A stretch of DNA of 64,000 bases, taken from Wolfiporia cocos (lineage: Eukaryota > Basidiomycota > Agaricomycetes > Polyporales > Phaeolaceae). Numbering within the stretch: the first letter of the stretch is position 1; every line of letters begins with the position of its first letter. Under the pieces are notes generated by a model. That model saw nothing but the letters and a program-made list of their open reading frames with translations, ran no database searches and was not told where the DNA came from. Made by a program: the position numbers and the translations under genes. Shown piece after piece: positions 1-64,000 of this stretch. The stretch is from assembly GCA_029448655.1 (NCBI GenBank), contig JACCLO010000017.1, forward strand, positions 124,001 through 188,000. Reading direction: 5' to 3'.

Positions 1-369
1 GTCTGCACCTGTTGCAAGCAGACGGGACACTATTTCAACAAGCGTCCTAAGCTTGCCGCGGACAAGGCTGCGGGAACGTTCGTGCCTGCCGCTCAGCGGG
101 CCGAACAACAAAGGGCAAAGGATGCAGCTGCCGCATCTGGAAAGACCACGGATGCTCCTTCGGGTAGTGGAAAGGGACAGGCTTCTGGCAAGAAGCCGTA
201 CTCGGCGCCCCCCATGGATGGCAAGACGTATCGTGCCCGAACGATCTGGGAAGAAGTAACGGCTGACTCAACATCAGCAGGAACATTGGCCCCCACCACC
301 ACCGTCGCCAATGTCGGGACCATCTCAGTCCCCCTCGCCCCAACCACACGTCTCGAAGACGTCTTGTGA
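1..369 (+). pseudogene. gag: gag 3' end of G1 copy B (zinc knuckle to stop)
   Basis: The frame is open from base 1 to a TGA at 367-369 and matches the last 122 residues of the Gag of copy A. It covers the nucleocapsid zinc knuckle and the Ala/Ser/Gly-rich tail that ends in APTTRLEDVL. In copy A the knuckle is C-x2-C-x4-H-x4-C. Here the last Cys codon (tgt) reads cgt (Arg), so metal binding is probably lost. The stop overlaps the start of the pol frame as in the intact copies. Confidence 0.9.
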
Positions 370-735
370 AGAATGCACCAGCCCCGCAGCGGCTGGGAGC
401 ATACAGCTCCCCGAAGAAGAGCACCCCTACGAAGGGGCTTCACAAGGACCCCTTATCTTGTGGGAAGATAAGGCGGTCGTACGTCACCCGGTATCCCATC
501 TCGGTATATTTGGCAACTCGGCAATGGACTTTGCCCGGAGGACTCGGACACTAGCTACACGTGCCCCTCCTGTACAATACTTTCATCCTGACCCCACCGC
601 GCTGAAGTTTTTTACTTTGTATAATGTACACGGAAATGATTCTCGAGACGACAATAAATCATTTTCCATCGAAGTAGAATTGTGGGTATATGGAAAGAAA
701 GTAAACGCCATGGCATTAATCGACACCGGTGCATC
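311..735 (+). pseudogene. pol: pol of G1 copy B, segment 1 (N-terminus to protease active site)
   Basis: This is the N-terminal region of Pol, in the +1 frame relative to gag. It matches copy A up to the aspartic protease motif LIDTGAS, where a solo LTR interrupts the motif. The fragment is collinear with residues 1-140 of the copy A polyprotein. The likely initiator is the ATG at about 359, which sits just before the gag stop as in the intact elements. The frame runs into LTR sequence after 735, and the rest of the gene resumes at 1329. Confidence 0.9.
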
Positions 736-1323
736 TGTCACGGATGAACCCAGGGGGGTCACTGTACGTCTCCTCGCCTTAGTTGTATGTGCGGCGCTAG
801 GCGTACGCCGCACCGCTACGCTAACGCTACTCTCACGTCGCGCCCAGTTACTGTATATCACCTGACCGCCTGGTTAGCGCTGTAGGGTAGCGCGCGTCTC
901 ATCATACTGTCACTCATGGTCACATTAGCACATGTAGCGTTACTTGTCATGTGCCCTGTAGATAATGCGAACGGACCATTACTTTAGGGCTGGGCTCGTA
1001 GGTACTACGCTCACACATGTACATATACGACAAGATGGTGGCCTTACAGCCCCATCTTTAGGATTCTCGTCATTGAGCGCAAGCTCCTCTCTTGCTAACA
1101 CCTGCATGACTCACTGGCCCGGGGCCTCTATCTCGTCTGCCTAGTCTGTGGGTCAGCGACTGCGTCGTCTGCGGGACCTTAGGTGGCTGGGCACCTTCGG
1201 GATGGACCTATGAGTTCATCTAGGGTTGGCCGTATGAGTACGTCGTCGCCGTTGGCTTACGTCTATACAGGCGTGTAGGGATCCCCCTGAGCCCAGGGGT
1301 CGCACAGAGGCAAGTCTGTGACA
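736..1323 (+). repeat. solo LTR, N1 type (588 bp)
   Basis: It begins TGTCACGGATG, ends AAGTCTGTGACA and is flanked by the 5-bp TSD gcatc (731-735 and 1324-1328). Its sequence is related to the LTRs of the element at 16950-18840, including the palindromic GCGGCG...CGCCGC block and the AGCGCTGTAGGGTAGCGCG block. No internal domain follows, so it is the product of LTR-LTR recombination. It splits the protease active site of copy B. Confidence 0.93.
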
Positions 1324-1328
1324 GCATC

Positions 1329-1724
1329 AATAAGCGTCATTGATAAGAAACTCGTCCATGAAGAAAAGTTAGTTACCCAGAAACTACCTTCGCCTCTCGA
1401 GATTCGCAACGCCGACGGTACCTCTAATACCGCCGGTAATATCAATATGGCGGTTAAAGCTTATATGGTGCACGAGGAACACAAGTCCACCGAATTCTTG
1501 TACGTAATGGACGTACAGAATGCGGATGTAATCCTCGGATATGACTGGTTCCTGAAACACAACCCGGACTTCAATTGGCCGGAAGGAACCTTCACATATC
1601 GGTGTACGGAAAAATGCAAACATGGCAAACGGATTTCGATTTCTGAGGAAGAAGACGAAATTGAACCCCGCAACATCTATCAGATCATCAACGACTTTCC
1701 AATAGATTTTCTCGGCTTAGAGGA
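1329..1724 (+). pseudogene. pol: pol of G1 copy B, segment 2 (protease C-terminal half and linker)
   Basis: It resumes at SISVIDKKLV, directly after the broken protease motif, and continues through the flap region and ILGYDWFLKHNPDF to the acidic linker. It stops at FLGLE, where a solo G2 LTR is inserted. The sequence is close to copies A and D, with no internal stop in this segment. The two flanking LTR insertions alone destroy the gene. Confidence 0.9.
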
Positions 1725-2343
1725 TGTCACAAGAATTCTCCTAGTTTCCCTATATTTCTTACTATTTTTCCGGCAATTCTACGAATTATCTACGACTTTC
1801 TAGACCAATAACTAGCTTATCTGGTTCATAAATTAACGGTTACATACGTGCCGAATGATGGCCGCGTTATCTCCCGTAACGACGGTCTTATCTTATCACT
1901 AGTAGTTACCATCAGTCACATGTCTAGTTCTAGCCAATCGGACATTCCGTCCGGAAGCAGTCAGCATATAAACGTCAGCGGACCGGGCTTTGGTCACGCC
2001 CCGTCTTTGTAATGACAAGAGCGCAAAACGCCATTCGTGCGGCCTACGCCGCCTTTCCATATCCCGGTCTTGATCGGTATATGTATTTATCGTATATTAC
2101 TAAGTACTTAGGTACCCGGGGACTTGTACATACGAATACGGACACTGGTATTATCTAATAAGGCTGCTAGGGGTCTTATTTATCATGTATATATACTGGA
2201 CTTGCTGAGCGCTATTGCCTCAGTTCTATTCATTGCATTCATACTACGAGTTAACCACTCCGCGTATCCTGCTTAACTCTTACAACTATCCTGCCTAACC
2301 AGCAAACCAAGCAACAACTATAAGTAAGTGTTATCTTGTGTTA
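1725..2343 (+). repeat. solo LTR of family G2 (619 bp)
   Basis: It begins TGTCACAAGAATTCTCC, ends TATCTTGTGTTA and is bracketed by the TSD gagga (1720-1724 and 2344-2348). Length and sequence match the two LTRs of the G2 element at 13694-35233. It contains a TATA box at 2188-2195 (tatatata), and 34 nt downstream the 12-mer at 2222-2233 that is complementary to the G2 primer-binding site. The 3' terminal dinucleotide is TA, not CA, as in every G2 LTR here. Confidence 0.94.
2188..2233 (+). promoter_or_regulatory. G2 LTR promoter: TATA box and predicted RNA 5' end (self-primer)
   Basis: A TATA box (tatatata, 2188-2195) lies 34 nt upstream of agttctattcat (2222-2233). The reverse complement of this 12-mer sits one base inside the internal end of the 5' LTR of the full G2 element (34602-34613). 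TATA-to-start spacing is as expected for RNA polymerase II. The transcription start is inferred, not shown. Confidence 0.7.
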
Positions 2344-2348
2344 GAGGA

Positions 2349-2403
2349 GCCTGAGAATCCCTTTGTCGCTTGGGTGAACACCCTTGACGAAGGAACGGAA
2401 CTC
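2349..2403 (+). pseudogene. pol: pol of G1 copy B, segment 3 (short linker piece)
   Basis: About 18 codons (PENPFVAWVNTLDEG...) lie between the protease and reverse transcriptase. They are caught between the solo G2 LTR and the insertion of copy A. The frame continues at 12389 with LLIDAIQSITEKSDDEF once copy A and its aactc duplication are taken out. Confidence 0.9.
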
Positions 2404-3101
2404 TGTCACAGATTTGGGACATGCCACTATTTTTCCCGTATTTTTACCTATTTATCTGGTATTTTCTACGACCTTGTAGACATTTACGCTGCTAAGCGCC
2501 CGTCTACACGTACACGCAACCAAACTACACGTACACAACGCGGTATACGTCCACTTGTCATAACAACACGTACATAACACGTTTGTACGCGTCCATGACT
2601 CAGCGGACTAACCTCCGGTGTCACGCGCTTTACTCATATCCCGATACCGGGCTATGTCAGTACGATTGGATAAGCGGCCCGCTCGTTATCACATGCCAAT
2701 GCCCTTATGATTACTCATATCCCGATGCCGGTATATAAGAATCACATGCATGGCTTACTAACGTAGCTACAGCCACTTCCACAACATGGACCTACGGTCC
2801 AAACAAACGATCTTACTGGTGCGGCCATTACCGGCGCACATGGTCTATTGTAGTTTACGACTTAACCATATTAGTTATGTCTGCGCACAGACCGTCTTCA
2901 TGTTTGGCTCCCTTACTGGTAACCAAACAATGCATGTATATAAGTAGGGCTATCACTGCGGATAAGCCTTAGATTTGTTCTCTGCATTCGCATAGTTACA
3001 CATCATTCCTATTGCGCCCACTAGCTCTCCTCACCAAGCTCTACAACTCCTTCAAGTCGTAACAAGCTTATAGTGTGAGTCCCACAGTCTAGTCTGTGTC
3101 A
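2404..3101 (+). repeat. 5' LTR of G1 copy A (698 bp)
   Basis: It runs from TGTCACAGATTTGGG to AGTCTGTGTCA. The ends form the inverted repeat TGTCACAG/CTGTGTCA. U3 carries a 20-bp direct repeat with one mismatch (2631-2650 and 2712-2731, core CTCATATCCCGAT). A TATA-like tatataag (2732) abuts the second copy, and a second TATA box is at 2937-2944. The repeats could be activator sites; that is inference. Confidence 0.95.
2937..2981 (+). promoter_or_regulatory. G1 LTR promoter: TATA box and predicted RNA 5' end (self-primer)
   Basis: The TATA box tatataag (2937-2944) is 34 nt upstream of agatttgttct (2971-2981). That 11-mer is the exact reverse complement of 3104-3114, just inside the LTR. In Tf1 the first 11 nt of the RNA prime reverse transcription in this way, so 2971 is the predicted transcription start. 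Confidence 0.75.
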
Positions 3102-3103
3102 TA

Positions 3104-3114
3104 AGAACAAATCT
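3104..3114 (+). promoter_or_regulatory. self-priming primer-binding site of G1 copy A
   Basis: agaacaaatct lies two bases after the 5' LTR and pairs perfectly over 11 nt with 2971-2981. The pairing stops exactly at both ends of the 11-mer. I see no tRNA 3'-end complement (such as the initiator-Met TGGTA type) here. Confidence 0.75.
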
Positions 3115-4099
3115 GCCCCTACCCCTGCCCTTGCGCTTGCGCTTGGGCCTGGGTTTCTATCCTACAGGGGTGTATTGCTCGTTGCTGCGCACATTCCTTT
3201 CTGCCTGACAAGGCGATTGGGATGATAGTTGAGATCTGGGGGATACATCGCCATCCTCGGCAGAGGATTGGCAACCAGGGAAGCCACACCGCCTTTTTAG
3301 GCAAGAGGCCTACCTAACCCGGACTCCAGGGTCAAGGAGACATGGTCCTCGCTGACAAGCTTGGACTATGCGCGGTTAAGACCCGCCTGTGGAGAAAAGG
3401 GGACGGTCTGCCTGTGTGCGCCCAACCCCCTGTCATGGCAAGCGTTGTTCAGCGCCCCATCACTATCCACAGGGTCATCATTATGATGGCATGGGAATTT
3501 TCCAAAGCCGCCTCCCAGGCGTAAGGGACCTGCTTTGAACCCGTTATGGGAAAAGCAGTGAGGGGGATCATCTTCGGATAATCCTGCCAAAGGACAAGTG
3601 CGGTAGCCACAAAACATAAGTCCTCCGGGCAGTTCGGCGTGCACGTCATGGGGTCAAATAGGGCAAAGGGGTACACTTGCGCGCCTTAGGGCTAATCCAC
3701 TTACCTGTGGACGCGATGGTATTCCAATGTCCTGAAAAAGTCCCCGTGATAGTCTGTAGACGGCAACCTCATTGTTGAAGCATGGACAGGCTAAGGGATG
3801 TAAAATCCCAGCCACTTTCCGGCATCGTCCCTCCGGGGCGGTGTCGTGTATCCGAATCCCAATCATCTGACCCAGGAACCGGCCTGGCAGTCAGCAACTC
3901 TACCCCTGGAGTCGGCGCCTCTGACCGTTAGGGTCATGCGAATATCCGCGCCGTCTCGGCACAGGGTTTGCGCGCAACATAAGAGTAATTATGCCCCGTA
4001 GTACACCTTCTTTGCTCCTGAAAAGGAGTCCACTACCCTACCTTACATAATCCCTTTCATTCCTGTTCTTGGACGTATCACTGGGAAACTTCGTTTCTC
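3115..4099 (+). other. long leader of G1 copy A, no conserved coding frame
   Basis: About 1 kb lies between the primer site and ORF0, with only short overlapping frames. The same leader is present in copy D (31968-32952, reverse strand). A TCCTGAAAAGG motif occurs at about 4016, shortly before ORF0, and a similar TCCTGAAAAAG at 3730. The leader probably holds packaging or translation signals; this is inference. Confidence 0.6.
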
Positions 4100-5023
4100 A
4101 TGAAAGCTGCACTTTCTAGAATCATGCCCCGCGTTACCCGTCGCACCCGTGGCTCCTCCACTGCCCCTTACGTCAAACCGGCGAAGCGGTCTCTTCTCAG
4201 CCGCATCGACACCGCCGACATTCCTCGGGCAGAGGACGTCACCTACACACTTCCTGTAAAGGAAGATTACACCGGGAAGCTCCATCTTTGGGAGATTCCC
4301 GTCCACATGCCAAAGCACATTGCTGAGGCTGGGAAACCCGCTCCTCGACCTCCCAAACCAGTTCCGCTCGCTAAGCGTATCTGGACAGAGGAAGAGAAGC
4401 TAGCGCAATCCATTACCGCCATGGAGAATCTCATCGAACTCCGCGAACTCAACAAGCTCAAGCTCGCCCGCGATAAGCTGAATAAGCGAATCGCCGCCAA
4501 ACAAGCCGCCAAGGAAGCCAAGCAGGCAGCTTCTTCACTGGCCCTCCGTCTCTCCAGCCCGGCGGCCGGACCTTCCGTTCCGGCCAACCACAAAATTCTC
4601 GACCCTTCCCTCGTCTTCGGGAAGAAGAAGCCTCTCCAAGCATGCGACCAAGTTATTCCCATGCTAGAAGGCACTCTCACTCGTCTCACTCCTCTCGCCA
4701 ACCACCCCCCTAATTACCCAGGCTTCCATATGGAAAACGACATGCGTTTCCATACTATGGTAGTAGAATTGGAGGACTTGGTGGATAACGTAAAGGATAG
4801 AGCGAGACGAGGGAGGATCACCAATAGAGACTGGAGAATTATGAAAAAGTATTGCAAACAGCTCGGCAATATTTCCTTTTTGGATTGGCGTACGGACTTG
4901 GCTCGTATCGTAGCAGAATGCGTAGCGCTACAAATTACTTTTGCCTTCGGTGTAACACCACCTGACAAGGTGGCAGGGCCCTCAACTACTTCGGTAGAAG
5001 AGGATATACTCGCGATTGTATAG
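4100..5023 (+). CDS. ORF0 of G1 copy A: extra protein upstream of gag, unknown function (307 aa)
   Basis: This is an intact ORF starting MKAALSRIMPRVTRRTRG between leader and gag, ending with TAG 148 nt before the gag ATG. I do not recognise a domain. The N-terminus is strongly basic, residues about 35-85 are proline-rich with a KLHLWEIP segment, about 95-155 form a charged Lys/Ala-rich helix likely to be a coiled coil, and the last 100 residues look helical (MKKYCKQL, LARIVAEC). Copy D has the same 307-codon ORF open in full. G2 (271 aa) and G3 carry ORFs in the same place with the same layout. It is not protease, Gag or Env in appearance. It may be an accessory nucleic-acid-binding or assembly factor; that is a guess. 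Confidence 0.75.
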   Translation: MKAALSRIMPRVTRRTRGSSTAPYVKPAKRSLLSRIDTADIPRAEDVTYTLPVKEDYTGKLHLWEIPVHMPKHIAEAGKPAPRPPKPVPLAKRIWTEEEKLAQSITAMENLIELRELNKLKLARDKLNKRIAAKQAAKEAKQAASSLALRLSSPAAGPSVPANHKILDPSLVFGKKKPLQACDQVIPMLEGTLTRLTPLANHPPNYPGFHMENDMRFHTMVVELEDLVDNVKDRARRGRITNRDWRIMKKYCKQLGNISFLDWRTDLARIVAECVALQITFAFGVTPPDKVAGPSTTSVEEDILAIV

Positions 5024-5171
5024 TAGAAATACTATCATCTTTTAACTCTGAAATAGAGTGCGAGTGTGATCTATAACGAAAGTTGCAGTTTTCAAAACCC
5101 AATCCCTTCTTAAGAATCTAAGACAATGAGTAACCGGAAACTAACATTCGTCACAAACAGATTCACAAAAA

Positions 5172-7166
5172 ATGTCTTCCACCTCCTCCGTCAGCACTCC
5201 CCTCGCTCCCCGCAAGATGCGCCTCCGCTCAGAAGGCCCGGTGACACCGGTAGCTGGTCCCTCGGGAACCCAGCAACTGGTGACGCTGGAGCACCTAAGT
5301 GAGGGAGAGGAAGAAGAAGAAGAGGAAGAGGAAGTGCCGGAGTTCATTCCCCCGCAAAGGGAATCTCCGACCAACCCCATGGGTACACGCCCAGGCTCGC
5401 CCATTGCCGGATACCCCCCGGCTCGTCGCACCCGCCCCATCGGGCCCGCCACCACCCTGGAAATGGAATTTTCAGGGCCAACACGACAGACTAATATTGC
5501 TGTCGAAAACAACCTCAAAGCGTACCTCCCCGAGGAGGAACACCATAAGGTGGATGGGTCCATACATGGGCCAATCATTGACGCAGCCATCCAACGAGGG
5601 GCGGCAATCAGCCATGACACCACCGACACCTTAGGTCGAATGGTGCACGCCCGCCTGGAGCGCATCCATGGACGAATCGACTCCCTGGCTGGGCAATCCA
5701 GGGCAATCGAACAGAAGGCCCAAGACGAGTTACACGAAGCGGTCAATTCAGTCCGCAACGAGGTGCTGTCCACTCTGGTGGACCTCGGCAAGGAACTCCG
5801 GCAGGAGTACACCGCCAAGTTCTCCGCAATGGAGAAAGAACTTCGGAAGGATTACCGGTCCCGGCTCGACGACCTCGAGGATGCGTTCGCCGAGCGTATG
5901 GAGAAGGTCGAGGAGGAACTCCGGCGCAGCCGAAAGAACCCCTCCGTTCCCAACCCTCCCGGCGTCCGCACGCCACCGGAAGAGCCCGCACCGGCCCCCA
6001 ACACTGCTCGAACTCGCGCAGCCGAGGCCGCCGCCGCCGCGCAAGCTGCAGCCGCTGCTGCAGCAGCCGTCGCCCCGCAGATTCCAGGTCTGCCTCAAAA
6101 CCTGAAAATTCCTCCTCCCCCCGAATTCTCCGGGTCATCTGGAAAGGTGACTGCTCAGGAATGGGTGGAGAAGATGGGCCTGTACTTCGGTACGCTCAGG
6201 GTCTACGATGACCATGACCGTATCACCACGGCCCTCTTCCGCGTCACAGGGGACGCATACAAATTTTTCTCGCCTCTCATCAAGAAGGCAGGAAACGGTG
6301 AACCTCTCGGCACCTGGGAGGACTTCACCAAGTCAGTCATGGTGCAATATGGGAAGATGACGGATAAGGAGATAGCCAAGAAGGAAATTCGCGGCTATTA
6401 CGGCACGAAGGGCAAGGAACTGGCAGAATCGAACTACTTCAATTACTGCGAACGGTTCCGCACCCTCGGCCGTCTCTCTGAAACCGCCAATGAGACTCTG
6501 GTGTGGGAATTCACCGAGACTCTCCCAGAAAAGGTTAAGGACACCTTAAACGTCCTCGGCAAGACCCCGTTCTTCAAGGCCCCAACCGACATCGAACCCC
6601 TCATCGACTTCGCTCTGGAAATGTACCAAACGTCATATCCAGACAAGATCAAGGGTTCTATCTTCGAGAAGGCCGGCAAGAAGGACTCGGCACCTGCCGA
6701 AAAGAAGGAGACGTCCTCCGCTTCTGCAAAGAAGTCGGAGAAAAAGAAGGACAAGGGAAAGGCGCCCGCCAAAGCCCCCGCCGACACCACCAACGCCGTC
6801 TGCACATACTGCAAGCAGACAGGACATTACTTCAACAAATGTCCTAAGCTCGCGGCAGACAAGGCCGCGGGAACATTCGTGCCTGCCGCTCAGCGGGCCG
6901 AGCAACAAAGGGCGAAGGATGCAGCCGCCGCGTCTGGAAAGACCACGGCTGCCCCTTCGGGTAGTGGAAAGGGACAGGCTTCTGGCAAGAAGCCGTACTC
7001 GGCGCCCCCCGCGGATGGCAAGACGTATCGTGCCCGAACAATCTGGGAAGAAGTGACGGCTGACTCAAGCTCAGCAGGACCCTCGGCCCCCGCCACCACC
7101 GTCGCCAATGTCGGGACCATCTCGGTTCCCCTCGCCCCAACCACACGTCTCGAAGATGTCTTGTGA
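5172..7166 (+). CDS. gag: Gag polyprotein of G1 copy A (664 aa)
   Basis: Structural protein of the virus-like particle. The start is MSSTSSVSTPLAPRKM. Residues about 40-60 are an acidic Glu run. Residues about 160-260 are heptad-rich (coiled coil), followed by an Ala-rich stretch. The capsid domain runs from about 317 (PEFSGSSGKVTAQEWVEKMG) to 500, of the Ty3/gypsy Gag type. A Lys-rich linker leads to the CCHC zinc knuckle at 544-557 (CTYCKQTGHYFNKC). The TGA at 7164-7166 follows a pol-frame ATG (7156) by only 5 nt, so Pol is probably made by re-initiation or by +1 frameshifting in the overlap. Residues around the knuckle differ in a block from copy D. Confidence 0.93.
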   Translation: MSSTSSVSTPLAPRKMRLRSEGPVTPVAGPSGTQQLVTLEHLSEGEEEEEEEEEVPEFIPPQRESPTNPMGTRPGSPIAGYPPARRTRPIGPATTLEMEFSGPTRQTNIAVENNLKAYLPEEEHHKVDGSIHGPIIDAAIQRGAAISHDTTDTLGRMVHARLERIHGRIDSLAGQSRAIEQKAQDELHEAVNSVRNEVLSTLVDLGKELRQEYTAKFSAMEKELRKDYRSRLDDLEDAFAERMEKVEEELRRSRKNPSVPNPPGVRTPPEEPAPAPNTARTRAAEAAAAAQAAAAAAAAVAPQIPGLPQNLKIPPPPEFSGSSGKVTAQEWVEKMGLYFGTLRVYDDHDRITTALFRVTGDAYKFFSPLIKKAGNGEPLGTWEDFTKSVMVQYGKMTDKEIAKKEIRGYYGTKGKELAESNYFNYCERFRTLGRLSETANETLVWEFTETLPEKVKDTLNVLGKTPFFKAPTDIEPLIDFALEMYQTSYPDKIKGSIFEKAGKKDSAPAEKKETSSASAKKSEKKKDKGKAPAKAPADTTNAVCTYCKQTGHYFNKCPKLAADKAAGTFVPAAQRAEQQRAKDAAAASGKTTAAPSGSGKGQASGKKPYSAPPADGKTYRARTIWEEVTADSSSAGPSAPATTVANVGTISVPLAPTTRLEDVL

Positions 7167-10100
7167 AGAACACACCAGCCCCGCAGCGGCTGGGAGTGTA
7201 CAGCTCCCTGAAGAAGAGCACCCCTACGACGGGGCTTCACAAGGACCCCTTATCTTGTGGGAAGATAAGGCGGTCGTACGTCACCCGGTATCCCACATCG
7301 GTATATTCGGAAACTCGGCAATGGACTTTGCCCGGAGGACAAGGACACTAGCTACACGTGCCCCTCCTGTACAATACTTTCATCCTGACCCACTCGCGCT
7401 CAAGTTCTTTACTTTGTATAACGTTGTACATGGAAATGATTCCCGAGACGATAATAAATCATTCTCTATCGAAGTGGAACTGTGGGTATATGGAAAGAAA
7501 GTCAACGCCATGGCATTAATCGACACCGGTGCATCAATAAGCGTCATTGATAAGAAACTCGTCCACGAGGAAAAGTTAGTCACTCAGAAACTACCTTCGC
7601 CTCTCGAGATTCGTAACGCCGACGGTACCTCTAATACCGCCGGTAATATCAATATGGCAGTAAAAGCTTATATGGTGCACGAGGAACACAAGTCCACCGA
7701 ATTCTTGTACGTAATGGACGTACAGAATGCGGATGTGATCCTCGGATATGATTGGTTCCTGAAACACAACCCGGACTTCAACTGGCCGGAAGGAATCTTC
7801 ACATATCGGTGTACGGAAAAATGCAAACATGGCAAGCGGGTTTCGATTTCTGAGGAAGAGGACGAAATCGAACCCCGCAACATCTATCAGATCATCAATG
7901 ACTTTCCAATAGATTTTCTCGGCTTAGAGGAGCCGGAGAATCCCTTTGTCGCTTGGGTGAACACCCTTGACGAAGGAACGGAACTCCTTATCGATGCCAT
8001 TCAGTCGATAACGGAGAAGTCGGATGATGAATTCCTGACAGATGCGGATCTCCAGAAATGGAAATCCTTGGTTCCGGAGGAATACCAGGAGTTTGGTCCC
8101 ACGGTATTTTCTCAACGCGCATCCGAAAGGATGCCCGAACGGAAACCATACGACCACGCCATCGACTTCCCCGATGACGCGGTACTACCGCCCCCGAGTA
8201 AGGCATACAAGATGTCTCCTCAGGAAGCGAACTCGCTAGATCAGTGGATTCAGGAAGAGTTACGGAAGGGCTACATCCGACACTCGAAATCCCCGATCGC
8301 GAGCCCGGTCTTCTTCGTCCCTAAAAAAGACGGCGGAGCCCGAATGGTAGTCGATTACCGAAAAGTAAACGACTTAACCATTAAAAACAGGTACCCTCTC
8401 CCACGCATAGACGAGCTTATCGATAAGCTTAGCCAGGCTTCGATATTTACGAAGCTCGACTTGCGTTGGGGTTACAACAACGTAAGAATCAAGGAGGGAG
8501 ATGAATGGAAGACCGCATTCATTACGCCTAACGGCCTTTACGAAGCTGTAGTCATGTACTTCGGTTTTTGTAATGCACCCAGCACGTTCCAACACATGAT
8601 GAACGACATCCTAGGTGACCTTATCAGAGAAGGAAAGGTCATTGTCTACCTAGACGACATCCTTGTGTTCGGAAACGACCTGTTGGAACACCGTCGTATT
8701 GTCAAGCAAGTATTACAAATCTTGCAAGACAACGACTTGTTCGCGAAGCCTGAAAAGTGCTTTTTCGAACAAAGCAGTATTGAATACCTGGGAATGATCA
8801 TTTCCAAAGGAAAAGTCGAAATGGACCCTAAGAAGGTAGCCGGTGTCATGGACTGGCCTACACCCGCCAAGGTGAAGGACGTCCAAGCCTTTGTTGGCTT
8901 CGCCAACTACTACCGGCGGTTCATTAAAGACTTCTCCAAAGTGGTTAAGCCGTTAACCGAACTGTCCAAGAAAAACACACAATGGAACTGGGGACCCGAA
9001 CAAGCGGAAGCCTTCCAAACTCTCAAGGAAGCTTTCACATCGGCTCCAATACTCCGGATCCCAGATCAGGAATCCCCGTTCCGCGTGGAAGCGGATTCTT
9101 CCGATTACGCAACTGGTGCAGTGCTATCGCAATACTCTTCGGAGGATAAGCTCTGGCACCCGGTAGCCTTTTACTCGAAATCTCTATCAGCACCCGAAAG
9201 GAACTATGAGATTTACGATAAGGAGTTGCTCGCAATCATCCGCGCTCTAGAGGAATGGAGACATTACCTCGAAGGACACCCACATAAATTCGAAGTATGG
9301 TCGGATCATCTCAATCTGACATATTTCAAATCGGCACAACGGCTAACCCGGAGACAGGCACGTTGGAGTCTTTACCTGACAAGGTTCAACTTCACCATGT
9401 GTCACAAACCCGGTAAAACAATGCTCACGGCTGATCCTCTGTCACGGAGGCCAGACCATGAAGAGGGGGTGGAACTCGACAATCGCGATCAAATTTTGCT
9501 GAAACCGGAATACTTTACGGTTAGGGCGCTAGAAGCGTCACAGCAGGAGATACAATCAGGCGACGAGGACCTTCTCCGACAAATCCGACAAGCCCTCATG
9601 GACGATCAAATTACCAAGGATTACCAGGAACTACTGAAAAGTGGTCCCAAGGAATTCGGTAAAGATCTCCAGGAATGGAACATGGAGGCCGGATTACTCC
9701 TCAGACGAGGAAAAGTGTACGTTCCAAAAGAGCCTAAGGAATTGCGCACGAAGATTCTGGAGTTACATCATGACCATGTGACTGCCGGACACTTCGGACG
9801 ATGGAAGACCTATGAACTTCTATCACGTAATTACTGGTGGCCTGGAATGACCACGATGGTGAAGCAATACGTGGAAGGTTGTGATACATGCCAACGCATG
9901 AAGAACCACAACCAGACCCCGTACGGACCCCTGCAACCGCTCCCAGTTCCGGAAGCACCTTGGGACACCGTCACAATTGACCTTATCGTCCACCTACCGC
10001 CCAGCGGCGAATTGAAACAATTCAATGCTATTATGGTAATAGTGGACCGGCTTACCAAACGAGCACACTTCATTCCCACGTCAGACAAGATAACGGCAAA

Positions 10101-11646
10101 AGAATTAGCGAACCTCCTGTACCTTCGGATTTATCCGAACCACGGACTTCCGAAACAAATCATTTCGGATAGAGGCCCGCAATTCGCAGCCGCCTTATTC
10201 AAGGGATGGTGTGAGCAATTGGGAATCCAACGGTCAATGACAACCGCCTATCACCCGCAAGCGGATGGCCAGACGGAGAGAGTTAACCAGATCCTGGAAC
10301 AATATCTTAGATGTTACATCGATGTTATTCAGAAGGATAACTGGTCATGGTTTCTCCCAACGGCTGAATTCGCGTACAACAACGCGGCTAGTGAGACAAC
10401 AAAGAATAGCCCATTCTTTGTCGAACTAGGAAGGCACCCTAATGCAGGACCTACGAATTTACGTCCAACACCATACACGGACCTAAATGTCATTGCTTAC
10501 GAACGATGGTCAGCACAAGAACAAGCTAAGGCAGCAATGAAACTGGCTGCTGAACGCTGGTCTTGGTACTACGATCAACATAAGCGCTCGGTACCGTTTA
10601 AAGTCGGCGACAAAGTTCTCGTTGACGCCCGAAGCTGGCAAGACTCCGAAAGAAGTCTTAGTCCACGCTATTTGGGACCATTTAGGATAATTGAACAATT
10701 ATCTCCGGTCACCTTTAGGGTACACATGGACGAGCAATACAGGGCTTACCACCCAGTATTCCACGCTTCCAAGTTGGTCATGTACAAGGACCCGGTGCAT
10801 CAGAAAAAACCAGAGCCTCAACCAGAAATGGTCGACGGCGAAGAATTATGGGAAGTCGAGAAGATCTTAGATCATCGTCTCCGCGCAGGAAGAGTTGAAT
10901 ACAGAATCCGATGGAAAGGATTCGGTATCAACGACGACTCCTGGGTACGCGAAGCCGATCTCGACACGGCATACGACATCCTGCAGGAATACAAGGCTTC
11001 ACACGCCATTCCAACGCAGGATGTCCCCCTCAGGCGATCAGCTAGAAGGAAAGAAGCAGTTCACGTCTTCGACCCTGATAGCGACGACTGGGAAGCCGAC
11101 GAATGCACGTGGCCAGACGACTGGCCGCAGTATCGCGAAGAATTTGCGAAAGATCCTAAGCAGCGCATGGTTAGACACCCCGACGGGGGATGGATGTCAG
11201 CTGACATTAACCAAAATGCGGACTTGAAAATCGTAGTCGGCGAAGGCGGCCGAATGCCGGAAAAGGGAACCAAGGACTCGGTTGGGTTTGACCTGTACAC
11301 TGCAACAGGCGACGTTCTGCCAGCTCACGGGCAGACAGAATACAACACCAAACTGAAGATCCAGGTACCTTTCGGCACTTACGGACGTATCGCCCCCCGC
11401 TCTAGTCTCGCACGCAAAGGCATAGACGTAATGGGTGGCGTCATCGACCACGATTATCAAGGCGAAGTAATCATCATTCTCCGGAATCATTCCGATATAT
11501 CTATCGATATTCGGGCCGGCGATAAGATTGCTCAGCTCATCTGCGAAGTTGCTAAGGACCCGCATATTACGCTACACGGAAAATCTTACTTTGAAAAGAT
11601 TAAATCCGAGCGCGGTACTGGTGGTTTCGGCTCCACAGGAAAGTAA
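7156..11646 (+). CDS. pol: Pol polyprotein of G1 copy A: protease, RT, RNase H, integrase, chromodomain, dUTPase
   Basis: The frame is +1 to gag and open from 7108. I choose the ATG at 7156 (MSCEEH), overlapping the gag stop; 7108 is the alternative. Numbered from 7108: protease DTGA at Asp139; reverse transcriptase YLDD at 514-517; RNase H first Asp near 663; integrase zinc finger His888 to Cys925/Cys928; catalytic D958, D1021 and E1057 with the D,D35E spacing; chromodomain about 1246-1290 (ELWEVEKILDHR, RIRWKGF). A complete dUTPase follows at about 1387-1512 with all five motifs: SVGFDLY, APRSSLARKG, GVIDHDYQGEV, RAGDKIAQLI and GGFGSTG. The chromodomain presumably steers integration to marked chromatin. 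The dUTPase would hydrolyse dUTP during cDNA synthesis. No defect is seen. Confidence 0.96.
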   Translation: MSCEEHTSPAAAGSVQLPEEEHPYDGASQGPLILWEDKAVVRHPVSHIGIFGNSAMDFARRTRTLATRAPPVQYFHPDPLALKFFTLYNVVHGNDSRDDNKSFSIEVELWVYGKKVNAMALIDTGASISVIDKKLVHEEKLVTQKLPSPLEIRNADGTSNTAGNINMAVKAYMVHEEHKSTEFLYVMDVQNADVILGYDWFLKHNPDFNWPEGIFTYRCTEKCKHGKRVSISEEEDEIEPRNIYQIINDFPIDFLGLEEPENPFVAWVNTLDEGTELLIDAIQSITEKSDDEFLTDADLQKWKSLVPEEYQEFGPTVFSQRASERMPERKPYDHAIDFPDDAVLPPPSKAYKMSPQEANSLDQWIQEELRKGYIRHSKSPIASPVFFVPKKDGGARMVVDYRKVNDLTIKNRYPLPRIDELIDKLSQASIFTKLDLRWGYNNVRIKEGDEWKTAFITPNGLYEAVVMYFGFCNAPSTFQHMMNDILGDLIREGKVIVYLDDILVFGNDLLEHRRIVKQVLQILQDNDLFAKPEKCFFEQSSIEYLGMIISKGKVEMDPKKVAGVMDWPTPAKVKDVQAFVGFANYYRRFIKDFSKVVKPLTELSKKNTQWNWGPEQAEAFQTLKEAFTSAPILRIPDQESPFRVEADSSDYATGAVLSQYSSEDKLWHPVAFYSKSLSAPERNYEIYDKELLAIIRALEEWRHYLEGHPHKFEVWSDHLNLTYFKSAQRLTRRQARWSLYLTRFNFTMCHKPGKTMLTADPLSRRPDHEEGVELDNRDQILLKPEYFTVRALEASQQEIQSGDEDLLRQIRQALMDDQITKDYQELLKSGPKEFGKDLQEWNMEAGLLLRRGKVYVPKEPKELRTKILELHHDHVTAGHFGRWKTYELLSRNYWWPGMTTMVKQYVEGCDTCQRMKNHNQTPYGPLQPLPVPEAPWDTVTIDLIVHLPPSGELKQFNAIMVIVDRLTKRAHFIPTSDKITAKELANLLYLRIYPNHGLPKQIISDRGPQFAAALFKGWCEQLGIQRSMTTAYHPQADGQTERVNQILEQYLRCYIDVIQKDNWSWFLPTAEFAYNNAASETTKNSPFFVELGRHPNAGPTNLRPTPYTDLNVIAYERWSAQEQAKAAMKLAAERWSWYYDQHKRSVPFKVGDKVLVDARSWQDSERSLSPRYLGPFRIIEQLSPVTFRVHMDEQYRAYHPVFHASKLVMYKDPVHQKKPEPQPEMVDGEELWEVEKILDHRLRAGRVEYRIRWKGFGINDDSWVREADLDTAYDILQEYKASHAIPTQDVPLRRSARRKEAVHVFDPDSDDWEADECTWPDDWPQYREEFAKDPKQRMVRHPDGGWMSADINQNADLKIVVGEGGRMPEKGTKDSVGFDLYTATGDVLPAHGQTEYNTKLKIQVPFGTYGRIAPRSSLARKGIDVMGGVIDHDYQGEVIIILRNHSDISIDIRAGDKIAQLICEVAKDPHITLHGKSYFEKIKSERGTGGFGSTGK

Positions 11647-11671
11647 TCGTTCCATTAGGGACAATGAAACC

Positions 11672-11685
11672 TGAAGAGGGGGTAA
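11672..11685 (+). promoter_or_regulatory. polypurine tract of G1 copy A
   Basis: tgaagagggggtaa directly abuts the 3' LTR, as expected for the plus-strand primer. The same purine run precedes the 3' LTRs of copies B and D. Confidence 0.85.
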
Positions 11686-12383
11686 TGTCACAGATTTGGG
11701 ACATGCCACTATTTTTCCCGTATTTTTACCTATTTATCTGGTATTTTCTACGACCTTGTAGACATTTACGCTGCTAAGCGCCCGTCTACACGTACACGCA
11801 ACCAAACTACACGTACACAACGCGGTATACGTCCACTTGTCATAACAACACGTACATAACACGTTTGTACGCGTCCATGACTCAGCGGACTAACCTCCGG
11901 TGTCACGCGCTTTACTCATATCCCGATACCGGGCTATGTCAGTACGATTGGATAAGCGGCCCGCTCGTTATCACATGCCAATGCCCTTATGATTACTCAT
12001 ATCCCGATGCCGGTATATAAGAATCACATGCATGGCTTACTAACGTAGCTACAGCCACTTCCACAACATGGACCTACGGTCCAAACAAACGATCTTACTG
12101 GTGCGGCCATTACCGGCGCACATGGTCTATTGTAGTTTACGACTTAACCATATTAGTTATGTCTGCGCACAGACCGTCTTCATGTTTGGCTCCCTTACTG
12201 GTAACCAAACAATGCATGTATATAAGTAGGGCTATCACTGCGGATAAGCCTTAGATTTGTTCTCTGCATTCGCATAGTTACACATCATTCCTATTGCGCC
12301 CACTAGCTCTCCTCACCAAGCTCTACAACTCCTTCAAGTCGTAACAAGCTTATAGTGTGAGTCCCACAGTCTAGTCTGTGTCA
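11686..12383 (+). repeat. 3' LTR of G1 copy A (698 bp)
   Basis: Same length and, read side by side, same sequence as the 5' LTR. It is followed by the aactc TSD (12384-12388) and then by the reverse transcriptase region of copy B. Confidence 0.95.
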
Positions 12384-12388
12384 AACTC

Positions 12389-13693
12389 CTTATCGATGCC
12401 ATTCAGTCGATAACGGAGAAGTCGGACGATGAATTCCTGACAGATGCGGATCTCCAGAAATGGAAATCCTTGGTTCCGGAGGAATACCAGGAGTTTGGTC
12501 CCACGGTATTTTCTCAACGTGCATCCGAAAGGATGCCCGAGCGGAAACCATACGACCACGCCATCGACTTCCCCGATGACGCGGTGCTACCGCCCCCGAG
12601 TAAGGCATACAAGATGTCTCCTCAGGAAGCGAACTCGCTAGATCAGTGGATTCAGGAAGAGTTACGGAAGGGCTACATTCGACACTCGAAATCCCCGATC
12701 GCGAGTCCGGTCTTCTTCGTCCCTAAAAAAGATGGCGGAGCCCGAATGGTAGTCGATTACCGAAAAGTAAACGACTTGACCATTAAAAACAGGTACCCTC
12801 TCCCACGCATAGACGAGATTATCGATAAGCTTAGCCAGGCTTCGATATTTACGAAGCTCGACTTGCGTTGGGGTTACAACAACGTAAGAATCAAGGAGGG
12901 AGATGAATGGAAGACCGCATTCATTACGCCTAACGGCCTTTACGAAGCTGTAGTCATGTACTTCGGTTTTTGTAATGCACCCAGCACGTTCCAACACATG
13001 ATGAACGATATTCTAGGTGACCTTATCAGAGAAGGAAAGGTCATTGTCTACCTAGACGACATCCTTGTGTTCGGAAACGACCTGTTGGAACACCGTCGTA
13101 TCGTCAAACAAGTATTACAAATCTTGCAAGATAACGACTTGTTCGCGAAGCCTGAAAAGTGCTTCTTCGAACAAAGCAGTATTGAATACCTGGGAATGAT
13201 CATTTCCAAAGGAAAAGTCGAAATGGACCCTAAGAAGGTAGCTGGTGTAATGGACTGGCCTACACCTGCCAAGGTGAAGGACGTCCAGGCCTTTGTTGGC
13301 TTCGCCAACTACTACCGTCGGTTCATTAAAGACTTCTCCAAAGTGGTTAAGCCGTTAACTGAACTGTCCAAGAAAAACACGCAGTGGAACTGGGGACCTG
13401 AACAAGCGGAAGCCTTCCAAACTCTCAAGGAAGCTTTCACATCGGCTCCAATACTCCGGATCCCAGATCAGGAGTCCCCGTTCCGCGTGGAAGCGGATTC
13501 TTCCGATTACGCAACTGATGCGGTGCTATCACAATACTCTTTGGAGGATAAGCTCTGGCACCCGGTAGCCTTTTACTCGAAATCTCTATCAGCACCTGAA
13601 AGGAACTATGAGATTTACGATAAGGAGTTGCTTGCAATCATCCGCGCTCTAGAGGAATGGAGACATTACCTCGAAGGACATCCACACAAATTC
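12389..13693 (+). pseudogene. pol: pol of G1 copy B, segment 4 (reverse transcriptase and start of RNase H)
   Basis: It continues segment 3 with LLIDAIQSITEKSDDEF. It includes the whole reverse transcriptase with YLDDILVFG intact and the RNase H N-terminal half, up to HYLEGHPHKF. A Gly in the RNase H motif is Asp here (ATDAVLSQYS, against ATGAVLSQYS in copies A and D). The gene is cut by the G2 element at 13694 and resumes at 35239 (EVWSDHLNLTYF). Confidence 0.92.
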
Positions 13694-14312
13694 TAACACA
13701 AGATAACACTTACTTGTAATGTTCTTGGTATTGCTGGTTAGGCAAGAGATAAAGCAGATGTTAAGCAGGATACGTTGAGTGGTTAACTCGTAGTATGAAT
13801 GCAATGAATAGAACTGAGGCAATAGCGCTCAGCAAGTCCAGTATATATACATGATAAATAAGACCCCTAGCAGTCTTATTAGATAATACTAATGTCCGTA
13901 TTCGTATGTACAAGTCCCCAGGTACCTAAATACTTAGTAATATACGATAAATAGATATGCCGATCAAAACCGGGATATAGAAAGGCGGCGTAGGCCGCAC
14001 GAATGGCGTTTTGCGCTCTTGTCATTACAAAGACGGGGCGTGACCAAAGCCCGGTCCGCTGACGTTTATATGCTGACTGCTTCCGGACGGAATGTCCGAT
14101 TGGCTAGAACTAGACATGTGACTGATGGTGACTACTAGTGATAAGATAAGACCGTCGTTACGGGAGATAACGCGGCCATTATTCGGCACGTATGTAACCG
14201 TTAACTTATGAACCAGATAAGCTAGTTATTGGTCTAGAAGGTCGTAGATAATTCGTAGAATTGCCGGAAAAATAGTAAGAAATATAGGGAAACTAGGAGA
14301 ATTCTTGTGACA
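13694..14312 (-). repeat. 3' LTR of G2 (619 bp)
   Basis: On the reverse strand it reads TGTCACAAGAATTCTCC...CTTGTGTTA. It is the copy next to the polypurine tract. The outer end is TA rather than the canonical CA. Confidence 0.94.
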
Positions 14313-14326
14313 TTACCCCCCCTTTA
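14313..14326 (-). promoter_or_regulatory. polypurine tract of G2
   Basis: Reverse-strand taaagggggggtaa immediately precedes the 3' LTR. Confidence 0.8.
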
Positions 14327-14402
14327 GATTTCAACGACCCCGTTGAGAGTAGAAGTTGTGCTAGAGCCCATTGAAGGGTTAGTCTTTACGATTTTTCCAC
14401 TT

Positions 14403-16944
14403 TTATCGTCCTGTCGATCCAAAACCTTGTGTACCGCGCTTGGTTGGCTTGTTGAACTGCTCGTTGTAGGGCCCACTTCCATGTAGGTGAGGTCGAATTT
14501 CTTTCTCGAACTTCTCCTTGGTCATGGATTCCTGTATTTCGGGCGTGATCGCTACTTCGCAGATTAGCTGGGCAATTCTGTCGCCTTTCTTTACTTGGTA
14601 CGGGTCTCCAGTGAGGTTCATCAACATGACAAAGACTTCTCCGCGGTAGTCATGGTCTATTACACCTGCGAGGACATCGATGCCCTTTTTCGCAAGTCCA
14701 GACCTTGGCGCTATCCGACCGTATGTCCCATACGGAACTTTGATGCGGATGTCTGTGGGGACCGAAGCGGATTTCCATGAATTAATTAGGATATCCTGCG
14801 CGGCGTATAGATCATAGCCGATCGCATCGGTTGTTCCCCTGGTGGGTAGTTTGCCATTGACTCCTACTTCGATTTCCATGTCTTCGTTGAACTCAACATC
14901 GGAATGTACCCATTGCCCTGTAAAGGGGTCGCGCTTGTAGTACACTTTCGGTTGTGTGGGGTCGACATCGTCTCGATATTGGGGCCAATCATCGGGCCAG
15001 ACACACGTGTCTGAGTCCCAATCTGGCGAGTCAGGGTCGAAGACGGCTATAGTCTGCCGTGTTCCGCCGAGTCTAGTTGATCGGCGAAGGGGTTGATTTG
15101 GGTCGGTACTAAGGGCTGAATATTTTGCCTTGTACTCGTTCAGTATCTCCTTAGCGTTAGCCAAGTGTTCCTCGATTTCCCACGTATCTTCCGCAGGTCC
15201 GGTGCCTTTCCAATGGATAAGGTATTCCCACCGGCCGCGTCGGTTACGATGGTCGAGGATGGCTTCCACTTCCCATTCTTCCGGGTCTTCCATCTCCGTT
15301 GGCTTGTCAGCCGCTGGAGGATGACTTTTCTGACCTTCGATGGTTGATTCCTTGTACATAACCAGTTTTGAAGCATGGAACACAGGGTGATAGGCCCTAT
15401 ATTGTGCGTCCATGTACACTTTGAACGTTACCGGTCCCAATTTTTCCGTGATTCGGAATGGGCCGATGTAGCGAGGGGCTAGACTCCTTTCGGTGTCTTG
15501 CCAACTTCGCACGTCCACGAGTACTTTGTCACCCACTTTGAAGGGGACGACTTGCTTCTTTTGGTCATAGTACCAGGACCATCTTTCGGCTGCAATTTTC
15601 ATTGCCGCCTTAGCTTTCTCTTGTGCAGAGAACCGCGTGTTCGCAATTTCTACTAAGTCTTTGTTTCGGCTTGGCTCGAAACTGCTTGGTCCTGCAATTG
15701 GATGACGGCCTAATTCCACCAGGAACGGAGATTCCTTGGTAGTTTCGCTGGCTGCATTATTGTACGCAAATTCCGCTGTTGGCAGGAACTCCGACCAGTT
15801 ATCTTTTTGGTACGTGTTGATGTAGCACCGCAGATACTGTTCGAGTATTTGATTCACTCGTTCGGTTTGTCCGTCTGCCTGCGGATGGTACGCAGTAGTC
15901 ATCGACCTTTGAATTCCCAGCAGGGTGCACCATTCACCAAATAATTTTGAGGCGAATTGTGTCCCTCTGTCCGATACTATCTGTTTCGGCAACCCATGTA
16001 ATGGATACACCTTTTGATAGAGTATCGTAGCTAGGTCTTTCGTTGAGAAGGTGTTTTCTATTGGGAAAAACCTTGCTCTTTTGGTCAATCGATCCACCAC
16101 GACCATGATCGCGTCATGCATTCCCGATGGGGGTAGCTGTGTAATCAGGTCTATTGTCACCACTTCCCACGGGCCTGACGGCACCGGTAAGGGTTGCAGG
16201 GGGCCGTATGGCTTCTGCGGGTGGTTCTTCATACGTTGGCATGTGTCACATCCGTCTACGTATTTTTTGACGTAAACGAACATTCCGGGCCACCAATAGT
16301 TGCGGCTTAGCAATTCGTACGTTTTATAGCGTCCGAAGTGCCCAGCTGACTTGTGATCGTGATGATACTCGACCACTTGCCGTCTGATATCCGCTGGTGT
16401 AGCTGGAACGTAGACTTTGCTTCTTCGGAGGAGTAACCCTCCTTCGTAGTTCCATTCTGATAGGTCTTTTTTGAATTCACGAGGGCCGGATGAGAGCAGC
16501 TCCTTGTAGTCTTTTGTGACCTTGTCGTCTAGCAACGCTTTGCGAATCTCTCGGAGTATCGATTCATCTTCCGATTGTGGGGCAGCATGGGAGGTATCAA
16601 GAGCCATTGCCATGTACTCTTGCTCGAACCACTCAGGTTTCAGAAGAACCTGGTCGCGATTATCGAGATCCACCCCCTCCTCATGGTCTGGCCGCCTGGA
16701 CAGAGGATCCGCGGTTAGCATTGTTTTGCCAGGTTTGTGCTTCATTTGGAAGTTGAAGCGTGAGAGGTACAGTGCCCAACGGGCTTGTCGTCTCGTCAGT
16801 TTTTGCGCCGTTTTGAAATAGGTCAGGTTTAGATGATCCGACCATATCTCGAATTTTTCAGGGTGTCCCTCTAGGTAGTGTCTCCACTCCTCTAGAGCCC
16901 TGATGACAGCCAGCATTTCCTTGTCGTAGATCTCGTAGTTCCTT
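14403..16944 (-). pseudogene. pol: pol of G2, C-terminal part: RNase H, integrase, chromodomain, dUTPase (split by N1-1)
   Basis: Starting at the insertion point (APE/RNYEIYDKE), this part has the second half of RNase H (WSDHLNLTYF) and the integrase zinc finger (HHDHKSAGHFGR...CDTCQRMK). The integrase core follows with DLITQLPPSG, SDRGTQFAS and GQTERVNQ, then a chromodomain (EEWEVEAILDHRNRRG, LIHWKGTG). A full dUTPase ends it (AIGYDLYAA, APRSGLAKKG, GVIDHDYRGEV, KKGDRIAQLI, QGFGSTGR). The two pol pieces sum to exactly 1476 codons including the stop when one tccgg copy is removed. No other defect is visible. Confidence 0.93.
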
Positions 16945-16949
16945 TCCGG

Positions 16950-17541
16950 TGTCACGGATGTGCCCAGGGGGTCACCGTACGTCTCTCACTATTGGTTGTA
17001 TGGGCGGCGCTAGGCGTACGCCGCTCCGCTACTCCTTGGTGACCTCCACGTCGCACTCAGAGTATATAGATCACCTGACCGCCTGGTTAGCGCTGTAGGG
17101 TAGCGCGCGCCTCAGGTACGGACACACTACGGTCACACTAGTTACATCGTTACCAGTAGTTACATATCATGTGTCCTCTTACATAATGTGCGCACAGGCC
17201 ATTAGTTTAGGGCGGCCATTACTGGCCAGCTACAGATGTATAAGTACGGCGGATGGTGGCCTTACAGCCCCATCCTTAAGATTCTCGTCAATGCACGTAT
17301 GTGCCTTTCTTGCTAAACCCTGTGTGACTCTCTGGCCCGGGGCCTCTATCGCGTCTGCCTAGTCTGTGGGTCAGCGACTGCGTCGTCTGCGGGACCTTAG
17401 GTGGCGGGACACCTTAGGGATGGGCCTTTGAGTCCACTTAGGGTTGGCCGTATGAGTACGTCGCCGCCGTTGGCTTACGTCTATACAGGCGTGTAGGGAT
17501 CCCCCTGAGCCCAGGGGTAGCACAGAGGCAAGTCTGTGACA
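16950..17541 (+). repeat. 5' LTR of N1-1 (592 bp)
   Basis: TGTCACGGATGTGCCC to AAGTCTGTGACA. It contains the palindromic GCGGCG...CGCCGC block near 17003, the AGCGCTGTAGGGTAGCGCG block near 17090 and a TATA box at 17239. Confidence 0.94.
17239..17283 (+). promoter_or_regulatory. N1-1 LTR promoter: TATA box and predicted RNA 5' end
   Basis: tataag at 17239 is followed 33 nt later by atccttaagatt (17272-17283), which is complementary to the primer site at 17543-17554. Confidence 0.7.
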
Positions 17542-18248
17542 TAATCTTAAGGATAGTTTACCTCCCCTCCGGCGCGAACTGCGTTGGGGCCGAGGGTTTT
17601 CCACCTACAGGTCGCCATGGCAATGCGGCGGGGCAGCCGTCGGTAGAAGCACCGACGGTCCGTACTTTTACGAGCCCCCACGAAGCATTACACCAGGCAA
17701 AGCGGCCGTAGGGAGTGAATAATCAAGACCGCCCCCTTTGAACCAAGGTAGCAGGGATCGACCGGTGTAAGCCGCGTCTGATGCCTTCCGTCTGCTGACC
17801 CCGCGGGGTTGTAGTATGAGTACGGAGGCTAGCGCATCGACGGCCATTATCCCTGGGCGGCAGGCACGACGACAAGAACTTTGACCGGTGGGTATGCGAA
17901 GGAACCCGCAAGGGTCTCCAACCCCACACCGACGGTCTCCAAGGCTAGATTATATCAAGATACGACCGACTATCGAACACGACGAGGACGCGAGTAGGCA
18001 AGCGGAGGCACACGGGGACGACGGGGACCCCACTTAAAAAATAACCCAGTAACCTTTGCGACGAATGCCGAACCGATACCGAAAGCGCCTCCTTCACTCC
18101 ACCACCGGCGGACGGACCGTGCCCTCGGGGGCTCCCCATCTTCCGCGAAGAAGGAATGGGCCGTGGGTTAAACATGAAACCAAGGAAGTGAGTGTCGTAG
18201 TTTTCTAGATAGAACGTCAGAGACGACGTTTTTCGAGAGGGGGGGTAA
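17542..18248 (+). ncRNA. internal non-coding domain of N1-1 with primer site and conserved hairpins
   Basis: The primer site aatcttaaggat (17543-17554) pairs with 17272-17283. A hairpin at 17637-17658 has an 8-bp stem (CCGTCGGT with ACCGACGG) and an AGAAGC loop. The other N1 copies change the stem sides together and keep the loop. Further on lies a conserved stretch with ACCC-GCAA-GGGT, a stem with a GNRA-type loop, inside GTGGG...CCCAC. No reading frame is shared between copies, so I treat it as functional RNA, perhaps a packaging signal; the role is inferred. Confidence 0.6.
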
Positions 18249-18840
18249 TGTCACGGATGTGCCCAGGGGGTCACCGTACGTCTCTCACTATTGGTTGTAT
18301 GGGCGGCGCTAGGCGTACGCCGCTCCGCTACTCCTTGGTGACCTCCACGTCGCACTCAGAGTATATAGATCACCTGACCGCCTGGTTAGCGCTGTAGGGT
18401 AGCGCGCGCCTCAGGTACGGACACACTACGGTCACACTAGTTACATCGTTACCAGTAGTTACATATCATGTGTCCTCTTACATAATGTGCGCACAGGCCA
18501 TTAGTTTAGGGCGGCCATTACTGGCCAGCTACAGATGTATAAGTACGGCGGATGGTGGCCTTACAGCCCCATCCTTAAGATTCTCGTCAATGCACGTATG
18601 TGCCTTTCTTGCTAAACCCTGTGTGACTCTCTGGCCCGGGGCCTCTATCGCGTCTGCCTAGTCTGTGGGTCAGCGACTGCGTCGTCTGCGGGACCTTAGG
18701 TGGCGGGACACCTTAGGGATGGGCCTTTGAGTCCACTTAGGGTTGGCCGTATGAGTACGTCGCCGCCGTTGGCTTACGTCTATACAGGCGTGTAGGGATC
18801 CCCCTGAGCCCAGGGGTAGCACAGAGGCAAGTCTGTGACA
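18249..18840 (+). repeat. 3' LTR of N1-1 (592 bp)
   Basis: I found no difference from the 5' LTR. It is preceded by the polypurine tract and followed by the tccgg TSD. Confidence 0.94.
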
Positions 18841-20726
18841 TCCGGGGCACTTAGTGATTTGCTATAGTACGCCACGGGGTGGAATTTTTTATCCGTAGGA
18901 TCTAACTGAGATAGTACTGCTCCGGTAGCGAAGTCTGACGCATCTGTTTCTACGCGGAAAGGCTGATCGTGCGACGGAATCCGAAGCACGGGCGCTTTGG
19001 TAAATGCTTCCTTTAGGGTTTGGAAGGCATTTTCCTGCTCGGCGTCCCAATGCCAAGCTTCTGACTTTTTGGTCAGCATGGTGAGTGGTTTGGCTATTTT
19101 TGAGAAACCTTCTATGAATCGCCTGTAGAAATTGGCGAATCCAAGGAAAGCTTGAACCTCTTTGACCTTAGTAGGTCTAGGCCAGTCCTGAACTCCGGCG
19201 TACTTCTTCGGATCCATCATAATGTTACCGTCGGAAATGATCATTCCTAGGTATTTGATGGAAGACTGTTCGAAAAAGCACTTTTCGGGCTTCGCATACA
19301 AGTCCGAGTCCTTCAGGGTTTGGAGAACCCCTTTGGTAAGTCGCCGATGTTCCTCCATATCATTCCCGAAAATCAAGATGTCGTCTAGGTAGACAACCAC
19401 CTTGCCGGTCCGAATGAACGGTGCGAGGATAGAATTCATCATCGCTTGGAACGTTGCAGGGGCGTTGCAGAAACCGAAATACATTACCGTTGCCTCGTAT
19501 AGTCCACGGTGTGTAATAAACGCCGTCTTCCATTCATCACCTTCCTTGATGCGGACATTATTGTATCCCCATCTAAGGTCAATTTTGGTGAAGATGGTCG
19601 CATGGGACAATTGATCGATTAGGTCATCGATCCGAGGTATCGGATAACGATTTTTTACGGTTATTTCGTTTAGCCTCCTGTAATCGACAACCATCCGCAG
19701 CCCTCCGTCCTTTTTGTGGACGAAGAAAACCGGGGATGCCATCGGACTTTCGGATGGTCGAATGTAACCCTTCCGTAGTTCGGTGTCTATCCACTCATCC
19801 AAGCTATTACGCTCTTGGGGAGACATTTTGTATGGTTTTACCGGGGGAGGAAGCTGCGCATCTGGTTCAAGTATTATGGCGTGATCCCAGGGCTTCCGTT
19901 CCGGCATCCTCTCTGACGCCTTTTGTGAGAACACCGTTGGCCCATACTCTTGGTATTGTTCGGGCACTAACGATCGCCATTTTTCAATGTTAATCGGTGG
20001 TGTGTTTTCCTCACGGTCGTCTGCTTCATCGAGGTCTTTGTCAAGTACCTCGGCTACCAACTGTGTCAGCAGGTTCATTTCCTCGTCGTCAAGGGTTGCC
20101 ACCCAAGCGATCAAAGGATTTTCGGGGTCCTCCTCTCCTAGTATGTCCACGGGAGTGTCCCAAATCGAATTTACTTCGATGATTTCCTTTTCTGGGAGTT
20201 CAACTGCTTCCTCCTCAGAAGGGCGGTTACCCTTTTTTCTGGCGTATGGTTGGTCGTGTGTACAGCGTGCATATTCCATTTCTCCTTTCCTCCAATCAAA
20301 GGTAGGATTGTGGAGACGCAACCAGTCATAGCCAAGGATTAGGTCTGGTTCTAGGTGCATGACCGTCAGACCTATTTTTTCCTTGTGTGTGCCATGTTGC
20401 ATAAATGCTTTTACTGATTGCGTTAAGCGGCCGGCGACGTTTTCTGTTCCGTCTGCGTTTGTAACCGTAATGGGAAACGCTAGTGTGTCGGTGACCAGCT
20501 TATGTTTATCGACCAATCGTTGTGATATGACCGATATGGTTGCACCGCTGTCGATTAAAGCCAGAGCCTGCACTTTTTGCCCATATACCCAGAGTGTTAC
20601 TTCGACACGGAAAGATCGAGCGAAGTCGCGCGCATCGTTGCCAAAAATATGATACATTGACTCGAATACACTCTTTACAGCGGGTACGGGACTAAAATTA
20701 CACGGGAGCACAAGTGGGCAGGTCAT
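18841..20726 (-). pseudogene. pol: pol of G2, N-terminal part: protease, reverse transcriptase, start of RNase H
   Basis: The ATG at 20726 overlaps the gag stop in the pentamer TGATG, a classical stop-start arrangement for coupled re-initiation. Protease has ALIDSGATISVIS with DSG in place of the DTG of G1. Reverse transcriptase has FTKIDLRWGYNN and YLDDILIFG. RNase H begins with VETDASDFATGAVL. The frame is open to KSLSAP, where N1-1 is inserted, and continues at 16944. Similar to G1 Pol throughout but clearly a different family. Confidence 0.93.
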
Positions 20727-22963
20727 CACATGTGCTCGGTGGGAAAACCCGAGGCAGAGCTTCCGTAGATGCCCAGGGTGTTTGCGGAGTCGGCTATCCG
20801 CTTGCGAAGCCAGGGCAGATGTGTCCTGATGGAGTCGCCCGACGGTGTAGGCGCAGTCGAAGTCGAACCAGTCGACTGGGTCTGGACGGGGCTGGTGCTT
20901 TCTGCCGATTGCACCGGGCTCCCGCTTTTCTCCTCATCGCTGATGCGCGTAGTGGGGGCCAGAGGAACCACCTCTGGTTGCTTCGGAACGTTGGTCCGGA
21001 TGGTCCCTACGGTGGCTTGGGGGGACTCATCTTCGTCGTCAGTCACCAGTTCCTGGGTGCTGACGATTCGGACCTTGTATTTCTTTTTCGGGTCCAACTT
21101 CTTCTGGCCCGACTGTTGCGTTCCGCTCGACGAGCCTGTCGGCTTCGTCGTTCCGCTTCCACTATTGGCCGGCTTGGCTTCCTTCGGCTTGTTCTTAGGG
21201 TTCTCAGGACAGTCGCCCCATTTGTGTTGTCCGGGGTGCTTGCGACAATCCTTCCCGTAAGAGCCGGTTTCCTTTGCCTTGCCTTTGCCTTTGTCATCAG
21301 CCTTGGCAGGCTTTGACGTAGCCTTGTCGGCGGTCTTGCCAGACCCCGACGACTCCTTCTTTTTTTCTTCCTCAAAGATCTTGCCTTTGAGCTTGTCCGG
21401 GTATTGCCTTTTGTAGAGGTCAATGGCCATATCGAGGTATACCTCCCAGTCGGTCGGCATTGTGAAGCCGGGGACCGATTCTAAGGTAGCGAGGGTTTCT
21501 CGCACCTTTTCCGGGAGGATCCGTTTGATGTGACTGAACAACGTTTTGTTGTCAGTCTCGGCCAGGCGAGCCAGGGTCCTGAGCTTCTGTGCCCAAGAGA
21601 AGAAGTCCGATTGGAGCTTCTTTTTCCCTTCGTCTCCGAAGTACCCTTCAATCTCCTTTTCGGCAATCTCTTTGTCCGTCTTCTTGCCGTACACCTTCTC
21701 GATCGTTTCTGCAAACGTTTTCCAGGTGTGCCCCGAGGTTTGTCCGGCGGCGATTTTATCAACTACCGGTGACATGTACTGGTAGGCCTCGCCCGTGAGT
21801 CGTAGCAGGGCTTGGCGAACCTTGTCTTCCTCGAGGGTTACCTTGGCGTCTGCGAAATACATGCCCATTTTTTGGATCCACTCTTTCGACGAGATGGAGT
21901 CCTTAGGGCCCGAGAATTTGGGCGGCTGAGTCGGTTTGGTCTGTTGGAAGTTGACCGTTGTGGCGGCTGCTGTTGCGGCTGCCGGTGCGTTTTTTAGAGC
22001 GGTTAACTCCGCTTCAAGTTGGTCGATTCTATTAATTAGTGCCGTGACCTGGGCACCGCTGGGTCCCGCGGTTGGGACTGCCGGACGCTTTTGCAGTACT
22101 GCGATGTCTTTTTCTATGCGGACGAACCGATTTTCGGAAAGGGTATCCAATTGTTGCCGCAAACTCTCCGCTTCCTCTAGTGCTTCTATTCTATTTTGAA
22201 GCACCTGGTTGTGACTCCGAATCTGGTTGGTCTTGTTCCAGACCATCTCCATATTCATGTCTACCCGGCTTTTGTATGCCGCGAGGTTGCTGTAGAGGTG
22301 GTTTTTGGCTTGGTACAGCGCCTCCCTGTAAGCTTCTTTTCCCACCTGCAGGACTTTGTCTGGGGCGGCCACTTCCAGAGTGCGCTGCAACCTTCCCATC
22401 AATTCATTCTCGCTTCTTTCTGGTTGCGCGACAATTTCCAGGGTTCCCCTTTCATAGGAGGGGAGGAGATCGGGGAGCGTCCCAAATAGGGGCTCCGTGT
22501 CGACTGGTTCCTCCGGCCGTGGAGTCTCGCTTCCTTCGGGGGTGATGACTGCTCGGCGTGCGGGTGTTTCCAGGTTGAAGAGCCTGGCGGCTCTCGTGCG
22601 TGGCGACGCTTCTTCCTGTGAGTACCAGTGGACGTCACCGTACAGGACTATGAGGTCCGACAGGGGGATGGCGGTGCAATAGTTGTCCCACCTCCACCAC
22701 GATATGTGGTTCCTAGTCGAATCTTCCCCATAGTACTTGATGTACGCTGTATGGTTTACATTCAGGAATGGGCGTATATGCGCCGGAATTGAGTTGAAGG
22801 AGGTGACACTCCCCCTAACTCTGATGCCGAATACGACTCGCAGGTAGTCCATCAAGCAGGTTTGCTCTCCGGGCCATGCGTGCTTGCCGACGGCGGGGCG
22901 GTAGGCCGTAGCCACCTTGTGGGTGTTGTACAGAGCGCCTTGTACGATCGTGTAAGACACCAT
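20726..22963 (-). CDS. gag: Gag polyprotein of G2 (about 745 aa)
   Basis: Intact frame. I take the first ATG (22963, MVSYTIVQGALYNTHK), although the frame stays open to 23017. The first 150 residues are a Trp/Tyr-rich region absent from G1 Gag. A probable coiled coil lies near residues 220-330. The capsid domain (about 338-520: PPKFSGPKDSISSKEWIQKM, KTDKEIAEKEIEGYFG) matches the G1 capsid. The nucleocapsid has CRKHPGQHKWGDC at about 569-583, i.e. C-x2-H-x3-H-x4-C instead of the usual CCHC knuckle. The tail is Ser/Thr/Pro-rich. It ends at TGATG shared with pol. Confidence 0.9.
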   Translation of the reverse strand: MVSYTIVQGALYNTHKVATAYRPAVGKHAWPGEQTCLMDYLRVVFGIRVRGSVTSFNSIPAHIRPFLNVNHTAYIKYYGEDSTRNHISWWRWDNYCTAIPLSDLIVLYGDVHWYSQEEASPRTRAARLFNLETPARRAVITPEGSETPRPEEPVDTEPLFGTLPDLLPSYERGTLEIVAQPERSENELMGRLQRTLEVAAPDKVLQVGKEAYREALYQAKNHLYSNLAAYKSRVDMNMEMVWNKTNQIRSHNQVLQNRIEALEEAESLRQQLDTLSENRFVRIEKDIAVLQKRPAVPTAGPSGAQVTALINRIDQLEAELTALKNAPAAATAAATTVNFQQTKPTQPPKFSGPKDSISSKEWIQKMGMYFADAKVTLEEDKVRQALLRLTGEAYQYMSPVVDKIAAGQTSGHTWKTFAETIEKVYGKKTDKEIAEKEIEGYFGDEGKKKLQSDFFSWAQKLRTLARLAETDNKTLFSHIKRILPEKVRETLATLESVPGFTMPTDWEVYLDMAIDLYKRQYPDKLKGKIFEEEKKKESSGSGKTADKATSKPAKADDKGKGKAKETGSYGKDCRKHPGQHKWGDCPENPKNKPKEAKPANSGSGTTKPTGSSSGTQQSGQKKLDPKKKYKVRIVSTQELVTDDEDESPQATVGTIRTNVPKQPEVVPLAPTTRISDEEKSGSPVQSAESTSPVQTQSTGSTSTAPTPSGDSIRTHLPWLRKRIADSANTLGIYGSSASGFPTEHM

Positions 22964-23025
22964 TGCTGGACAGTATTCGTCAGCTTGAGTTATTTTCTTC
23001 CTTAAACGATAATTCAAGAAAAGAG

Positions 23026-23107
23026 TGCCTTTTCAGGACTTAAATGCCTTTTCAGGACTTTTCGCAATCAATGCCATGCACCAAAGAATAATGCCTTTTC
23101 AGGACTT
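23026..23107 (-). repeat. three exact copies of a 16-mer in the G2 ORF0-gag spacer
   Basis: Reverse-strand AAGTCCTGAAAAGGCA occurs at 23026-23041, 23045-23060 and 23092-23107, between the ORF0 stop and the gag ATG. A related TCCTGAAAAGG occurs in the leader of G1. It could act in translation of gag or in RNA packaging; unknown. Confidence 0.75.
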
Positions 23108-23115
23108 TCTATCTA

Positions 23116-23682
23116 CTACAACTGGGGTTTGCCAAGGTCGAAGTTGAGACCGCTATGTACTAGATGAGTCTTTAAGTACGTAACGTGCTGTTTCACGTCT
23201 AGGTCTCCAAAAACGTGCTCCACCCTCCTGAGATATTTTTCGAGGCGGCGGAGATCTTCGTTCTTCATGGAGTCCTGACGGACCCTTTGCTCCAGGTGTG
23301 TGGAGAGATCGTCGAAGTCGGTGATGAGGGTGGTGAATTTTGCTATGATGGGGGCCGTGGTGGTTGCGTCGGGAACCTTCCATAGCCGGAAAAGGTTCTT
23401 GTGGGCGGCGTTCATCTGTTTGTCGACGTCTAAGAACCAGTCCCACTTCTTCTCCGTGCAATGGACGTCCCTGGGGTTCGGAAGACCCCGTTTCTCGACC
23501 CACTCGGCTGGCATCCTAAGCTCCTCCACCCTTTCCAACAGCGACTTCCTTGGGGGCTCGATTCGCTCCCGAAGACTCCTCACCATCCTCTCTTCCTCAA
23601 CCCTCTTCCTGGCCGCTTCGGCGATTAGCTGATCCAGTGATTGTTTCTGGATCCGAGCCTCGAGCTTCTCCTTCTGTCGGAG
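23116..23682 (-). pseudogene. ORF0 of G2, C-terminal part (split by G1 copy D)
   Basis: It continues the N-terminal piece at 33670-33913. The two pieces plus one aagct copy give 272 codons including the stop, so the frame was open before copy D inserted. It has a charged, likely coiled-coil start (Arg/Glu/Lys-rich), an FRLWKVPD segment reminiscent of HLWEIP in G1 ORF0, and a helical C-terminal region (RRLEKYLRRVEHVFGDL) comparable in placement to MKKYCKQL of G1. No known domain is recognised. Similarity to G1 ORF0 is weak and rests on layout and short motifs. Confidence 0.7.
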
Positions 23683-23687
23683 AAGCT

Positions 23688-24386
23688 TGACACAGACTAG
23701 ACTGTGGGACTCACACTATAACCTAAGAAGCGACTTGAAGGAGTTGCTGGAGGTTGGTGAGGAGGCTAGTGGGCGCAAGCAGAGATGATATGTAACTGTG
23801 CGAATGCAGAGAACAAATCTAAGGCTTATCCGCAGTGATAGCCCTACTTATATACATGCATTGTTTGGTTACCAGTAAGGGAGCCAAACATGAAGACGGT
23901 CTGTGCGCAGACATAACTAATACAGCTAAGTCGTAAACTACAATAGACCATGTGCGCCGGTAATGGCCGCACCAGTAAGATCGTTTGTTTGGACCGTAGG
24001 TCCATGTTGTGGAAGTGGCTGTAGCTACGTTAGTAAGCCAAGCATGTGATTCTTATATACCGGTATCGGGATATGAGTAATCGTAAGGGCATTGGCATGT
24101 GATAACGAGCGGGCCGCTTATCTAATTGTACTGACATAGCCCGGTATCGGGATATGAGTAAGACGCGTGACACCGGAGGTTAGTCCGCTGAGTCATTGAC
24201 GCGTACAAGCGTGTTATGTACGCGTTGTTATGACAGGTGGACGTATACCGTGTTGTGTACGTGTTGTTTGGTTGCGTGTACGTGTAGACGGGCGCTTAGC
24301 AGCGTAAACGTCTACAAGGTCGTAGAAATACCAGATAAATAGGTAAAAATACGGGAAAAATAGTGGCATGTCCCAAATCTGTGACA
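23688..24386 (-). repeat. 3' LTR of G1 copy D (699 bp)
   Basis: The reverse strand begins TGTCACAGATTTGGG and ends CTAGTCTGTGTCA. The polypurine tract is at 24387-24400 (reverse-strand tgaagagggggtaa). Confidence 0.95.
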
Positions 24387-24425
24387 TTACCCCCTCTTCA
24401 GGTTTCATTGTCCCTAATGGAACGA

Positions 24426-27400
24426 TTACTTTCCTGTGGAGCCGAATCCACCAGTACCGCGCTCGGATTTAATCTTTTCAAAGTAAGATTTTCCGTGTAG
24501 CGTAATATGCGGGTCCTTAGCAACTTCGCAGATTAGCTGGGCAATCTTATCGCCGGCCCGAATATCGATAGATATGTCGGAGTGATTCCGGAGAATGATG
24601 ATTACTTCGCCTTGATAATCGTGGTCGATAACGCCACCCATTACGTCTATGCCTTTGCGTGCGAGACTAGAGCGGGGGGCGATACGTCCGTAAGTGCCGA
24701 AAGGTACCTGGATTTTCAGTTTGGTGTTGTATTCTGTCTGCCCGTGAGCTGGCAGAACGTCGCCTGTTGCAGTGTACAGGTCAAACCCAACCGAGTCCTT
24801 GGTTCCCTTTTCCGGCATTCGGCCGCCTTCACCGACTACGATTTTCAAATCCGCGTTTTGGTTAATGTCAGCTGACATCCATCCCCCGTCGGGGTGTCTA
24901 ACCATGCGCTGCTTAGGATCTTTCGCAAATTCTTCGCGATACTGCGGCCAGTCGTCTGGCCACGTGCATTCGTCGGCTTCCCAGTCGTCACTGTCAGGGT
25001 CGAAGACATGAACTGCTTCTTTCCTTCTAGCTGATCGCCTGAGGGGGACATCTTGCATTGGAATAGGGTGTGAAGCCTTGTATTCCTGCAAAATGTCGTA
25101 TGCCGAGTCGAGATCCGCTTCGCGTACCCAGGAGTCGTCATTGATACCGAATCCCTTCCATCGGATTCTGTATTCAACTCTTCCTGCGCGGAGACGATGA
25201 TCTAAGATCTTCTCGACTTCCCATAATTCCTCGCCGTCGACCATTTCTGGTTGAGGCTCTGGTTTTTTCTGATGCACCGGGTCCTTGTACATGACCAACT
25301 TGGAAGCGTGGAATACTGGGTGGTAAGCCCTGTATTGCTCGTCCATGTGTACCCTAAAGGTGACCGGAGATAATTGTTCAATTATCTTAAATGGTCCCAA
25401 ATAGCGTGGACTAAGACTTCTTTCGGAGTCTTGCCAGCTACGGGCGTCAACGAGAACTTTGTCGCCGACTTTAAACGGTACCGAGCGCTTGTGTTGATCA
25501 TAATACCAAGACCAGCGTTCAGCAGCCAGTTTCATAGCTGCCTTAGCTTGTTCTTGTGCTGACCATCTGGCGTAAGCAATGGCATTTAAGTCCGTGTATT
25601 GTGTTGGACGTAAATTCGTAGGTCCTGCGTTAGGGTGCCTTCCTAGTTCGACAAAGAATGGACTATTCTTTGTTGTCTCACTAGCCGCGTTGTTGTATGC
25701 AAATTCAGCCGTTGGGAGAAACCATGACCAGTTATCCTTCTGAATAACATCGATGTAACATCTAAGATATTGTTCCAGGATTTGGTTAACTCTCTCCGTC
25801 TGGCCATCCGCTTGCGGGTGATAGGCGGTTGTCATTGACCGTTGGATTCCCAATTGTTCACACCATCCCTTGAACAAGTCAGCTGCGAATTGCGGGCCTC
25901 TATCCGAAATGATTTGTTTCGGAAGTCCGTGGTTCGGATAGATCCGGAGGTACAGGAGGTTCGCTAATTCTTTTGCCGTTATCTTGTCTGATGTGGGAAT
26001 GAAGTGCGCTCGCTTGGTAAGCCGGTCCACTATTACCATAATAGCATTGAATTGTTTCAATTCGCCGCTGGGCGGTAAGTGGACGATAAGGTCAATTGTG
26101 ACGGTGTCCCAAGGTGCTTCCGGGACTGGGAGCGGTTGCAGGGGTCCGTACGGGGTCTGGTTGTGGTTCTTCATGCGTTGACATGTGTCACAACCTTCCA
26201 CGTATTGCTTTACCATCGTGGTCATTCCAGGCCACCAGTAATTACGTGACAGAAGTTCATAGGTCTTCCATCGTCCGAAGTGTCCGGCAGTCACATGGTC
26301 ATGATGTAACTCCAGAATCTTCGTGCGCAATTCTTTAGGCTCTTTTGGAACGTACACTTTTCCTCGTCTGAGGAGTAATCCGGCCTCCATGTTCCATTCC
26401 TGGAGATCTTTACCGAATTCCTTTGGACCACTTTTCAGTAGTTCCTGGTAATCCTTGGTAATCTGATCGTCCATGAGGGCTTGTCGGATTTGTCGGAGAA
26501 GGTCCTCGTCGCCTGATTGTATCTCCTGCTGTGACGCTTCTAGCGCCCTAACCGTAAAGTATTCCGGTTTCAGCAAAATTTGATCGCGATTGTCGAGTTC
26601 TACCCCCTCTTCATGGTCTGGCCTCCGTGACAGAGGATCAGCCGTAAGCATTGTTTTACCGGGTTTGTGACACATGGTGAAGTTGAACCTTGTCAGGTAA
26701 AGACTCCAACGTGCCTGTCTCCGGGTTAGCCGTTGTGCCGATTTGAAATATGTCAGATTGAGATGATCCGACCATACTTCGAATTTATGTGGATGTCCCT
26801 CGAGGTAATGTCTCCATTCCTCTAGAGCGCGGATGATTGCGAGCAACTCCTTATCGTAAATCTCATAGTTCCTTTCGGGTGCTGATAGAGATTTCGAGTA
26901 AAAGGCTACCGGGTGCCAGAGCTTATCCTCCGAAGAGTATTGCGATAGCACTGCACCAGTTGCGTAATCGGAAGAATCCGCTTCCACGCGGAACGGGGAC
27001 TCCTGATCTGGGATCCGGAGTATTGGAGCCGATGTGAAAGCTTCCTTGAGAGTTTGGAAGGCTTCCGCTTGTTCGGGTCCCCAATTCCACTGCGTGTTTT
27101 TCTTGGACAGTTCGGTTAACGGCTTAACCACTTTGGAGAAGTCCTTAATGAACCGACGGTAGTAGTTGGCGAAGCCAACAAAGGCCTGGACGTCCTTCAC
27201 CTTGGCAGGTGTAGGCCAGTCCATTACGCCGGCTACCTTCTTAGGGTCCATTTCGACTTTTCCTTTGGAAATGATCATTCCCAGGTATTCAATACTGCTT
27301 TGTTCGAAGAAGCACTTTTCAGGCTTCGCGAACAAGTCGTTGTCTTGCAAGATTTGTAATACTTGCTTGACAATACGACGGTGTTCCAACAGGTCGTTTC

Positions 27401-28913
27401 CGAACACAAGGATGTCGTCTAGGTAGACAATGACCTTTCCTTCTCTGATAAGGTCACCTAGGATATCGTTCATCATGTGTTGGAATGTGCTGGGTGCATT
27501 ACAAAAACCGAAGTACATGACTACAGCTTCGTAAAGGCCGTTAGGCGTAATGAATGCGGTCTTCCATTCATCTCCCTCCTTGATTCTTACGTTGTTGTAA
27601 CCCCAACGCAAGTCGAGCTTCGTAAATATCGAAGCCTGGCTAAGCTTATCGATAAGCTCGTCTATGCGTGGGAGAGGGTACCTGTTTTTAATGGTCAAGT
27701 CGTTTACTTTTCGGTAATCGACTACCATTCGGGCTCCGCCGTCTTTTTTAGGGACGAAGAAGACCGGACTCGCGATCGGGGATTTCGAGTGTCGGATGTA
27801 GCCCTTCCGTAACTCTTCCTGAATCCACTGATCTAGCGAGTTCGCTTCCTGAGGAGACATCTTGTATGCCTTACTCGGGGGCGGTAGTACCGCGTCATCG
27901 GGGAAGTCGATGGCGTGGTCGTATGGTTTCCGTTCGGGCATCCTTTCGGATGCGCGTTGAGAAAATACCGTGGGACCAAACTCCTGGTATTCCTCCGGAA
28001 CCAAGGATTTCCATTTCTGGAGATCCGCATCTGTCAGGAATTCATCGTCCGACTTCTCCGTTATCGACTGAATGGCATCGATAAGGAGTTCCGTTCCCTC
28101 GTCAAGGGTGTTCACCCAAGCGACAAAGGGATTCTCAGGCTCCTCTAAGCCGAGAAAATCTATTGGAAAGTCGTTGATGATCTGATAGATGTTGCGGGGT
28201 TCGATTTCGTCTTCTTCCTCAGAAATCGAGACCCGTTTGCCATGTTTGCATTTTTCCGTACACCGATATGTGAAGGTTCCTTCCGGCCAATTGAAGTCCG
28301 GGTTGTGTTTCAGGAACCAGTCATATCCGAGGATCACATCCGCATTCTGTACGTCCATTACGTACAAGAATTCGGTGGACTTGTGTTCCTCGTGCACCAT
28401 ATAAGCTTTTACTGCCATATTGATATTACCGGCGGTATTAGAGGTACCGTCGGCGTTACGAATCTCGAGAGGTGAAGGTAGTTTCTGAGTGACTAACTTC
28501 TCCTCGTGTACGAGTTTCTTATCGATGACGCTTATGGATGCACCGGTGTCGATTAATGCCATGACGTTGACTTTCTTTCCATATACCCATAATTCTACTT
28601 CGATGGAAAATGATTTATTGTCGTCTCGAGAATCATTTCCGTGTACGTTATACAAAGTAAAGAACTTCAATGCGGTGGGGTCAGGATAAAAGTATTTTAC
28701 AGGAGGGGCACGTGTAGCTAGTGTCCTTGTCCTCCGGGCAAAGTCCGTTGCCGAGTTTCCGAATATGCCGAGATGGGATACCGGTTGACGTACGACCGCC
28801 TTATCTTCCCACAAGATAAGGGGTCCTTGTGAAGCCCCGTCGTAGGGGTGCTCTTCTTCAGGGAGCTGTACACTCCCAGCCGCTGCGGGGCTGGTGTGTT
28901 CTTCACAAGACAT
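24426..28913 (-). CDS. pol: Pol polyprotein of G1 copy D: protease, RT, RNase H, integrase, chromodomain, dUTPase
   Basis: Uninterrupted frame. The chosen ATG at 28913 (MSCEEH) overlaps the gag stop, as in copy A; the frame is open further up to 28970. Protease LIDTGAS, reverse transcriptase YLDDILVFG, the integrase zinc finger (HHDHVTAGHFGR, CDTCQRMK) and the DDE triad (TIDLIV, SDRGPQFAA, GQTERVNQ) are all intact. So are the chromodomain (ELWEVEKILDHR) and the five dUTPase motifs ending GGFGSTGK. It differs from copy A by scattered substitutions, for example QFAADLF in place of QFAAALF. Confidence 0.96.
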   Translation of the reverse strand: MSCEEHTSPAAAGSVQLPEEEHPYDGASQGPLILWEDKAVVRQPVSHLGIFGNSATDFARRTRTLATRAPPVKYFYPDPTALKFFTLYNVHGNDSRDDNKSFSIEVELWVYGKKVNVMALIDTGASISVIDKKLVHEEKLVTQKLPSPLEIRNADGTSNTAGNINMAVKAYMVHEEHKSTEFLYVMDVQNADVILGYDWFLKHNPDFNWPEGTFTYRCTEKCKHGKRVSISEEEDEIEPRNIYQIINDFPIDFLGLEEPENPFVAWVNTLDEGTELLIDAIQSITEKSDDEFLTDADLQKWKSLVPEEYQEFGPTVFSQRASERMPERKPYDHAIDFPDDAVLPPPSKAYKMSPQEANSLDQWIQEELRKGYIRHSKSPIASPVFFVPKKDGGARMVVDYRKVNDLTIKNRYPLPRIDELIDKLSQASIFTKLDLRWGYNNVRIKEGDEWKTAFITPNGLYEAVVMYFGFCNAPSTFQHMMNDILGDLIREGKVIVYLDDILVFGNDLLEHRRIVKQVLQILQDNDLFAKPEKCFFEQSSIEYLGMIISKGKVEMDPKKVAGVMDWPTPAKVKDVQAFVGFANYYRRFIKDFSKVVKPLTELSKKNTQWNWGPEQAEAFQTLKEAFTSAPILRIPDQESPFRVEADSSDYATGAVLSQYSSEDKLWHPVAFYSKSLSAPERNYEIYDKELLAIIRALEEWRHYLEGHPHKFEVWSDHLNLTYFKSAQRLTRRQARWSLYLTRFNFTMCHKPGKTMLTADPLSRRPDHEEGVELDNRDQILLKPEYFTVRALEASQQEIQSGDEDLLRQIRQALMDDQITKDYQELLKSGPKEFGKDLQEWNMEAGLLLRRGKVYVPKEPKELRTKILELHHDHVTAGHFGRWKTYELLSRNYWWPGMTTMVKQYVEGCDTCQRMKNHNQTPYGPLQPLPVPEAPWDTVTIDLIVHLPPSGELKQFNAIMVIVDRLTKRAHFIPTSDKITAKELANLLYLRIYPNHGLPKQIISDRGPQFAADLFKGWCEQLGIQRSMTTAYHPQADGQTERVNQILEQYLRCYIDVIQKDNWSWFLPTAEFAYNNAASETTKNSPFFVELGRHPNAGPTNLRPTQYTDLNAIAYARWSAQEQAKAAMKLAAERWSWYYDQHKRSVPFKVGDKVLVDARSWQDSERSLSPRYLGPFKIIEQLSPVTFRVHMDEQYRAYHPVFHASKLVMYKDPVHQKKPEPQPEMVDGEELWEVEKILDHRLRAGRVEYRIRWKGFGINDDSWVREADLDSAYDILQEYKASHPIPMQDVPLRRSARRKEAVHVFDPDSDDWEADECTWPDDWPQYREEFAKDPKQRMVRHPDGGWMSADINQNADLKIVVGEGGRMPEKGTKDSVGFDLYTATGDVLPAHGQTEYNTKLKIQVPFGTYGRIAPRSSLARKGIDVMGGVIDHDYQGEVIIILRNHSDISIDIRAGDKIAQLICEVAKDPHITLHGKSYFEKIKSERGTGGFGSTGK

Positions 28914-30900
28914 CTTCGAGACGTGTAGTGGGGGCGAGGGGAACCGAGAGGGTTCCGACTGTGGCGACATTGGTGGCGGGGGCCGAGGGTCCTGCTGAGC
29001 TTGAGTCAGCCGTTACTTCTTCCCAGATGTATCGGGCACGATACGTCTTGCCATCCGCGGGGGGCGCCGAGTACGGCTTCTTGCTAGAAGCCTGTCCCTT
29101 TCCACTACCCGAAGGGGCTGCCGGGCTCTTGGCAGAGCCGGCTGCTTCCTTCGCCCTTTCCATTTCGCGGCGCTTTTCAGCGGGCACGAAAGTTCCAGCC
29201 GCTTTGTCTGCTGCCAATTTTGGGCAGGTCAGATGCCAGTGACCCTTCTGTTTGCAGTATGTGCAAGTTGCGTCGGGGTTTGGTGCGGCGGGGGTGGATT
29301 TGGGTGCCTTTCCCTTGTCCTTCTTTTTCTCCGACTTCTTTGCAGAAGCGGAGGACGTCTCCTTCTTTTCGGCAGGGGCCGAGTCCTTCTTGCCGGGCTT
29401 CTCGAAGATCGAGCCCTTGATCTTGTCTGGATATGCCGTTTGGTACATTTCCAGAGCGAAGTCGATTAGGGGCTCGATGTCGGTCGGGGCCTTGAAGAAG
29501 GGGGTCTTGCCGAGGACGTTCAAGGTGTCCTTAACCTTTTCGGGGAGAGTCTCGGTGAACTCCCAAACCAGGGTCTCGTTGGCGGTTTCCGATAGGCGAC
29601 CGAGGGTACGGAACCGTTCGCAGTAGTTGAAGTAGTTTGACTCTGCGAGTTCCTTGCCCTTGGTACCGTAGTAGCCTCGGATTTCCTTTTTCGCGATTTC
29701 CTTGTCCGTCATTTTACCGTATTGGACCATCACCGACTTGGTGAAGTCCTCCCATGTACCGAGGGGCTCGCCGTTTCCTGCCTTTTTGATAAGAGGCGAG
29801 AAAAACTTGTAGGCGTCCCCGGTTACTCGGAACAGGGCGGTGGTAATGCGGTCGTGGTCGTCGTAAACTCGGAGGGTGCCGAAATAGAGACCCATCTTCT
29901 CCACCCATTCCTGTGCGGTCACCTTTCCAGATGATCCAGAGAATTCGGGGGGAGGGGGGATTTTCAGGTTTTGAGGCAGACCTGGAATCTGCGGGGCGAC
30001 GGCTGCTGCGGCAGCGGCTGCAGCTTGTGCGGCGGCAGCGGCCTCGGCTGCGCGGGCTTGAGCATTGCCGGGGGCCGGTGCGGGTTCTTCCGGGGGCGTG
30101 CGGATGCCGGGGGGGTTGGGAACGGAGGGATTCTTGCGAATTCTCCGAAGTTCCTCGTCAACCTTCTCCATGCGTTCAGCGAATGCATCCTCGAGGTCGT
30201 CCAGCCGGGACCGGTAGTCCTTCCGGAGCTCCTTCTCCATTGCGGAGAACTTGGCGGTGTACTCCTGTCGGAGTTCCTTGCCGAGGTCCACCAGAGTGGA
30301 CAGCACCTCGTTGCGGACCGAATTGACCGCTTCGTGTAGCTCGTCTTGGGCCTTTTGTTCGATGGCCCTGGATTGCCCAACCAGGGAGTCGATTCTGCCG
30401 TGGATTCGCTCCAGGCGAGCGTGCACCATTCGACCGAGGGTGTCGGTGGTGTCGTGGGAGATGGCCGCACTTCGTTGTACGGCGGCGTCGATGATCGGCC
30501 CATGTAGGGACCCATCCACCTTGTGGTGTTCCTCCTCAGGGAGGTACGCCTTGAGGTTGTTCTCGACAGCGACATTGGTCTGTCGTGTCGGACCCGAAAA
30601 TTCCATTTCCAGGGTGGTGGCGGGCCCGATAGGGCGAGTTCGACGAGCCGGTGGATATCCGGCAATGGGGGAGCCTGGGCGTGTTCCCATGGGGTTGGTC
30701 GGAGATTCCCTTTGCGGGGGAGCGAACTCCGGCATTTCTTCTTCCTCTTCCTCTTCCTCTTCTTCTCCCTCGCTTAGGTGCTCCAGCGTCACCAGTTGCT
30801 GGGTTCCCGAGGGACCAGCTACCGGTGTCACCGGACCTTCTGAGCGGAGGCGCATCTTGCGGGGGGCGAGAGGAGTGCTGACGGAGGAGGTGGAGGACAT
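28903..30900 (-). CDS. gag: Gag polyprotein of G1 copy D (665 aa)
   Basis: The ATG at 30900 (MSSTSSVSTPLAPRKM) matches copy A. Acidic run, coiled coil, Ala-rich linker and capsid are almost the same as in copy A. The nucleocapsid differs: knuckle CTYCKQKGHWHLTC, with different flanks (KSTPAAPNPDAT before, EKRREMERAKEAAG after). The end (APTTRLEDVL) is again shared. The local block of change suggests recombination between G1 subtypes. Confidence 0.93.
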   Translation of the reverse strand: MSSTSSVSTPLAPRKMRLRSEGPVTPVAGPSGTQQLVTLEHLSEGEEEEEEEEEEMPEFAPPQRESPTNPMGTRPGSPIAGYPPARRTRPIGPATTLEMEFSGPTRQTNVAVENNLKAYLPEEEHHKVDGSLHGPIIDAAVQRSAAISHDTTDTLGRMVHARLERIHGRIDSLVGQSRAIEQKAQDELHEAVNSVRNEVLSTLVDLGKELRQEYTAKFSAMEKELRKDYRSRLDDLEDAFAERMEKVDEELRRIRKNPSVPNPPGIRTPPEEPAPAPGNAQARAAEAAAAAQAAAAAAAAVAPQIPGLPQNLKIPPPPEFSGSSGKVTAQEWVEKMGLYFGTLRVYDDHDRITTALFRVTGDAYKFFSPLIKKAGNGEPLGTWEDFTKSVMVQYGKMTDKEIAKKEIRGYYGTKGKELAESNYFNYCERFRTLGRLSETANETLVWEFTETLPEKVKDTLNVLGKTPFFKAPTDIEPLIDFALEMYQTAYPDKIKGSIFEKPGKKDSAPAEKKETSSASAKKSEKKKDKGKAPKSTPAAPNPDATCTYCKQKGHWHLTCPKLAADKAAGTFVPAEKRREMERAKEAAGSAKSPAAPSGSGKGQASSKKPYSAPPADGKTYRARYIWEEVTADSSSAGPSAPATNVATVGTLSVPLAPTTRLEDVL

Positions 30901-31043
30901 TGTGAATCTGTTTGTGACGAATGTTAGTTTCCGGTTATTCATTGTCTTAGATTCTTAAGAAGGGATTGGTTTTGAAAGCTGCAACTTTCGTTATAGATCA
31001 CACTCGCACTCTATTTCAGAGTTAAAAGATGATAGTATTTCTA

Positions 31044-31967
31044 CTATACAATCGCGAGTATATCCTCTTCTACCGAAGTAGTCGAGGGCCCTGCCACCTT
31101 GTCAGGTGGTGTTACACCGAAGGCAAAAGTAATTTGTAGCGCTACGCATTCTGCTACGATACGAGCCAAGTCCGTACGCCAATCCAAAAAGGAGATACTG
31201 CCTAGCTGTTTACAGTACTTTTTCATAATTCTCCAATCTCTATTTGTGATCCTCCCTCGTCTCGCTCTATCCTTTACGTTATCCACCAAGTCCTCCAATT
31301 CTACTACCATAGTATGGAAACGCATGTCGTTTTCCATATGGAAGCCTGGGTAATTAGGGGGGTGGTTGGCGAGAGGAGTGAGACGGGTGAGAGTGCCTTC
31401 TAGCATGGGAATGACTTGATCGCATGCTTGGAGAGGCTTCTTCTTCCCGAATACGAGGGAAGGGTCGAGAATCTTGTGGTTGGCCGGAACAGATGGTCCG
31501 GCCGCCGGGTCGGAGAGACGGAGGGCCAGTGAAGAAGCTGCTTGCTTGGCTTCCTTAGCGGCTTGTTTGGCGGCGATGCGCTTATTCAGCTTATCGCGGG
31601 CGAGCTTGAGCTTGTTGATCTCCCGGAGTTCCAGGAGACCTTCCATAGCGGTAATGGATTGCGCTAGCTTCTCTTCCTCTGTCCAGATGCGCTTGGCGAG
31701 CGGAACTGGCTTGGGAGGTCGAGGAGCAGGTTTCCCAGCCTCAGCGATGTGCTTTGGCATGTGGACGGGAATCTCCCAAAGATGGAGTTTCCCAGTGTAA
31801 TCTTCCTTTACAGGAAGAGTGTACGTGACGTCCTCTGCCCGAGGAATGTCGGCGGTGTCGATGCGGCTGAGAAGGGATCGCTTCGCCGGCTTAACGTAGG
31901 GGGCAGTGGAGGAGCCACGGGTGCGACGGGTAACGCGGGGCATGATTCTAGAAAGTGCAGCTTTCAT
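31044..31967 (-). CDS. ORF0 of G1 copy D (307 aa, unknown function)
   Basis: Same length as ORF0 of copy A, with a few substitutions such as EGLLELREINK for ENLIELRELNK. I use the ATG at 31967 (MKAALSRIMPRV), matching copy A. The basic N-terminus, proline-rich segment, Ala/Lys-rich helix and C-terminal helical region are all kept. Two independent full-length copies argue that the frame is maintained because the product is needed. Confidence 0.75.
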   Translation of the reverse strand: MKAALSRIMPRVTRRTRGSSTAPYVKPAKRSLLSRIDTADIPRAEDVTYTLPVKEDYTGKLHLWEIPVHMPKHIAEAGKPAPRPPKPVPLAKRIWTEEEKLAQSITAMEGLLELREINKLKLARDKLNKRIAAKQAAKEAKQAASSLALRLSDPAAGPSVPANHKILDPSLVFGKKKPLQACDQVIPMLEGTLTRLTPLANHPPNYPGFHMENDMRFHTMVVELEDLVDNVKDRARRGRITNRDWRIMKKYCKQLGSISFLDWRTDLARIVAECVALQITFAFGVTPPDKVAGPSTTSVEEDILAIV

Positions 31968-32965
31968 GAGAAACAAGGTTTCCCAGTGATACGTCCAAGA
32001 ACAGGAATAGAAGGGATTATGTAAGGTAGGGTAGTGGACTCCTTTTCAGGAGCAAAGAAGGTGTACTACGGGGCATAATTACTCTTATGTTGCGCGCAAA
32101 CCCTGTGCCGAGACGGCGCGGATATTCGCATGACCCTAACGGTCAGAGGCGCCGACTCCAGGGGTAGAGTTGCTGACTGCCAGGCCGGTTCCTGGGTCAG
32201 ATGATTGGGAATCGGATACACGACACCGCCCCGGAGGGACGATGCCGGAAAGTGGCTGGGATTTTACATCCCTTAGCCTGTCCATGCTTCAACAATGAGG
32301 TTGCCGTCTACAGACTATCACGGGGACTTTTTCAGGACATCGGAATACCATCGCGTCCACAGGTGAGTGGATTAGCCCTAAGGCGCGCAAGTGTACCCCT
32401 TTGCCCTATTTGACCCCATGACGTGCACGCCGAACTGCCCGGAGGACTTATGTTTTGTGGCTACCGCACTTGTCCTTTGGCAGGATTATCCGAAGATGAT
32501 CCCCCTCACTGCTTTTCCCATAACGGGTTCAAAGCAGGTCCCTTACGCCTGGGAGGCGGCTTTGGAAAATTCCCATGCCATCGTAATGATGACCCTGTGG
32601 ATAGTGATGGGGCGCTGAACAACGCTTGCCATGACAGGGGGTTGGGCGCACACAGGCAGACCGTCCCCTTTTTTCCACAGGCGGGTCTTAACCACGCATA
32701 GTCCAAGCTTGTCAGCGAGGACCATGTCTCCTTGACCCTGGAGTCCGGGTTAGGTAGGCCTCCTGCCTAAAAAGGCGGTGTGGCTTCCCTGGTTGCCAAT
32801 CCTCTGCCGAGGATGGCGATGTATCCCCCAGATCTCAACTATCATCCCAATCGCCTTGTCAGGCAAAAAGGAATGTGCGCAGCAACGAGCAATACACCCC
32901 TGTAGGATAGAGACCCAGGCCCAAGCGCAAGCGCAAGGGCGGGGGTAGGGGGAGATTTGTTCTTA
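31968..32965 (-). other. leader of G1 copy D with self-priming site
   Basis: The primer site is agaacaaatct on the reverse strand (32953-32963), separated from the LTR by two bases. It is complementary to agatttgttct in the LTR. The rest is about 1 kb without a conserved frame and collinear with 3102-4099. Confidence 0.7.
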
Positions 32966-33664
32966 TGACACAGACTAGACTGTGGGACTCACACTATAAC
33001 CTAAGAAGCGACTTGAAGGAGTTGCTGGAGGTTGGTGAGGAGGCTAGTGGGCGCAAGCAGAGATGATATGTAACTGTGCGAATGCAGAGAACAAATCTAA
33101 GGCTTATCCGCAGTGATAGCCCTACTTATATACATGCATTGTTTGGTTACCAGTAAGGGAGCCAAACATGAAGACGGTCTGTGCGCAGACATAACTAATA
33201 CAGCTAAGTCGTAAACTACAATAGACCATGTGCGCCGGTAATGGCCGCACCAGTAAGATCGTTTGTTTGGACCGTAGGTCCATGTTGTGGAAGTGGCTGT
33301 AGCTACGTTAGTAAGCCAAGCATGTGATTCTTATATACCGGTATCGGGATATGAGTAATCGTAAGGGCATTGGCATGTGATAACGAGCGGGCCGCTTATC
33401 TAATTGTACTGACATAGCCCGGTATCGGGATATGAGTAAGACGCGTGACACCGGAGGTTAGTCCGCTGAGTCATTGACGCGTACAAGCGTGTTATGTACG
33501 CGTTGTTATGACAGGTGGACGTATACCGTGTTGTGTACGTGTTGTTTGGTTGCGTGTACGTGTAGACGGGCGCTTAGCAGCGTAAACGTCTACAAGGTCG
33601 TAGAAATACCAGATAAATAGGTAAAAATACGGGAAAAATAGTGGCATGTCCCAAATCTGTGACA
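32966..33664 (-). repeat. 5' LTR of G1 copy D (699 bp)
   Basis: Same sequence as 23688-24386 as far as I can read. The TSD aagct follows at 33665. Confidence 0.95.
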
Positions 33665-33669
33665 AAGCT

Positions 33670-33913
33670 TGTTGAGCTTCTTTCGCCTGATGTCGTCGAG
33701 GGCGGCCTCGTGGTTGACCCTTTGGATCTCCTCCGGGTCGGGGTTCGGCTTCTTGTAGAAGACATCTTTGCCCTTTCGGGACTTTCCTCGCTTTGGGGCT
33801 GTGACCGCGGAGATGCGGTCTTCGAGCGATTTAGAGGCGGCAATGTGCCATTCCTCGCGCTCCCCCGTAGCGGCGTTTCTCGGGGTAACCGTGAAACGTG
33901 GTGCTTTCGGCAT
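33670..33913 (-). pseudogene. ORF0 of G2, N-terminal part
   Basis: The ATG at 33913 (MPKAPRFTVTPRNAATGERE) opens the frame. The segment is basic and charged and runs to RRKKLNKL, where copy D is inserted. The rest is at 23116-23682. Like the G1 protein it starts with an MP(K/R) basic segment and leads into a Lys/Arg/Leu-rich helix. Confidence 0.7.
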
Positions 33914-34614
33914 GACTACGTAAAAAGAAGTCTAAGTAAGCTATTCTAGTGGAAATCACGCGGCCTTCTGTCGGGGCTTATCGTCGCTTCTTGATGTGTC
34001 GTGCGCTTATCCTCCGGCGTCAATGGGCACTCCGCCCTCGACCGGAGTTAGTGTCGGCGACTGGATTGCGTCTCTCTCACGCTACCAGGTGGGGGATACA
34101 GCAGGTCGTCTTCCCTTGACGCCTGGGAGTGCAGGATTTGGGGTATTACACCCCGCATGTGCCCACGCCTCACTCCAGTTAGGTGGCTGCCAGTGTTCAA
34201 ACCAAACCCATGCCCTGAGGGACTTAGAGGGCGCCAAGGCCAGAACTCCATCGTTCTGAAGCCGTATCGGCAGCGGTTCTAGGCAGGGCAACTCGTGCCC
34301 ACCATCCCAACTCTAAATAGAGTGGCCCCTGTACGCCTGGGGATAGGCGAGAAGGTCGTCTCCGGCCCGGTCAAGACGTTACACCGTTGCCATCGATTCC
34401 CAACATATGGGGAAAGGCTTGACAGCCAGTCCCCTGGTTCCGCTTAAGCCTACGGTCCGGCTATTTGCCCGAAGGCGGTGATCCCCCGGAGCCCACTAAG
34501 GATACCCCGCTACCTGGCGGCGAGCAGGGGTGCGCAGACGGCGACGAAAACCCCTAAGAAGAAAAAATCCCAGACCCTCAAAGAGGGCGGGGGCGAAAGC
34601 GAGTTCTATTCATA
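33914..34614 (-). other. leader of G2 with self-priming site
   Basis: The primer site on the reverse strand, atgaatagaact (34602-34613), lies one base from the 5' LTR and is complementary to agttctattcat in the LTR (2222-2233 in the solo copy). The remaining 690 nt have no conserved frame. Confidence 0.7.
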
Positions 34615-35233
34615 TAACACAAGATAACACTTACTTGTAATGTTCTTGGTATTGCTGGTTAGGCAAGAGATAAAGCAGATGTTAAGCAGGATACGTTGAG
34701 TGGTTAACTCGTAGTATGAATGCAATGAATAGAACTGAGGCAATAGCGCTCAGCAAGTCCAGTATATATACATGATAAATAAGACCCCTAGCAGTCTTAT
34801 TAGATAATACTAATGTCCGTATTCGTATGTACAAGTCCCCAGGTACCTAAATACTTAGTAATATACGATAAATAGATATGCCGATCAAAACCGGGATTTA
34901 GAAAGGCGGCGTAGGCCGCACGAATGGCGTTTTGCGCTCTTGTCATTACAAAGACGGGGCGTGACCAAAGCCCGGTCCGCTGACGTTTATATGCTGACTG
35001 CTTCCGGACGGAATGTCCGATTGGCTAGAACTAGACATGTGACTGATGGTGACTACTAGTGATAAGATAAGACCGTCGTTACGGGAGATAACGCGGCCAT
35101 TATTCGGCACGTATGTAACCGTTAACTTATGAACCAGATAAGCTAGTTATTGGTCTAGAAGGTCGTAGATAATTCGTAGAATTGCCGGAAAAATAGTAAG
35201 AAATATAGGGAAACTAGGAGAATTCTTGTGACA
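34615..35233 (-). repeat. 5' LTR of G2 (619 bp)
   Basis: Reverse strand TGTCACAAG...CTTGTGTTA. One difference noticed from the 3' LTR (t at 34898 against a at 13977). The TSD aattc follows. Confidence 0.94.
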
Positions 35234-35238
35234 AATTC

Positions 35239-37589
35239 GAAGTATGGTCGGATCATCTCAATCTGACATATTTCAAATCGGCACAACGGCTAACCCGGAG
35301 ACAGGCACGTTGGAGTCTTTACCTGACAAGGTTCAACTTCACCATGTGTCACAAACCCGGTAAAACAATGCTCACGGCTGATCCTCTGTCACGGAGGCCA
35401 GACCATGAAGAGGGGGTGGAACTCGATAATCGCGATCAAATTTTGCTGAAACCGGAATACTTCACGGGTAGGGCGCTAGAAGCGTCACAGCAGGAGATAC
35501 AATCAGGCGACGAGGACCTTCTCCGACAAATCCGACAAGCCCTCATGGACGATCAGATTACCAAAGATTACCAGGAACTACTGAAAAGTGGTCCCAAGGA
35601 ATTTGGTAAAGATCTCCAGGAATGGAACATGGAGGCCGGATTACTCCTCAGACGAGGAAAAGTGTACGTTCCAAAAGAGCCTAAGGAATTGCCCACGAAG
35701 ATTCTGGAGTTACATCATGACCATGTGACGGCCGGACACTTCGGACGATGGAAGACCTATGAACTTCTATCACGTAATTACTGGTGGCCTGGAATGACCA
35801 CAATGGTAAAACAATACGTGGAAGGTTGTGATACATTCCAGCGCATGAAGAACCACAATCAGACCCCGTATGGACCCCTGCAACCGCTCCCAGTACCGGA
35901 AGCGCCATGGGACACAGTCACAATTGACCTTATCGTCCACCTACCGCCCAGCGGCGAATTGAAACAATTCAATGCTATTATGGTAATAGTGGACCGGCTT
36001 ACCAAGCGAGCACATTTCATTCCCACGTCAGACAGAATAACGGCAAAAGAATTAGCGAACCTCCTGTACCTTCGGATTTATCCGAACCACGGACTTCCAA
36101 AACAAATCATTTCGGATAGAGGCCCGCAATTCGCAGCCGCCTTATTCAAGGGATGGTGCGAGCAATTGGGAATCCAACGGTCAATGACAACTGCCTATCA
36201 CCCGCAAGCGGATGGCCAGACGGAGAGAGTTAACCAGATCCTGGAACAATATCTTAGATGTTACATCGATGTTATTCAGAAGGATAATTGGTCATGGTTT
36301 CTCCCTACGGCTGAATTCGCGTATAACAACGCGGCTAGTGAGACAACAAAGAATAGCCCATTCTTCGTCGAACTAGGAAGGCACCCTAATGCAGGACCTG
36401 CGAATTTACGTCCAACACCATACACGGACCTAAATGTCATTGCTTACGAAAGATGGTCAGCACAAGAACAAGCTAAAGCAGCTATGAAATTGGCTGCTGA
36501 ACGCTGGTCTTGGTACTACGATCAACATAAGCGCTCGGTACCATTTAAAGTCGGCGATAAAGTACTCGTTGACGCCCGTAGCTGGCAAGACTCCGAAAGA
36601 AGTCTTAGTCCACGCTATTTGGGACCATTCAAGATAATAGAACAATTATCTCCGGTCACAGGGTACACATGGACGAGCAATACAGGGCTTATCACCCCGT
36701 ATTCCACGCTTCCAAGTTGGTCATGTACAAGGACCCGGTGCATCAGAAAAAACCAGAGCCTCAACCAGAAATGGTCGATGGCGAGGAACTATGGGAAGTT
36801 GAGAAGATCTTAGATCATCGTCTCCGCGCAGGAAGAGTCGAATACAGAATCCGATGGAAAGGATTCGGTATCAATGACGACTCCTGGGTACGCGAAGCCG
36901 ATCTCGACACGGCATATGACATTCTGCAGGAATACAAGGCTTCACACGCCATCCCAATGCAGGATGTTCCCCTCAGGCGATCAGCTAGAAGGAAAGAAGT
37001 AGTTCACGTCTTCGACCCTGACAGCGACGACTGGGAAGCCAACGAATGCACGTAGCCAGACGACTGGCCGCAGTACCGCGACGAATTTGCAAAGGATCCT
37101 AAGCAGCGCATGGTCAGACACCCCGACGGGGGATGGATGTCAGCTGACATTAACCAAAATGCGGACTTGAAAATCGTAGTCGGTGAAGGCGGCCGAATGC
37201 CGGAGAAAGGAACCAAGGACTCGGTTGGTTTTGACCTGTACACTGCAACAGGCGATGTTCTGCCAGCCCATGGGCAGACAGAATACAACACCAAACTGAA
37301 AATCCAAGTACCTTTCGGCACCTACGGACGCATCGCCCCCCGCTCTAGTCTCGCCCGAAAAGGCATAGACGTAATGGGTGGCGTTATCGACCACGACTAC
37401 CAAGGCGAAGTAATCATTATTCTTCAGAACCACTCGGACATATCTATCGATATCCGAGCCGGAGATAAGATTGCCCAGCTTATCTGCGAAATTGCTAAGG
37501 ACCCGCACATTACGCTACACGGAAAATCTTACTTTGAAAAGATTAAATCCGAGCGTGGTACTGGTGGATTTGGCTCCACAGGAAAGTAA
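35239..37589 (+). pseudogene. pol: pol of G1 copy B, segment 5 (RNase H end, integrase, chromodomain, dUTPase), mutated
   Basis: Continues segment 4 with EVWSDHLNLTYF. The integrase zinc finger has CDTFQRMK, so the fourth ligand is Phe. The DDE residues are kept. At about 36660 a 4-nt deletion (cttt present in copy A) shifts the frame after EQLSPVT. The chromodomain is readable again from 36669 in another frame. A TAG at about 37053 replaces the TGG of copy A. The dUTPase from 37110 to the TAA at 37589 keeps all five motifs. A dead gene, older than copies A and D. Confidence 0.93.
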
Positions 37590-37628
37590 TCGTTCCATTA
37601 GGGACAATGAAACCTGAAGAGGGGGTAA

Positions 37629-38326
37629 TGTCACAGATTTGGGACATGCCACTATTTTTCCCGTATTTCTACCTAATTATCTGGTATTTCTACGACCTTG
37701 TAGACATTTACGCTGCTAAGCGCCTGTCTACACGTACACGCAACCAAACAACACGTACACAAAGAGGTATACGTCCACCTGTCATAACAACACGTACATA
37801 ACATGCTTGTACGCGTCAATGACTCAGCGGACTAACCTCCGGTGTCACGCGCCTTAATCATATCCCGATACCGGGCTATGTCAGTATAATTGGATAAGCG
37901 GCCCGCTCGTTATCACATGCCAATGACCCTACGATTACTCATATCCCGATACCGGTATATAAGGATCACATGCATGGCTTACTAACGTAGCTACAGCCAC
38001 TTCCACAACATGGACCTACGGTCCAAACAAACAATCTTACTGGTGCGGCCATTACCGGCGCACATGGTCTACTGTAGTTTACGACTTAGCTGCATTAGTT
38101 ACGTCTGCGCACAGACCGTCTTCATGTTTGGCTCCCTTACTGGTAACCAAACAATGCATGTATATAAGTAGGGCTATCACTACGATAAGCCTTAGATTTG
38201 TTCTCTGCATTCGCACAGTTACATGACATCTCTGCTTGCGCCCACTAGTCTCCTCACCAACCTTCAGCAACTCCTTCAAGTCGCCTATAAGGTTATAGTG
38301 TGAGTCCCACTGTCTAGTCTGTGTCA
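37629..38326 (+). repeat. 3' LTR of G1 copy B (698 bp)
   Basis: TGTCACAGATTTGGG to AGTCTGTGTCA, preceded by the gaagagggggtaa tract. It shows many substitutions relative to copies A and D. The following bases ggtaa may be its TSD, but the partner is outside the window. Confidence 0.93.
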
Positions 38327-38484
38327 GGTAAGTACGGGCTGCTGAGTCATTGTAGGTGACTAGCGTGTAAGCGCTAGGTCATTGTAGATGACTAGCGTGT
38401 GTCTTAGCTAATACAACCTAAATACTAGATAAGCCTCTCGGCTTATCGGCATCCTGTGGATAACTAGTGGTTACACATAGAAAC
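38327..38484. repeat. spacer between copy B and G3 with a direct repeat
   Basis: 158 bp. It holds two near-identical tandem units, GTCATTGTAGGTGACTAGCG and GTCATTGTAGATGACTAGCG, near 38350-38400. No gene. It could be remains of another LTR. Confidence 0.5.
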
Positions 38485-38944
38485 TGTCACAAATTTTCCC
38501 ATAATTTTCCTAATTTCCCTAGAGTTTCTACAGTATTATCTACGTTCCTCATATATAAGTCTATAGTTAACAGTACTTATGTATTACGTAACCAAAGCGC
38601 CTACCAATGGAACCTTCTAGCAGGTTCCACAGAATACCAACCACACATGACTGACGAACCAGATGCCTGACTCGCTGATTCATCCATAGTCATACCAACG
38701 TAGTCAGACTTATATATCACGTGTAGCATTACTCATCGTTAGGTACCAAAGGTCCAATACGAATTAGGGGTCCTGCAAAGCATGTATATATACTAGGGCA
38801 GACTGAGTGTTAAACCTTAGTTCTGTTCTCCTCGATAACAGAGATACTTCAGCCTAACAAGCTAGCTCTACACTCTAAGCTCTCTTCTTACTCCCATAAC
38901 CCCACCAAAGCGTTATAAGTGAGTATCAGACTTAGTTTGTGTCA
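38485..38944 (+). repeat. 5' LTR of G3 (460 bp)
   Basis: TGTCACAAATTTTCCC to TTAGTTTGTGTCA. A TATA box tatatata (38785-38792) lies 34 nt upstream of agttctgttct (38819-38829), the predicted RNA start, which pairs with the primer site just downstream. Confidence 0.92.
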
Positions 38945-38946
38945 TT

Positions 38947-38957
38947 AGAACAGAACT
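38947..38957 (+). promoter_or_regulatory. self-priming primer-binding site of G3
   Basis: agaacagaact, two bases after the LTR, pairs over 11 nt with 38819-38829. The sequence differs from the G1 pair at two positions, and both sides have changed. Confidence 0.75.
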
Positions 38958-39002
38958 TGCGAAAGTCCCCCGGCCATTTGGCCCTGGGACCCATTTTACA
39001 GG

Positions 39003-40145
39003 TGTCACAGATTTTGGCCCTAGGGGACTAACTGTGCGCCCTACGGTAGAATATAGCGCCCAGCGCCACCTCCTAGACGCGCGTGCCAGCGCTTGGAAAG
39101 GAGCATGACAGATCACGTGACCTTTAGGGTCACATGCAGGTAGTAGAATAGCGCCCTGGTCCCGTGCTAACATGTCACAAGAATTCTCCTAGTTTCCCTA
39201 TATTTCTTACTATTTTTCCGGCAATTCTACGAATTATCTACGACTTTCTAGACCAATAACTAGCTTATCTGGTTCATAAGTTAACGGTTACATACGTGCC
39301 GAATGATGGCCGCGTTATCTCCCGTAACGACGGTCTTATCTTATCATTTGTAGTTACCATCAGTCACATGTCTAGTTCTCGCCAATCGGACATTCTATCC
39401 GGAAGCAGTCAGCATATAAACGTCAGCGGACCGGGCTTTGGTCACGCCCCGTCTTTGTAATGACAAGAGTGCAAAACGCTATTTGCGCGGCCTACGCCGC
39501 CTTTCTATATCCCGGTTTTGATCGGCATATGTATTTATCGCGTATTACTCAGTACTTAGGTACCTGGGGACTTGTACATATGAATATGGACATTAGTATT
39601 ATCTAATTAGACTGTTAGGGGTCTTATTTATTATGTATATATACTAGCCTTGCTGAGCGCTATTGCCTCAGTTCTATTCATTGCATTCATACTATGAGTT
39701 AACCACTCAACGTATCCTGCTTAACAACTGCTTATCCCTTGCCTAACCAGCAAACTCCAAGAACAATACAAGTAAGTGTTATCTTGTGTTATAACACTTA
39801 CCTAATTATGTCATATGATCGTGGGTAGCGTAGAAGTACTTACACGCACGGACCACGCCTTTAGGGCCGGTAGTGTAGAACAGTAGGTAGCGCGTCTACT
39901 CATGTATATAAGCCTATGCGTTCTGGGGCTTACTCCCCAGAACTAGAAATCTTTCGACGTCCTCCCTGATGAGGGGCAGGACTGTCACCCATGGAACTCC
40001 CTGTGTGCTGCGCAACTACATTCATTAAGTCATGCTAGTCTGGGAGACCCTCTACCTCTATGCGCGTACGCCTAGAACCGACACACCTTGGGGCTACGCC
40101 TGAACACTGGAGATAGGGGGGGGAAGGGCGGTATGTTCTGTGTCA
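39003..40145 (+). repeat. solo LTR, unassigned type L1 (519 bp), itself split by a G2 LTR
   Basis: TGTCACAGATTTTGGCCC to TATGTTCTGTGTCA, flanked by the TSD acagg (38998-39002 and 40146-40150). Taking out 39173-39791 and one taaca copy leaves 519 bp. A TATA box (tatataag) lies near 39905. It sits in the G3 leader. Confidence 0.9.
39173..39791 (+). repeat. solo LTR of family G2 (619 bp) inside L1
   Basis: TGTCACAAGAATTCTCC to CTTGTGTTA, TSD taaca (39168-39172 and 39792-39796). Close to 1725-2343. Confidence 0.94.
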
Positions 40146-40474
40146 ACAGGTCTGCGTATGCATCCCCATTCTAGCAATAGGCGGGGGATAGGACTACACC
40201 GTCTACTGGGTTCTGGGGGAATATGCCTGATCTCCAAGGCTAAGGGGGCGCCTCTGTGCGCAGTATCGAGGACCCAGGACACCGCTTCTCTAGAAATAGG
40301 AAGTGGTTACTGCGGCGATCACCACGTCTCCACCCATATGACGTAAGGGCCAGCCTTAGTTGCTTGCGACAGGGTCTGTGGGAAAGCCATAGCGCTTAAG
40401 CCAATAAGCTGGAGCCAACACGTCTCCGGCTGTGGCGCTGTCTACTTTCAGGCGGATAAGCTCGCATACTGGTC

Positions 40475-41076
40475 TGACACGGAAACCCACTAGTTTCGTG
40501 ACTACCTGCAAAGCGGGGAAACCCTCCCTATATCCCTCCTATCCCTATCCTCCTAGGAGAACAGGACGTCTCTTGTGGACGAACTGCCGTTGCCCTTCCC
40601 TAGTATAGGGGCTGGTCGGGACGCACCGAACCGCTGGCGGATGAGGAGGACTGGCCGCTCCTTAGGCACCCAGGCTAGCAGTCAAGGAGAGAGAGAGTGG
40701 ATGTCGACGCTGAGACAGGCGCACACTAGAGAGGAGATGGTTCCCAGGGGACTTGCCCCAAGGTCGAGAAGAATAGTTCTGAGGTGTAAGCCTCAGAACG
40801 TCGTAGTATATATACATGGGGGACAGTAACTACTACCGCTAACAGCCTGCCCTAATGGCATGGTCTGTGCGCGAGCTGTGACCGTAACCCATAACTACAT
40901 AACGCTGTTACTACCCTTGACGTCACGTGACCTGTAGAGATAAGATAGTGAAGGAATTATCTACCTATGCACGTGCGGTTCCACTCGAGCGGCTAAGTAT
41001 TATTGTAGCGAATATCTGTGGAATAAAGGTGAATATATCCTCAGGAAACCCCTTTCTTCCGGGATTTCTTGTGACA
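40475..41076 (-). repeat. solo LTR, unassigned type L2 (602 bp)
   Basis: The reverse strand begins TGTCACAAGAAATCCC and ends GTTTCCGTGTCA. TSD tggtc (40470-40474 and 41077-41081). A TATA box lies near 40808 (reverse strand). It sits in the G3 leader upstream of ORF0; the rest of that leader (40151-40469 and 41082-41290) shows no gene. Confidence 0.9.
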
Positions 41077-41290
41077 TGGTCCCCTCAGATTCTAGGCTGG
41101 GAGTCCGGCTCCAGTGGTGTGAAAACACCCGAATCCATTCCTGGCATGTAGGCCCATGACCAATGTACCCCCCCTCGACTCAAAAGTAGATGTCCATGCA
41201 TACATCAAGAAGCAGACCTAGGGCTCGGATCTATTTTTTCTAGAAAGTCTATACTTGTTACAGTAGTAGCTTACATGTAAGAGCCTAGCC

Positions 41291-42772
41291 ATGCCCGCCG
41301 ACAGATGCCCCCGTGCCATGACCGCTTGCTACACCCCTAGGGAGATATGTGAGCTGGAGGCACAAGCGGAACGTGAAAATGACCACGCCGCGTGCCTCAC
41401 CCGAACCAAAGCAGAGGAAGCGTGCCCATACAGAAGACTTCAATGGGGTCGGGTCCAGTTGACCCTGAACACCCCGGCCCCCATCATACTCAGCCACATC
41501 CCCGCCTGGCTCACACCAGAGGAAAGAGAATCGATCAGGGAAGAAGGACGGCAACAGCGACAGCGACGTGAAATCCAAGACGCTAGACGTCTTGCGCGGC
41601 AGCAAGCCCGGGACGCCTGTGTGCGATCCCAGGAAGCTGCTGCGCAGGAACGAGCGGCGGAATGCACCCGCCAAGAAGCACTTGAAATGGAAGCCAGACG
41701 CGAAAGGAAGTACCAGGAATGGCTCTCCTTCGGCGAAGGCCAATACAGTGAGGAAGAGTGGGCAGAACGGATCGCAAACCACATCCGGATCCAATACAAC
41801 TGGACACAGCCCAATAAAGACGCTCTCCAGCTGGGTCGACTGGTGTGAAATCAAGTGCTCCGAAATCATGCGGTTCGTATGCCACAAGTCCATGCCCCTC
41901 CTTCAACTCTTCACCCAGAAGTGCCAAGCCCTCTACACAGCAATGAACCGCTCCCCCGGCATCCTCAACATGGAGCTCGAAAAACACCTCGACTCCTATT
42001 TTGATGAGTTACAAACGACATGCCAGGCCTGGAGGTGCTCCACCCTCCACGGTCTCATCACGAATAGGGAGCAACGTCGTTTCCTACGCAACGTCAGCAA
42101 AGTTGTCAAGTATGTCTTCGCCGATAAGGACCCTTACAGAAACCTTATCTTGATAGCGGAGGGGTTAAAGGCACACCCAATTGCCATACCGGAGAAGTGG
42201 GAGTTAATGCATGGCGACAATGTGACACAGACCTGTGTCATCCCACCACCGCCCGCGCCCTATAGCCTCCTAGCCCTGACTCCCCTACACGCCGCCTTTC
42301 AGATACCAGAGGGCCCAACGATGCTTGTGGCTGGTCGAGGGTAGTCCTAATGCACTACAGCGGGGTCGAGGTTCTCCCAGGCTAGTCGTCAAGAGGGTAG
42401 AGCATGCAGAGGGGGATTTGCAAGTAAGGGGGCCTAAGCTTCAGAGTTAGATTGAGAAGTCTGAGGAGTACACCTCAGACCTTCTAGCTTTTAAGTACAG
42501 GAGTAGCGCTGTATCTACCAAGTCCTAAGCTGGCCCTAAAGCAACGTGGCCTGTGCGCACGTGCCTAAATGTCAGGGGACTAGACCGCTACATAGAAACC
42601 CTGTACCCTAGTCACGTTACATACGGGTTATCTTATCTGCTACTCAACCAAGCGTGCGGTGTTATCTATACATCACGTGACCTGAATACTTAAAGTCTTT
42701 AGTTTGACACTGAGAGGGGGCATTCACCCAGTGTCCCGGAAAACCGTGACACAATGACGACCTAGAGTAGAA
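41291..42772 (+). pseudogene. ORF0 of G3, frameshifted and interrupted by a solo LTR
   Basis: The first frame starts MPADRCPRAMTACYTPREIC and runs to 41848. A one-base shift near 41820-41845 moves the reading to the frame containing DWCEIKCSEIMRFVCHKSM. This ends at HGDN, where a solo LTR enters (42223-42751), and then DDLE and a stop at 42772. The middle is an Arg/Gln/Glu/Ala-rich helix (REIQDARRLARQQARDAC) and the C-terminal part is helical with NREQRRFLRNVSKVVKYVF. This is the same layout as ORF0 of G1 and G2, though sequence similarity is faint. Function unknown. Confidence 0.65.
42223..42751 (-). repeat. solo LTR, unassigned type L3 (529 bp)
   Basis: The reverse strand begins TGTCACGGTTTTCCGGG and ends GGTCTGTGTCA. 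TSD caatg (42218-42222 and 42752-42756). Removing it restores the ORF0 reading GDNDDLE-stop. Confidence 0.9.
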
Positions 42773-43071
42773 ATCTGTATTTTTGGTGTCTAAATGGCAG
42801 AATGACTTAAAGTGGCATAAAAAGGCTCGAAGACCTGTAAAGGCTTCACACGTGAGAACTCACTTGCAAAGGGAGTCATAAGCTCATCCGAATCTTCTTT
42901 CCCCTTTTAAGTCCTACAGATTGCGTAAAGAAAAATACTAACCAGAAAACTTCCAAAAGCAATTCCGACCACTCGCAGCCAAACCACACATGAAGAGTCC
43001 GAGTGATTGGCAGGAACTGCCAGCTTGAGCTCCACGGAGCGACCGCTCCGGTCGACACCGCCCCCCATCCC
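42773..43071 (+). other. G3 spacer between ORF0 and gag
   Basis: About 300 bp without a long frame. The gag reading can be followed upstream of the L4 insertion for about 16 codons but no ATG in that frame is seen, so the gag start is uncertain. Confidence 0.5.
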
Positions 43072-43706
43072 TGACACAAGACTACTCACTTATGGTAATA
43101 AGCGTTGAGGTTGCTGGTTAGGCGATAGCTTTGAGGTTGTCGAGTAGACAAGAACTGTAAGCGAGTAGAGCAGGGCGCGATGAGTTGTTAACTCGAAGTG
43201 CAAATGCAATGAATAGAATCTGAGGTGTTAACGCTCAGATATCGTAGTATATATATATGTTATATAAGACCCCTAACAGTCTTATTACCTAATCTAATTA
43301 CCCCAATACGGAGGACAGGTCCTCGAATACCTAAGTACTTAGTAATTACAAGTAAATACATATGCCGATCAATACCGGGATATAGGTGTGCGGTGTAGGC
43401 CGCGCGAATGGCGTATAGTGCACAATCATTAGTCAGTTGGAGGCGTGACCAAATGCCGGTCCGCTGATCTAATGGATATGACGTTGTACGGACGAAACGT
43501 CCGATTGGCTACAAGAATAGACATGTGACTTTATGGGAACTTCCGTAGATTAGATACCGTCGTTACGGCAGATAAGACGGCCATCATTCGGCTTGTATGT
43601 AACGAATAGTTACCAACCAGTTAAGCCATAGTTAGGCGTATGAACCGTAGATAAATTCGTAGAAATATGGGAAAAATAGTATTAATACTAGGAAAATCTT
43701 GTGACA
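43072..43706 (-). repeat. solo LTR, G2-related type L4 (635 bp)
   Basis: The reverse strand begins TGTCACAAGATTTTCC and ends AGTCTTGTGTCA. TSD atccc (43067-43071 and 43707-43711). It shares blocks with G2 LTRs (AACCAGCAA region, GGGGTCTTAT, TATATATA) but is clearly diverged and ends in CA. Confidence 0.9.
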
Positions 43707-43711
43707 ATCCC

Positions 43712-44881
43712 TACTCAAGAACCTAATGCACCCAGCACCAGCCGAACCAGGCCCCCTGGGGCTTTCGATGAGAGCATCATGTTGGGAATTGCCGACCCCT
43801 GGCAAAGCACCAGGAACGACGAAGAGGAAGAGGACGAAGACACTTCAGGAAACAGGGTGTTCATTGCCCCCGTCATTTCACCCCCATCCTACTTCCCCAA
43901 ACCAGATTATCCCAACCCAATCGCACCTCTCACGGAAGATTCCACTATTCAGGAACTCATTGATACAGCACTCACCACCGCTCCACCAATCCCCCAAGCC
44001 CTCAGGAGATACAACAGGATCAGGATAGATCACGAGCAATTCGGCTATCCGACCCTGGAAGAAGTGGTGAGACACCTATTGGAAAATGTTGATGATGCCC
44101 GACTAGAAGCCCCGCCTGTGCAAGCAGCAACAAATAGCATGTACCTCAGCACCCAGCTCACCAAGACGTACACAGATCACGTCACAGTTCTCCAACGCGG
44201 TCGAATTGACCAACGTCTACAGTTGTACCACCGAAAGTACAACGAACTCCGAAACTACACCTACCACCTCCACCAACGCATACAAGACCTCGAATCGAGG
44301 GACACGGCTGTCTTCCAGGACCAACTTGATGTCCTGTGAGCTGACCTCGAAAAGGTCAAGAATGCGCAACCGGCAAACATCCAAATCACGGCAATCCCCA
44401 CCTCCGCGCAAAACAGATCAACAACCTCAAAGCGGAAGTTGCGGCCCTGAAAGCTGCAGCAGCCACCGCTCCCTCGACAGGCACCACGCTCACGGTGGCA
44501 CCTCGTGCTACCCCCCCACCATCTTTCAGTGGCGAAGGGAAGGACAACGTCGAGGAGTGGTTGTTTAAGGTCCACGTCTATCACGGTCATATGAAATATA
44601 CCACAGACCGTGAGCACATCAGAGACGCCCTGACCCGGATCACCAGAACGGCATTCAAGTACTTTACCGACCTACAGGAAAAGTACAGCGCTGGAGGGAA
44701 CATCGGAACGTGGGCAGAGTTCGAGACACGGTTGAAGCGGACGTATGAGAAAAAGACGCAGAAGGAAATCGCCCAAAACGAGCTGGACAAGCACTTCTCC
44801 GGCGATGCAGGAATTGCGAGATGTAAGAAATCCTTCTTCATCTACTGTGAAGAATTCCACCAACTAGCCAAACTCACCGGC
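43712..44881 (+). pseudogene. gag: gag of G3, N-terminal region and capsid
   Basis: The N-terminal part (PTQEPNAPSTSRTRPPGAFD...) is readable to a stop at 44337-44339, and a second frame carries the capsid from about 44495. The capsid (PPPSFSGEGKDNVEEWLFKV, YEKKTQKEIAQNELDKHFSG, CEEFHQLAKLTG) aligns with G1 and G2 Gag. At least one frameshift lies between. At 44882 a large LTR interrupts after LAKLTG; the reading resumes at 47512. Confidence 0.85.
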
Positions 44882-45490
44882 TGTTACGGTTATTTTTAAT
44901 TTTTCGAATATCGACAGAACTCACCACCGGGCGAATACGATACAGGGACTTGTTGCGCAACCAACCCCCTGGCTACTCGTGACTCTACTGGGCGTATCCC
45001 CAGTTGTATTAGCATGTAGGGCGTGTTTCACTTTTGACAGATCCAACTCTGTCCCTGTTTCATGTTTATCATTCGTTAGCTGACAGATGGCGTTCAACTG
45101 CCATCATCATTTCTATCTATCGTTTCAGACATATCACTACATACTTATCAAACGTTTGGTACTATAGCGTAGATAGTAGCGGTGACATCTGGGACGAACT
45201 TGACCTCTGAAGCTTAGCGTAGTATAAAAGCTCATGTACTTATTGTCGAAGCTCTCCAGCTTGACCTTGTTGTATAAACAAGAAGTCTTATACTCGTTCT
45301 CAAACGTAGGAAACTACGCTCAGTATTTCTCACTCAAGCAATCAAACGACTAAGTCCTCGAAGTGCACACTGACTTCTCGGACTTAGGCGAGTCTTATAT
45401 TCTATTCGACTCGCACTTGAACAGATTATATCCTCTAACGCGTATTGGATATTAACCGATCTCCTAAGGACTTCACTTAGGACCCGAAGG

Positions 45491-46049
45491 TGTCACAGAC
45501 TTACACGTCTGTGCGGACCCAGGCAACTGGGGAGATCCTCTACGCCTAACAAGGCGGTGCGCGACCCAGCAGCGGTGACGATGTCGGCTGTACCCAGTTA
45601 AGGGACTCCTAAGAGGCGACATACTGAGGTGGCACACAGACAAGCTAGTCAAAGAGGGGCCCCGGGCCAGAGCGCACACAGGGAGGTTGTAAGAGAGGCA
45701 CTAGGTGCATTGACGAGAATCTCAAGGATGAGGATGTAAGTCCTCATCCGTCGTACTTATACATGGTGAGTTGGCCAGTAATGGCCGCCCTAAAGTAGTG
45801 GCCTGTGCGCCGTAACTAAGAGAGCACATGATACATGTAACTACTGTGACCATTGTAACTAGTGTGACCGTAACGTGAAGTACCTGAGGCGCGCGCTACC
45901 CTACAGCGCTAACCTAACAGTCAGGTGACCAACAAACTAAAGAGACGCACAGGAGGTGGCTGAGGACCAGAGACGCGGCGTACGCCTAGCGCCGCATGTG
46001 GAACCTATAGCGAGGGAAGTACAGTGGCCCCCTGGGCACATCCGTGACA
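45491..46049 (-). repeat. 3' LTR of N1-2 (559 bp)
   Basis: The reverse strand begins TGTCACGGATGTGCCCAGG and ends TAAGTCTGTGACA. It has the conserved GCGGCG...CGCCGC block. Confidence 0.93.
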
Positions 46050-46840
46050 TTACCCCCCCTCCTAAAAAACGTTGTCCCTAACGTTCTACCTTATATCCTA
46101 CGACCCTCGCATCCTTGGTTGCTTGTTTAACACACGGCTCATGTGGTTCATGAGGAGCGTCCATGTGCACGGACCGTCCGCCGATGGAGGAGTGAAGTGA
46201 GCGTCGCCTTCAGGGGAGCATTGGGATGAAACCGACCATTCCCTGTTTCCCTTACATCCCGCGACGTGAGCGAATGAGGCTTGTCAGCGGTGAGCGGGCC
46301 CATCGGCAAGTCATGTTAGCGCATGCTTGTCCTAGGACTGACGCCGACATGGCGAAGCGTGACGCGCCGACCCCGGGGTATGTGGTTGGCTCAGTCGAGT
46401 ATAGTAGTCGGTTGTCGATGTTGTTGTCTATCCTTCGAGGCCGTCGGTGTGGGGTTGGAGACCCTTGCGGGTTCCTTCGCATACCCACTGGTCATGAGAT
46501 CTTGTACTTGTGCCTGCCGCCCAGGGGTAACTGGCCGGACTGCCCTAGACCTCCACACGCGCGTACATTCCCTTGTCAGGGGTGACGGCGGCGGGTCCTC
46601 AAATGGGGCTTACGTCGGTTGACCCCTTCTACCTTGCGTTCGAAAGGGGGCGGACTTGCTTGCTCACTCCGCACGGGTACTTCGCCTGGTGTAACGCTTC
46701 GTGGGGGCTCGTAAGACTACGGACCTCTGGTGCTTCTACCAGAGGCTGCCCCGCCGCGTTGCCATGGCACCCTGTACATGGAGAACCCTCGGCCCCAACG
46801 CAGTTCGCGCCGGAGGGGAGGTAAGATATCCTTGAGATTA
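46050..46840 (-). ncRNA. internal non-coding domain of N1-2
   Basis: Starts (reverse strand) with the primer site aatctcaaggat (46828-46839), complementary to atccttgagatt in its own LTR; ends with the polypurine tract at 46050-46063. The hairpin at 46724-46745 reads CCTCTGGT-AGAAGC-ACCAGAGG, with three base pairs changed in concert relative to N1-1. The ACCC-GCAA-GGGT stretch is conserved. Short frames here are not shared with N1-1. Confidence 0.6.
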
Positions 46841-47399
46841 TGTCACAGACTTACACGTCTGTGCGGACCCAGGCAACTGGGGAGATCCTCTACGCCTAAC
46901 AAGGCGGTGCGCGACCCAGCAGCGGTGACGATGTCGGCTGTACCCAGTTAAGGGACTCCTAAGAGGCGACATACTGAGGTGGCACACAGACAAGCTAGTC
47001 AAAGAGGGGCCCCGGGCCAGAGCGCACACAGGGAGGTTGTAAGAGAGGCACTAGGTGCATTGACGAGAATCTCAAGGATGAGGATGTAAGTCCTCATCCG
47101 TCGTACTTATACATGGTGAGTTGGCCAGTAATGGCCGCCCTAAAGTAGTGGCCTGTGCGCCGTAACTAAGAGAGCACATGATACATGTAACTACTGTGAC
47201 CATTGTAACTAGTGTGACCGTAACGTGAAGTACCTGAGGCGCGCGCTACCCTACAGCGCTAACCTAACAGTCAGGTGACCAACAAACTAAAGAGACGCAC
47301 AGGAGGTGGCTGAGGACCAGAGACGCGGCGTACGCCTAGCGCCGCATGTGGAACCTATAGCGAGGGAAGTACAGTGGCCCCCTGGGCACATCCGTGACA
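46841..47399 (-). repeat. 5' LTR of N1-2 (559 bp)
   Basis: Same sequence as 45491-46049. TATA box (tataag on the reverse strand) near 47108, with the predicted RNA start downstream. Confidence 0.93.
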
Positions 47400-47511
47400 G
47401 AAGGCATCTAACGAGTATTTGCCTTGCATACGGCTATACGCCCACGTGCAGAAGAACGATCTATATTCGCGACTTGAATATACGAGCGGGTATTCGACCC
47501 GTAACACCGGC

Positions 47512-47710
47512 TACGAAAATGCATCACTGCAGAAGAAACTTGAGGACACGCTGCCGGCTGACTTGAAAAAGCAGTTTGGTGTATTCGAGAGTATAGGAAT
47601 GGGATTCAAGGCACCGGAAGAATGGGAAGTGTACCTCGACGCAAATATCAACCTCTACAAGAAGACGAACCCTAACGATCTGGAAGGGCAGCACATCTTC
47701 ATAAAGGACG
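47512..47710 (+). pseudogene. gag: gag of G3, end of capsid
   Basis: Resumes after L5 with YENASLQKKLEDTLPADLKK and runs through KAPEEWEVYLDANINLYKK to IFIKD, matching the capsid C-terminal region of G1 and G2 (TLPEKVKDTL, FALEMYQT). Interrupted by a solo LTR at 47711. Confidence 0.85.
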
Positions 47711-48173
47711 TGTCACGGATTTTGTGGCATTTTAGGCTGACTGCCAGATCCCGGGCTCGAACCCGGTCCTCCTCGTATATAGTCACCTGACATGCACTCC
47801 CATGTAGCATAGTGGTACGTTGCTACTTCACATACTCTAGACTTATGTAACACGGTCACGCGTAGCTACTGCTTATGTCATCTTGTATAGCATGTGCCTT
47901 GCGTAGCGCATGGGCCACCTTTAGGGCGGCCTGATACTTAGATGCTTCAGCAGCTACTCATGTATTTAGCTACTGCGCTTGGGCCTTACTGCCCAAGCTT
48001 GTTAATCTCGATGTTGGGGCGTGTCCCTCGGTCTTACTCTTCTCCACTGCGTGCAGGCCGTCTTCGACACCCTCTAGCCTCTACTCTAGTACATGCTAGT
48101 CTGAGGATCCCTTGCACTGCGCTTGGGCCCTAGGGGAGCACCTATGGATGACAACGTTGAGTATTCCGTGTCA
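47711..48173 (+). repeat. solo LTR, unassigned type L6 (463 bp)
   Basis: TGTCACGGATTTTGTGGC to GAGTATTCCGTGTCA, TSD ggacg (47706-47710 and 48174-48178). The first 80 bp hold a palindromic stretch which on the reverse strand reads GGGTTCGAGCCC, close to a tRNA B box. Confidence 0.9.
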
Positions 48174-48178
48174 GGACG

Positions 48179-48601
48179 ATAAGAAAAAGGACGAACCCCA
48201 AAAGAAGAAGGACACGCCTGCAAAGGTGACTACTACAACCTCCGAGAAGAAACCAAAGGAGGGTCCGGCGACAAAACCAATTCCGTCGGATGTTCCCGCG
48301 GGATTGAAGTGGGTAAAAAAACCAGTATGGCAAGCTAAACCTCTGGGTACCGCCTCACCAATGCGGCCAGTGTAAGCGCCCAAACTGTACCTACCAGGAG
48401 GGGAAATGCAAGTGGGACGTGACGAAAGTCCGACCCAAAGCGGATAAGAAGGGGGCTCAACAATCTAACAGTGGCAACCCCCCCGCATATCAACAAGGCA
48501 ACGGCGGCCGGTTTGTCAAGGTGACCACTACAGAAACGTGGATCCCTGACGACACCAAAAACCATGGACAATTCCTCTGTCCAGTCATCCGCGCACATTG
48601 A
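48179..48601 (+). pseudogene. gag: gag of G3, nucleocapsid end
   Basis: A Lys-rich linker (KKKDEPQKKKDTPAK) is followed, after a frameshift near 48360, by a Cys cluster CGQCKRPNCTYQEGKC, i.e. C-x2-C-x4-C-x6-C. This is neither the CCHC of G1 nor the CHHC of G2. The frame ends with a TGA at 48599-48601, overlapping the pol start by 38 nt. Confidence 0.75.
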
Positions 48602-50461
48602 GGAAGAACGTCCAGAAAGCAGTACTCCGGTGAATTCCCATGCCCCCATTGGTGAAGCACCCAATTGGGGGACTATGTATATCCCATGGCAATCGATTGC
48701 CCAAATTCAACCCGAGCGCCCAGCTAACGCTCCGGGTTTTCCCCTTCAGCACATGTGAACCCTTGCCCATGTGTACTAGTATTACGGCTCAGACAGTAGA
48801 CCCTCTTGTAAATAACTGCGAAAAACTATTCCAATTTTATGAGAACAATGCGTGTGACAAGTCCCGATCTTTTCAGATCTGGGTTGACTTGTGGGTCTAT
48901 GGCCAGAAAGTGCAAGGCCTAGCATTAATCTACTCCAGTGCAACGTTATTGGTCATAAACTCAGACTTTGTTGAAAAACATCATCTAGTTACCCACGAGA
49001 AAAGAGACCCTTTTTGGATCCACAATGCAGATGGAACCTATAATAAGAATGGTCTCATAAACAAGTCAGTGAAAGGATTCATGCAACACGGAGAACATAA
49101 GGAAAAAATATACCTTACCGTCATGAAAATCCATAACCTAGACTTGATCCTGGGATATGACTGGTTAAAGAAGCACAACCCGGAGTTCGATTGGGAAACT
49201 GGTAGAATGAAATATCGGTGTGGCACTTCGTGCCCCCACGCTAAGGAATCATCCCCTAATTAGGAAGAAGAAGTTGCAACTGACGAAGAAGAAGGTACAG
49301 AACAACGCGACCTATGGGATTCCACGCTAGATGCGATCAGAGATGGAAATCCCGATGATCTGTTTATCAAATGGATTGGAACCCTGTCCAACGAGGAATT
49401 GGTACTCCTCGTAGGAATGGTAGGAGAAATCCACCAAGGTGAACCAGAAGCAGCTGCTGAAAAGTGGCAGCAATTGGTCCCAAAGGAATATTGGGAATTT
49501 GTTCCCACGGTATTTTCACAGAAAGCATCCGAGTGAATGCCATCTCGGAAGCCCTATGATCACACCATCGATTTCAAAGAAGGCGCTCCCATGCCCACAC
49601 CGGCCAAACCATATTCCCTCTCACCAAAGGAAGAAAATTCCCTTCGACAATGGATAGCAGAAGAGAAGCGGAAAGGATATATCTGCGACTCCCTGTCACC
49701 CCTAGCCAGTCCAGTATTTCTCGTAGCCAAGAAAGACGGAACACTACACATGGTCATTGACTACCAAAAATTGAACGACATCACGGTGGGCAACAAATAC
49801 CCAATACCCCGAATATCTGACCTCATCGACCAACTCTCATCAGCTTCAATCTTCACAAAAATCAATTTCAGATGGGGTTACAACAATGTTCAGATAAGGG
49901 ACGGAGATGAATGAAAAACTGCATTCATCACCAAACAAGGGCTATACGAGGCCACCGTCATGTATTTTGGTTTCAAGAACACACCAGGCACTTTCCAAGC
50001 AATGATGAACGACGTCCTCAAGGACTTCATTGCAACCAGAAAAGTGATCGTCTACTTGGACAACATACTAATCTTTGGAAATGACTTAGCGGAACATTGT
50101 CGGATCACCAGGGCAGTCCTGAAAAGGCTCCAGGAAAACGACTTATTCGCCAAACCCGAGAAATGCTTCTTCAAACAGAAGAGCATTGAATACCTTGGTA
50201 TGATAATTTCGAAAGGGAGAATCAAGATGGACCTGTCGAAATTAGGCGGAGTCTTAAACTGGCCACAGCCCACCAAGGTGAAAGAAGTACAGGTGTTTTT
50301 AGGATTTGGATTTGCCAACTTCTACAGACGGTTCATCAAGGACTTCTCGAAAATTGTGAAGCCCCTGACCACACTAACGAAGAAATCCGAAGCATGGCAT
50401 TGGGATGAATCACAGGAAGAAGCTTTCCAGAAGCTCAAAACGGCCTTTACAATGGCCCCCA
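48564..50461 (+). pseudogene. pol: pol of G3, protease and reverse transcriptase, inactivated
   Basis: The start is probably the ATG at 48564 (MDNSSVQSSAH), in the +1 frame to gag. A frameshift lies near 48750, with stops at 49261, 49534 and 49914. The protease site reads LIYSSATL instead of LIDSGAT, so the catalytic Asp and the Gly are lost. The reverse transcriptase has FTKINFR and YLDN where G2 has FTKIDLR and YLDD. The reading stops at TMAP, where a solo LTR enters. Confidence 0.9.
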
Positions 50462-51019
50462 TGTCACGGATATCCCGTAGGGGGTCCTGTACAGCCCTTG
50501 CTATAGGTTATACGGGCGGCGCTAGGCGTACGCCGCTCCTCTGAGCCTCAGCCACCTCCACGTACATTCCAGAATCTGTAGGTCACCTGACTGTTAGGTT
50601 AGCACTGTAGGGTAGTGCGCGTCTCAGGTACTCACGTTACAGTCACACCCATCACATGGTCACTATAGTTACATGTAGTCATGTGCCCTCTTAGATACTG
50701 CGCACAGGCCACGTCTTTAGGGCAGCCATTACTGGCTAGCTATTCATGTATAAGTACGATGGATGAGGACTTACATCCTCATCCTTGAGATTCTCGTCAA
50801 TGCACATCTGTGCCTCTCTCACTACTTTCCTGCATGATCTCTGGCCGGGGCCCCTCTTCGTCTTACTTGACTGTGTGCCAGCCTCTGCATGTCGACTTAG
50901 GAGTTCCCCCTTGTGGGATACAGCCGACGTTCACCTCTGTTGGTGTTGGAACACCGCCCTGTCAGGCGTGTAGGGTTTCCCCAGTTGCCTGGGTCGCACA
51001 GACGAGTGAGTCTGTGATA
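50462..51019 (+). repeat. solo LTR, N1 type (558 bp)
   Basis: TGTCACGGATATCCCG to GAGTCTGTGATA (the last CA has mutated to TA). The flanks cccca (50457-50461) and ccccg (51020-51024) are a TSD with one later change. It carries the conserved N1 palindrome and the TAGCACTGTAGGGTAG block. Somewhat older than the other N1-type LTRs. Confidence 0.88.
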
Positions 51020-51024
51020 CCCCG

Positions 51025-53760
51025 TCTTACAAATTTCGGATAAGGTTCAGAAATTTTGAGTCGAAGCCGATGCATTGGACTTCGCAACAGGAGCAGTCTT
51101 GTCACAGTATTCACCGGAAAGCCAGAAATGGCACCCGTGTGCTTTTTACTCGGCAGCTATGACAGCCCCTGAACAGAATTACGAAATTTACAACAAGGAA
51201 ATGTTGGCGATCATTCAAGCACTAGAAGAATGGCGCCACTACCTTGAAGGACACCTGGAGAAATTCGAAGTATGGTCGGATCACCTTAACCTGACCTACT
51301 TCAAGATGGCACAAAAGCTAACTCGGAGACAAGCGAGATGGGCACTTTACCTATCACGATTTAACTTCAACATGCACCACAAGCCAGGGAAAACAATGCT
51401 CACTGTGGACCCTCTGTCCAGGAGACCAGACCATGAAGAAGGGGTGGAACTCAATAATCAAGACAAAATTTTGTTAAAACCAGATTTTTTTGTCAAATTT
51501 GCACAAGAACTCGCCATTCTTGCGATCGAGCCCTCACATAAGTCAGTCAACCATGATGACGATCCCCAAAGGGAAATCCGCAAAGCATTGCTAGACGACG
51601 AGGTAACCAAAGACTACAAAGGCCTATTGCAGTCAGGACCTCGCGAATTTGGAAAGGCGCTAAAGGAGTGGAACTATGAAAATGGTTTGCTCCTTTACAG
51701 GAACAAGATCTATGTATCAAAGTCGCCAGAGCACCTTAGAAATAGGGTCTTAGAAATGCACCATGATCACCCATCAACGGGAGATGGAAGACATACGAAC
51801 TCATCTCACGCAACTACTGGTGGCCAGGACTTACCAACTCAGTAAAGAAATATGTACAGAGCTGTGACACCTGCCAAAGAATGAAAAATCGGCCCGAAAA
51901 GCCATACGGCCCGCTACAACCTAACAAGGTACCAACCGCCCCGTGGGAAATCATCACGACAGATTTCATCATGTATCTTCCAAAGTCTAAAATAGACGGG
52001 AAAACATATGATGCTATCATGGTGATTGTAGACCGCCTGACAAAACGTGCCCGGTTCTTCCCTATCTCCAGCAAATTCGGAACAAAGGATCTCATAAGAG
52101 TCCTATATGGAAGGTTTTACCCAATTCATGGGTTGCCGAAACGTATCATTTCCGATCGCGGAGTACAGTTCGCATCAGAACTCTTCGGAGAATGGTGTAA
52201 ACTGCTGGGAATAGAACACACAATGACAATGGCTTACCACCCACAGGCAGATGGACAGACAGAAAGAACAAATCAGACGTTGGAACAATATCTCGGATGC
52301 TACGTAAACACATACAGGAAGGACAACTGGTCACAGTTTCTTCCCACTGCAGAATTCGCGTACAACAACGCAGCATCCGAAACAACGAAACTGTCACCAT
52401 TTTACGTTGAACTCGGAAGGCACCCAAGGGCAGGCCCGGCAGATTTAGCAATTCAGCAGAAAGCAGATCTGAACAAAATCGCAACCGAGAGATGGAATGC
52501 ACAGGAGCAGGCGAAAGCCACCATGCAACTAGCAGCAGAACGAATGAAGTGGTACTATGACCAAACGGTCAAGAAAGTTCCCTTCAAGATTGGAGACAAA
52601 GTGATGATCGGCATACGGGATTACCAGACATCCAAAAGGAGTTTGGCCCCGCGTTACATAGGACCATTCAAAATTATCGAACAATTGTCCCCCGTAACGT
52701 TCAGGTTACACCTGGATGCACAATACTGAGCATATCACCCAGTCTTCCATGCTTTGAAGCTAGTTCCCTACACAGGATCACAGGAGGCACCCGAACCTGA
52801 CGAACAGGGAGAATACGAAGTAGAGGAAATCCTCAACCACCAATACACGGCACATGGAAAACTCCAGTTGCTTGTAAGATGGAAGGGATACACTCAGGGA
52901 GAGGATACATGGGAAGACGAAGCGACACTTCAAAATGCAAAGAAAATCGTCGATGAGTACAAGCAAAAGCATAAACTCAACTACCTCCCCCACGATGAAG
53001 TACACGCAACCCACGAATCAGAATAGCCAACCCAGAAGATGACCCAGACTGGAAAGTTGGGGACAGGTACTTATGGCCAGATGATTGGCCGCTTGTCAAA
53101 GACTCCATGACGTGCAAAGAGCGAAAAGCCGAGCGCAAATGGCTAATGAGAGACCCATATGGAAATTTTGTAGAAGCAGGAACGTGATTCAACAAATACC
53201 TTGAATTTTCAGTAGGACCACACGGAACGTACCCAGAAAAAGGAACAGTCAACTCCACTGGATACGACATTCATGCATCCGCACCTGCCAGAATTAATCC
53301 AGGACTGACCATGATGGTAGAAACCGATTTGAAAATCCTGCTTCCATACGGAAGCTGGGGCAAATTGGAAACTTGATCCAGCATGGCCATCAAAGGGTTA
53401 CAAGTGCAGGGAGGCATCATAGACTGGGACTATCGGGGAGAAATCAAGGTCCTTCTCCACAACTTCACGGAGTTCCCCTACATTGTGAATGAAGGTGACA
53501 AAGTAGCACAGCTAATATTGCATGTGCTACTGTCTCCGGAAATTCACCATGGGACACTCGAATCATACGACAAGCAGTACCTCAATGACACCAAGCGAGG
53601 AACCCAAGGCTTCGGACACACCGGACGACATCTTCACACAAAGACTACCCCACAATTGGGCAATAGCACCAAAGAGTCACTGGAAGAATTCAACTGCCAA
53701 ATGGAAATTCTCGCTTGGCCTCACTGGGATGAAGAAGACTCATCCTCCACCGAAGGATAA
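51025..53760 (+). pseudogene. pol: pol of G3, RNase H, integrase, chromodomain, dUTPase, inactivated
   Basis: Resumes with VLQISDKVQKF, then a TGA at 51056 where G2 has Arg. RNase H motifs (DFATGAVLSQYS, WSDHLNLTYF) are readable. A short deletion shifts the integrase frame at HHDHPSTG; the zinc-finger Cys pair (CDTCQRMK) and the DDE triad (TTDFIM, SDRGVQFAS, GQTERTNQ) remain. There are stops at about 52727, 53185 and 53374. The chromodomain is EYEVEEILNHQYTAHG...VRWKGY. The dUTPase keeps GYDIHA, GGIIDWDYRGEI, EGDKVAQLI and QGFGHTG, but motif 2 is broken by the stop at 53374 (LET-stop-SSMAIKG). Near the end it reads past the usual stop into about 40 extra codons. Confidence 0.9.
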
Positions 53761-53797
53761 AGGAGAAGAGAGAGTCTTCGTCAGGACGACGAAAGCT

Positions 53798-53810
53798 GAA
53801 GAGGGGGTAA
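53798..53810 (+). promoter_or_regulatory. polypurine tract of G3
   Basis: gaagagggggtaa directly before the 3' LTR; the same core as in G1. Confidence 0.8.
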
Positions 53811-54266
53811 TGTCACAAATTTTCCATAATTTTCCAAATTTTCCTAGAGTTTCTACGGTATTATCTTCGTTTAGTGCATATAAGTCCATAGTTATACGGT
53901 ACATATCACGCTTGGCTCACGCCTAACCACGGAACCTTCTAGCAGGTTCCACAGAATACCAACCGCACATGATTGATTAATCAGATGCATGACTCGCTGA
54001 TTCATCTATAGTCATTCCAATGTAGTCATACTTGTATATCACGTGTAGCATTACTCATCGTTAGGTACCAGAGGTCCAATACGTATTAGGGGTCCTGCAC
54101 AGCATGTATATATACTGGAACAGCCTGAGCGTTAAACCTCAGTTCTGTTCTCCTCGATAACAGAGTTACTCCAACCTAACAAGCTATCTCTACTCTCTAA
54201 GCTCTCGCTCTACTCCCATAACCCTCAACAAGCATTATAAGTGAGTACACAACTTAGTTTGTGTCA
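53811..54266 (+). repeat. 3' LTR of G3 (456 bp)
   Basis: TGTCACAAATTTTCC to TTAGTTTGTGTCA. It differs from the 5' LTR by many substitutions and small indels, which marks an old insertion. Confidence 0.92.
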
Positions 54267-54321
54267 CAAACGTTCCGTTGCCAATCCCACTGACACCAGC
54301 GATGCTATCAACTGGCAGAAG
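54267..54321 (+). pseudogene. remnant of the small repeat-containing gene found at 61600-61857
   Basis: TDTSDAINWQKVLH can be read here, matching TDASEAINWKKVLH on the reverse strand near 61700. It is cut by a solo LTR and joined soon after to FunK1 sequence, so it is part of a rearranged copy of the locus at 58-62 kb. Confidence 0.7.
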
Positions 54322-54936
54322 TGTCACAGACTTACTGTCTGTGCGACCCCTGGGCTCAGGGGGATCCCTACATGCCTGCATAGAGTGAGCAGAGGCACCG
54401 ACGTACTCATAGGACAGCCCTGGTGAACTCATAGGTCCACCCATAAGGTGCCCAGCCGCCGAGGCGAACTCATAGGTCCACCCTAGGAGTGCCCAGCCGT
54501 CAAGGCCCCCAGACGTCGAGTCGCAACCCACAGACTAGCTGACATGATAGAGGCCCCGGGCCAGCAAGTCACACAGCGTGAAGTAAGAAAGGAGCTTGCG
54601 CTCAATGACGAGAATCCTAAAGATGGGGAGTAAGCCCCATCTTGTCGTATCTTATATACATGAGCGTGGTATCTACGAGTCTAGCCCTAAAGTAATTGCC
54701 CGTGCGCATTATCTACAGGGCACATGACAAGTAACGCTACATGACATACTGTGACCATAAGTGACTGTACCTGAGGCGCGCGCTACCCTACAGCGCTAAC
54801 CAAGCGGTCAGGTGATATACAGTAACTAGGACTAACGTGAGAGTAGCGTTAGCGTAGCGGTGCGGCGTACGCCTAGCGCCGCACATACAACTAAGGCGAG
54901 GAGACGTACAGTGACCCCCTGGGTGCATCCGTGACA
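54322..54936 (-). repeat. solo LTR, N1 type (615 bp)
   Basis: The reverse strand begins TGTCACGGATGCACCC and ends TAAGTCTGTGACA. TSD agaag (54317-54321 and 54937-54941). Closest to the LTR at 736-1323. Confidence 0.92.
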
Positions 54937-54941
54937 AGAAG

Positions 54942-55256
54942 GTCCTACACAGCACATCCATCGGATGGGAATATGCCACCTAATGGAGTTCGACACCTCT
55001 AAGGGCAATTCATGACATATCAGAATGTGAAGTTGGTACTGGGTGTCGATCAAGAAGTCAAGGGCTCATGAGGCAAGGACATCAAGAAGCCACTCGACTT
55101 TGAACTTTCAAGTGACTGCGACAAAAAAAAATGACGTGGTCACAGTTTCACCATCACCGGGCGAGGCGTGACAATCATTCCCGTTCAGGCCATAGGCCAT
55201 GCAGTCAATATTTGTGCTTCCGACGAGTTGGTGGTGAAGATCACGTGGCCTGTTAA
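54942..55256 (+). pseudogene. FunK1 protein kinase pseudogene, part 1
   Basis: Readable, with several frame changes, as MGICHLMEFDTSK, KLVLGVDQEVK and QAIGHAV, up to a TWPVK end. It matches the middle of the kinase gene encoded on the opposite strand at 59300-59650. Stops and indels are frequent. It continues at 56698 beyond an inserted DNA element. Confidence 0.8.
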
Positions 55257-55594
55257 ATAAAACTTGAGGTTAATTATCCAGCGGGTTTGTGTAGCACCAA
55301 GCGCTGATGATCACATGCATGCTGCCACATTGGGCCGTGGCAGGCATCTCTGTGCAATTCTTAACAGACGTTGAATGTTTTGGCTGACTCCATCGACTGA
55401 ACTGATGATATACACATTATAGGATTACAATAAAACAACTACTTAGATCATTGTATGTATGTAGGAGGGTAGAGTTTCAGTCAATTATCTTAATCTGCCA
55501 ACTGCCCTTCGCTTAAGAAATCGCAGTTGCGAGCTAGGTTTGCACGCAGATTAATCTGCTAACTGCGGCAGATTAATCTACTGTGACAATAAAA

Positions 55595-55681
55595 TGGCAC
55601 ATCCCGGATTCGAACCAAGGACCTTAGCGCAGATGAGAATAACAGCATCGCAGGGTAATTAGCCAACTGAGCTACAGTGTG
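55595..55681 (-). tRNA. tRNA-like sequence, left arm (probably a tRNA relic)
   Basis: The reverse strand shows an A-box-like TAGCTCAGTTGG and a perfect B box GGTTCGAATCC, followed by CCGGGATGTGCCA and TTTTATT. A-to-B spacing of 58 nt would require an intron or a long variable arm. The 5' acceptor side (CACACTG) pairs poorly with ATGTGCC, so function is doubtful. Confidence 0.4.
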
Positions 55682-55971
55682 ACGGGTGTTGCCCCCATTT
55701 TAAGCAATATATAGAGTGCTTTGTAAACTTCATTTTCGCAGTTTAACATCTTCCATAACACAAATACAAATGAATCTGCCTCTAAAGACCTGTGATTCCA
55801 GTGTATTCAGCTTTCCCATGGTGAGTTGCTCCAGGTCAAGCATGGTAAATCAAGCTACCACTATCATTGATTTCTGTATGCTTGTTGTAGCAGTTAGTTG
55901 CCTTGATGATTTGCGAAAATTGTGTGTAAAATTTGCGTTATATATATTTTAATTAGTCAATGGTACCTGTT

Positions 55972-56058
55972 GCTGCAATGGCTCAGTTGGCTAATTACGC
56001 TGCGATGCTGTTATTCTCATCTGCGCTAAGGTCCTTGGTTCGAATCCGGGATGTGCCA
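55972..56058 (+). tRNA. tRNA-like sequence, right arm (probably a tRNA relic)
   Basis: Inverted copy of the left one: A box TGGCTCAGTTGG, B box GGTTCGAATCC, 3' end GATGTGCCA and a T-rich terminator. The 5' acceptor side (GCTGCAA) lies outside the repeat arm and does not pair with ATGTGCC. Confidence 0.4.
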
Positions 56059-56697
56059 TTTTATTGTCACAGTAGATTAATCTGCCGCAGTTAGCAGATT
56101 AATCTGCGTGCAAACCTAGCTCGCAACTGCGATTTCTTAAGCGAAGGGCAGTTGGCAGATTAAGATAATTGACTGAAGTCCCTCGTAGGAGGGTGCTGGC
56201 ACATACGACACTGATGCCTAAGTACTAAACACTATTACACGCCCGATCTACAGCTTGACAATGAAGATGAATTCAATGTGTCGATGACTTGGACACAGTG
56301 CTACGACAATCATTGCATATTCTTGAGGACCAAGAAGACTGCATGGAGTCACGCTGGCTCAAGAGTGCAGCACGTATAAACAAATCCACAAATCCACTGA
56401 CAAAGTCATGAATAGCATCGTACATTGTCTATAACGAATTCGACTAATGTCTTCTATTACAAGTACTATAGTAGATAATCACACCGTGAGCTTCCTTCGG
56501 TTTGATCCTAAGCATCCAGCGTCCATGTACACATAGGTGGCGACCAACTTACAATGTATTCTTCATAAGCTACCGCAGCTTTGAGGTCTTCAACGTTCGT
56601 ACGCGGCAGCGCCAGAGCGCCCACCGCTAGCAAACACACGTGATCTTCGGCGCTTGGTGCTACGCAAACCCGCTGGGTAAAAAAACCTCAAGTTTAA

Positions 56698-56862
56698 ACG
56701 CCTAAATCGGGACGAGACAGAGTGTATCAGAAAGAGACGCAATGTGCTCGCTCAGAGGAAGACATCGGCCCTCAGCATATCGTCGAACTTTATGTTATAT
56801 GCCGCGCGAAATCGACGAACTCGAACTTCCTCGTGCATACCTTGGAACGAGGGTGTGCGCAA
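56698..56862 (+). pseudogene. FunK1 protein kinase pseudogene, part 2
   Basis: RLNRDETECIRK and HIVEL...LPRAYLGTRV are readable and match the kinase gene region at 59160-59330 (reverse strand). The homology stops after LGTRV. Confidence 0.8.
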
Positions 56863-58101
56863 TCCCGCTGGCATCATTAAATACCTACGGGTACTACAAT
56901 GGATGGTGAAAGATGAGTAACAGAGAAATGGACGCGCATCTCGGTGTCAATGTGGCTGCCGCTTCGTCGTCACCGTCCCCGTGAGTAGCACTTCCAACAT
57001 GCACCTGCGAACTCCTCGCTCTCCCGAATGCAGTTACAACTCCATGCTACGGCCGGCTTCGCCGCCATGGAGGATCATGGCACCCAGTGCGCATGCTATA
57101 GATACACATCCGCTTGGCGTATCTTCCCTCCATATCCGAGCATTCTGGTTCGTACACCCAAGCACTCACATCAACGGCGGCCAGGGCGGACGCATAGATG
57201 CTTAATTTCGAGATGCGCATACGCCTCGTCGCGCCTCCATGTCCGCCCGCATTGACAGATGACTCCCACATCTCTTAAATACGCAACGCGACAGTGCCGT
57301 GCTCGTTTCCGCCGAGACCAAACCCGTATCGCGGCAGAAGTGCCGGTTTCCCGAGACGATCTATGTATAATGTAACAATCCCGCATGTGCGGGCGCCGCG
57401 CGATTCTTGCACATATCGACGGTATCCGTGTCTATGGTCATTCTCGTGGGCAGATCGTGCGTGAGGACCGCACCCGAGGTGTCTTCGCCATCGTGTGTGC
57501 ACTTGGCTACAGGGGCAACTTATGAGGCAGCCGTTGGATCCGCTTCTTGACGGACAGCATGGTGAGATGGTGTGTCTGTGATGGGCAGAACAAGGACAGA
57601 CCTCGAGGTTGACGTCGTGATCCGAGGCGTGATCCTAATCCGGGTGATGGTCGAATGTCAGCCATACGAATGAATCTATCGCACTATACGCGACAAACGT
57701 TATGAATTGCACGTGTTGGCTATGCTCTCTTCATCAACTAGGGGATAAGTCGCCACAAACGTCGCCATGGCGGCCTTGAGTAGCTAGCAGGATCTGACAG
57801 CTCGATGTGGAGGCCCAAACGATAGAGTCGTGGTATTGCAAGTTCAAATGTGAGCCTAATAGCATATCTGAAGGACTAGACTCAGTAGTTGGACAAGTTT
57901 CGCGGGTCAGATTGGCTCACCGTGTGATCAATAAATGAATAAAATATTATCATAAAATTAAGCCTGAGTGTAGCAGCAAATCACATTGATGAGAACATGA
58001 TTGCTTAGAGATTTCGACCTACCGCACTCGCTACGGTGACGGCATACAATACGGCGATGCGATATGAATACTTCTGTGTTTGCTGAAGTATACCATCACC
58101 A
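56863..58101. other. intergenic region, no supported gene
   Basis: Only short frames without recognisable similarity. It separates the FunK1 pseudogene from the FunK1 gene. AT-rich runs near 57930-57970 could include the 3' end signals of the kinase gene. Confidence 0.5.
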
Positions 58102-61100
58102 TCATATAGCATCTTCACCTATAGTTTGCATGAACCTCTCGTAGGTGCATTCATCGTTCTGCTCTGCTTTCAGTTGTCGAATTTGACTTCTGCAATCGTG
58201 CTCCTCAGAAATGAACTTTCTACGTCGCTTCTCTTCATTCGGTCCACATCTTGCAATCTGATCGACCAGGTGGTCTATTTTCCTCCGATGACTACTGATG
58301 TTGGAGGATTTCTTTGCGATTTCATCGAACATAAATGATAGCGAAGAGGCCCAATCCTTGGTGAGGTCTTTAAAGCCTGGATCGGTCTGATTCCGGAATG
58401 TCTGTTCAAATTCATATGAGTCCTCGAGAAACTCCCTCTTATTTTTGCCAACTTGTGAGAGATCTCCCGACTCCCATTCATAGATGCGGCCGAGTCTGTG
58501 CTGCTTGACATCGAACTTGGCACAGACATAAACGAGCAAGTAGAAGAATGACTCCAGATCATGGCGATACCGGTGCGGTGACACGCTGCGTTTAGCTAGT
58601 AGGTCGATGGCCATGAACGGTGCAGTGCCTGTGCGGTACCGTAGAGGCTCCGGTGGGAGCTCCAACTCTGCTGTCCCCGATTCCGTTTCTGGAACATCCT
58701 GAGCTTCGGACGGTGACGGCTTGCCGACATTCTTTGTGGTAAATGATCCCTCCGCGAGCAAGTTCGCCTTCCAGCCCAAAGAGCCGGCGTTCCCAGCGGG
58801 TCGTTCAGCTTTGGAAGCGGACCACGCGGGGTCATCACTTTGATCTTCCGACTCTTCCGGATCATCGACAGGTGCTGCCGCTTGATCCCAGTCGCACAGC
58901 ACGCCGCGGACGTTCCTGCCATCGCGGTAGAACATCACATTGTTCGAGCTGATGTCTTGATGTAGGATATTGGTCTCCTTGTATACCCAGCGATGAGCTT
59001 TCCATTGTATCAGCGCGCGAATCTAAGTGAAACGTGCGACAGACTAACCACGGACGACATCAACGAAGATAATCTTGAACTCTGCAGCATTGTTCATGGC
59101 CTCTAGACGATCGTACTTCTCGAGGATCATTGTACGAAATATTCGCTCATCAAGCACCCTCGTTCCAAGATACGCACGAGGGAGTTCGAGTTGGTCCATT
59201 TCGCGCGACATATAGCATTTCAGCTCCACGATGTGCTTGAGGACCGACTTCTTCTTCTTCTTAGCGAGAGCATTGCGTATCTTTCTGATACACTCTGTCT
59301 CGTCCCGATTTTGGCGTTTCACAGGCCACGCGATCTTCGCCACCAGCTCGCCCGAACCACAAACATCGACTGCATGTCCTATGGCCCGAACGGGGACGAC
59401 CGTCGTGCCTCGCCCGACGATCCCAAAATCCGTGAACACGTCATTCTCGTTCCTCGCAGTCACTTCAAACTCGAGTGGCTCCTTGACGTCCTCGCCTCCT
59501 GAGTCCTTGACATCTTGATCGACACCAAGCACCAGCTTCGCATTCCGATATGTCGTAAATTTCCGCTTGGAGGTGTTGAATTCCATCAGGTGGCATATTC
59601 CCATCTGGTAGATGTCGGCCTGTCCCATCGCCGCCACGGTGTAGAGCAGCAGTTCGGGCTCCTCGATCATATGGATCGGTCTCGAGACGATGATGCCCAT
59701 TCGATCCGCGTACCACAGCTGCAATGTCATGTCACGGAACAGAATACCAGATCCATATGAACGGACGTTGTGAGACATCTGCTCGTTGATGTATTTCAGC
59801 ATTTGCACCTCATCGTCGGTAAGCCCCATTTGTTCGCTGATTTTTTGAATGTCAGCAGCGTCGATCTCCCAACCGTGCCCGTCCGTATCGCTCGCGTCCT
59901 TCCGTGTATTTTCATGACCTCGAGACTGTCGTGTATCGGTCGCTTCCGTCACATTCTCCGTCGACAGCCGCGCCCGCTTGCCTGGCTTGATCATCTCGGG
60001 ATCTACCTTGTCGCCTCGCTTCCGTTTCGCTCCTGGCCTATCGATGCACTGAGGATAGTTTTTCAAGTATCTCTGAGGGCATATTAGAAATCTGGTGAGC
60101 CGACGCGTCCATTTACATACATGTCTCAGCCCGTCCAGATCGATCTTGATGTCTTCCTTTCCCCACATCCACTTGCACTTTCCTTTCTTGACCTCTGCGG
60201 ATGCCAAGCTCCATGACCAGGCCTGCGATTGTCGGTCTTCGTTCGTGCTGAACATCATATCCGGCTTTGCACGACAATAGCTCCCTGTCACAATCCTGTT
60301 GTTCATGTTCACAAATTGACCGTCGAGAGGCCGAGCCATGTCGAGGATATTCGTAGGAACCGTCTTCTGACTAGCCATATGCTTGATAGGGTTGAACAGT
60401 ACGTTGCGAATTCGTTTCAGACCTCTGTTCTTGCGGTCCCGCAACGATCGCGAACATCCAGGAGCGCCATAGTCGGGGTCACCGAAAAGCTGCCGGTGCA
60501 GAGATTCAATGAATTCAAGGAGTGGCTCGTAGCACAGATCTTCCAGAGACGTGTCACAGTACGCCTTGGCCAGCTTCTGCACAACAGTATAGTGGTCCGT
60601 AGATGAGGTCTCCGTCGTGGGGTGAGGAATGTCACGAATGTCTGTGGGCTCCAAGCCCCATGTAGTTCGTATCAGTTCAACAGGATCGTGGTTCCATGAT
60701 ATCTTGTCTGGATATTCGTCCTTGATCCATCTCACCACCGCCGCGCTCTCAATCCCGTTCTTGCTTATTACCGAGCCTATCGCAGTGCTTCGATAGATTG
60801 GTAACGGCTCTGAGAGTCACAGCATTCATCATCAAGGCATTCCATCATCAAGGCGTTCCATCACAGTAAAATATACTCACGGGTTGCGGCCAGGCGTGGA
60901 GGGGGCATTTTTTTAAGTGGAGGTTCATTGCCAGCGTCAGCAGATTGGCATTGACGAGGGGCGGGGACGGCGGTCGTAAAGGGTAGTTCCCTTTGTGGCA
61001 CGGGCACTGGTTCATAGCTGTCTGGTTCGGACTCATCATGAGAACAATCATCGTCGCTGTCTGTCGACTGCATGACGATGTGGTCGGGGACTCGGTGGAG

Positions 61101-61160
61101 GGATAGGGGAATGTGGCGGAAGAGGTGAGAAATCCACGTAGAGGGAGAGAATATGGCCAT
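58102..61160 (-). CDS. FunK1-type fungal protein kinase, three exons (978 aa)
   Basis: Joined exons: 61160-60881, 60809-59049 and 58997-58102; 979 codons including the stop, with phases agreeing at both introns. The family is expanded in agaricomycetes. Exon 2 holds the FunK1 N-terminal region (GIESAAVVRWIKDEYPDK...) and the kinase N-lobe with a candidate ATP-binding Lys in ELVAKIAW near residue 584. Exon 3 has the catalytic loop HQDISSNNV (693-701), the metal-binding CDWDQ (716-718, in place of DFG), TGTAPFMAIDLL and RHDLESFFYLLVYVC. A Ser/Asp-rich insert separates DWD from TGT. A start at an internal Met (MQSTDSDDD) is possible. The substrate is unknown. No stop or frameshift is seen. Confidence 0.88.
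58998..59048 (-). other. intron 2 of the FunK1 gene (51 nt)
   Basis: Donor GTTAGT, branch-like GCTGAT 11-16 nt before the acceptor GGAAAG, phase 1 (G/CT gives Ala). It links VDVVR to AHRWVYKETNILHQD. Confidence 0.75.
60810..60880 (-). other. intron 1 of the FunK1 gene (71 nt)
   Basis: Donor GTGAGTAT, acceptor CTCTCAG, phase 1. Splicing changes ATR/EYILL-stop into ATQPLPIYRSTAIGSVISK and opens the long frame. Confidence 0.75.
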
Positions 61161-61599
61161 GTTTGTAGCTACGTATTTATTAATAACAGATTGCCGACGC
61201 GTGTTGGGCCACTGTGGCCCGTTGTGACAGCCTCGGCTAGGGTATCAGTACCGTTGATGGGAAAACTGCGGCAGCTGGCCGATCGCCGATCGCGAATTCG
61301 ATCGCGCTATCCCACGTGACTGGCAGCCCTGGGCAAACACTCGTGCCCCGACCAGCTATCCTATCCGCGAGCGGGCATGCTTTAGAGTCTTTACACCTCA
61401 CCCGCTACATTATTGCGTGATGCGTATACGCGATCCGTGATCGTCGGCTATATCAAGCTCTCGAGCAGTTTACCATAACTCTACGCGCCAACGGCTCTCA
61501 GGACTAGGCAGAACGTGCCATGGTGAGCTCTCAGCCTGAGCATCGCATTGATCGATCCTCACCGGTGACGCTATGTAAGTACACTGAATAGTCACCAAT
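61161..61599. other. upstream region of the FunK1 gene
   Basis: No supported gene. It presumably includes the kinase promoter; no clear TATA box can be assigned. Confidence 0.4.
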
Positions 61600-61857
61600 T
61601 CAGTCAAGCTCATCCAACATCATGCCGTCGCGCTTCAAGAAGTGAAGCAGCACACTCCCGACATCCTCCCCGACGTGCAGAACCTTCTTCCAGTTGATCG
61701 CCTCGCTGGCGTCCGTGAGGTCGGCCACCGCGCATCTCATGACGTCGGCCTCGAATGCGCGCGCAAGGACCGGGTTTTCGCGCCTGAGGGAGTGCAGCAG
61801 CACGCCGCCAACATCTTCCCCGATGTGTAGGACCTTCTTCCAGTTAGTGTTGTGAGG
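61600..61857 (-). pseudogene. fragment with two internal repeats, function unknown
   Basis: The reading NWKKVLHIGEDVGGVLLHSL is repeated about 55 residues later as NWKKVLHVGEDVGSVLLHFL, ending KRDGMMLDELD and a stop. No upstream start is evident because the frame runs into a repeat-rich stretch, so this is probably a truncated gene. A copy of the second unit lies at 54267-54321. Small agaricomycete proteins of unknown function have similar endings, but I cannot name a family. Confidence 0.5.
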
Positions 61858-62010
61858 TCCGGTCTCAAGGACAGCTAAAGACCAAGGACCGGACCAGGAC
61901 CGGACTGACTAGAACCGATTTAACGGTCCGGTCCAGTCCTGGTCCTGACACGGTCCTGGTCCCGGTCTTTCTGAGTGGTCAGATTTTGCAGGACCGGTAA
62001 GGACCGGTCC
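61858..62010. repeat. imperfect inverted repeat built of GGACCGG/CCGGTCC units
   Basis: AAGACCAAGGACCGGACC... on one side and the complementary GGTCCTGGTCCCGGTCTT on the other can fold into a long hairpin. It may be a transposon end; no partner end was found. Confidence 0.5.
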
Positions 62011-62643
62011 CGAATTTATCGTAGAATAGCACTTATAATGTGGTTACTTGAACCATGACTGACCAATTTACAATAAAACCAAAGTATTTAAGACCCCCTA
62101 GAGTGGGTCTGCATCATGTATATACCACTGGCTATTAGGGTAAACACATCAGACAGAAGCTGATATGAATAGTTAAGTAACAACGAAAAACCTTCTGATT
62201 TATGATACAATGAAGCACTGCTATTGTCTTGGGCAATGCTTGGCACATACAGGTTGTCCTCATATTATCACTAGTTTTGCTGACTGACATGCAGTTGTGT
62301 ATTCTCCCATCCAGTAGTGTTAACACTCACATATTATGGTACACATGCATGGTGCATTCAATATCACCCAGTTATCGGCAGAGCGCTGCTTAGCGGTAGT
62401 TATATGCTACTCATTGTGGCACATACAAAAATGCAACACATGATCTCATTTGAGGTGTGCAGTTACTGCAGTTTCATTACTGTGTGTTAACTTCAGTATA
62501 CAATTTTACTTTCAGAAATCAAGAATCAGTGCACCATAGCCAATTTTTGGGCTGTACTTAGTATGTTCTGGTATATATTGAGTAGTAAGTACACTTTTGT
62601 TGCAGTTTCTGACATATAAAACTATAGTTAAGTCAATAACCAC
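62011..62643. other. AT-rich stretch, nothing recognised
   Basis: Only short frames and no LTR ends or RNA genes seen. It may belong to the same unidentified element as the preceding inverted repeat. Confidence 0.4.
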
Positions 62644-63218
62644 TGACACAGACTTACACGGGCTGTGCGACCTGCTATAGGCAGGGGATAAACCCAAGGC
62701 CTTGCGACGAGACGGCGGCAAGTAACGACGTATGTAGAGGCATTCCCTCGGAATTAGGAAATCGTCGTACAGGATACTTGCATAGTCGGACCGCTACCAG
62801 TCTAGCAGTAGAGGGCGCCCTAAGGCGAGTCGCACAACACGCAGTATAAGAAAGGAGCCAGAGGCCCAGTTGTCGAGAATCTTAGAGATGGGGAATAAGC
62901 CCCATCTCGTCGTATCTTATATACATGCAAGAACGCTATGCTATGTGTCTACCCTTAAGTGCTGGCCTGTGCGCAGCACCGCCCTAACGGCTTAGGTAAG
63001 TAAGTACATAAGCAAGACATGTGATACATCGTGTGACCGTAACGTGAGTACCTGAGGCGCGCGCTATCCTACAGCGCTAACCATAACAGTCAGGTGACCT
63101 ACAAACTAGAGAGACTGACGTGGAGGTGACTGAGGCTCAGAGGGGCGGCGTACGCCTAGCGCCGCCCGTATAACCTATAGCGAGGGTTGTTAGATATCCC
63201 CCTGGATATTCTGTGACA
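62644..63218 (-). repeat. 3' LTR of N1-3 (575 bp)
   Basis: The reverse strand begins TGTCACAGAATATCC and ends TAAGTCTGTGTCA. The GCGGCG...CGCCGC block is kept near 63145-63165. Confidence 0.88.
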
Positions 63219-64000
63219 TTACCCCCCCTCCTAAAAAACGTCGTCCCTGACGTTCTACCTATCATCCTACGATCCTCGCATCCTTGGTTAGCTGTTTAAC
63301 ACCTGGCCCATCCCTTGCAACGTAGAGTGGGGAGCATCCAAGTGGGCGGTCCGTCCGCCAGTGGAGCAGTAAAGAGCGCGCGCCTGCAGGAGAGCATTGG
63401 GAGCAAACCGTGACCATCCCTGTTTCCCTTACATCCCGCGACGTGAGCGTATGAGGTTCGTCAGAGGTGAGCGGGCCCATCGGAGGTTGTGGTAATGTGA
63501 CAAGCATTCCGCCTCCTAGGACTGACGCCGACGTGGCTGAGCGTGACGCGCCGACCTCGGGGTATGTGGTTTGCGCTGTCGGAGAGGTAGTTGGTCGTAG
63601 ATGTTGTTGTCTGACCTTCGTGACTGTCGGTGTGGGGTTGGAGACCCTTGCGGGTTCCTTCGCATACCCACTAGTCAAAGATTGTCGAGTTGGCTCCTGC
63701 CGCCCAGGATAATGGATGTCCTGCACTAGACCTCCACACGCACACTGCCTTGTCAGGCGAGTGGCGGCGGGCCCTCGAGCGCGGCTTATGGACATTCGAT
63801 CCGGCTACCCAGTGTTCGGTGGGGGGCGGACTTACTTTCTCATTCCCTATGGCCGCTTTGCCTGGGTTAACGCTTCGTGGGGGCTCGTAAGACTACGGAC
63901 CTCTGGCGCTTCTACCAGAGGCTGCCCCGCCGCGTTGCCATGGCGACCTATAGGTAGAGAACCCTCGGCCCATGCGCGGGGACGCACGGGGGGAGGTAAG
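63219..64000 (-). ncRNA. internal non-coding domain of N1-3 (incomplete)
   Basis: The hairpin at 63900-63921 reads on the reverse strand CCTCTGGT-AGAAGC-GCCAGAGG, with one U-G pair in place of U-A. The ACCC-GCAA-GGGT stretch near 63640 is conserved. A 177-codon frame (63262-63795) is not shared by the other copies and is not considered a gene. Confidence 0.6.

What the first reader, a model, noticed from the sequence alone, without database searches (positions are those of the whole stretch)
4100..5023. An extra ORF ('ORF0') upstream of gag in three diverged Ty3/gypsy families
All three coding families carry a separate ORF between leader and gag: G1 copies A and D (307 aa each, fully open), G2 (271 aa after removing copy D) and G3 (decayed, 41291-42772). 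Standard Ty3/gypsy elements have only gag and pol, or an env-like ORF after pol. The proteins share a basic N-terminus, a charged Lys/Arg/Ala helix and a C-terminal helical region. Short motifs (LWEIP/LWKVP, KKYCKQL/EKYLRRV) may correspond. I recognise no known family. This is my best candidate for an undescribed component.
Basis: partly seen in the sequence, partly recalled or inferred. Interest (0 to 1): 0.88.

Follow-up and report, generated by a model that had tools for sequence, protein, structure and literature searches.

The report
Conserved extra gene upstream of gag
Several families of jumping genes in a wood-decay fungus carry an extra gene in front of their usual genes; it is preserved by natural selection and sits behind conserved splicing-like signals, which suggests that it is a working part of the elements, made from its own spliced message.

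Summary
The ORF is real. The assembly matches Wolfiporia hoelen SS20. In copy A the likely start is 4124 (299 aa), not 4100. Nine sub-families in this genome carry a comparable ORF. G1 and G2 proteins are homologous over most of their length, G3/G4 over the C-terminal half. Outside relatives came only from W. cocos and probably contaminated Fusarium records. No convincing Pfam or PDB relative. ORF0 is as constrained as pol (dN/dS 0.062 between the window copies).

Unexpected: in 7 of 7 LTR-plus-leader sequences with a located donor, GTRAGT occurs once, near the LTR end, with diverged flanks. Branch-like plus acceptor signals precede the gag ATG and, with a relaxed motif, the ORF0 ATG in 10 of 11 representatives each. 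I infer that ORF0 and gag are read from alternatively spliced mRNAs and that unspliced RNA is the genome. There is no RNA evidence and no spliced retrocopy was found. Function is inferred only. Extra ORFs upstream of gag are known in plants: a new variant of a known kind.

The parts
2404..3101 (+). 5' LTR of G1 copy A
   Evidence: identical to 11686-12383
2937..2944 (+). TATA box (TATATAAG), 138 nt before the putative donor
3075..3080 (+). putative 5' splice donor GTGAGT in U5, the only GTRNGT in LTR plus leader of copy A
   Evidence: inferred from sequence, no RNA data
3102..4123 (+). leader of copy A with 16 upstream ATGs; most of the putative intron towards ORF0
4097..4119 (+). putative acceptor 1: branch-like CTCAT 4097-4101, TAG 4117-4119, 4 nt before the ORF0 ATG
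   Evidence: relaxed branch motif
4124..5023 (+). ORF0 of copy A, 299 aa from the likely start (reader: 4100)
5141..5160 (+). putative acceptor 2: branch CTAAC 5141-5145, CAG 5158-5160, 11 nt before the gag ATG
5172..7166 (+). gag of copy A
   Evidence: Ty3_capsid, Retrotrans_gag and zinc-knuckle matches, all below the curated cut-offs
7108..11646 (+). pol of copy A: protease, RT, RNase H, integrase, chromodomain, dUTPase
11686..12383 (+). 3' LTR of copy A
31044..31943 (-). ORF0 of G1 copy D
32987..32992 (-). putative donor GTGAGT of copy D
28903..30942 (-). gag of copy D
24426..28970 (-). pol of copy D
23116..23586 (-). C-terminal part of G2 ORF0 (156 aa); the 5' part lies beyond inserted copy D and was not joined
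20726..23017 (-). G2 gag
34629..34634 (-). putative donor GTAAGT in the G2 5' LTR (34615-35233)
38919..38924 (+). putative donor GTGAGT in the LTR 38485-38944, taken to be that of G3 (partner 53811-54266, 86% identical)
41291..42344 (+). decayed G3 ORF0 in two frames (41291-41848 and 41568-42344)

Best explanation
ORF0 is a conserved accessory gene of a lineage of Ty3/gypsy chromoviruses in Wolfiporia. Shown: it is a separate, homologous protein family between leader and gag, under purifying selection in the six sub-families where this could be measured. Suggested by anatomy but not shown at RNA level: transcripts start about 100 nt before a splice donor in U5 (TSS assumed about 30 nt after the TATA box) and are spliced either to an acceptor 2-5 nt before the ORF0 ATG or to one 0-11 nt before the gag ATG. 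This gives two short-leader mRNAs, one for ORF0 and one for Gag(-Pol), while unspliced RNA keeps the leader and is the genome. Inferred only: the protein (basic N-terminus, long helix that looks like a coiled coil, helical C-terminal part, no transmembrane segment) is an oligomeric nucleic-acid-binding helper acting in trans on the element's own unspliced RNA (export, packaging or splice choice).
For: Homology: hhalign G1-G2 probability 92.7%, E 4.1e-7 over 205 columns, 0 of 60 column shuffles as high; G1+G2 against G3/G4 P 6.1e-4, 0 of 60. Selection: copies A and D, both from the window and not picked by similarity, give dN/dS 0.062 for ORF0, 0.102 gag, 0.067 pol. Pooled pN/pS is 0.12 (G2), 0.22 (G2b), 0.10 (G3), 0.17 (G4a), 0.20 (G4b); the two wrong frames give 1.1-2.3 in these five. 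Donor: found in 15 of 16 copies; in 7 of 7 LTR-plus-leader sequences with a located donor GTRAGT occurs exactly once in 885-1449 nt (7 seen in 7109 nt, about 3.5 expected by chance anywhere), near the LTR end, while the 40 nt before it match at only 7-17 of 40 positions. TATA to donor is 131-151 nt in 14 of 15; no ATG in the 105 nt before it in 14 of 15; 4-17 ATGs from donor to the ORF0 ATG. Acceptors, 11 representatives of nine sub-families: gag 10 of 11 against 9 of 369 other ATGs; ORF0, relaxed branch, 10 of 11 against 3 of 369. ORF0 then gag in 13 of the 18 fetched regions whose listing was not cut. Basic N-terminus in 17 of 18 members measured; no TM segment.
Against: No transcript evidence. 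The implied introns (about 0.5-1 kb to ORF0, 1.7-2.1 kb to gag) are long for a basidiomycete (recalled). Four spliced-junction patterns gave no junction in the genome (the best near-match is unspliced), though RNA lacking the primer site would rarely be copied. At the ORF0 acceptor the stricter branch motif gave 0 of 11; CTNAY was chosen after seeing the sequences, and sub-families share ancestry, so the contrasts overstate independence. The seven sequences were ones where I had already located a donor; G2b, G2c and G3b could not be checked (LTR not held or cut by an insertion), L040 showed none in the 948 nt held, and G3d has GTAAGC. G4 LTR ends were read from the sequence, not from LTR pairs. 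A non-coding LTR element (45491-47399) also has GTAAGT 14 nt from one LTR end, its relative (16950-18841) GCAAGT, so the hexamer may have another role. G1 alone against G3/G4 is not significant (P 0.14; 6 of 60 shuffles as high). Structure models are poor (pLDDT 51.8 and 55.0). No functional evidence.
Confidence: 0.7

Rival explanations
1. ORF0 and gag are both translated from the full-length RNA by reinitiation or internal entry; the donor- and acceptor-like motifs have other roles (LTR-end recognition, 3'-end formation, start-codon context).
For: GTAAGT also lies 14 nt from an LTR end of a non-coding LTR element, the same distance as in some G4 copies. No spliced retrocopies. Hairpins, one over the ORF0 stop in G1, are enriched in leaders and spacers (15 with GNRA or GAAAA loops, some counted under two loop lengths, against 2.3 in resampled sequence).
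Against: 4-17 ATGs between donor and ORF0, none in the 105 nt before the donor in 14 of 15 copies; branch plus YAG at both starts far above other ATGs; donor-to-LTR-end distance varies from 14 to 27 nt; the hairpins are seen in four of the nine sub-families only.
Confidence: 0.2
2. Same gene and expression, different job: ORF0 acts against host silencing, or as a cofactor of particle assembly or nuclear import, not on the element's RNA.
For: Basic N-terminus and long helix fit many roles; fast divergence between families (ORF0 about 21-23% identity against 61-67% for pol) would fit a host-facing protein.
Against: Purifying selection without sign of positive selection at whole-gene level (site-wise tests not run); no direct test.
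Confidence: 0.3
3. ORF0 is the N-terminal (matrix-like) part of Gag, split off or joined by splicing.
For: It lies just before gag.
Against: No similarity to gag (best hhalign P 0.12); ORF0 has its own stop, and 16 of 23 copies have no donor consensus in ORF0 or the spacer scanned; gag has its own start and acceptor-like signal.
Confidence: 0.04
4. A captured host gene or passenger without a role in the element.
For: None found.
Against: Purifying selection in six of the seven sub-families tested, the seventh (G2c, three changes) being uninformative; no host-like domain.
Confidence: 0.02

Closest known systems
ORF0 of rice Retrosat2, RIRE3, RIRE8 (PMC3485330, passages read)
   Same: extra sense ORF upstream of gag-pol in Ty3/gypsy elements, diverging faster than gag-pol, function unknown
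   Different: no plant relative came up in three protein searches; LTRs of about 3 kb there, 0.46-0.7 kb here; the passages read report no splice anatomy
Fungal chromoviruses with dUTPase, Postia placenta PosPlaTy3 (PMC2864245, section 5 read)
   Same: chromodomain and dUTPase pol (C-terminal in PosPlaTy3-4) in another polypore; [quoted passage not shown]
   Different: the text does not say which elements carry it or where; no homology, selection or splicing analysis in the section read
BARE1 spliced gag RNA (PMC3735527, passages read)
   Same: separate RNA pools for translation and for genome; a spliced RNA for Gag
   Different: BARE1 is Ty1/copia; its 104-nt intron lies at the gag/pol border; here the donor would be in U5 and gag downstream of the intron
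Complex retroviruses (regulatory genes from spliced mRNA; foamy virus donor in R) - recalled, no call
   Same: alternative splicing from one 5' donor, accessory protein
   Different: no sequence relation known; position before gag; function untested

Membership tests
Ty3/gypsy chromovirus | LTRs and pol order protease-RT-RNase H-integrase-chromodomain | tested here: met
   G1 and G2
Plant-type ORF0/aORF upstream of gag | extra sense ORF between 5' LTR and gag in many copies | tested here: met
   (position only)
Plant-type ORF0/aORF upstream of gag | sequence homology with the plant proteins | tested here: not met
   no plant hit (word-based search, limited reach)
Retroviral env | position after pol and transmembrane segment | tested here: not met
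   before gag; highest 19-residue hydropathy 1.68 in G1, at most 1.07 in the other members of 250 aa or more
Gag/matrix | homology to gag or continuous frame with it | tested here: not met
Spliced accessory gene | donor and acceptor consensus conserved across diverged sub-families | tested here: met
   at the ORF0 acceptor only with a relaxed branch motif; donor not checkable in G2b, G2c, G3b
Spliced accessory gene | observed spliced transcript | not testable with these tools
   no RNA data; genomic junction search negative
Rev/Rex-like RNA regulator | binding to own unspliced RNA and nuclear shuttling | not testable with these tools
   only a basic N-terminus and loose NES-like patterns, which are weak

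The most novel reading that the evidence does not exclude
Fungal Ty3/gypsy elements evolved a two-step expression programme like that of complex retroviruses: a U5 donor with a weaker (CTNAY) acceptor at ORF0 and a stronger (often CTAAC) acceptor at gag, and ORF0 itself as a trans-acting RNA-binding regulator that shifts RNA from spliced mRNA to unspliced genome.
Probability: 0.17. Interest if true: 0.85.

Novelty: new variant of a known kind. Interest (0 to 1): 0.62.

Why it matters
It would give an abundant, recently active group of fungal chromoviruses (Gypsy elements of all kinds are 25.49% of the W. hoelen genome, PMC9503964) a third conserved gene and a splicing-based solution to the conflict between translating and packaging the same RNA. 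Both parts are directly testable in a cultivated medicinal fungus. It would also explain a set of 'hypothetical proteins' in W. cocos.

Tried and rejected
Structure: two AlphaFold2 jobs (and 57/69) gave mean pLDDT 51.8 and 55.0; in G1 only a long helix is fairly confident (block means 75-87 over residues 91-140). That it is a coiled coil was not tested. I ran no fold search on these models because matches would be meaningless.

Domain libraries: Pfam for 13 members of A1, 17 of A5 and 7 window proteins, and PDB profiles for A1 and A5, gave nothing convincing for ORF0: scattered Pfam matches at E 0.0026 or worse and below cut-off where one was shown, and three PDB sequences of one TFIIH subunit domain at E about 0.5.

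Donor depletion inside ORF0: 3 seen, 5.4 expected by synonymous shuffles, 45 of 300 as low, so not significant. Strict branch consensus at the ORF0 acceptor: 0 of 11; CTNAY 10 of 11 (3 of 369 background), YTNAY 10 of 11 (11 of 369), chosen after seeing the sequences. Spliced junctions in the genome: none. Hairpins: enriched overall but seen in four of nine sub-families only.

Bias notes. G1 and most G2 loci are the best protein hits, so their pN/pS of 0.02 and 0.12 are biased low; I rely on the window pair and on the other sub-families. G2c (one pair, three changes) gave 0.61, with wrong-frame ratios 0.34 and 0.72, and says nothing. Copy counts are lower bounds: 129 of 453, 150 of 466 and 64 of 64 candidates were scored. 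In one search the spacer was scanned only to the first ATG in the gag frame, which in some copies lies 37-59 nt after ORF0. Genomes of other fungi could not be searched, so absence outside Wolfiporia rests on three word-based protein searches. Papers also looked at by passages without result for this question: PMC3248453, PMC5408684, PMC9289625; PMC6317226 had none of the terms.

Full report
What is there. The window is C9:124001-188000 of a 64,431,438-base, 76-contig assembly whose contig C1 has 5,289,744 bases. A paper on Wolfiporia hoelen SS20 reports 64.44 Mb, 78 contigs, longest 5.29 Mb, N50 3.76 Mb, and Gypsy elements as 25.49% of the genome (PMC9503964, passages read); I take this as the organism (inference). 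Copy A of family G1 (2404-12383) has identical LTRs, then a leader, ORF0, gag, and a pol with protease, RT, RNase H, integrase, chromodomain and dUTPase. Copy D (23681-33664, minus strand) is the same kind and is inserted in a G2 element.

ORF0 is a family. Searching the assembly with the G1, G2 and G3 proteins found at least 129, 150 and 50 matches. G2 and G3 matches include diverged sub-families (53-63% to G2; 23-33% to G3). In 13 of the 18 fetched regions whose listing I saw (two of 20 were cut in the output) an ORF0 frame of at least 270 codons, stop to stop, is followed by a gag frame of at least 360; these regions were chosen by their ORF0 match. Profile comparison: G1-G2 probability 92.7%, E 4.1e-7 over 205 columns; G2 against G3/G4 P 0.0018; G1+G2 against G3/G4 P 6.1e-4; in these three, 0 of 60 column shuffles scored as high. 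G1 alone against G3/G4 was not significant (P 0.14, 6 of 60 shuffles as high). Shared motifs include RD[VI]xC[TS]ExxW, common in G2 and G4 with variants elsewhere, and a C-terminal helix pair with a DDL...N..LR..KKY-like pattern. Outside this genome, relatives came from W. cocos MD-104 (63%, 61% and 70% identity for the closest in the three searches) and from Fusarium falciforme proteins 97-99% identical. No convincing Pfam or PDB relative was found. ORF0 has no similarity to gag.

Selection. Between copies A and D, which were not chosen by similarity, dN/dS is 0.062 (ORF0; 35.5 synonymous and 7.5 nonsynonymous changes), 0.102 (gag) and 0.067 (pol). Pooled pN/pS within G2, G2b, G3, G4a and G4b is 0.10-0.22, and the most diverged pairs listed give dN/dS 0.06-0.20; the same counting in the two wrong frames gives 1.1-2.3 in these five. 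G1 (0.02) is biased by the choice of loci; G2c (one pair, three changes, 0.61) says nothing. So ORF0 is about as constrained as pol within families. Across families it diverges faster: about 21-23% identity, against 33% for gag and 61-67% for pol.

Splice anatomy. This was not in the finding. (a) Donor: each of the LTRs G1A, G1D, G2 and G3 in the window has exactly one GTRNGT, 20-27 nt from its end. A donor consensus (GTRAG[TC]) before an LTR-end-like sequence was found in 15 of 16 copies; the sixteenth, L040, holds only 948 nt before ORF0, and in the window's G3 copy the LTR lies about 2.3 kb before it. In seven LTR-plus-leader sequences where I had located it, GTRAGT occurs exactly once in 885-1449 nt (7 in 7109 nt, about 3.5 expected by chance at any place), while the 40 nt before it are 7-17/40 identical between them. 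TATA-to-donor distance is 131-151 nt in 14 of 15 copies; the 105 nt before the donor hold no ATG in 14 of 15; donor to ORF0 holds 4-17 ATGs. G3d has GTAAGC; G2b, G2c and G3b could not be checked. (b) Acceptor at gag: branch [CT]T[AG]A[CT] and YAG within 12 nt of the ATG in 10 of 11 representatives of nine sub-families, against 9 of 369 other ATGs in the same sequences; the G4 ones read ACTAAC...YAG. (c) Acceptor at ORF0: YAG within 6 nt in 11 of 11 (74 of 369 elsewhere); with a relaxed CTNAY branch 10 of 11 (3 of 369), but with the stricter motifs 0 of 11. (d) 16 of 23 copies have no GTRNGT in ORF0 or in the spacer scanned, a scarcity that is not itself significant; so ORF0 would probably stay whole in an mRNA spliced to its acceptor and be removed in one spliced to the gag acceptor. 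The sub-families share ancestry, so these counts are not independent trials.

Mechanism. Most likely the LTR transcript is spliced from U5 either to ORF0 or to gag; both mRNAs lose the primer site and the ATG-rich leader, and unspliced RNA is the genome. ORF0 is then a trans-acting accessory protein. Its basic N-terminus (pI 9.4-11.4 over the first 80 residues in 17 of 18 members measured; 5.1 in L032), long helix and helical C-terminus suggest an oligomeric nucleic-acid-binding protein; action on the element's own unspliced RNA is my preferred guess, not a result. It has no transmembrane segment, so it is not env-like.

Against. There is no RNA evidence; introns of 0.5-2.1 kb are long for such fungi (recalled); junction patterns of spliced copies were not found (with the best near-match shown to be unspliced); and a small non-coding LTR element in the window also has GTAAGT 14 nt from one LTR end, so the hexamer may serve something else.

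Relation to the known. Extra ORFs upstream of gag exist in plant Ty3/gypsy elements (PMC3485330, PMC7264820, passages). A 2010 survey of fungal elements reports dUTPase in Postia elements, C-terminal in one, and an additional ORF of unknown function in a figure legend (PMC2864245, section 5 read). BARE separates translated and packaged RNA and splices a gag RNA (PMC3735527, passages). In my searches I saw no paper, among the rows listed, on an ORF upstream of gag with splicing in fungal elements; that covers only the open-licence library, and capped lists. Hence a new variant of a known kind.

Noticed in passing
P0001 and P0007: Fusarium falciforme records (NW754, and NW765 for one of them) hold proteins 97-99% identical to the G1 and G2 ORF0s; in NW754 the gene numbers are neighbours (016277, 016278) and both list a 23.9-kb contig. 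Probably Wolfiporia DNA contaminating those assemblies, less likely horizontal transfer.
   Followed up: no
window 2404-12383 against 23681-33664: Divergence between copies A and D is uneven (leader 1.5%, LTR 4.2%, dS 0.18 in ORF0, 0.45 in gag, 0.10 in pol), as if the sub-families were mosaics made by recombination.
   Followed up: no
window 5020-5035: A 6-bp perfect hairpin with GAAA loop overlaps the ORF0 stop in G1; hairpins with GAAA, GCAA or TGAAAA loops also occur in the G1 leader and in the G3b and G3d spacers. Possibly a packaging or translation signal.
   Followed up: partly
window 16950-18841 and 45491-47399: Two young LTR elements without long ORFs (identical LTRs of 593 and 559 bp, internal 706 and 791 bp) with TGTCAC...TGTGACA-like ends; one has GTAAGT 14 nt from an LTR end, the other GCAAGT.
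   Followed up: partly
window 11251-11640 and 14406-16955: dUTPase domain fused to the C-terminus of pol in G1 and G2, as described for a Postia placenta element (PMC2864245).
   Followed up: partly
window 7108-7166: pol overlaps the end of gag in the +1 frame, so Gag-Pol probably needs a frameshift or another route.
   Followed up: no
window 58105-60738 (-): Two ORFs matching parts of a fungal protein kinase family (PF17667, Pkinase_fungal).
   Followed up: no
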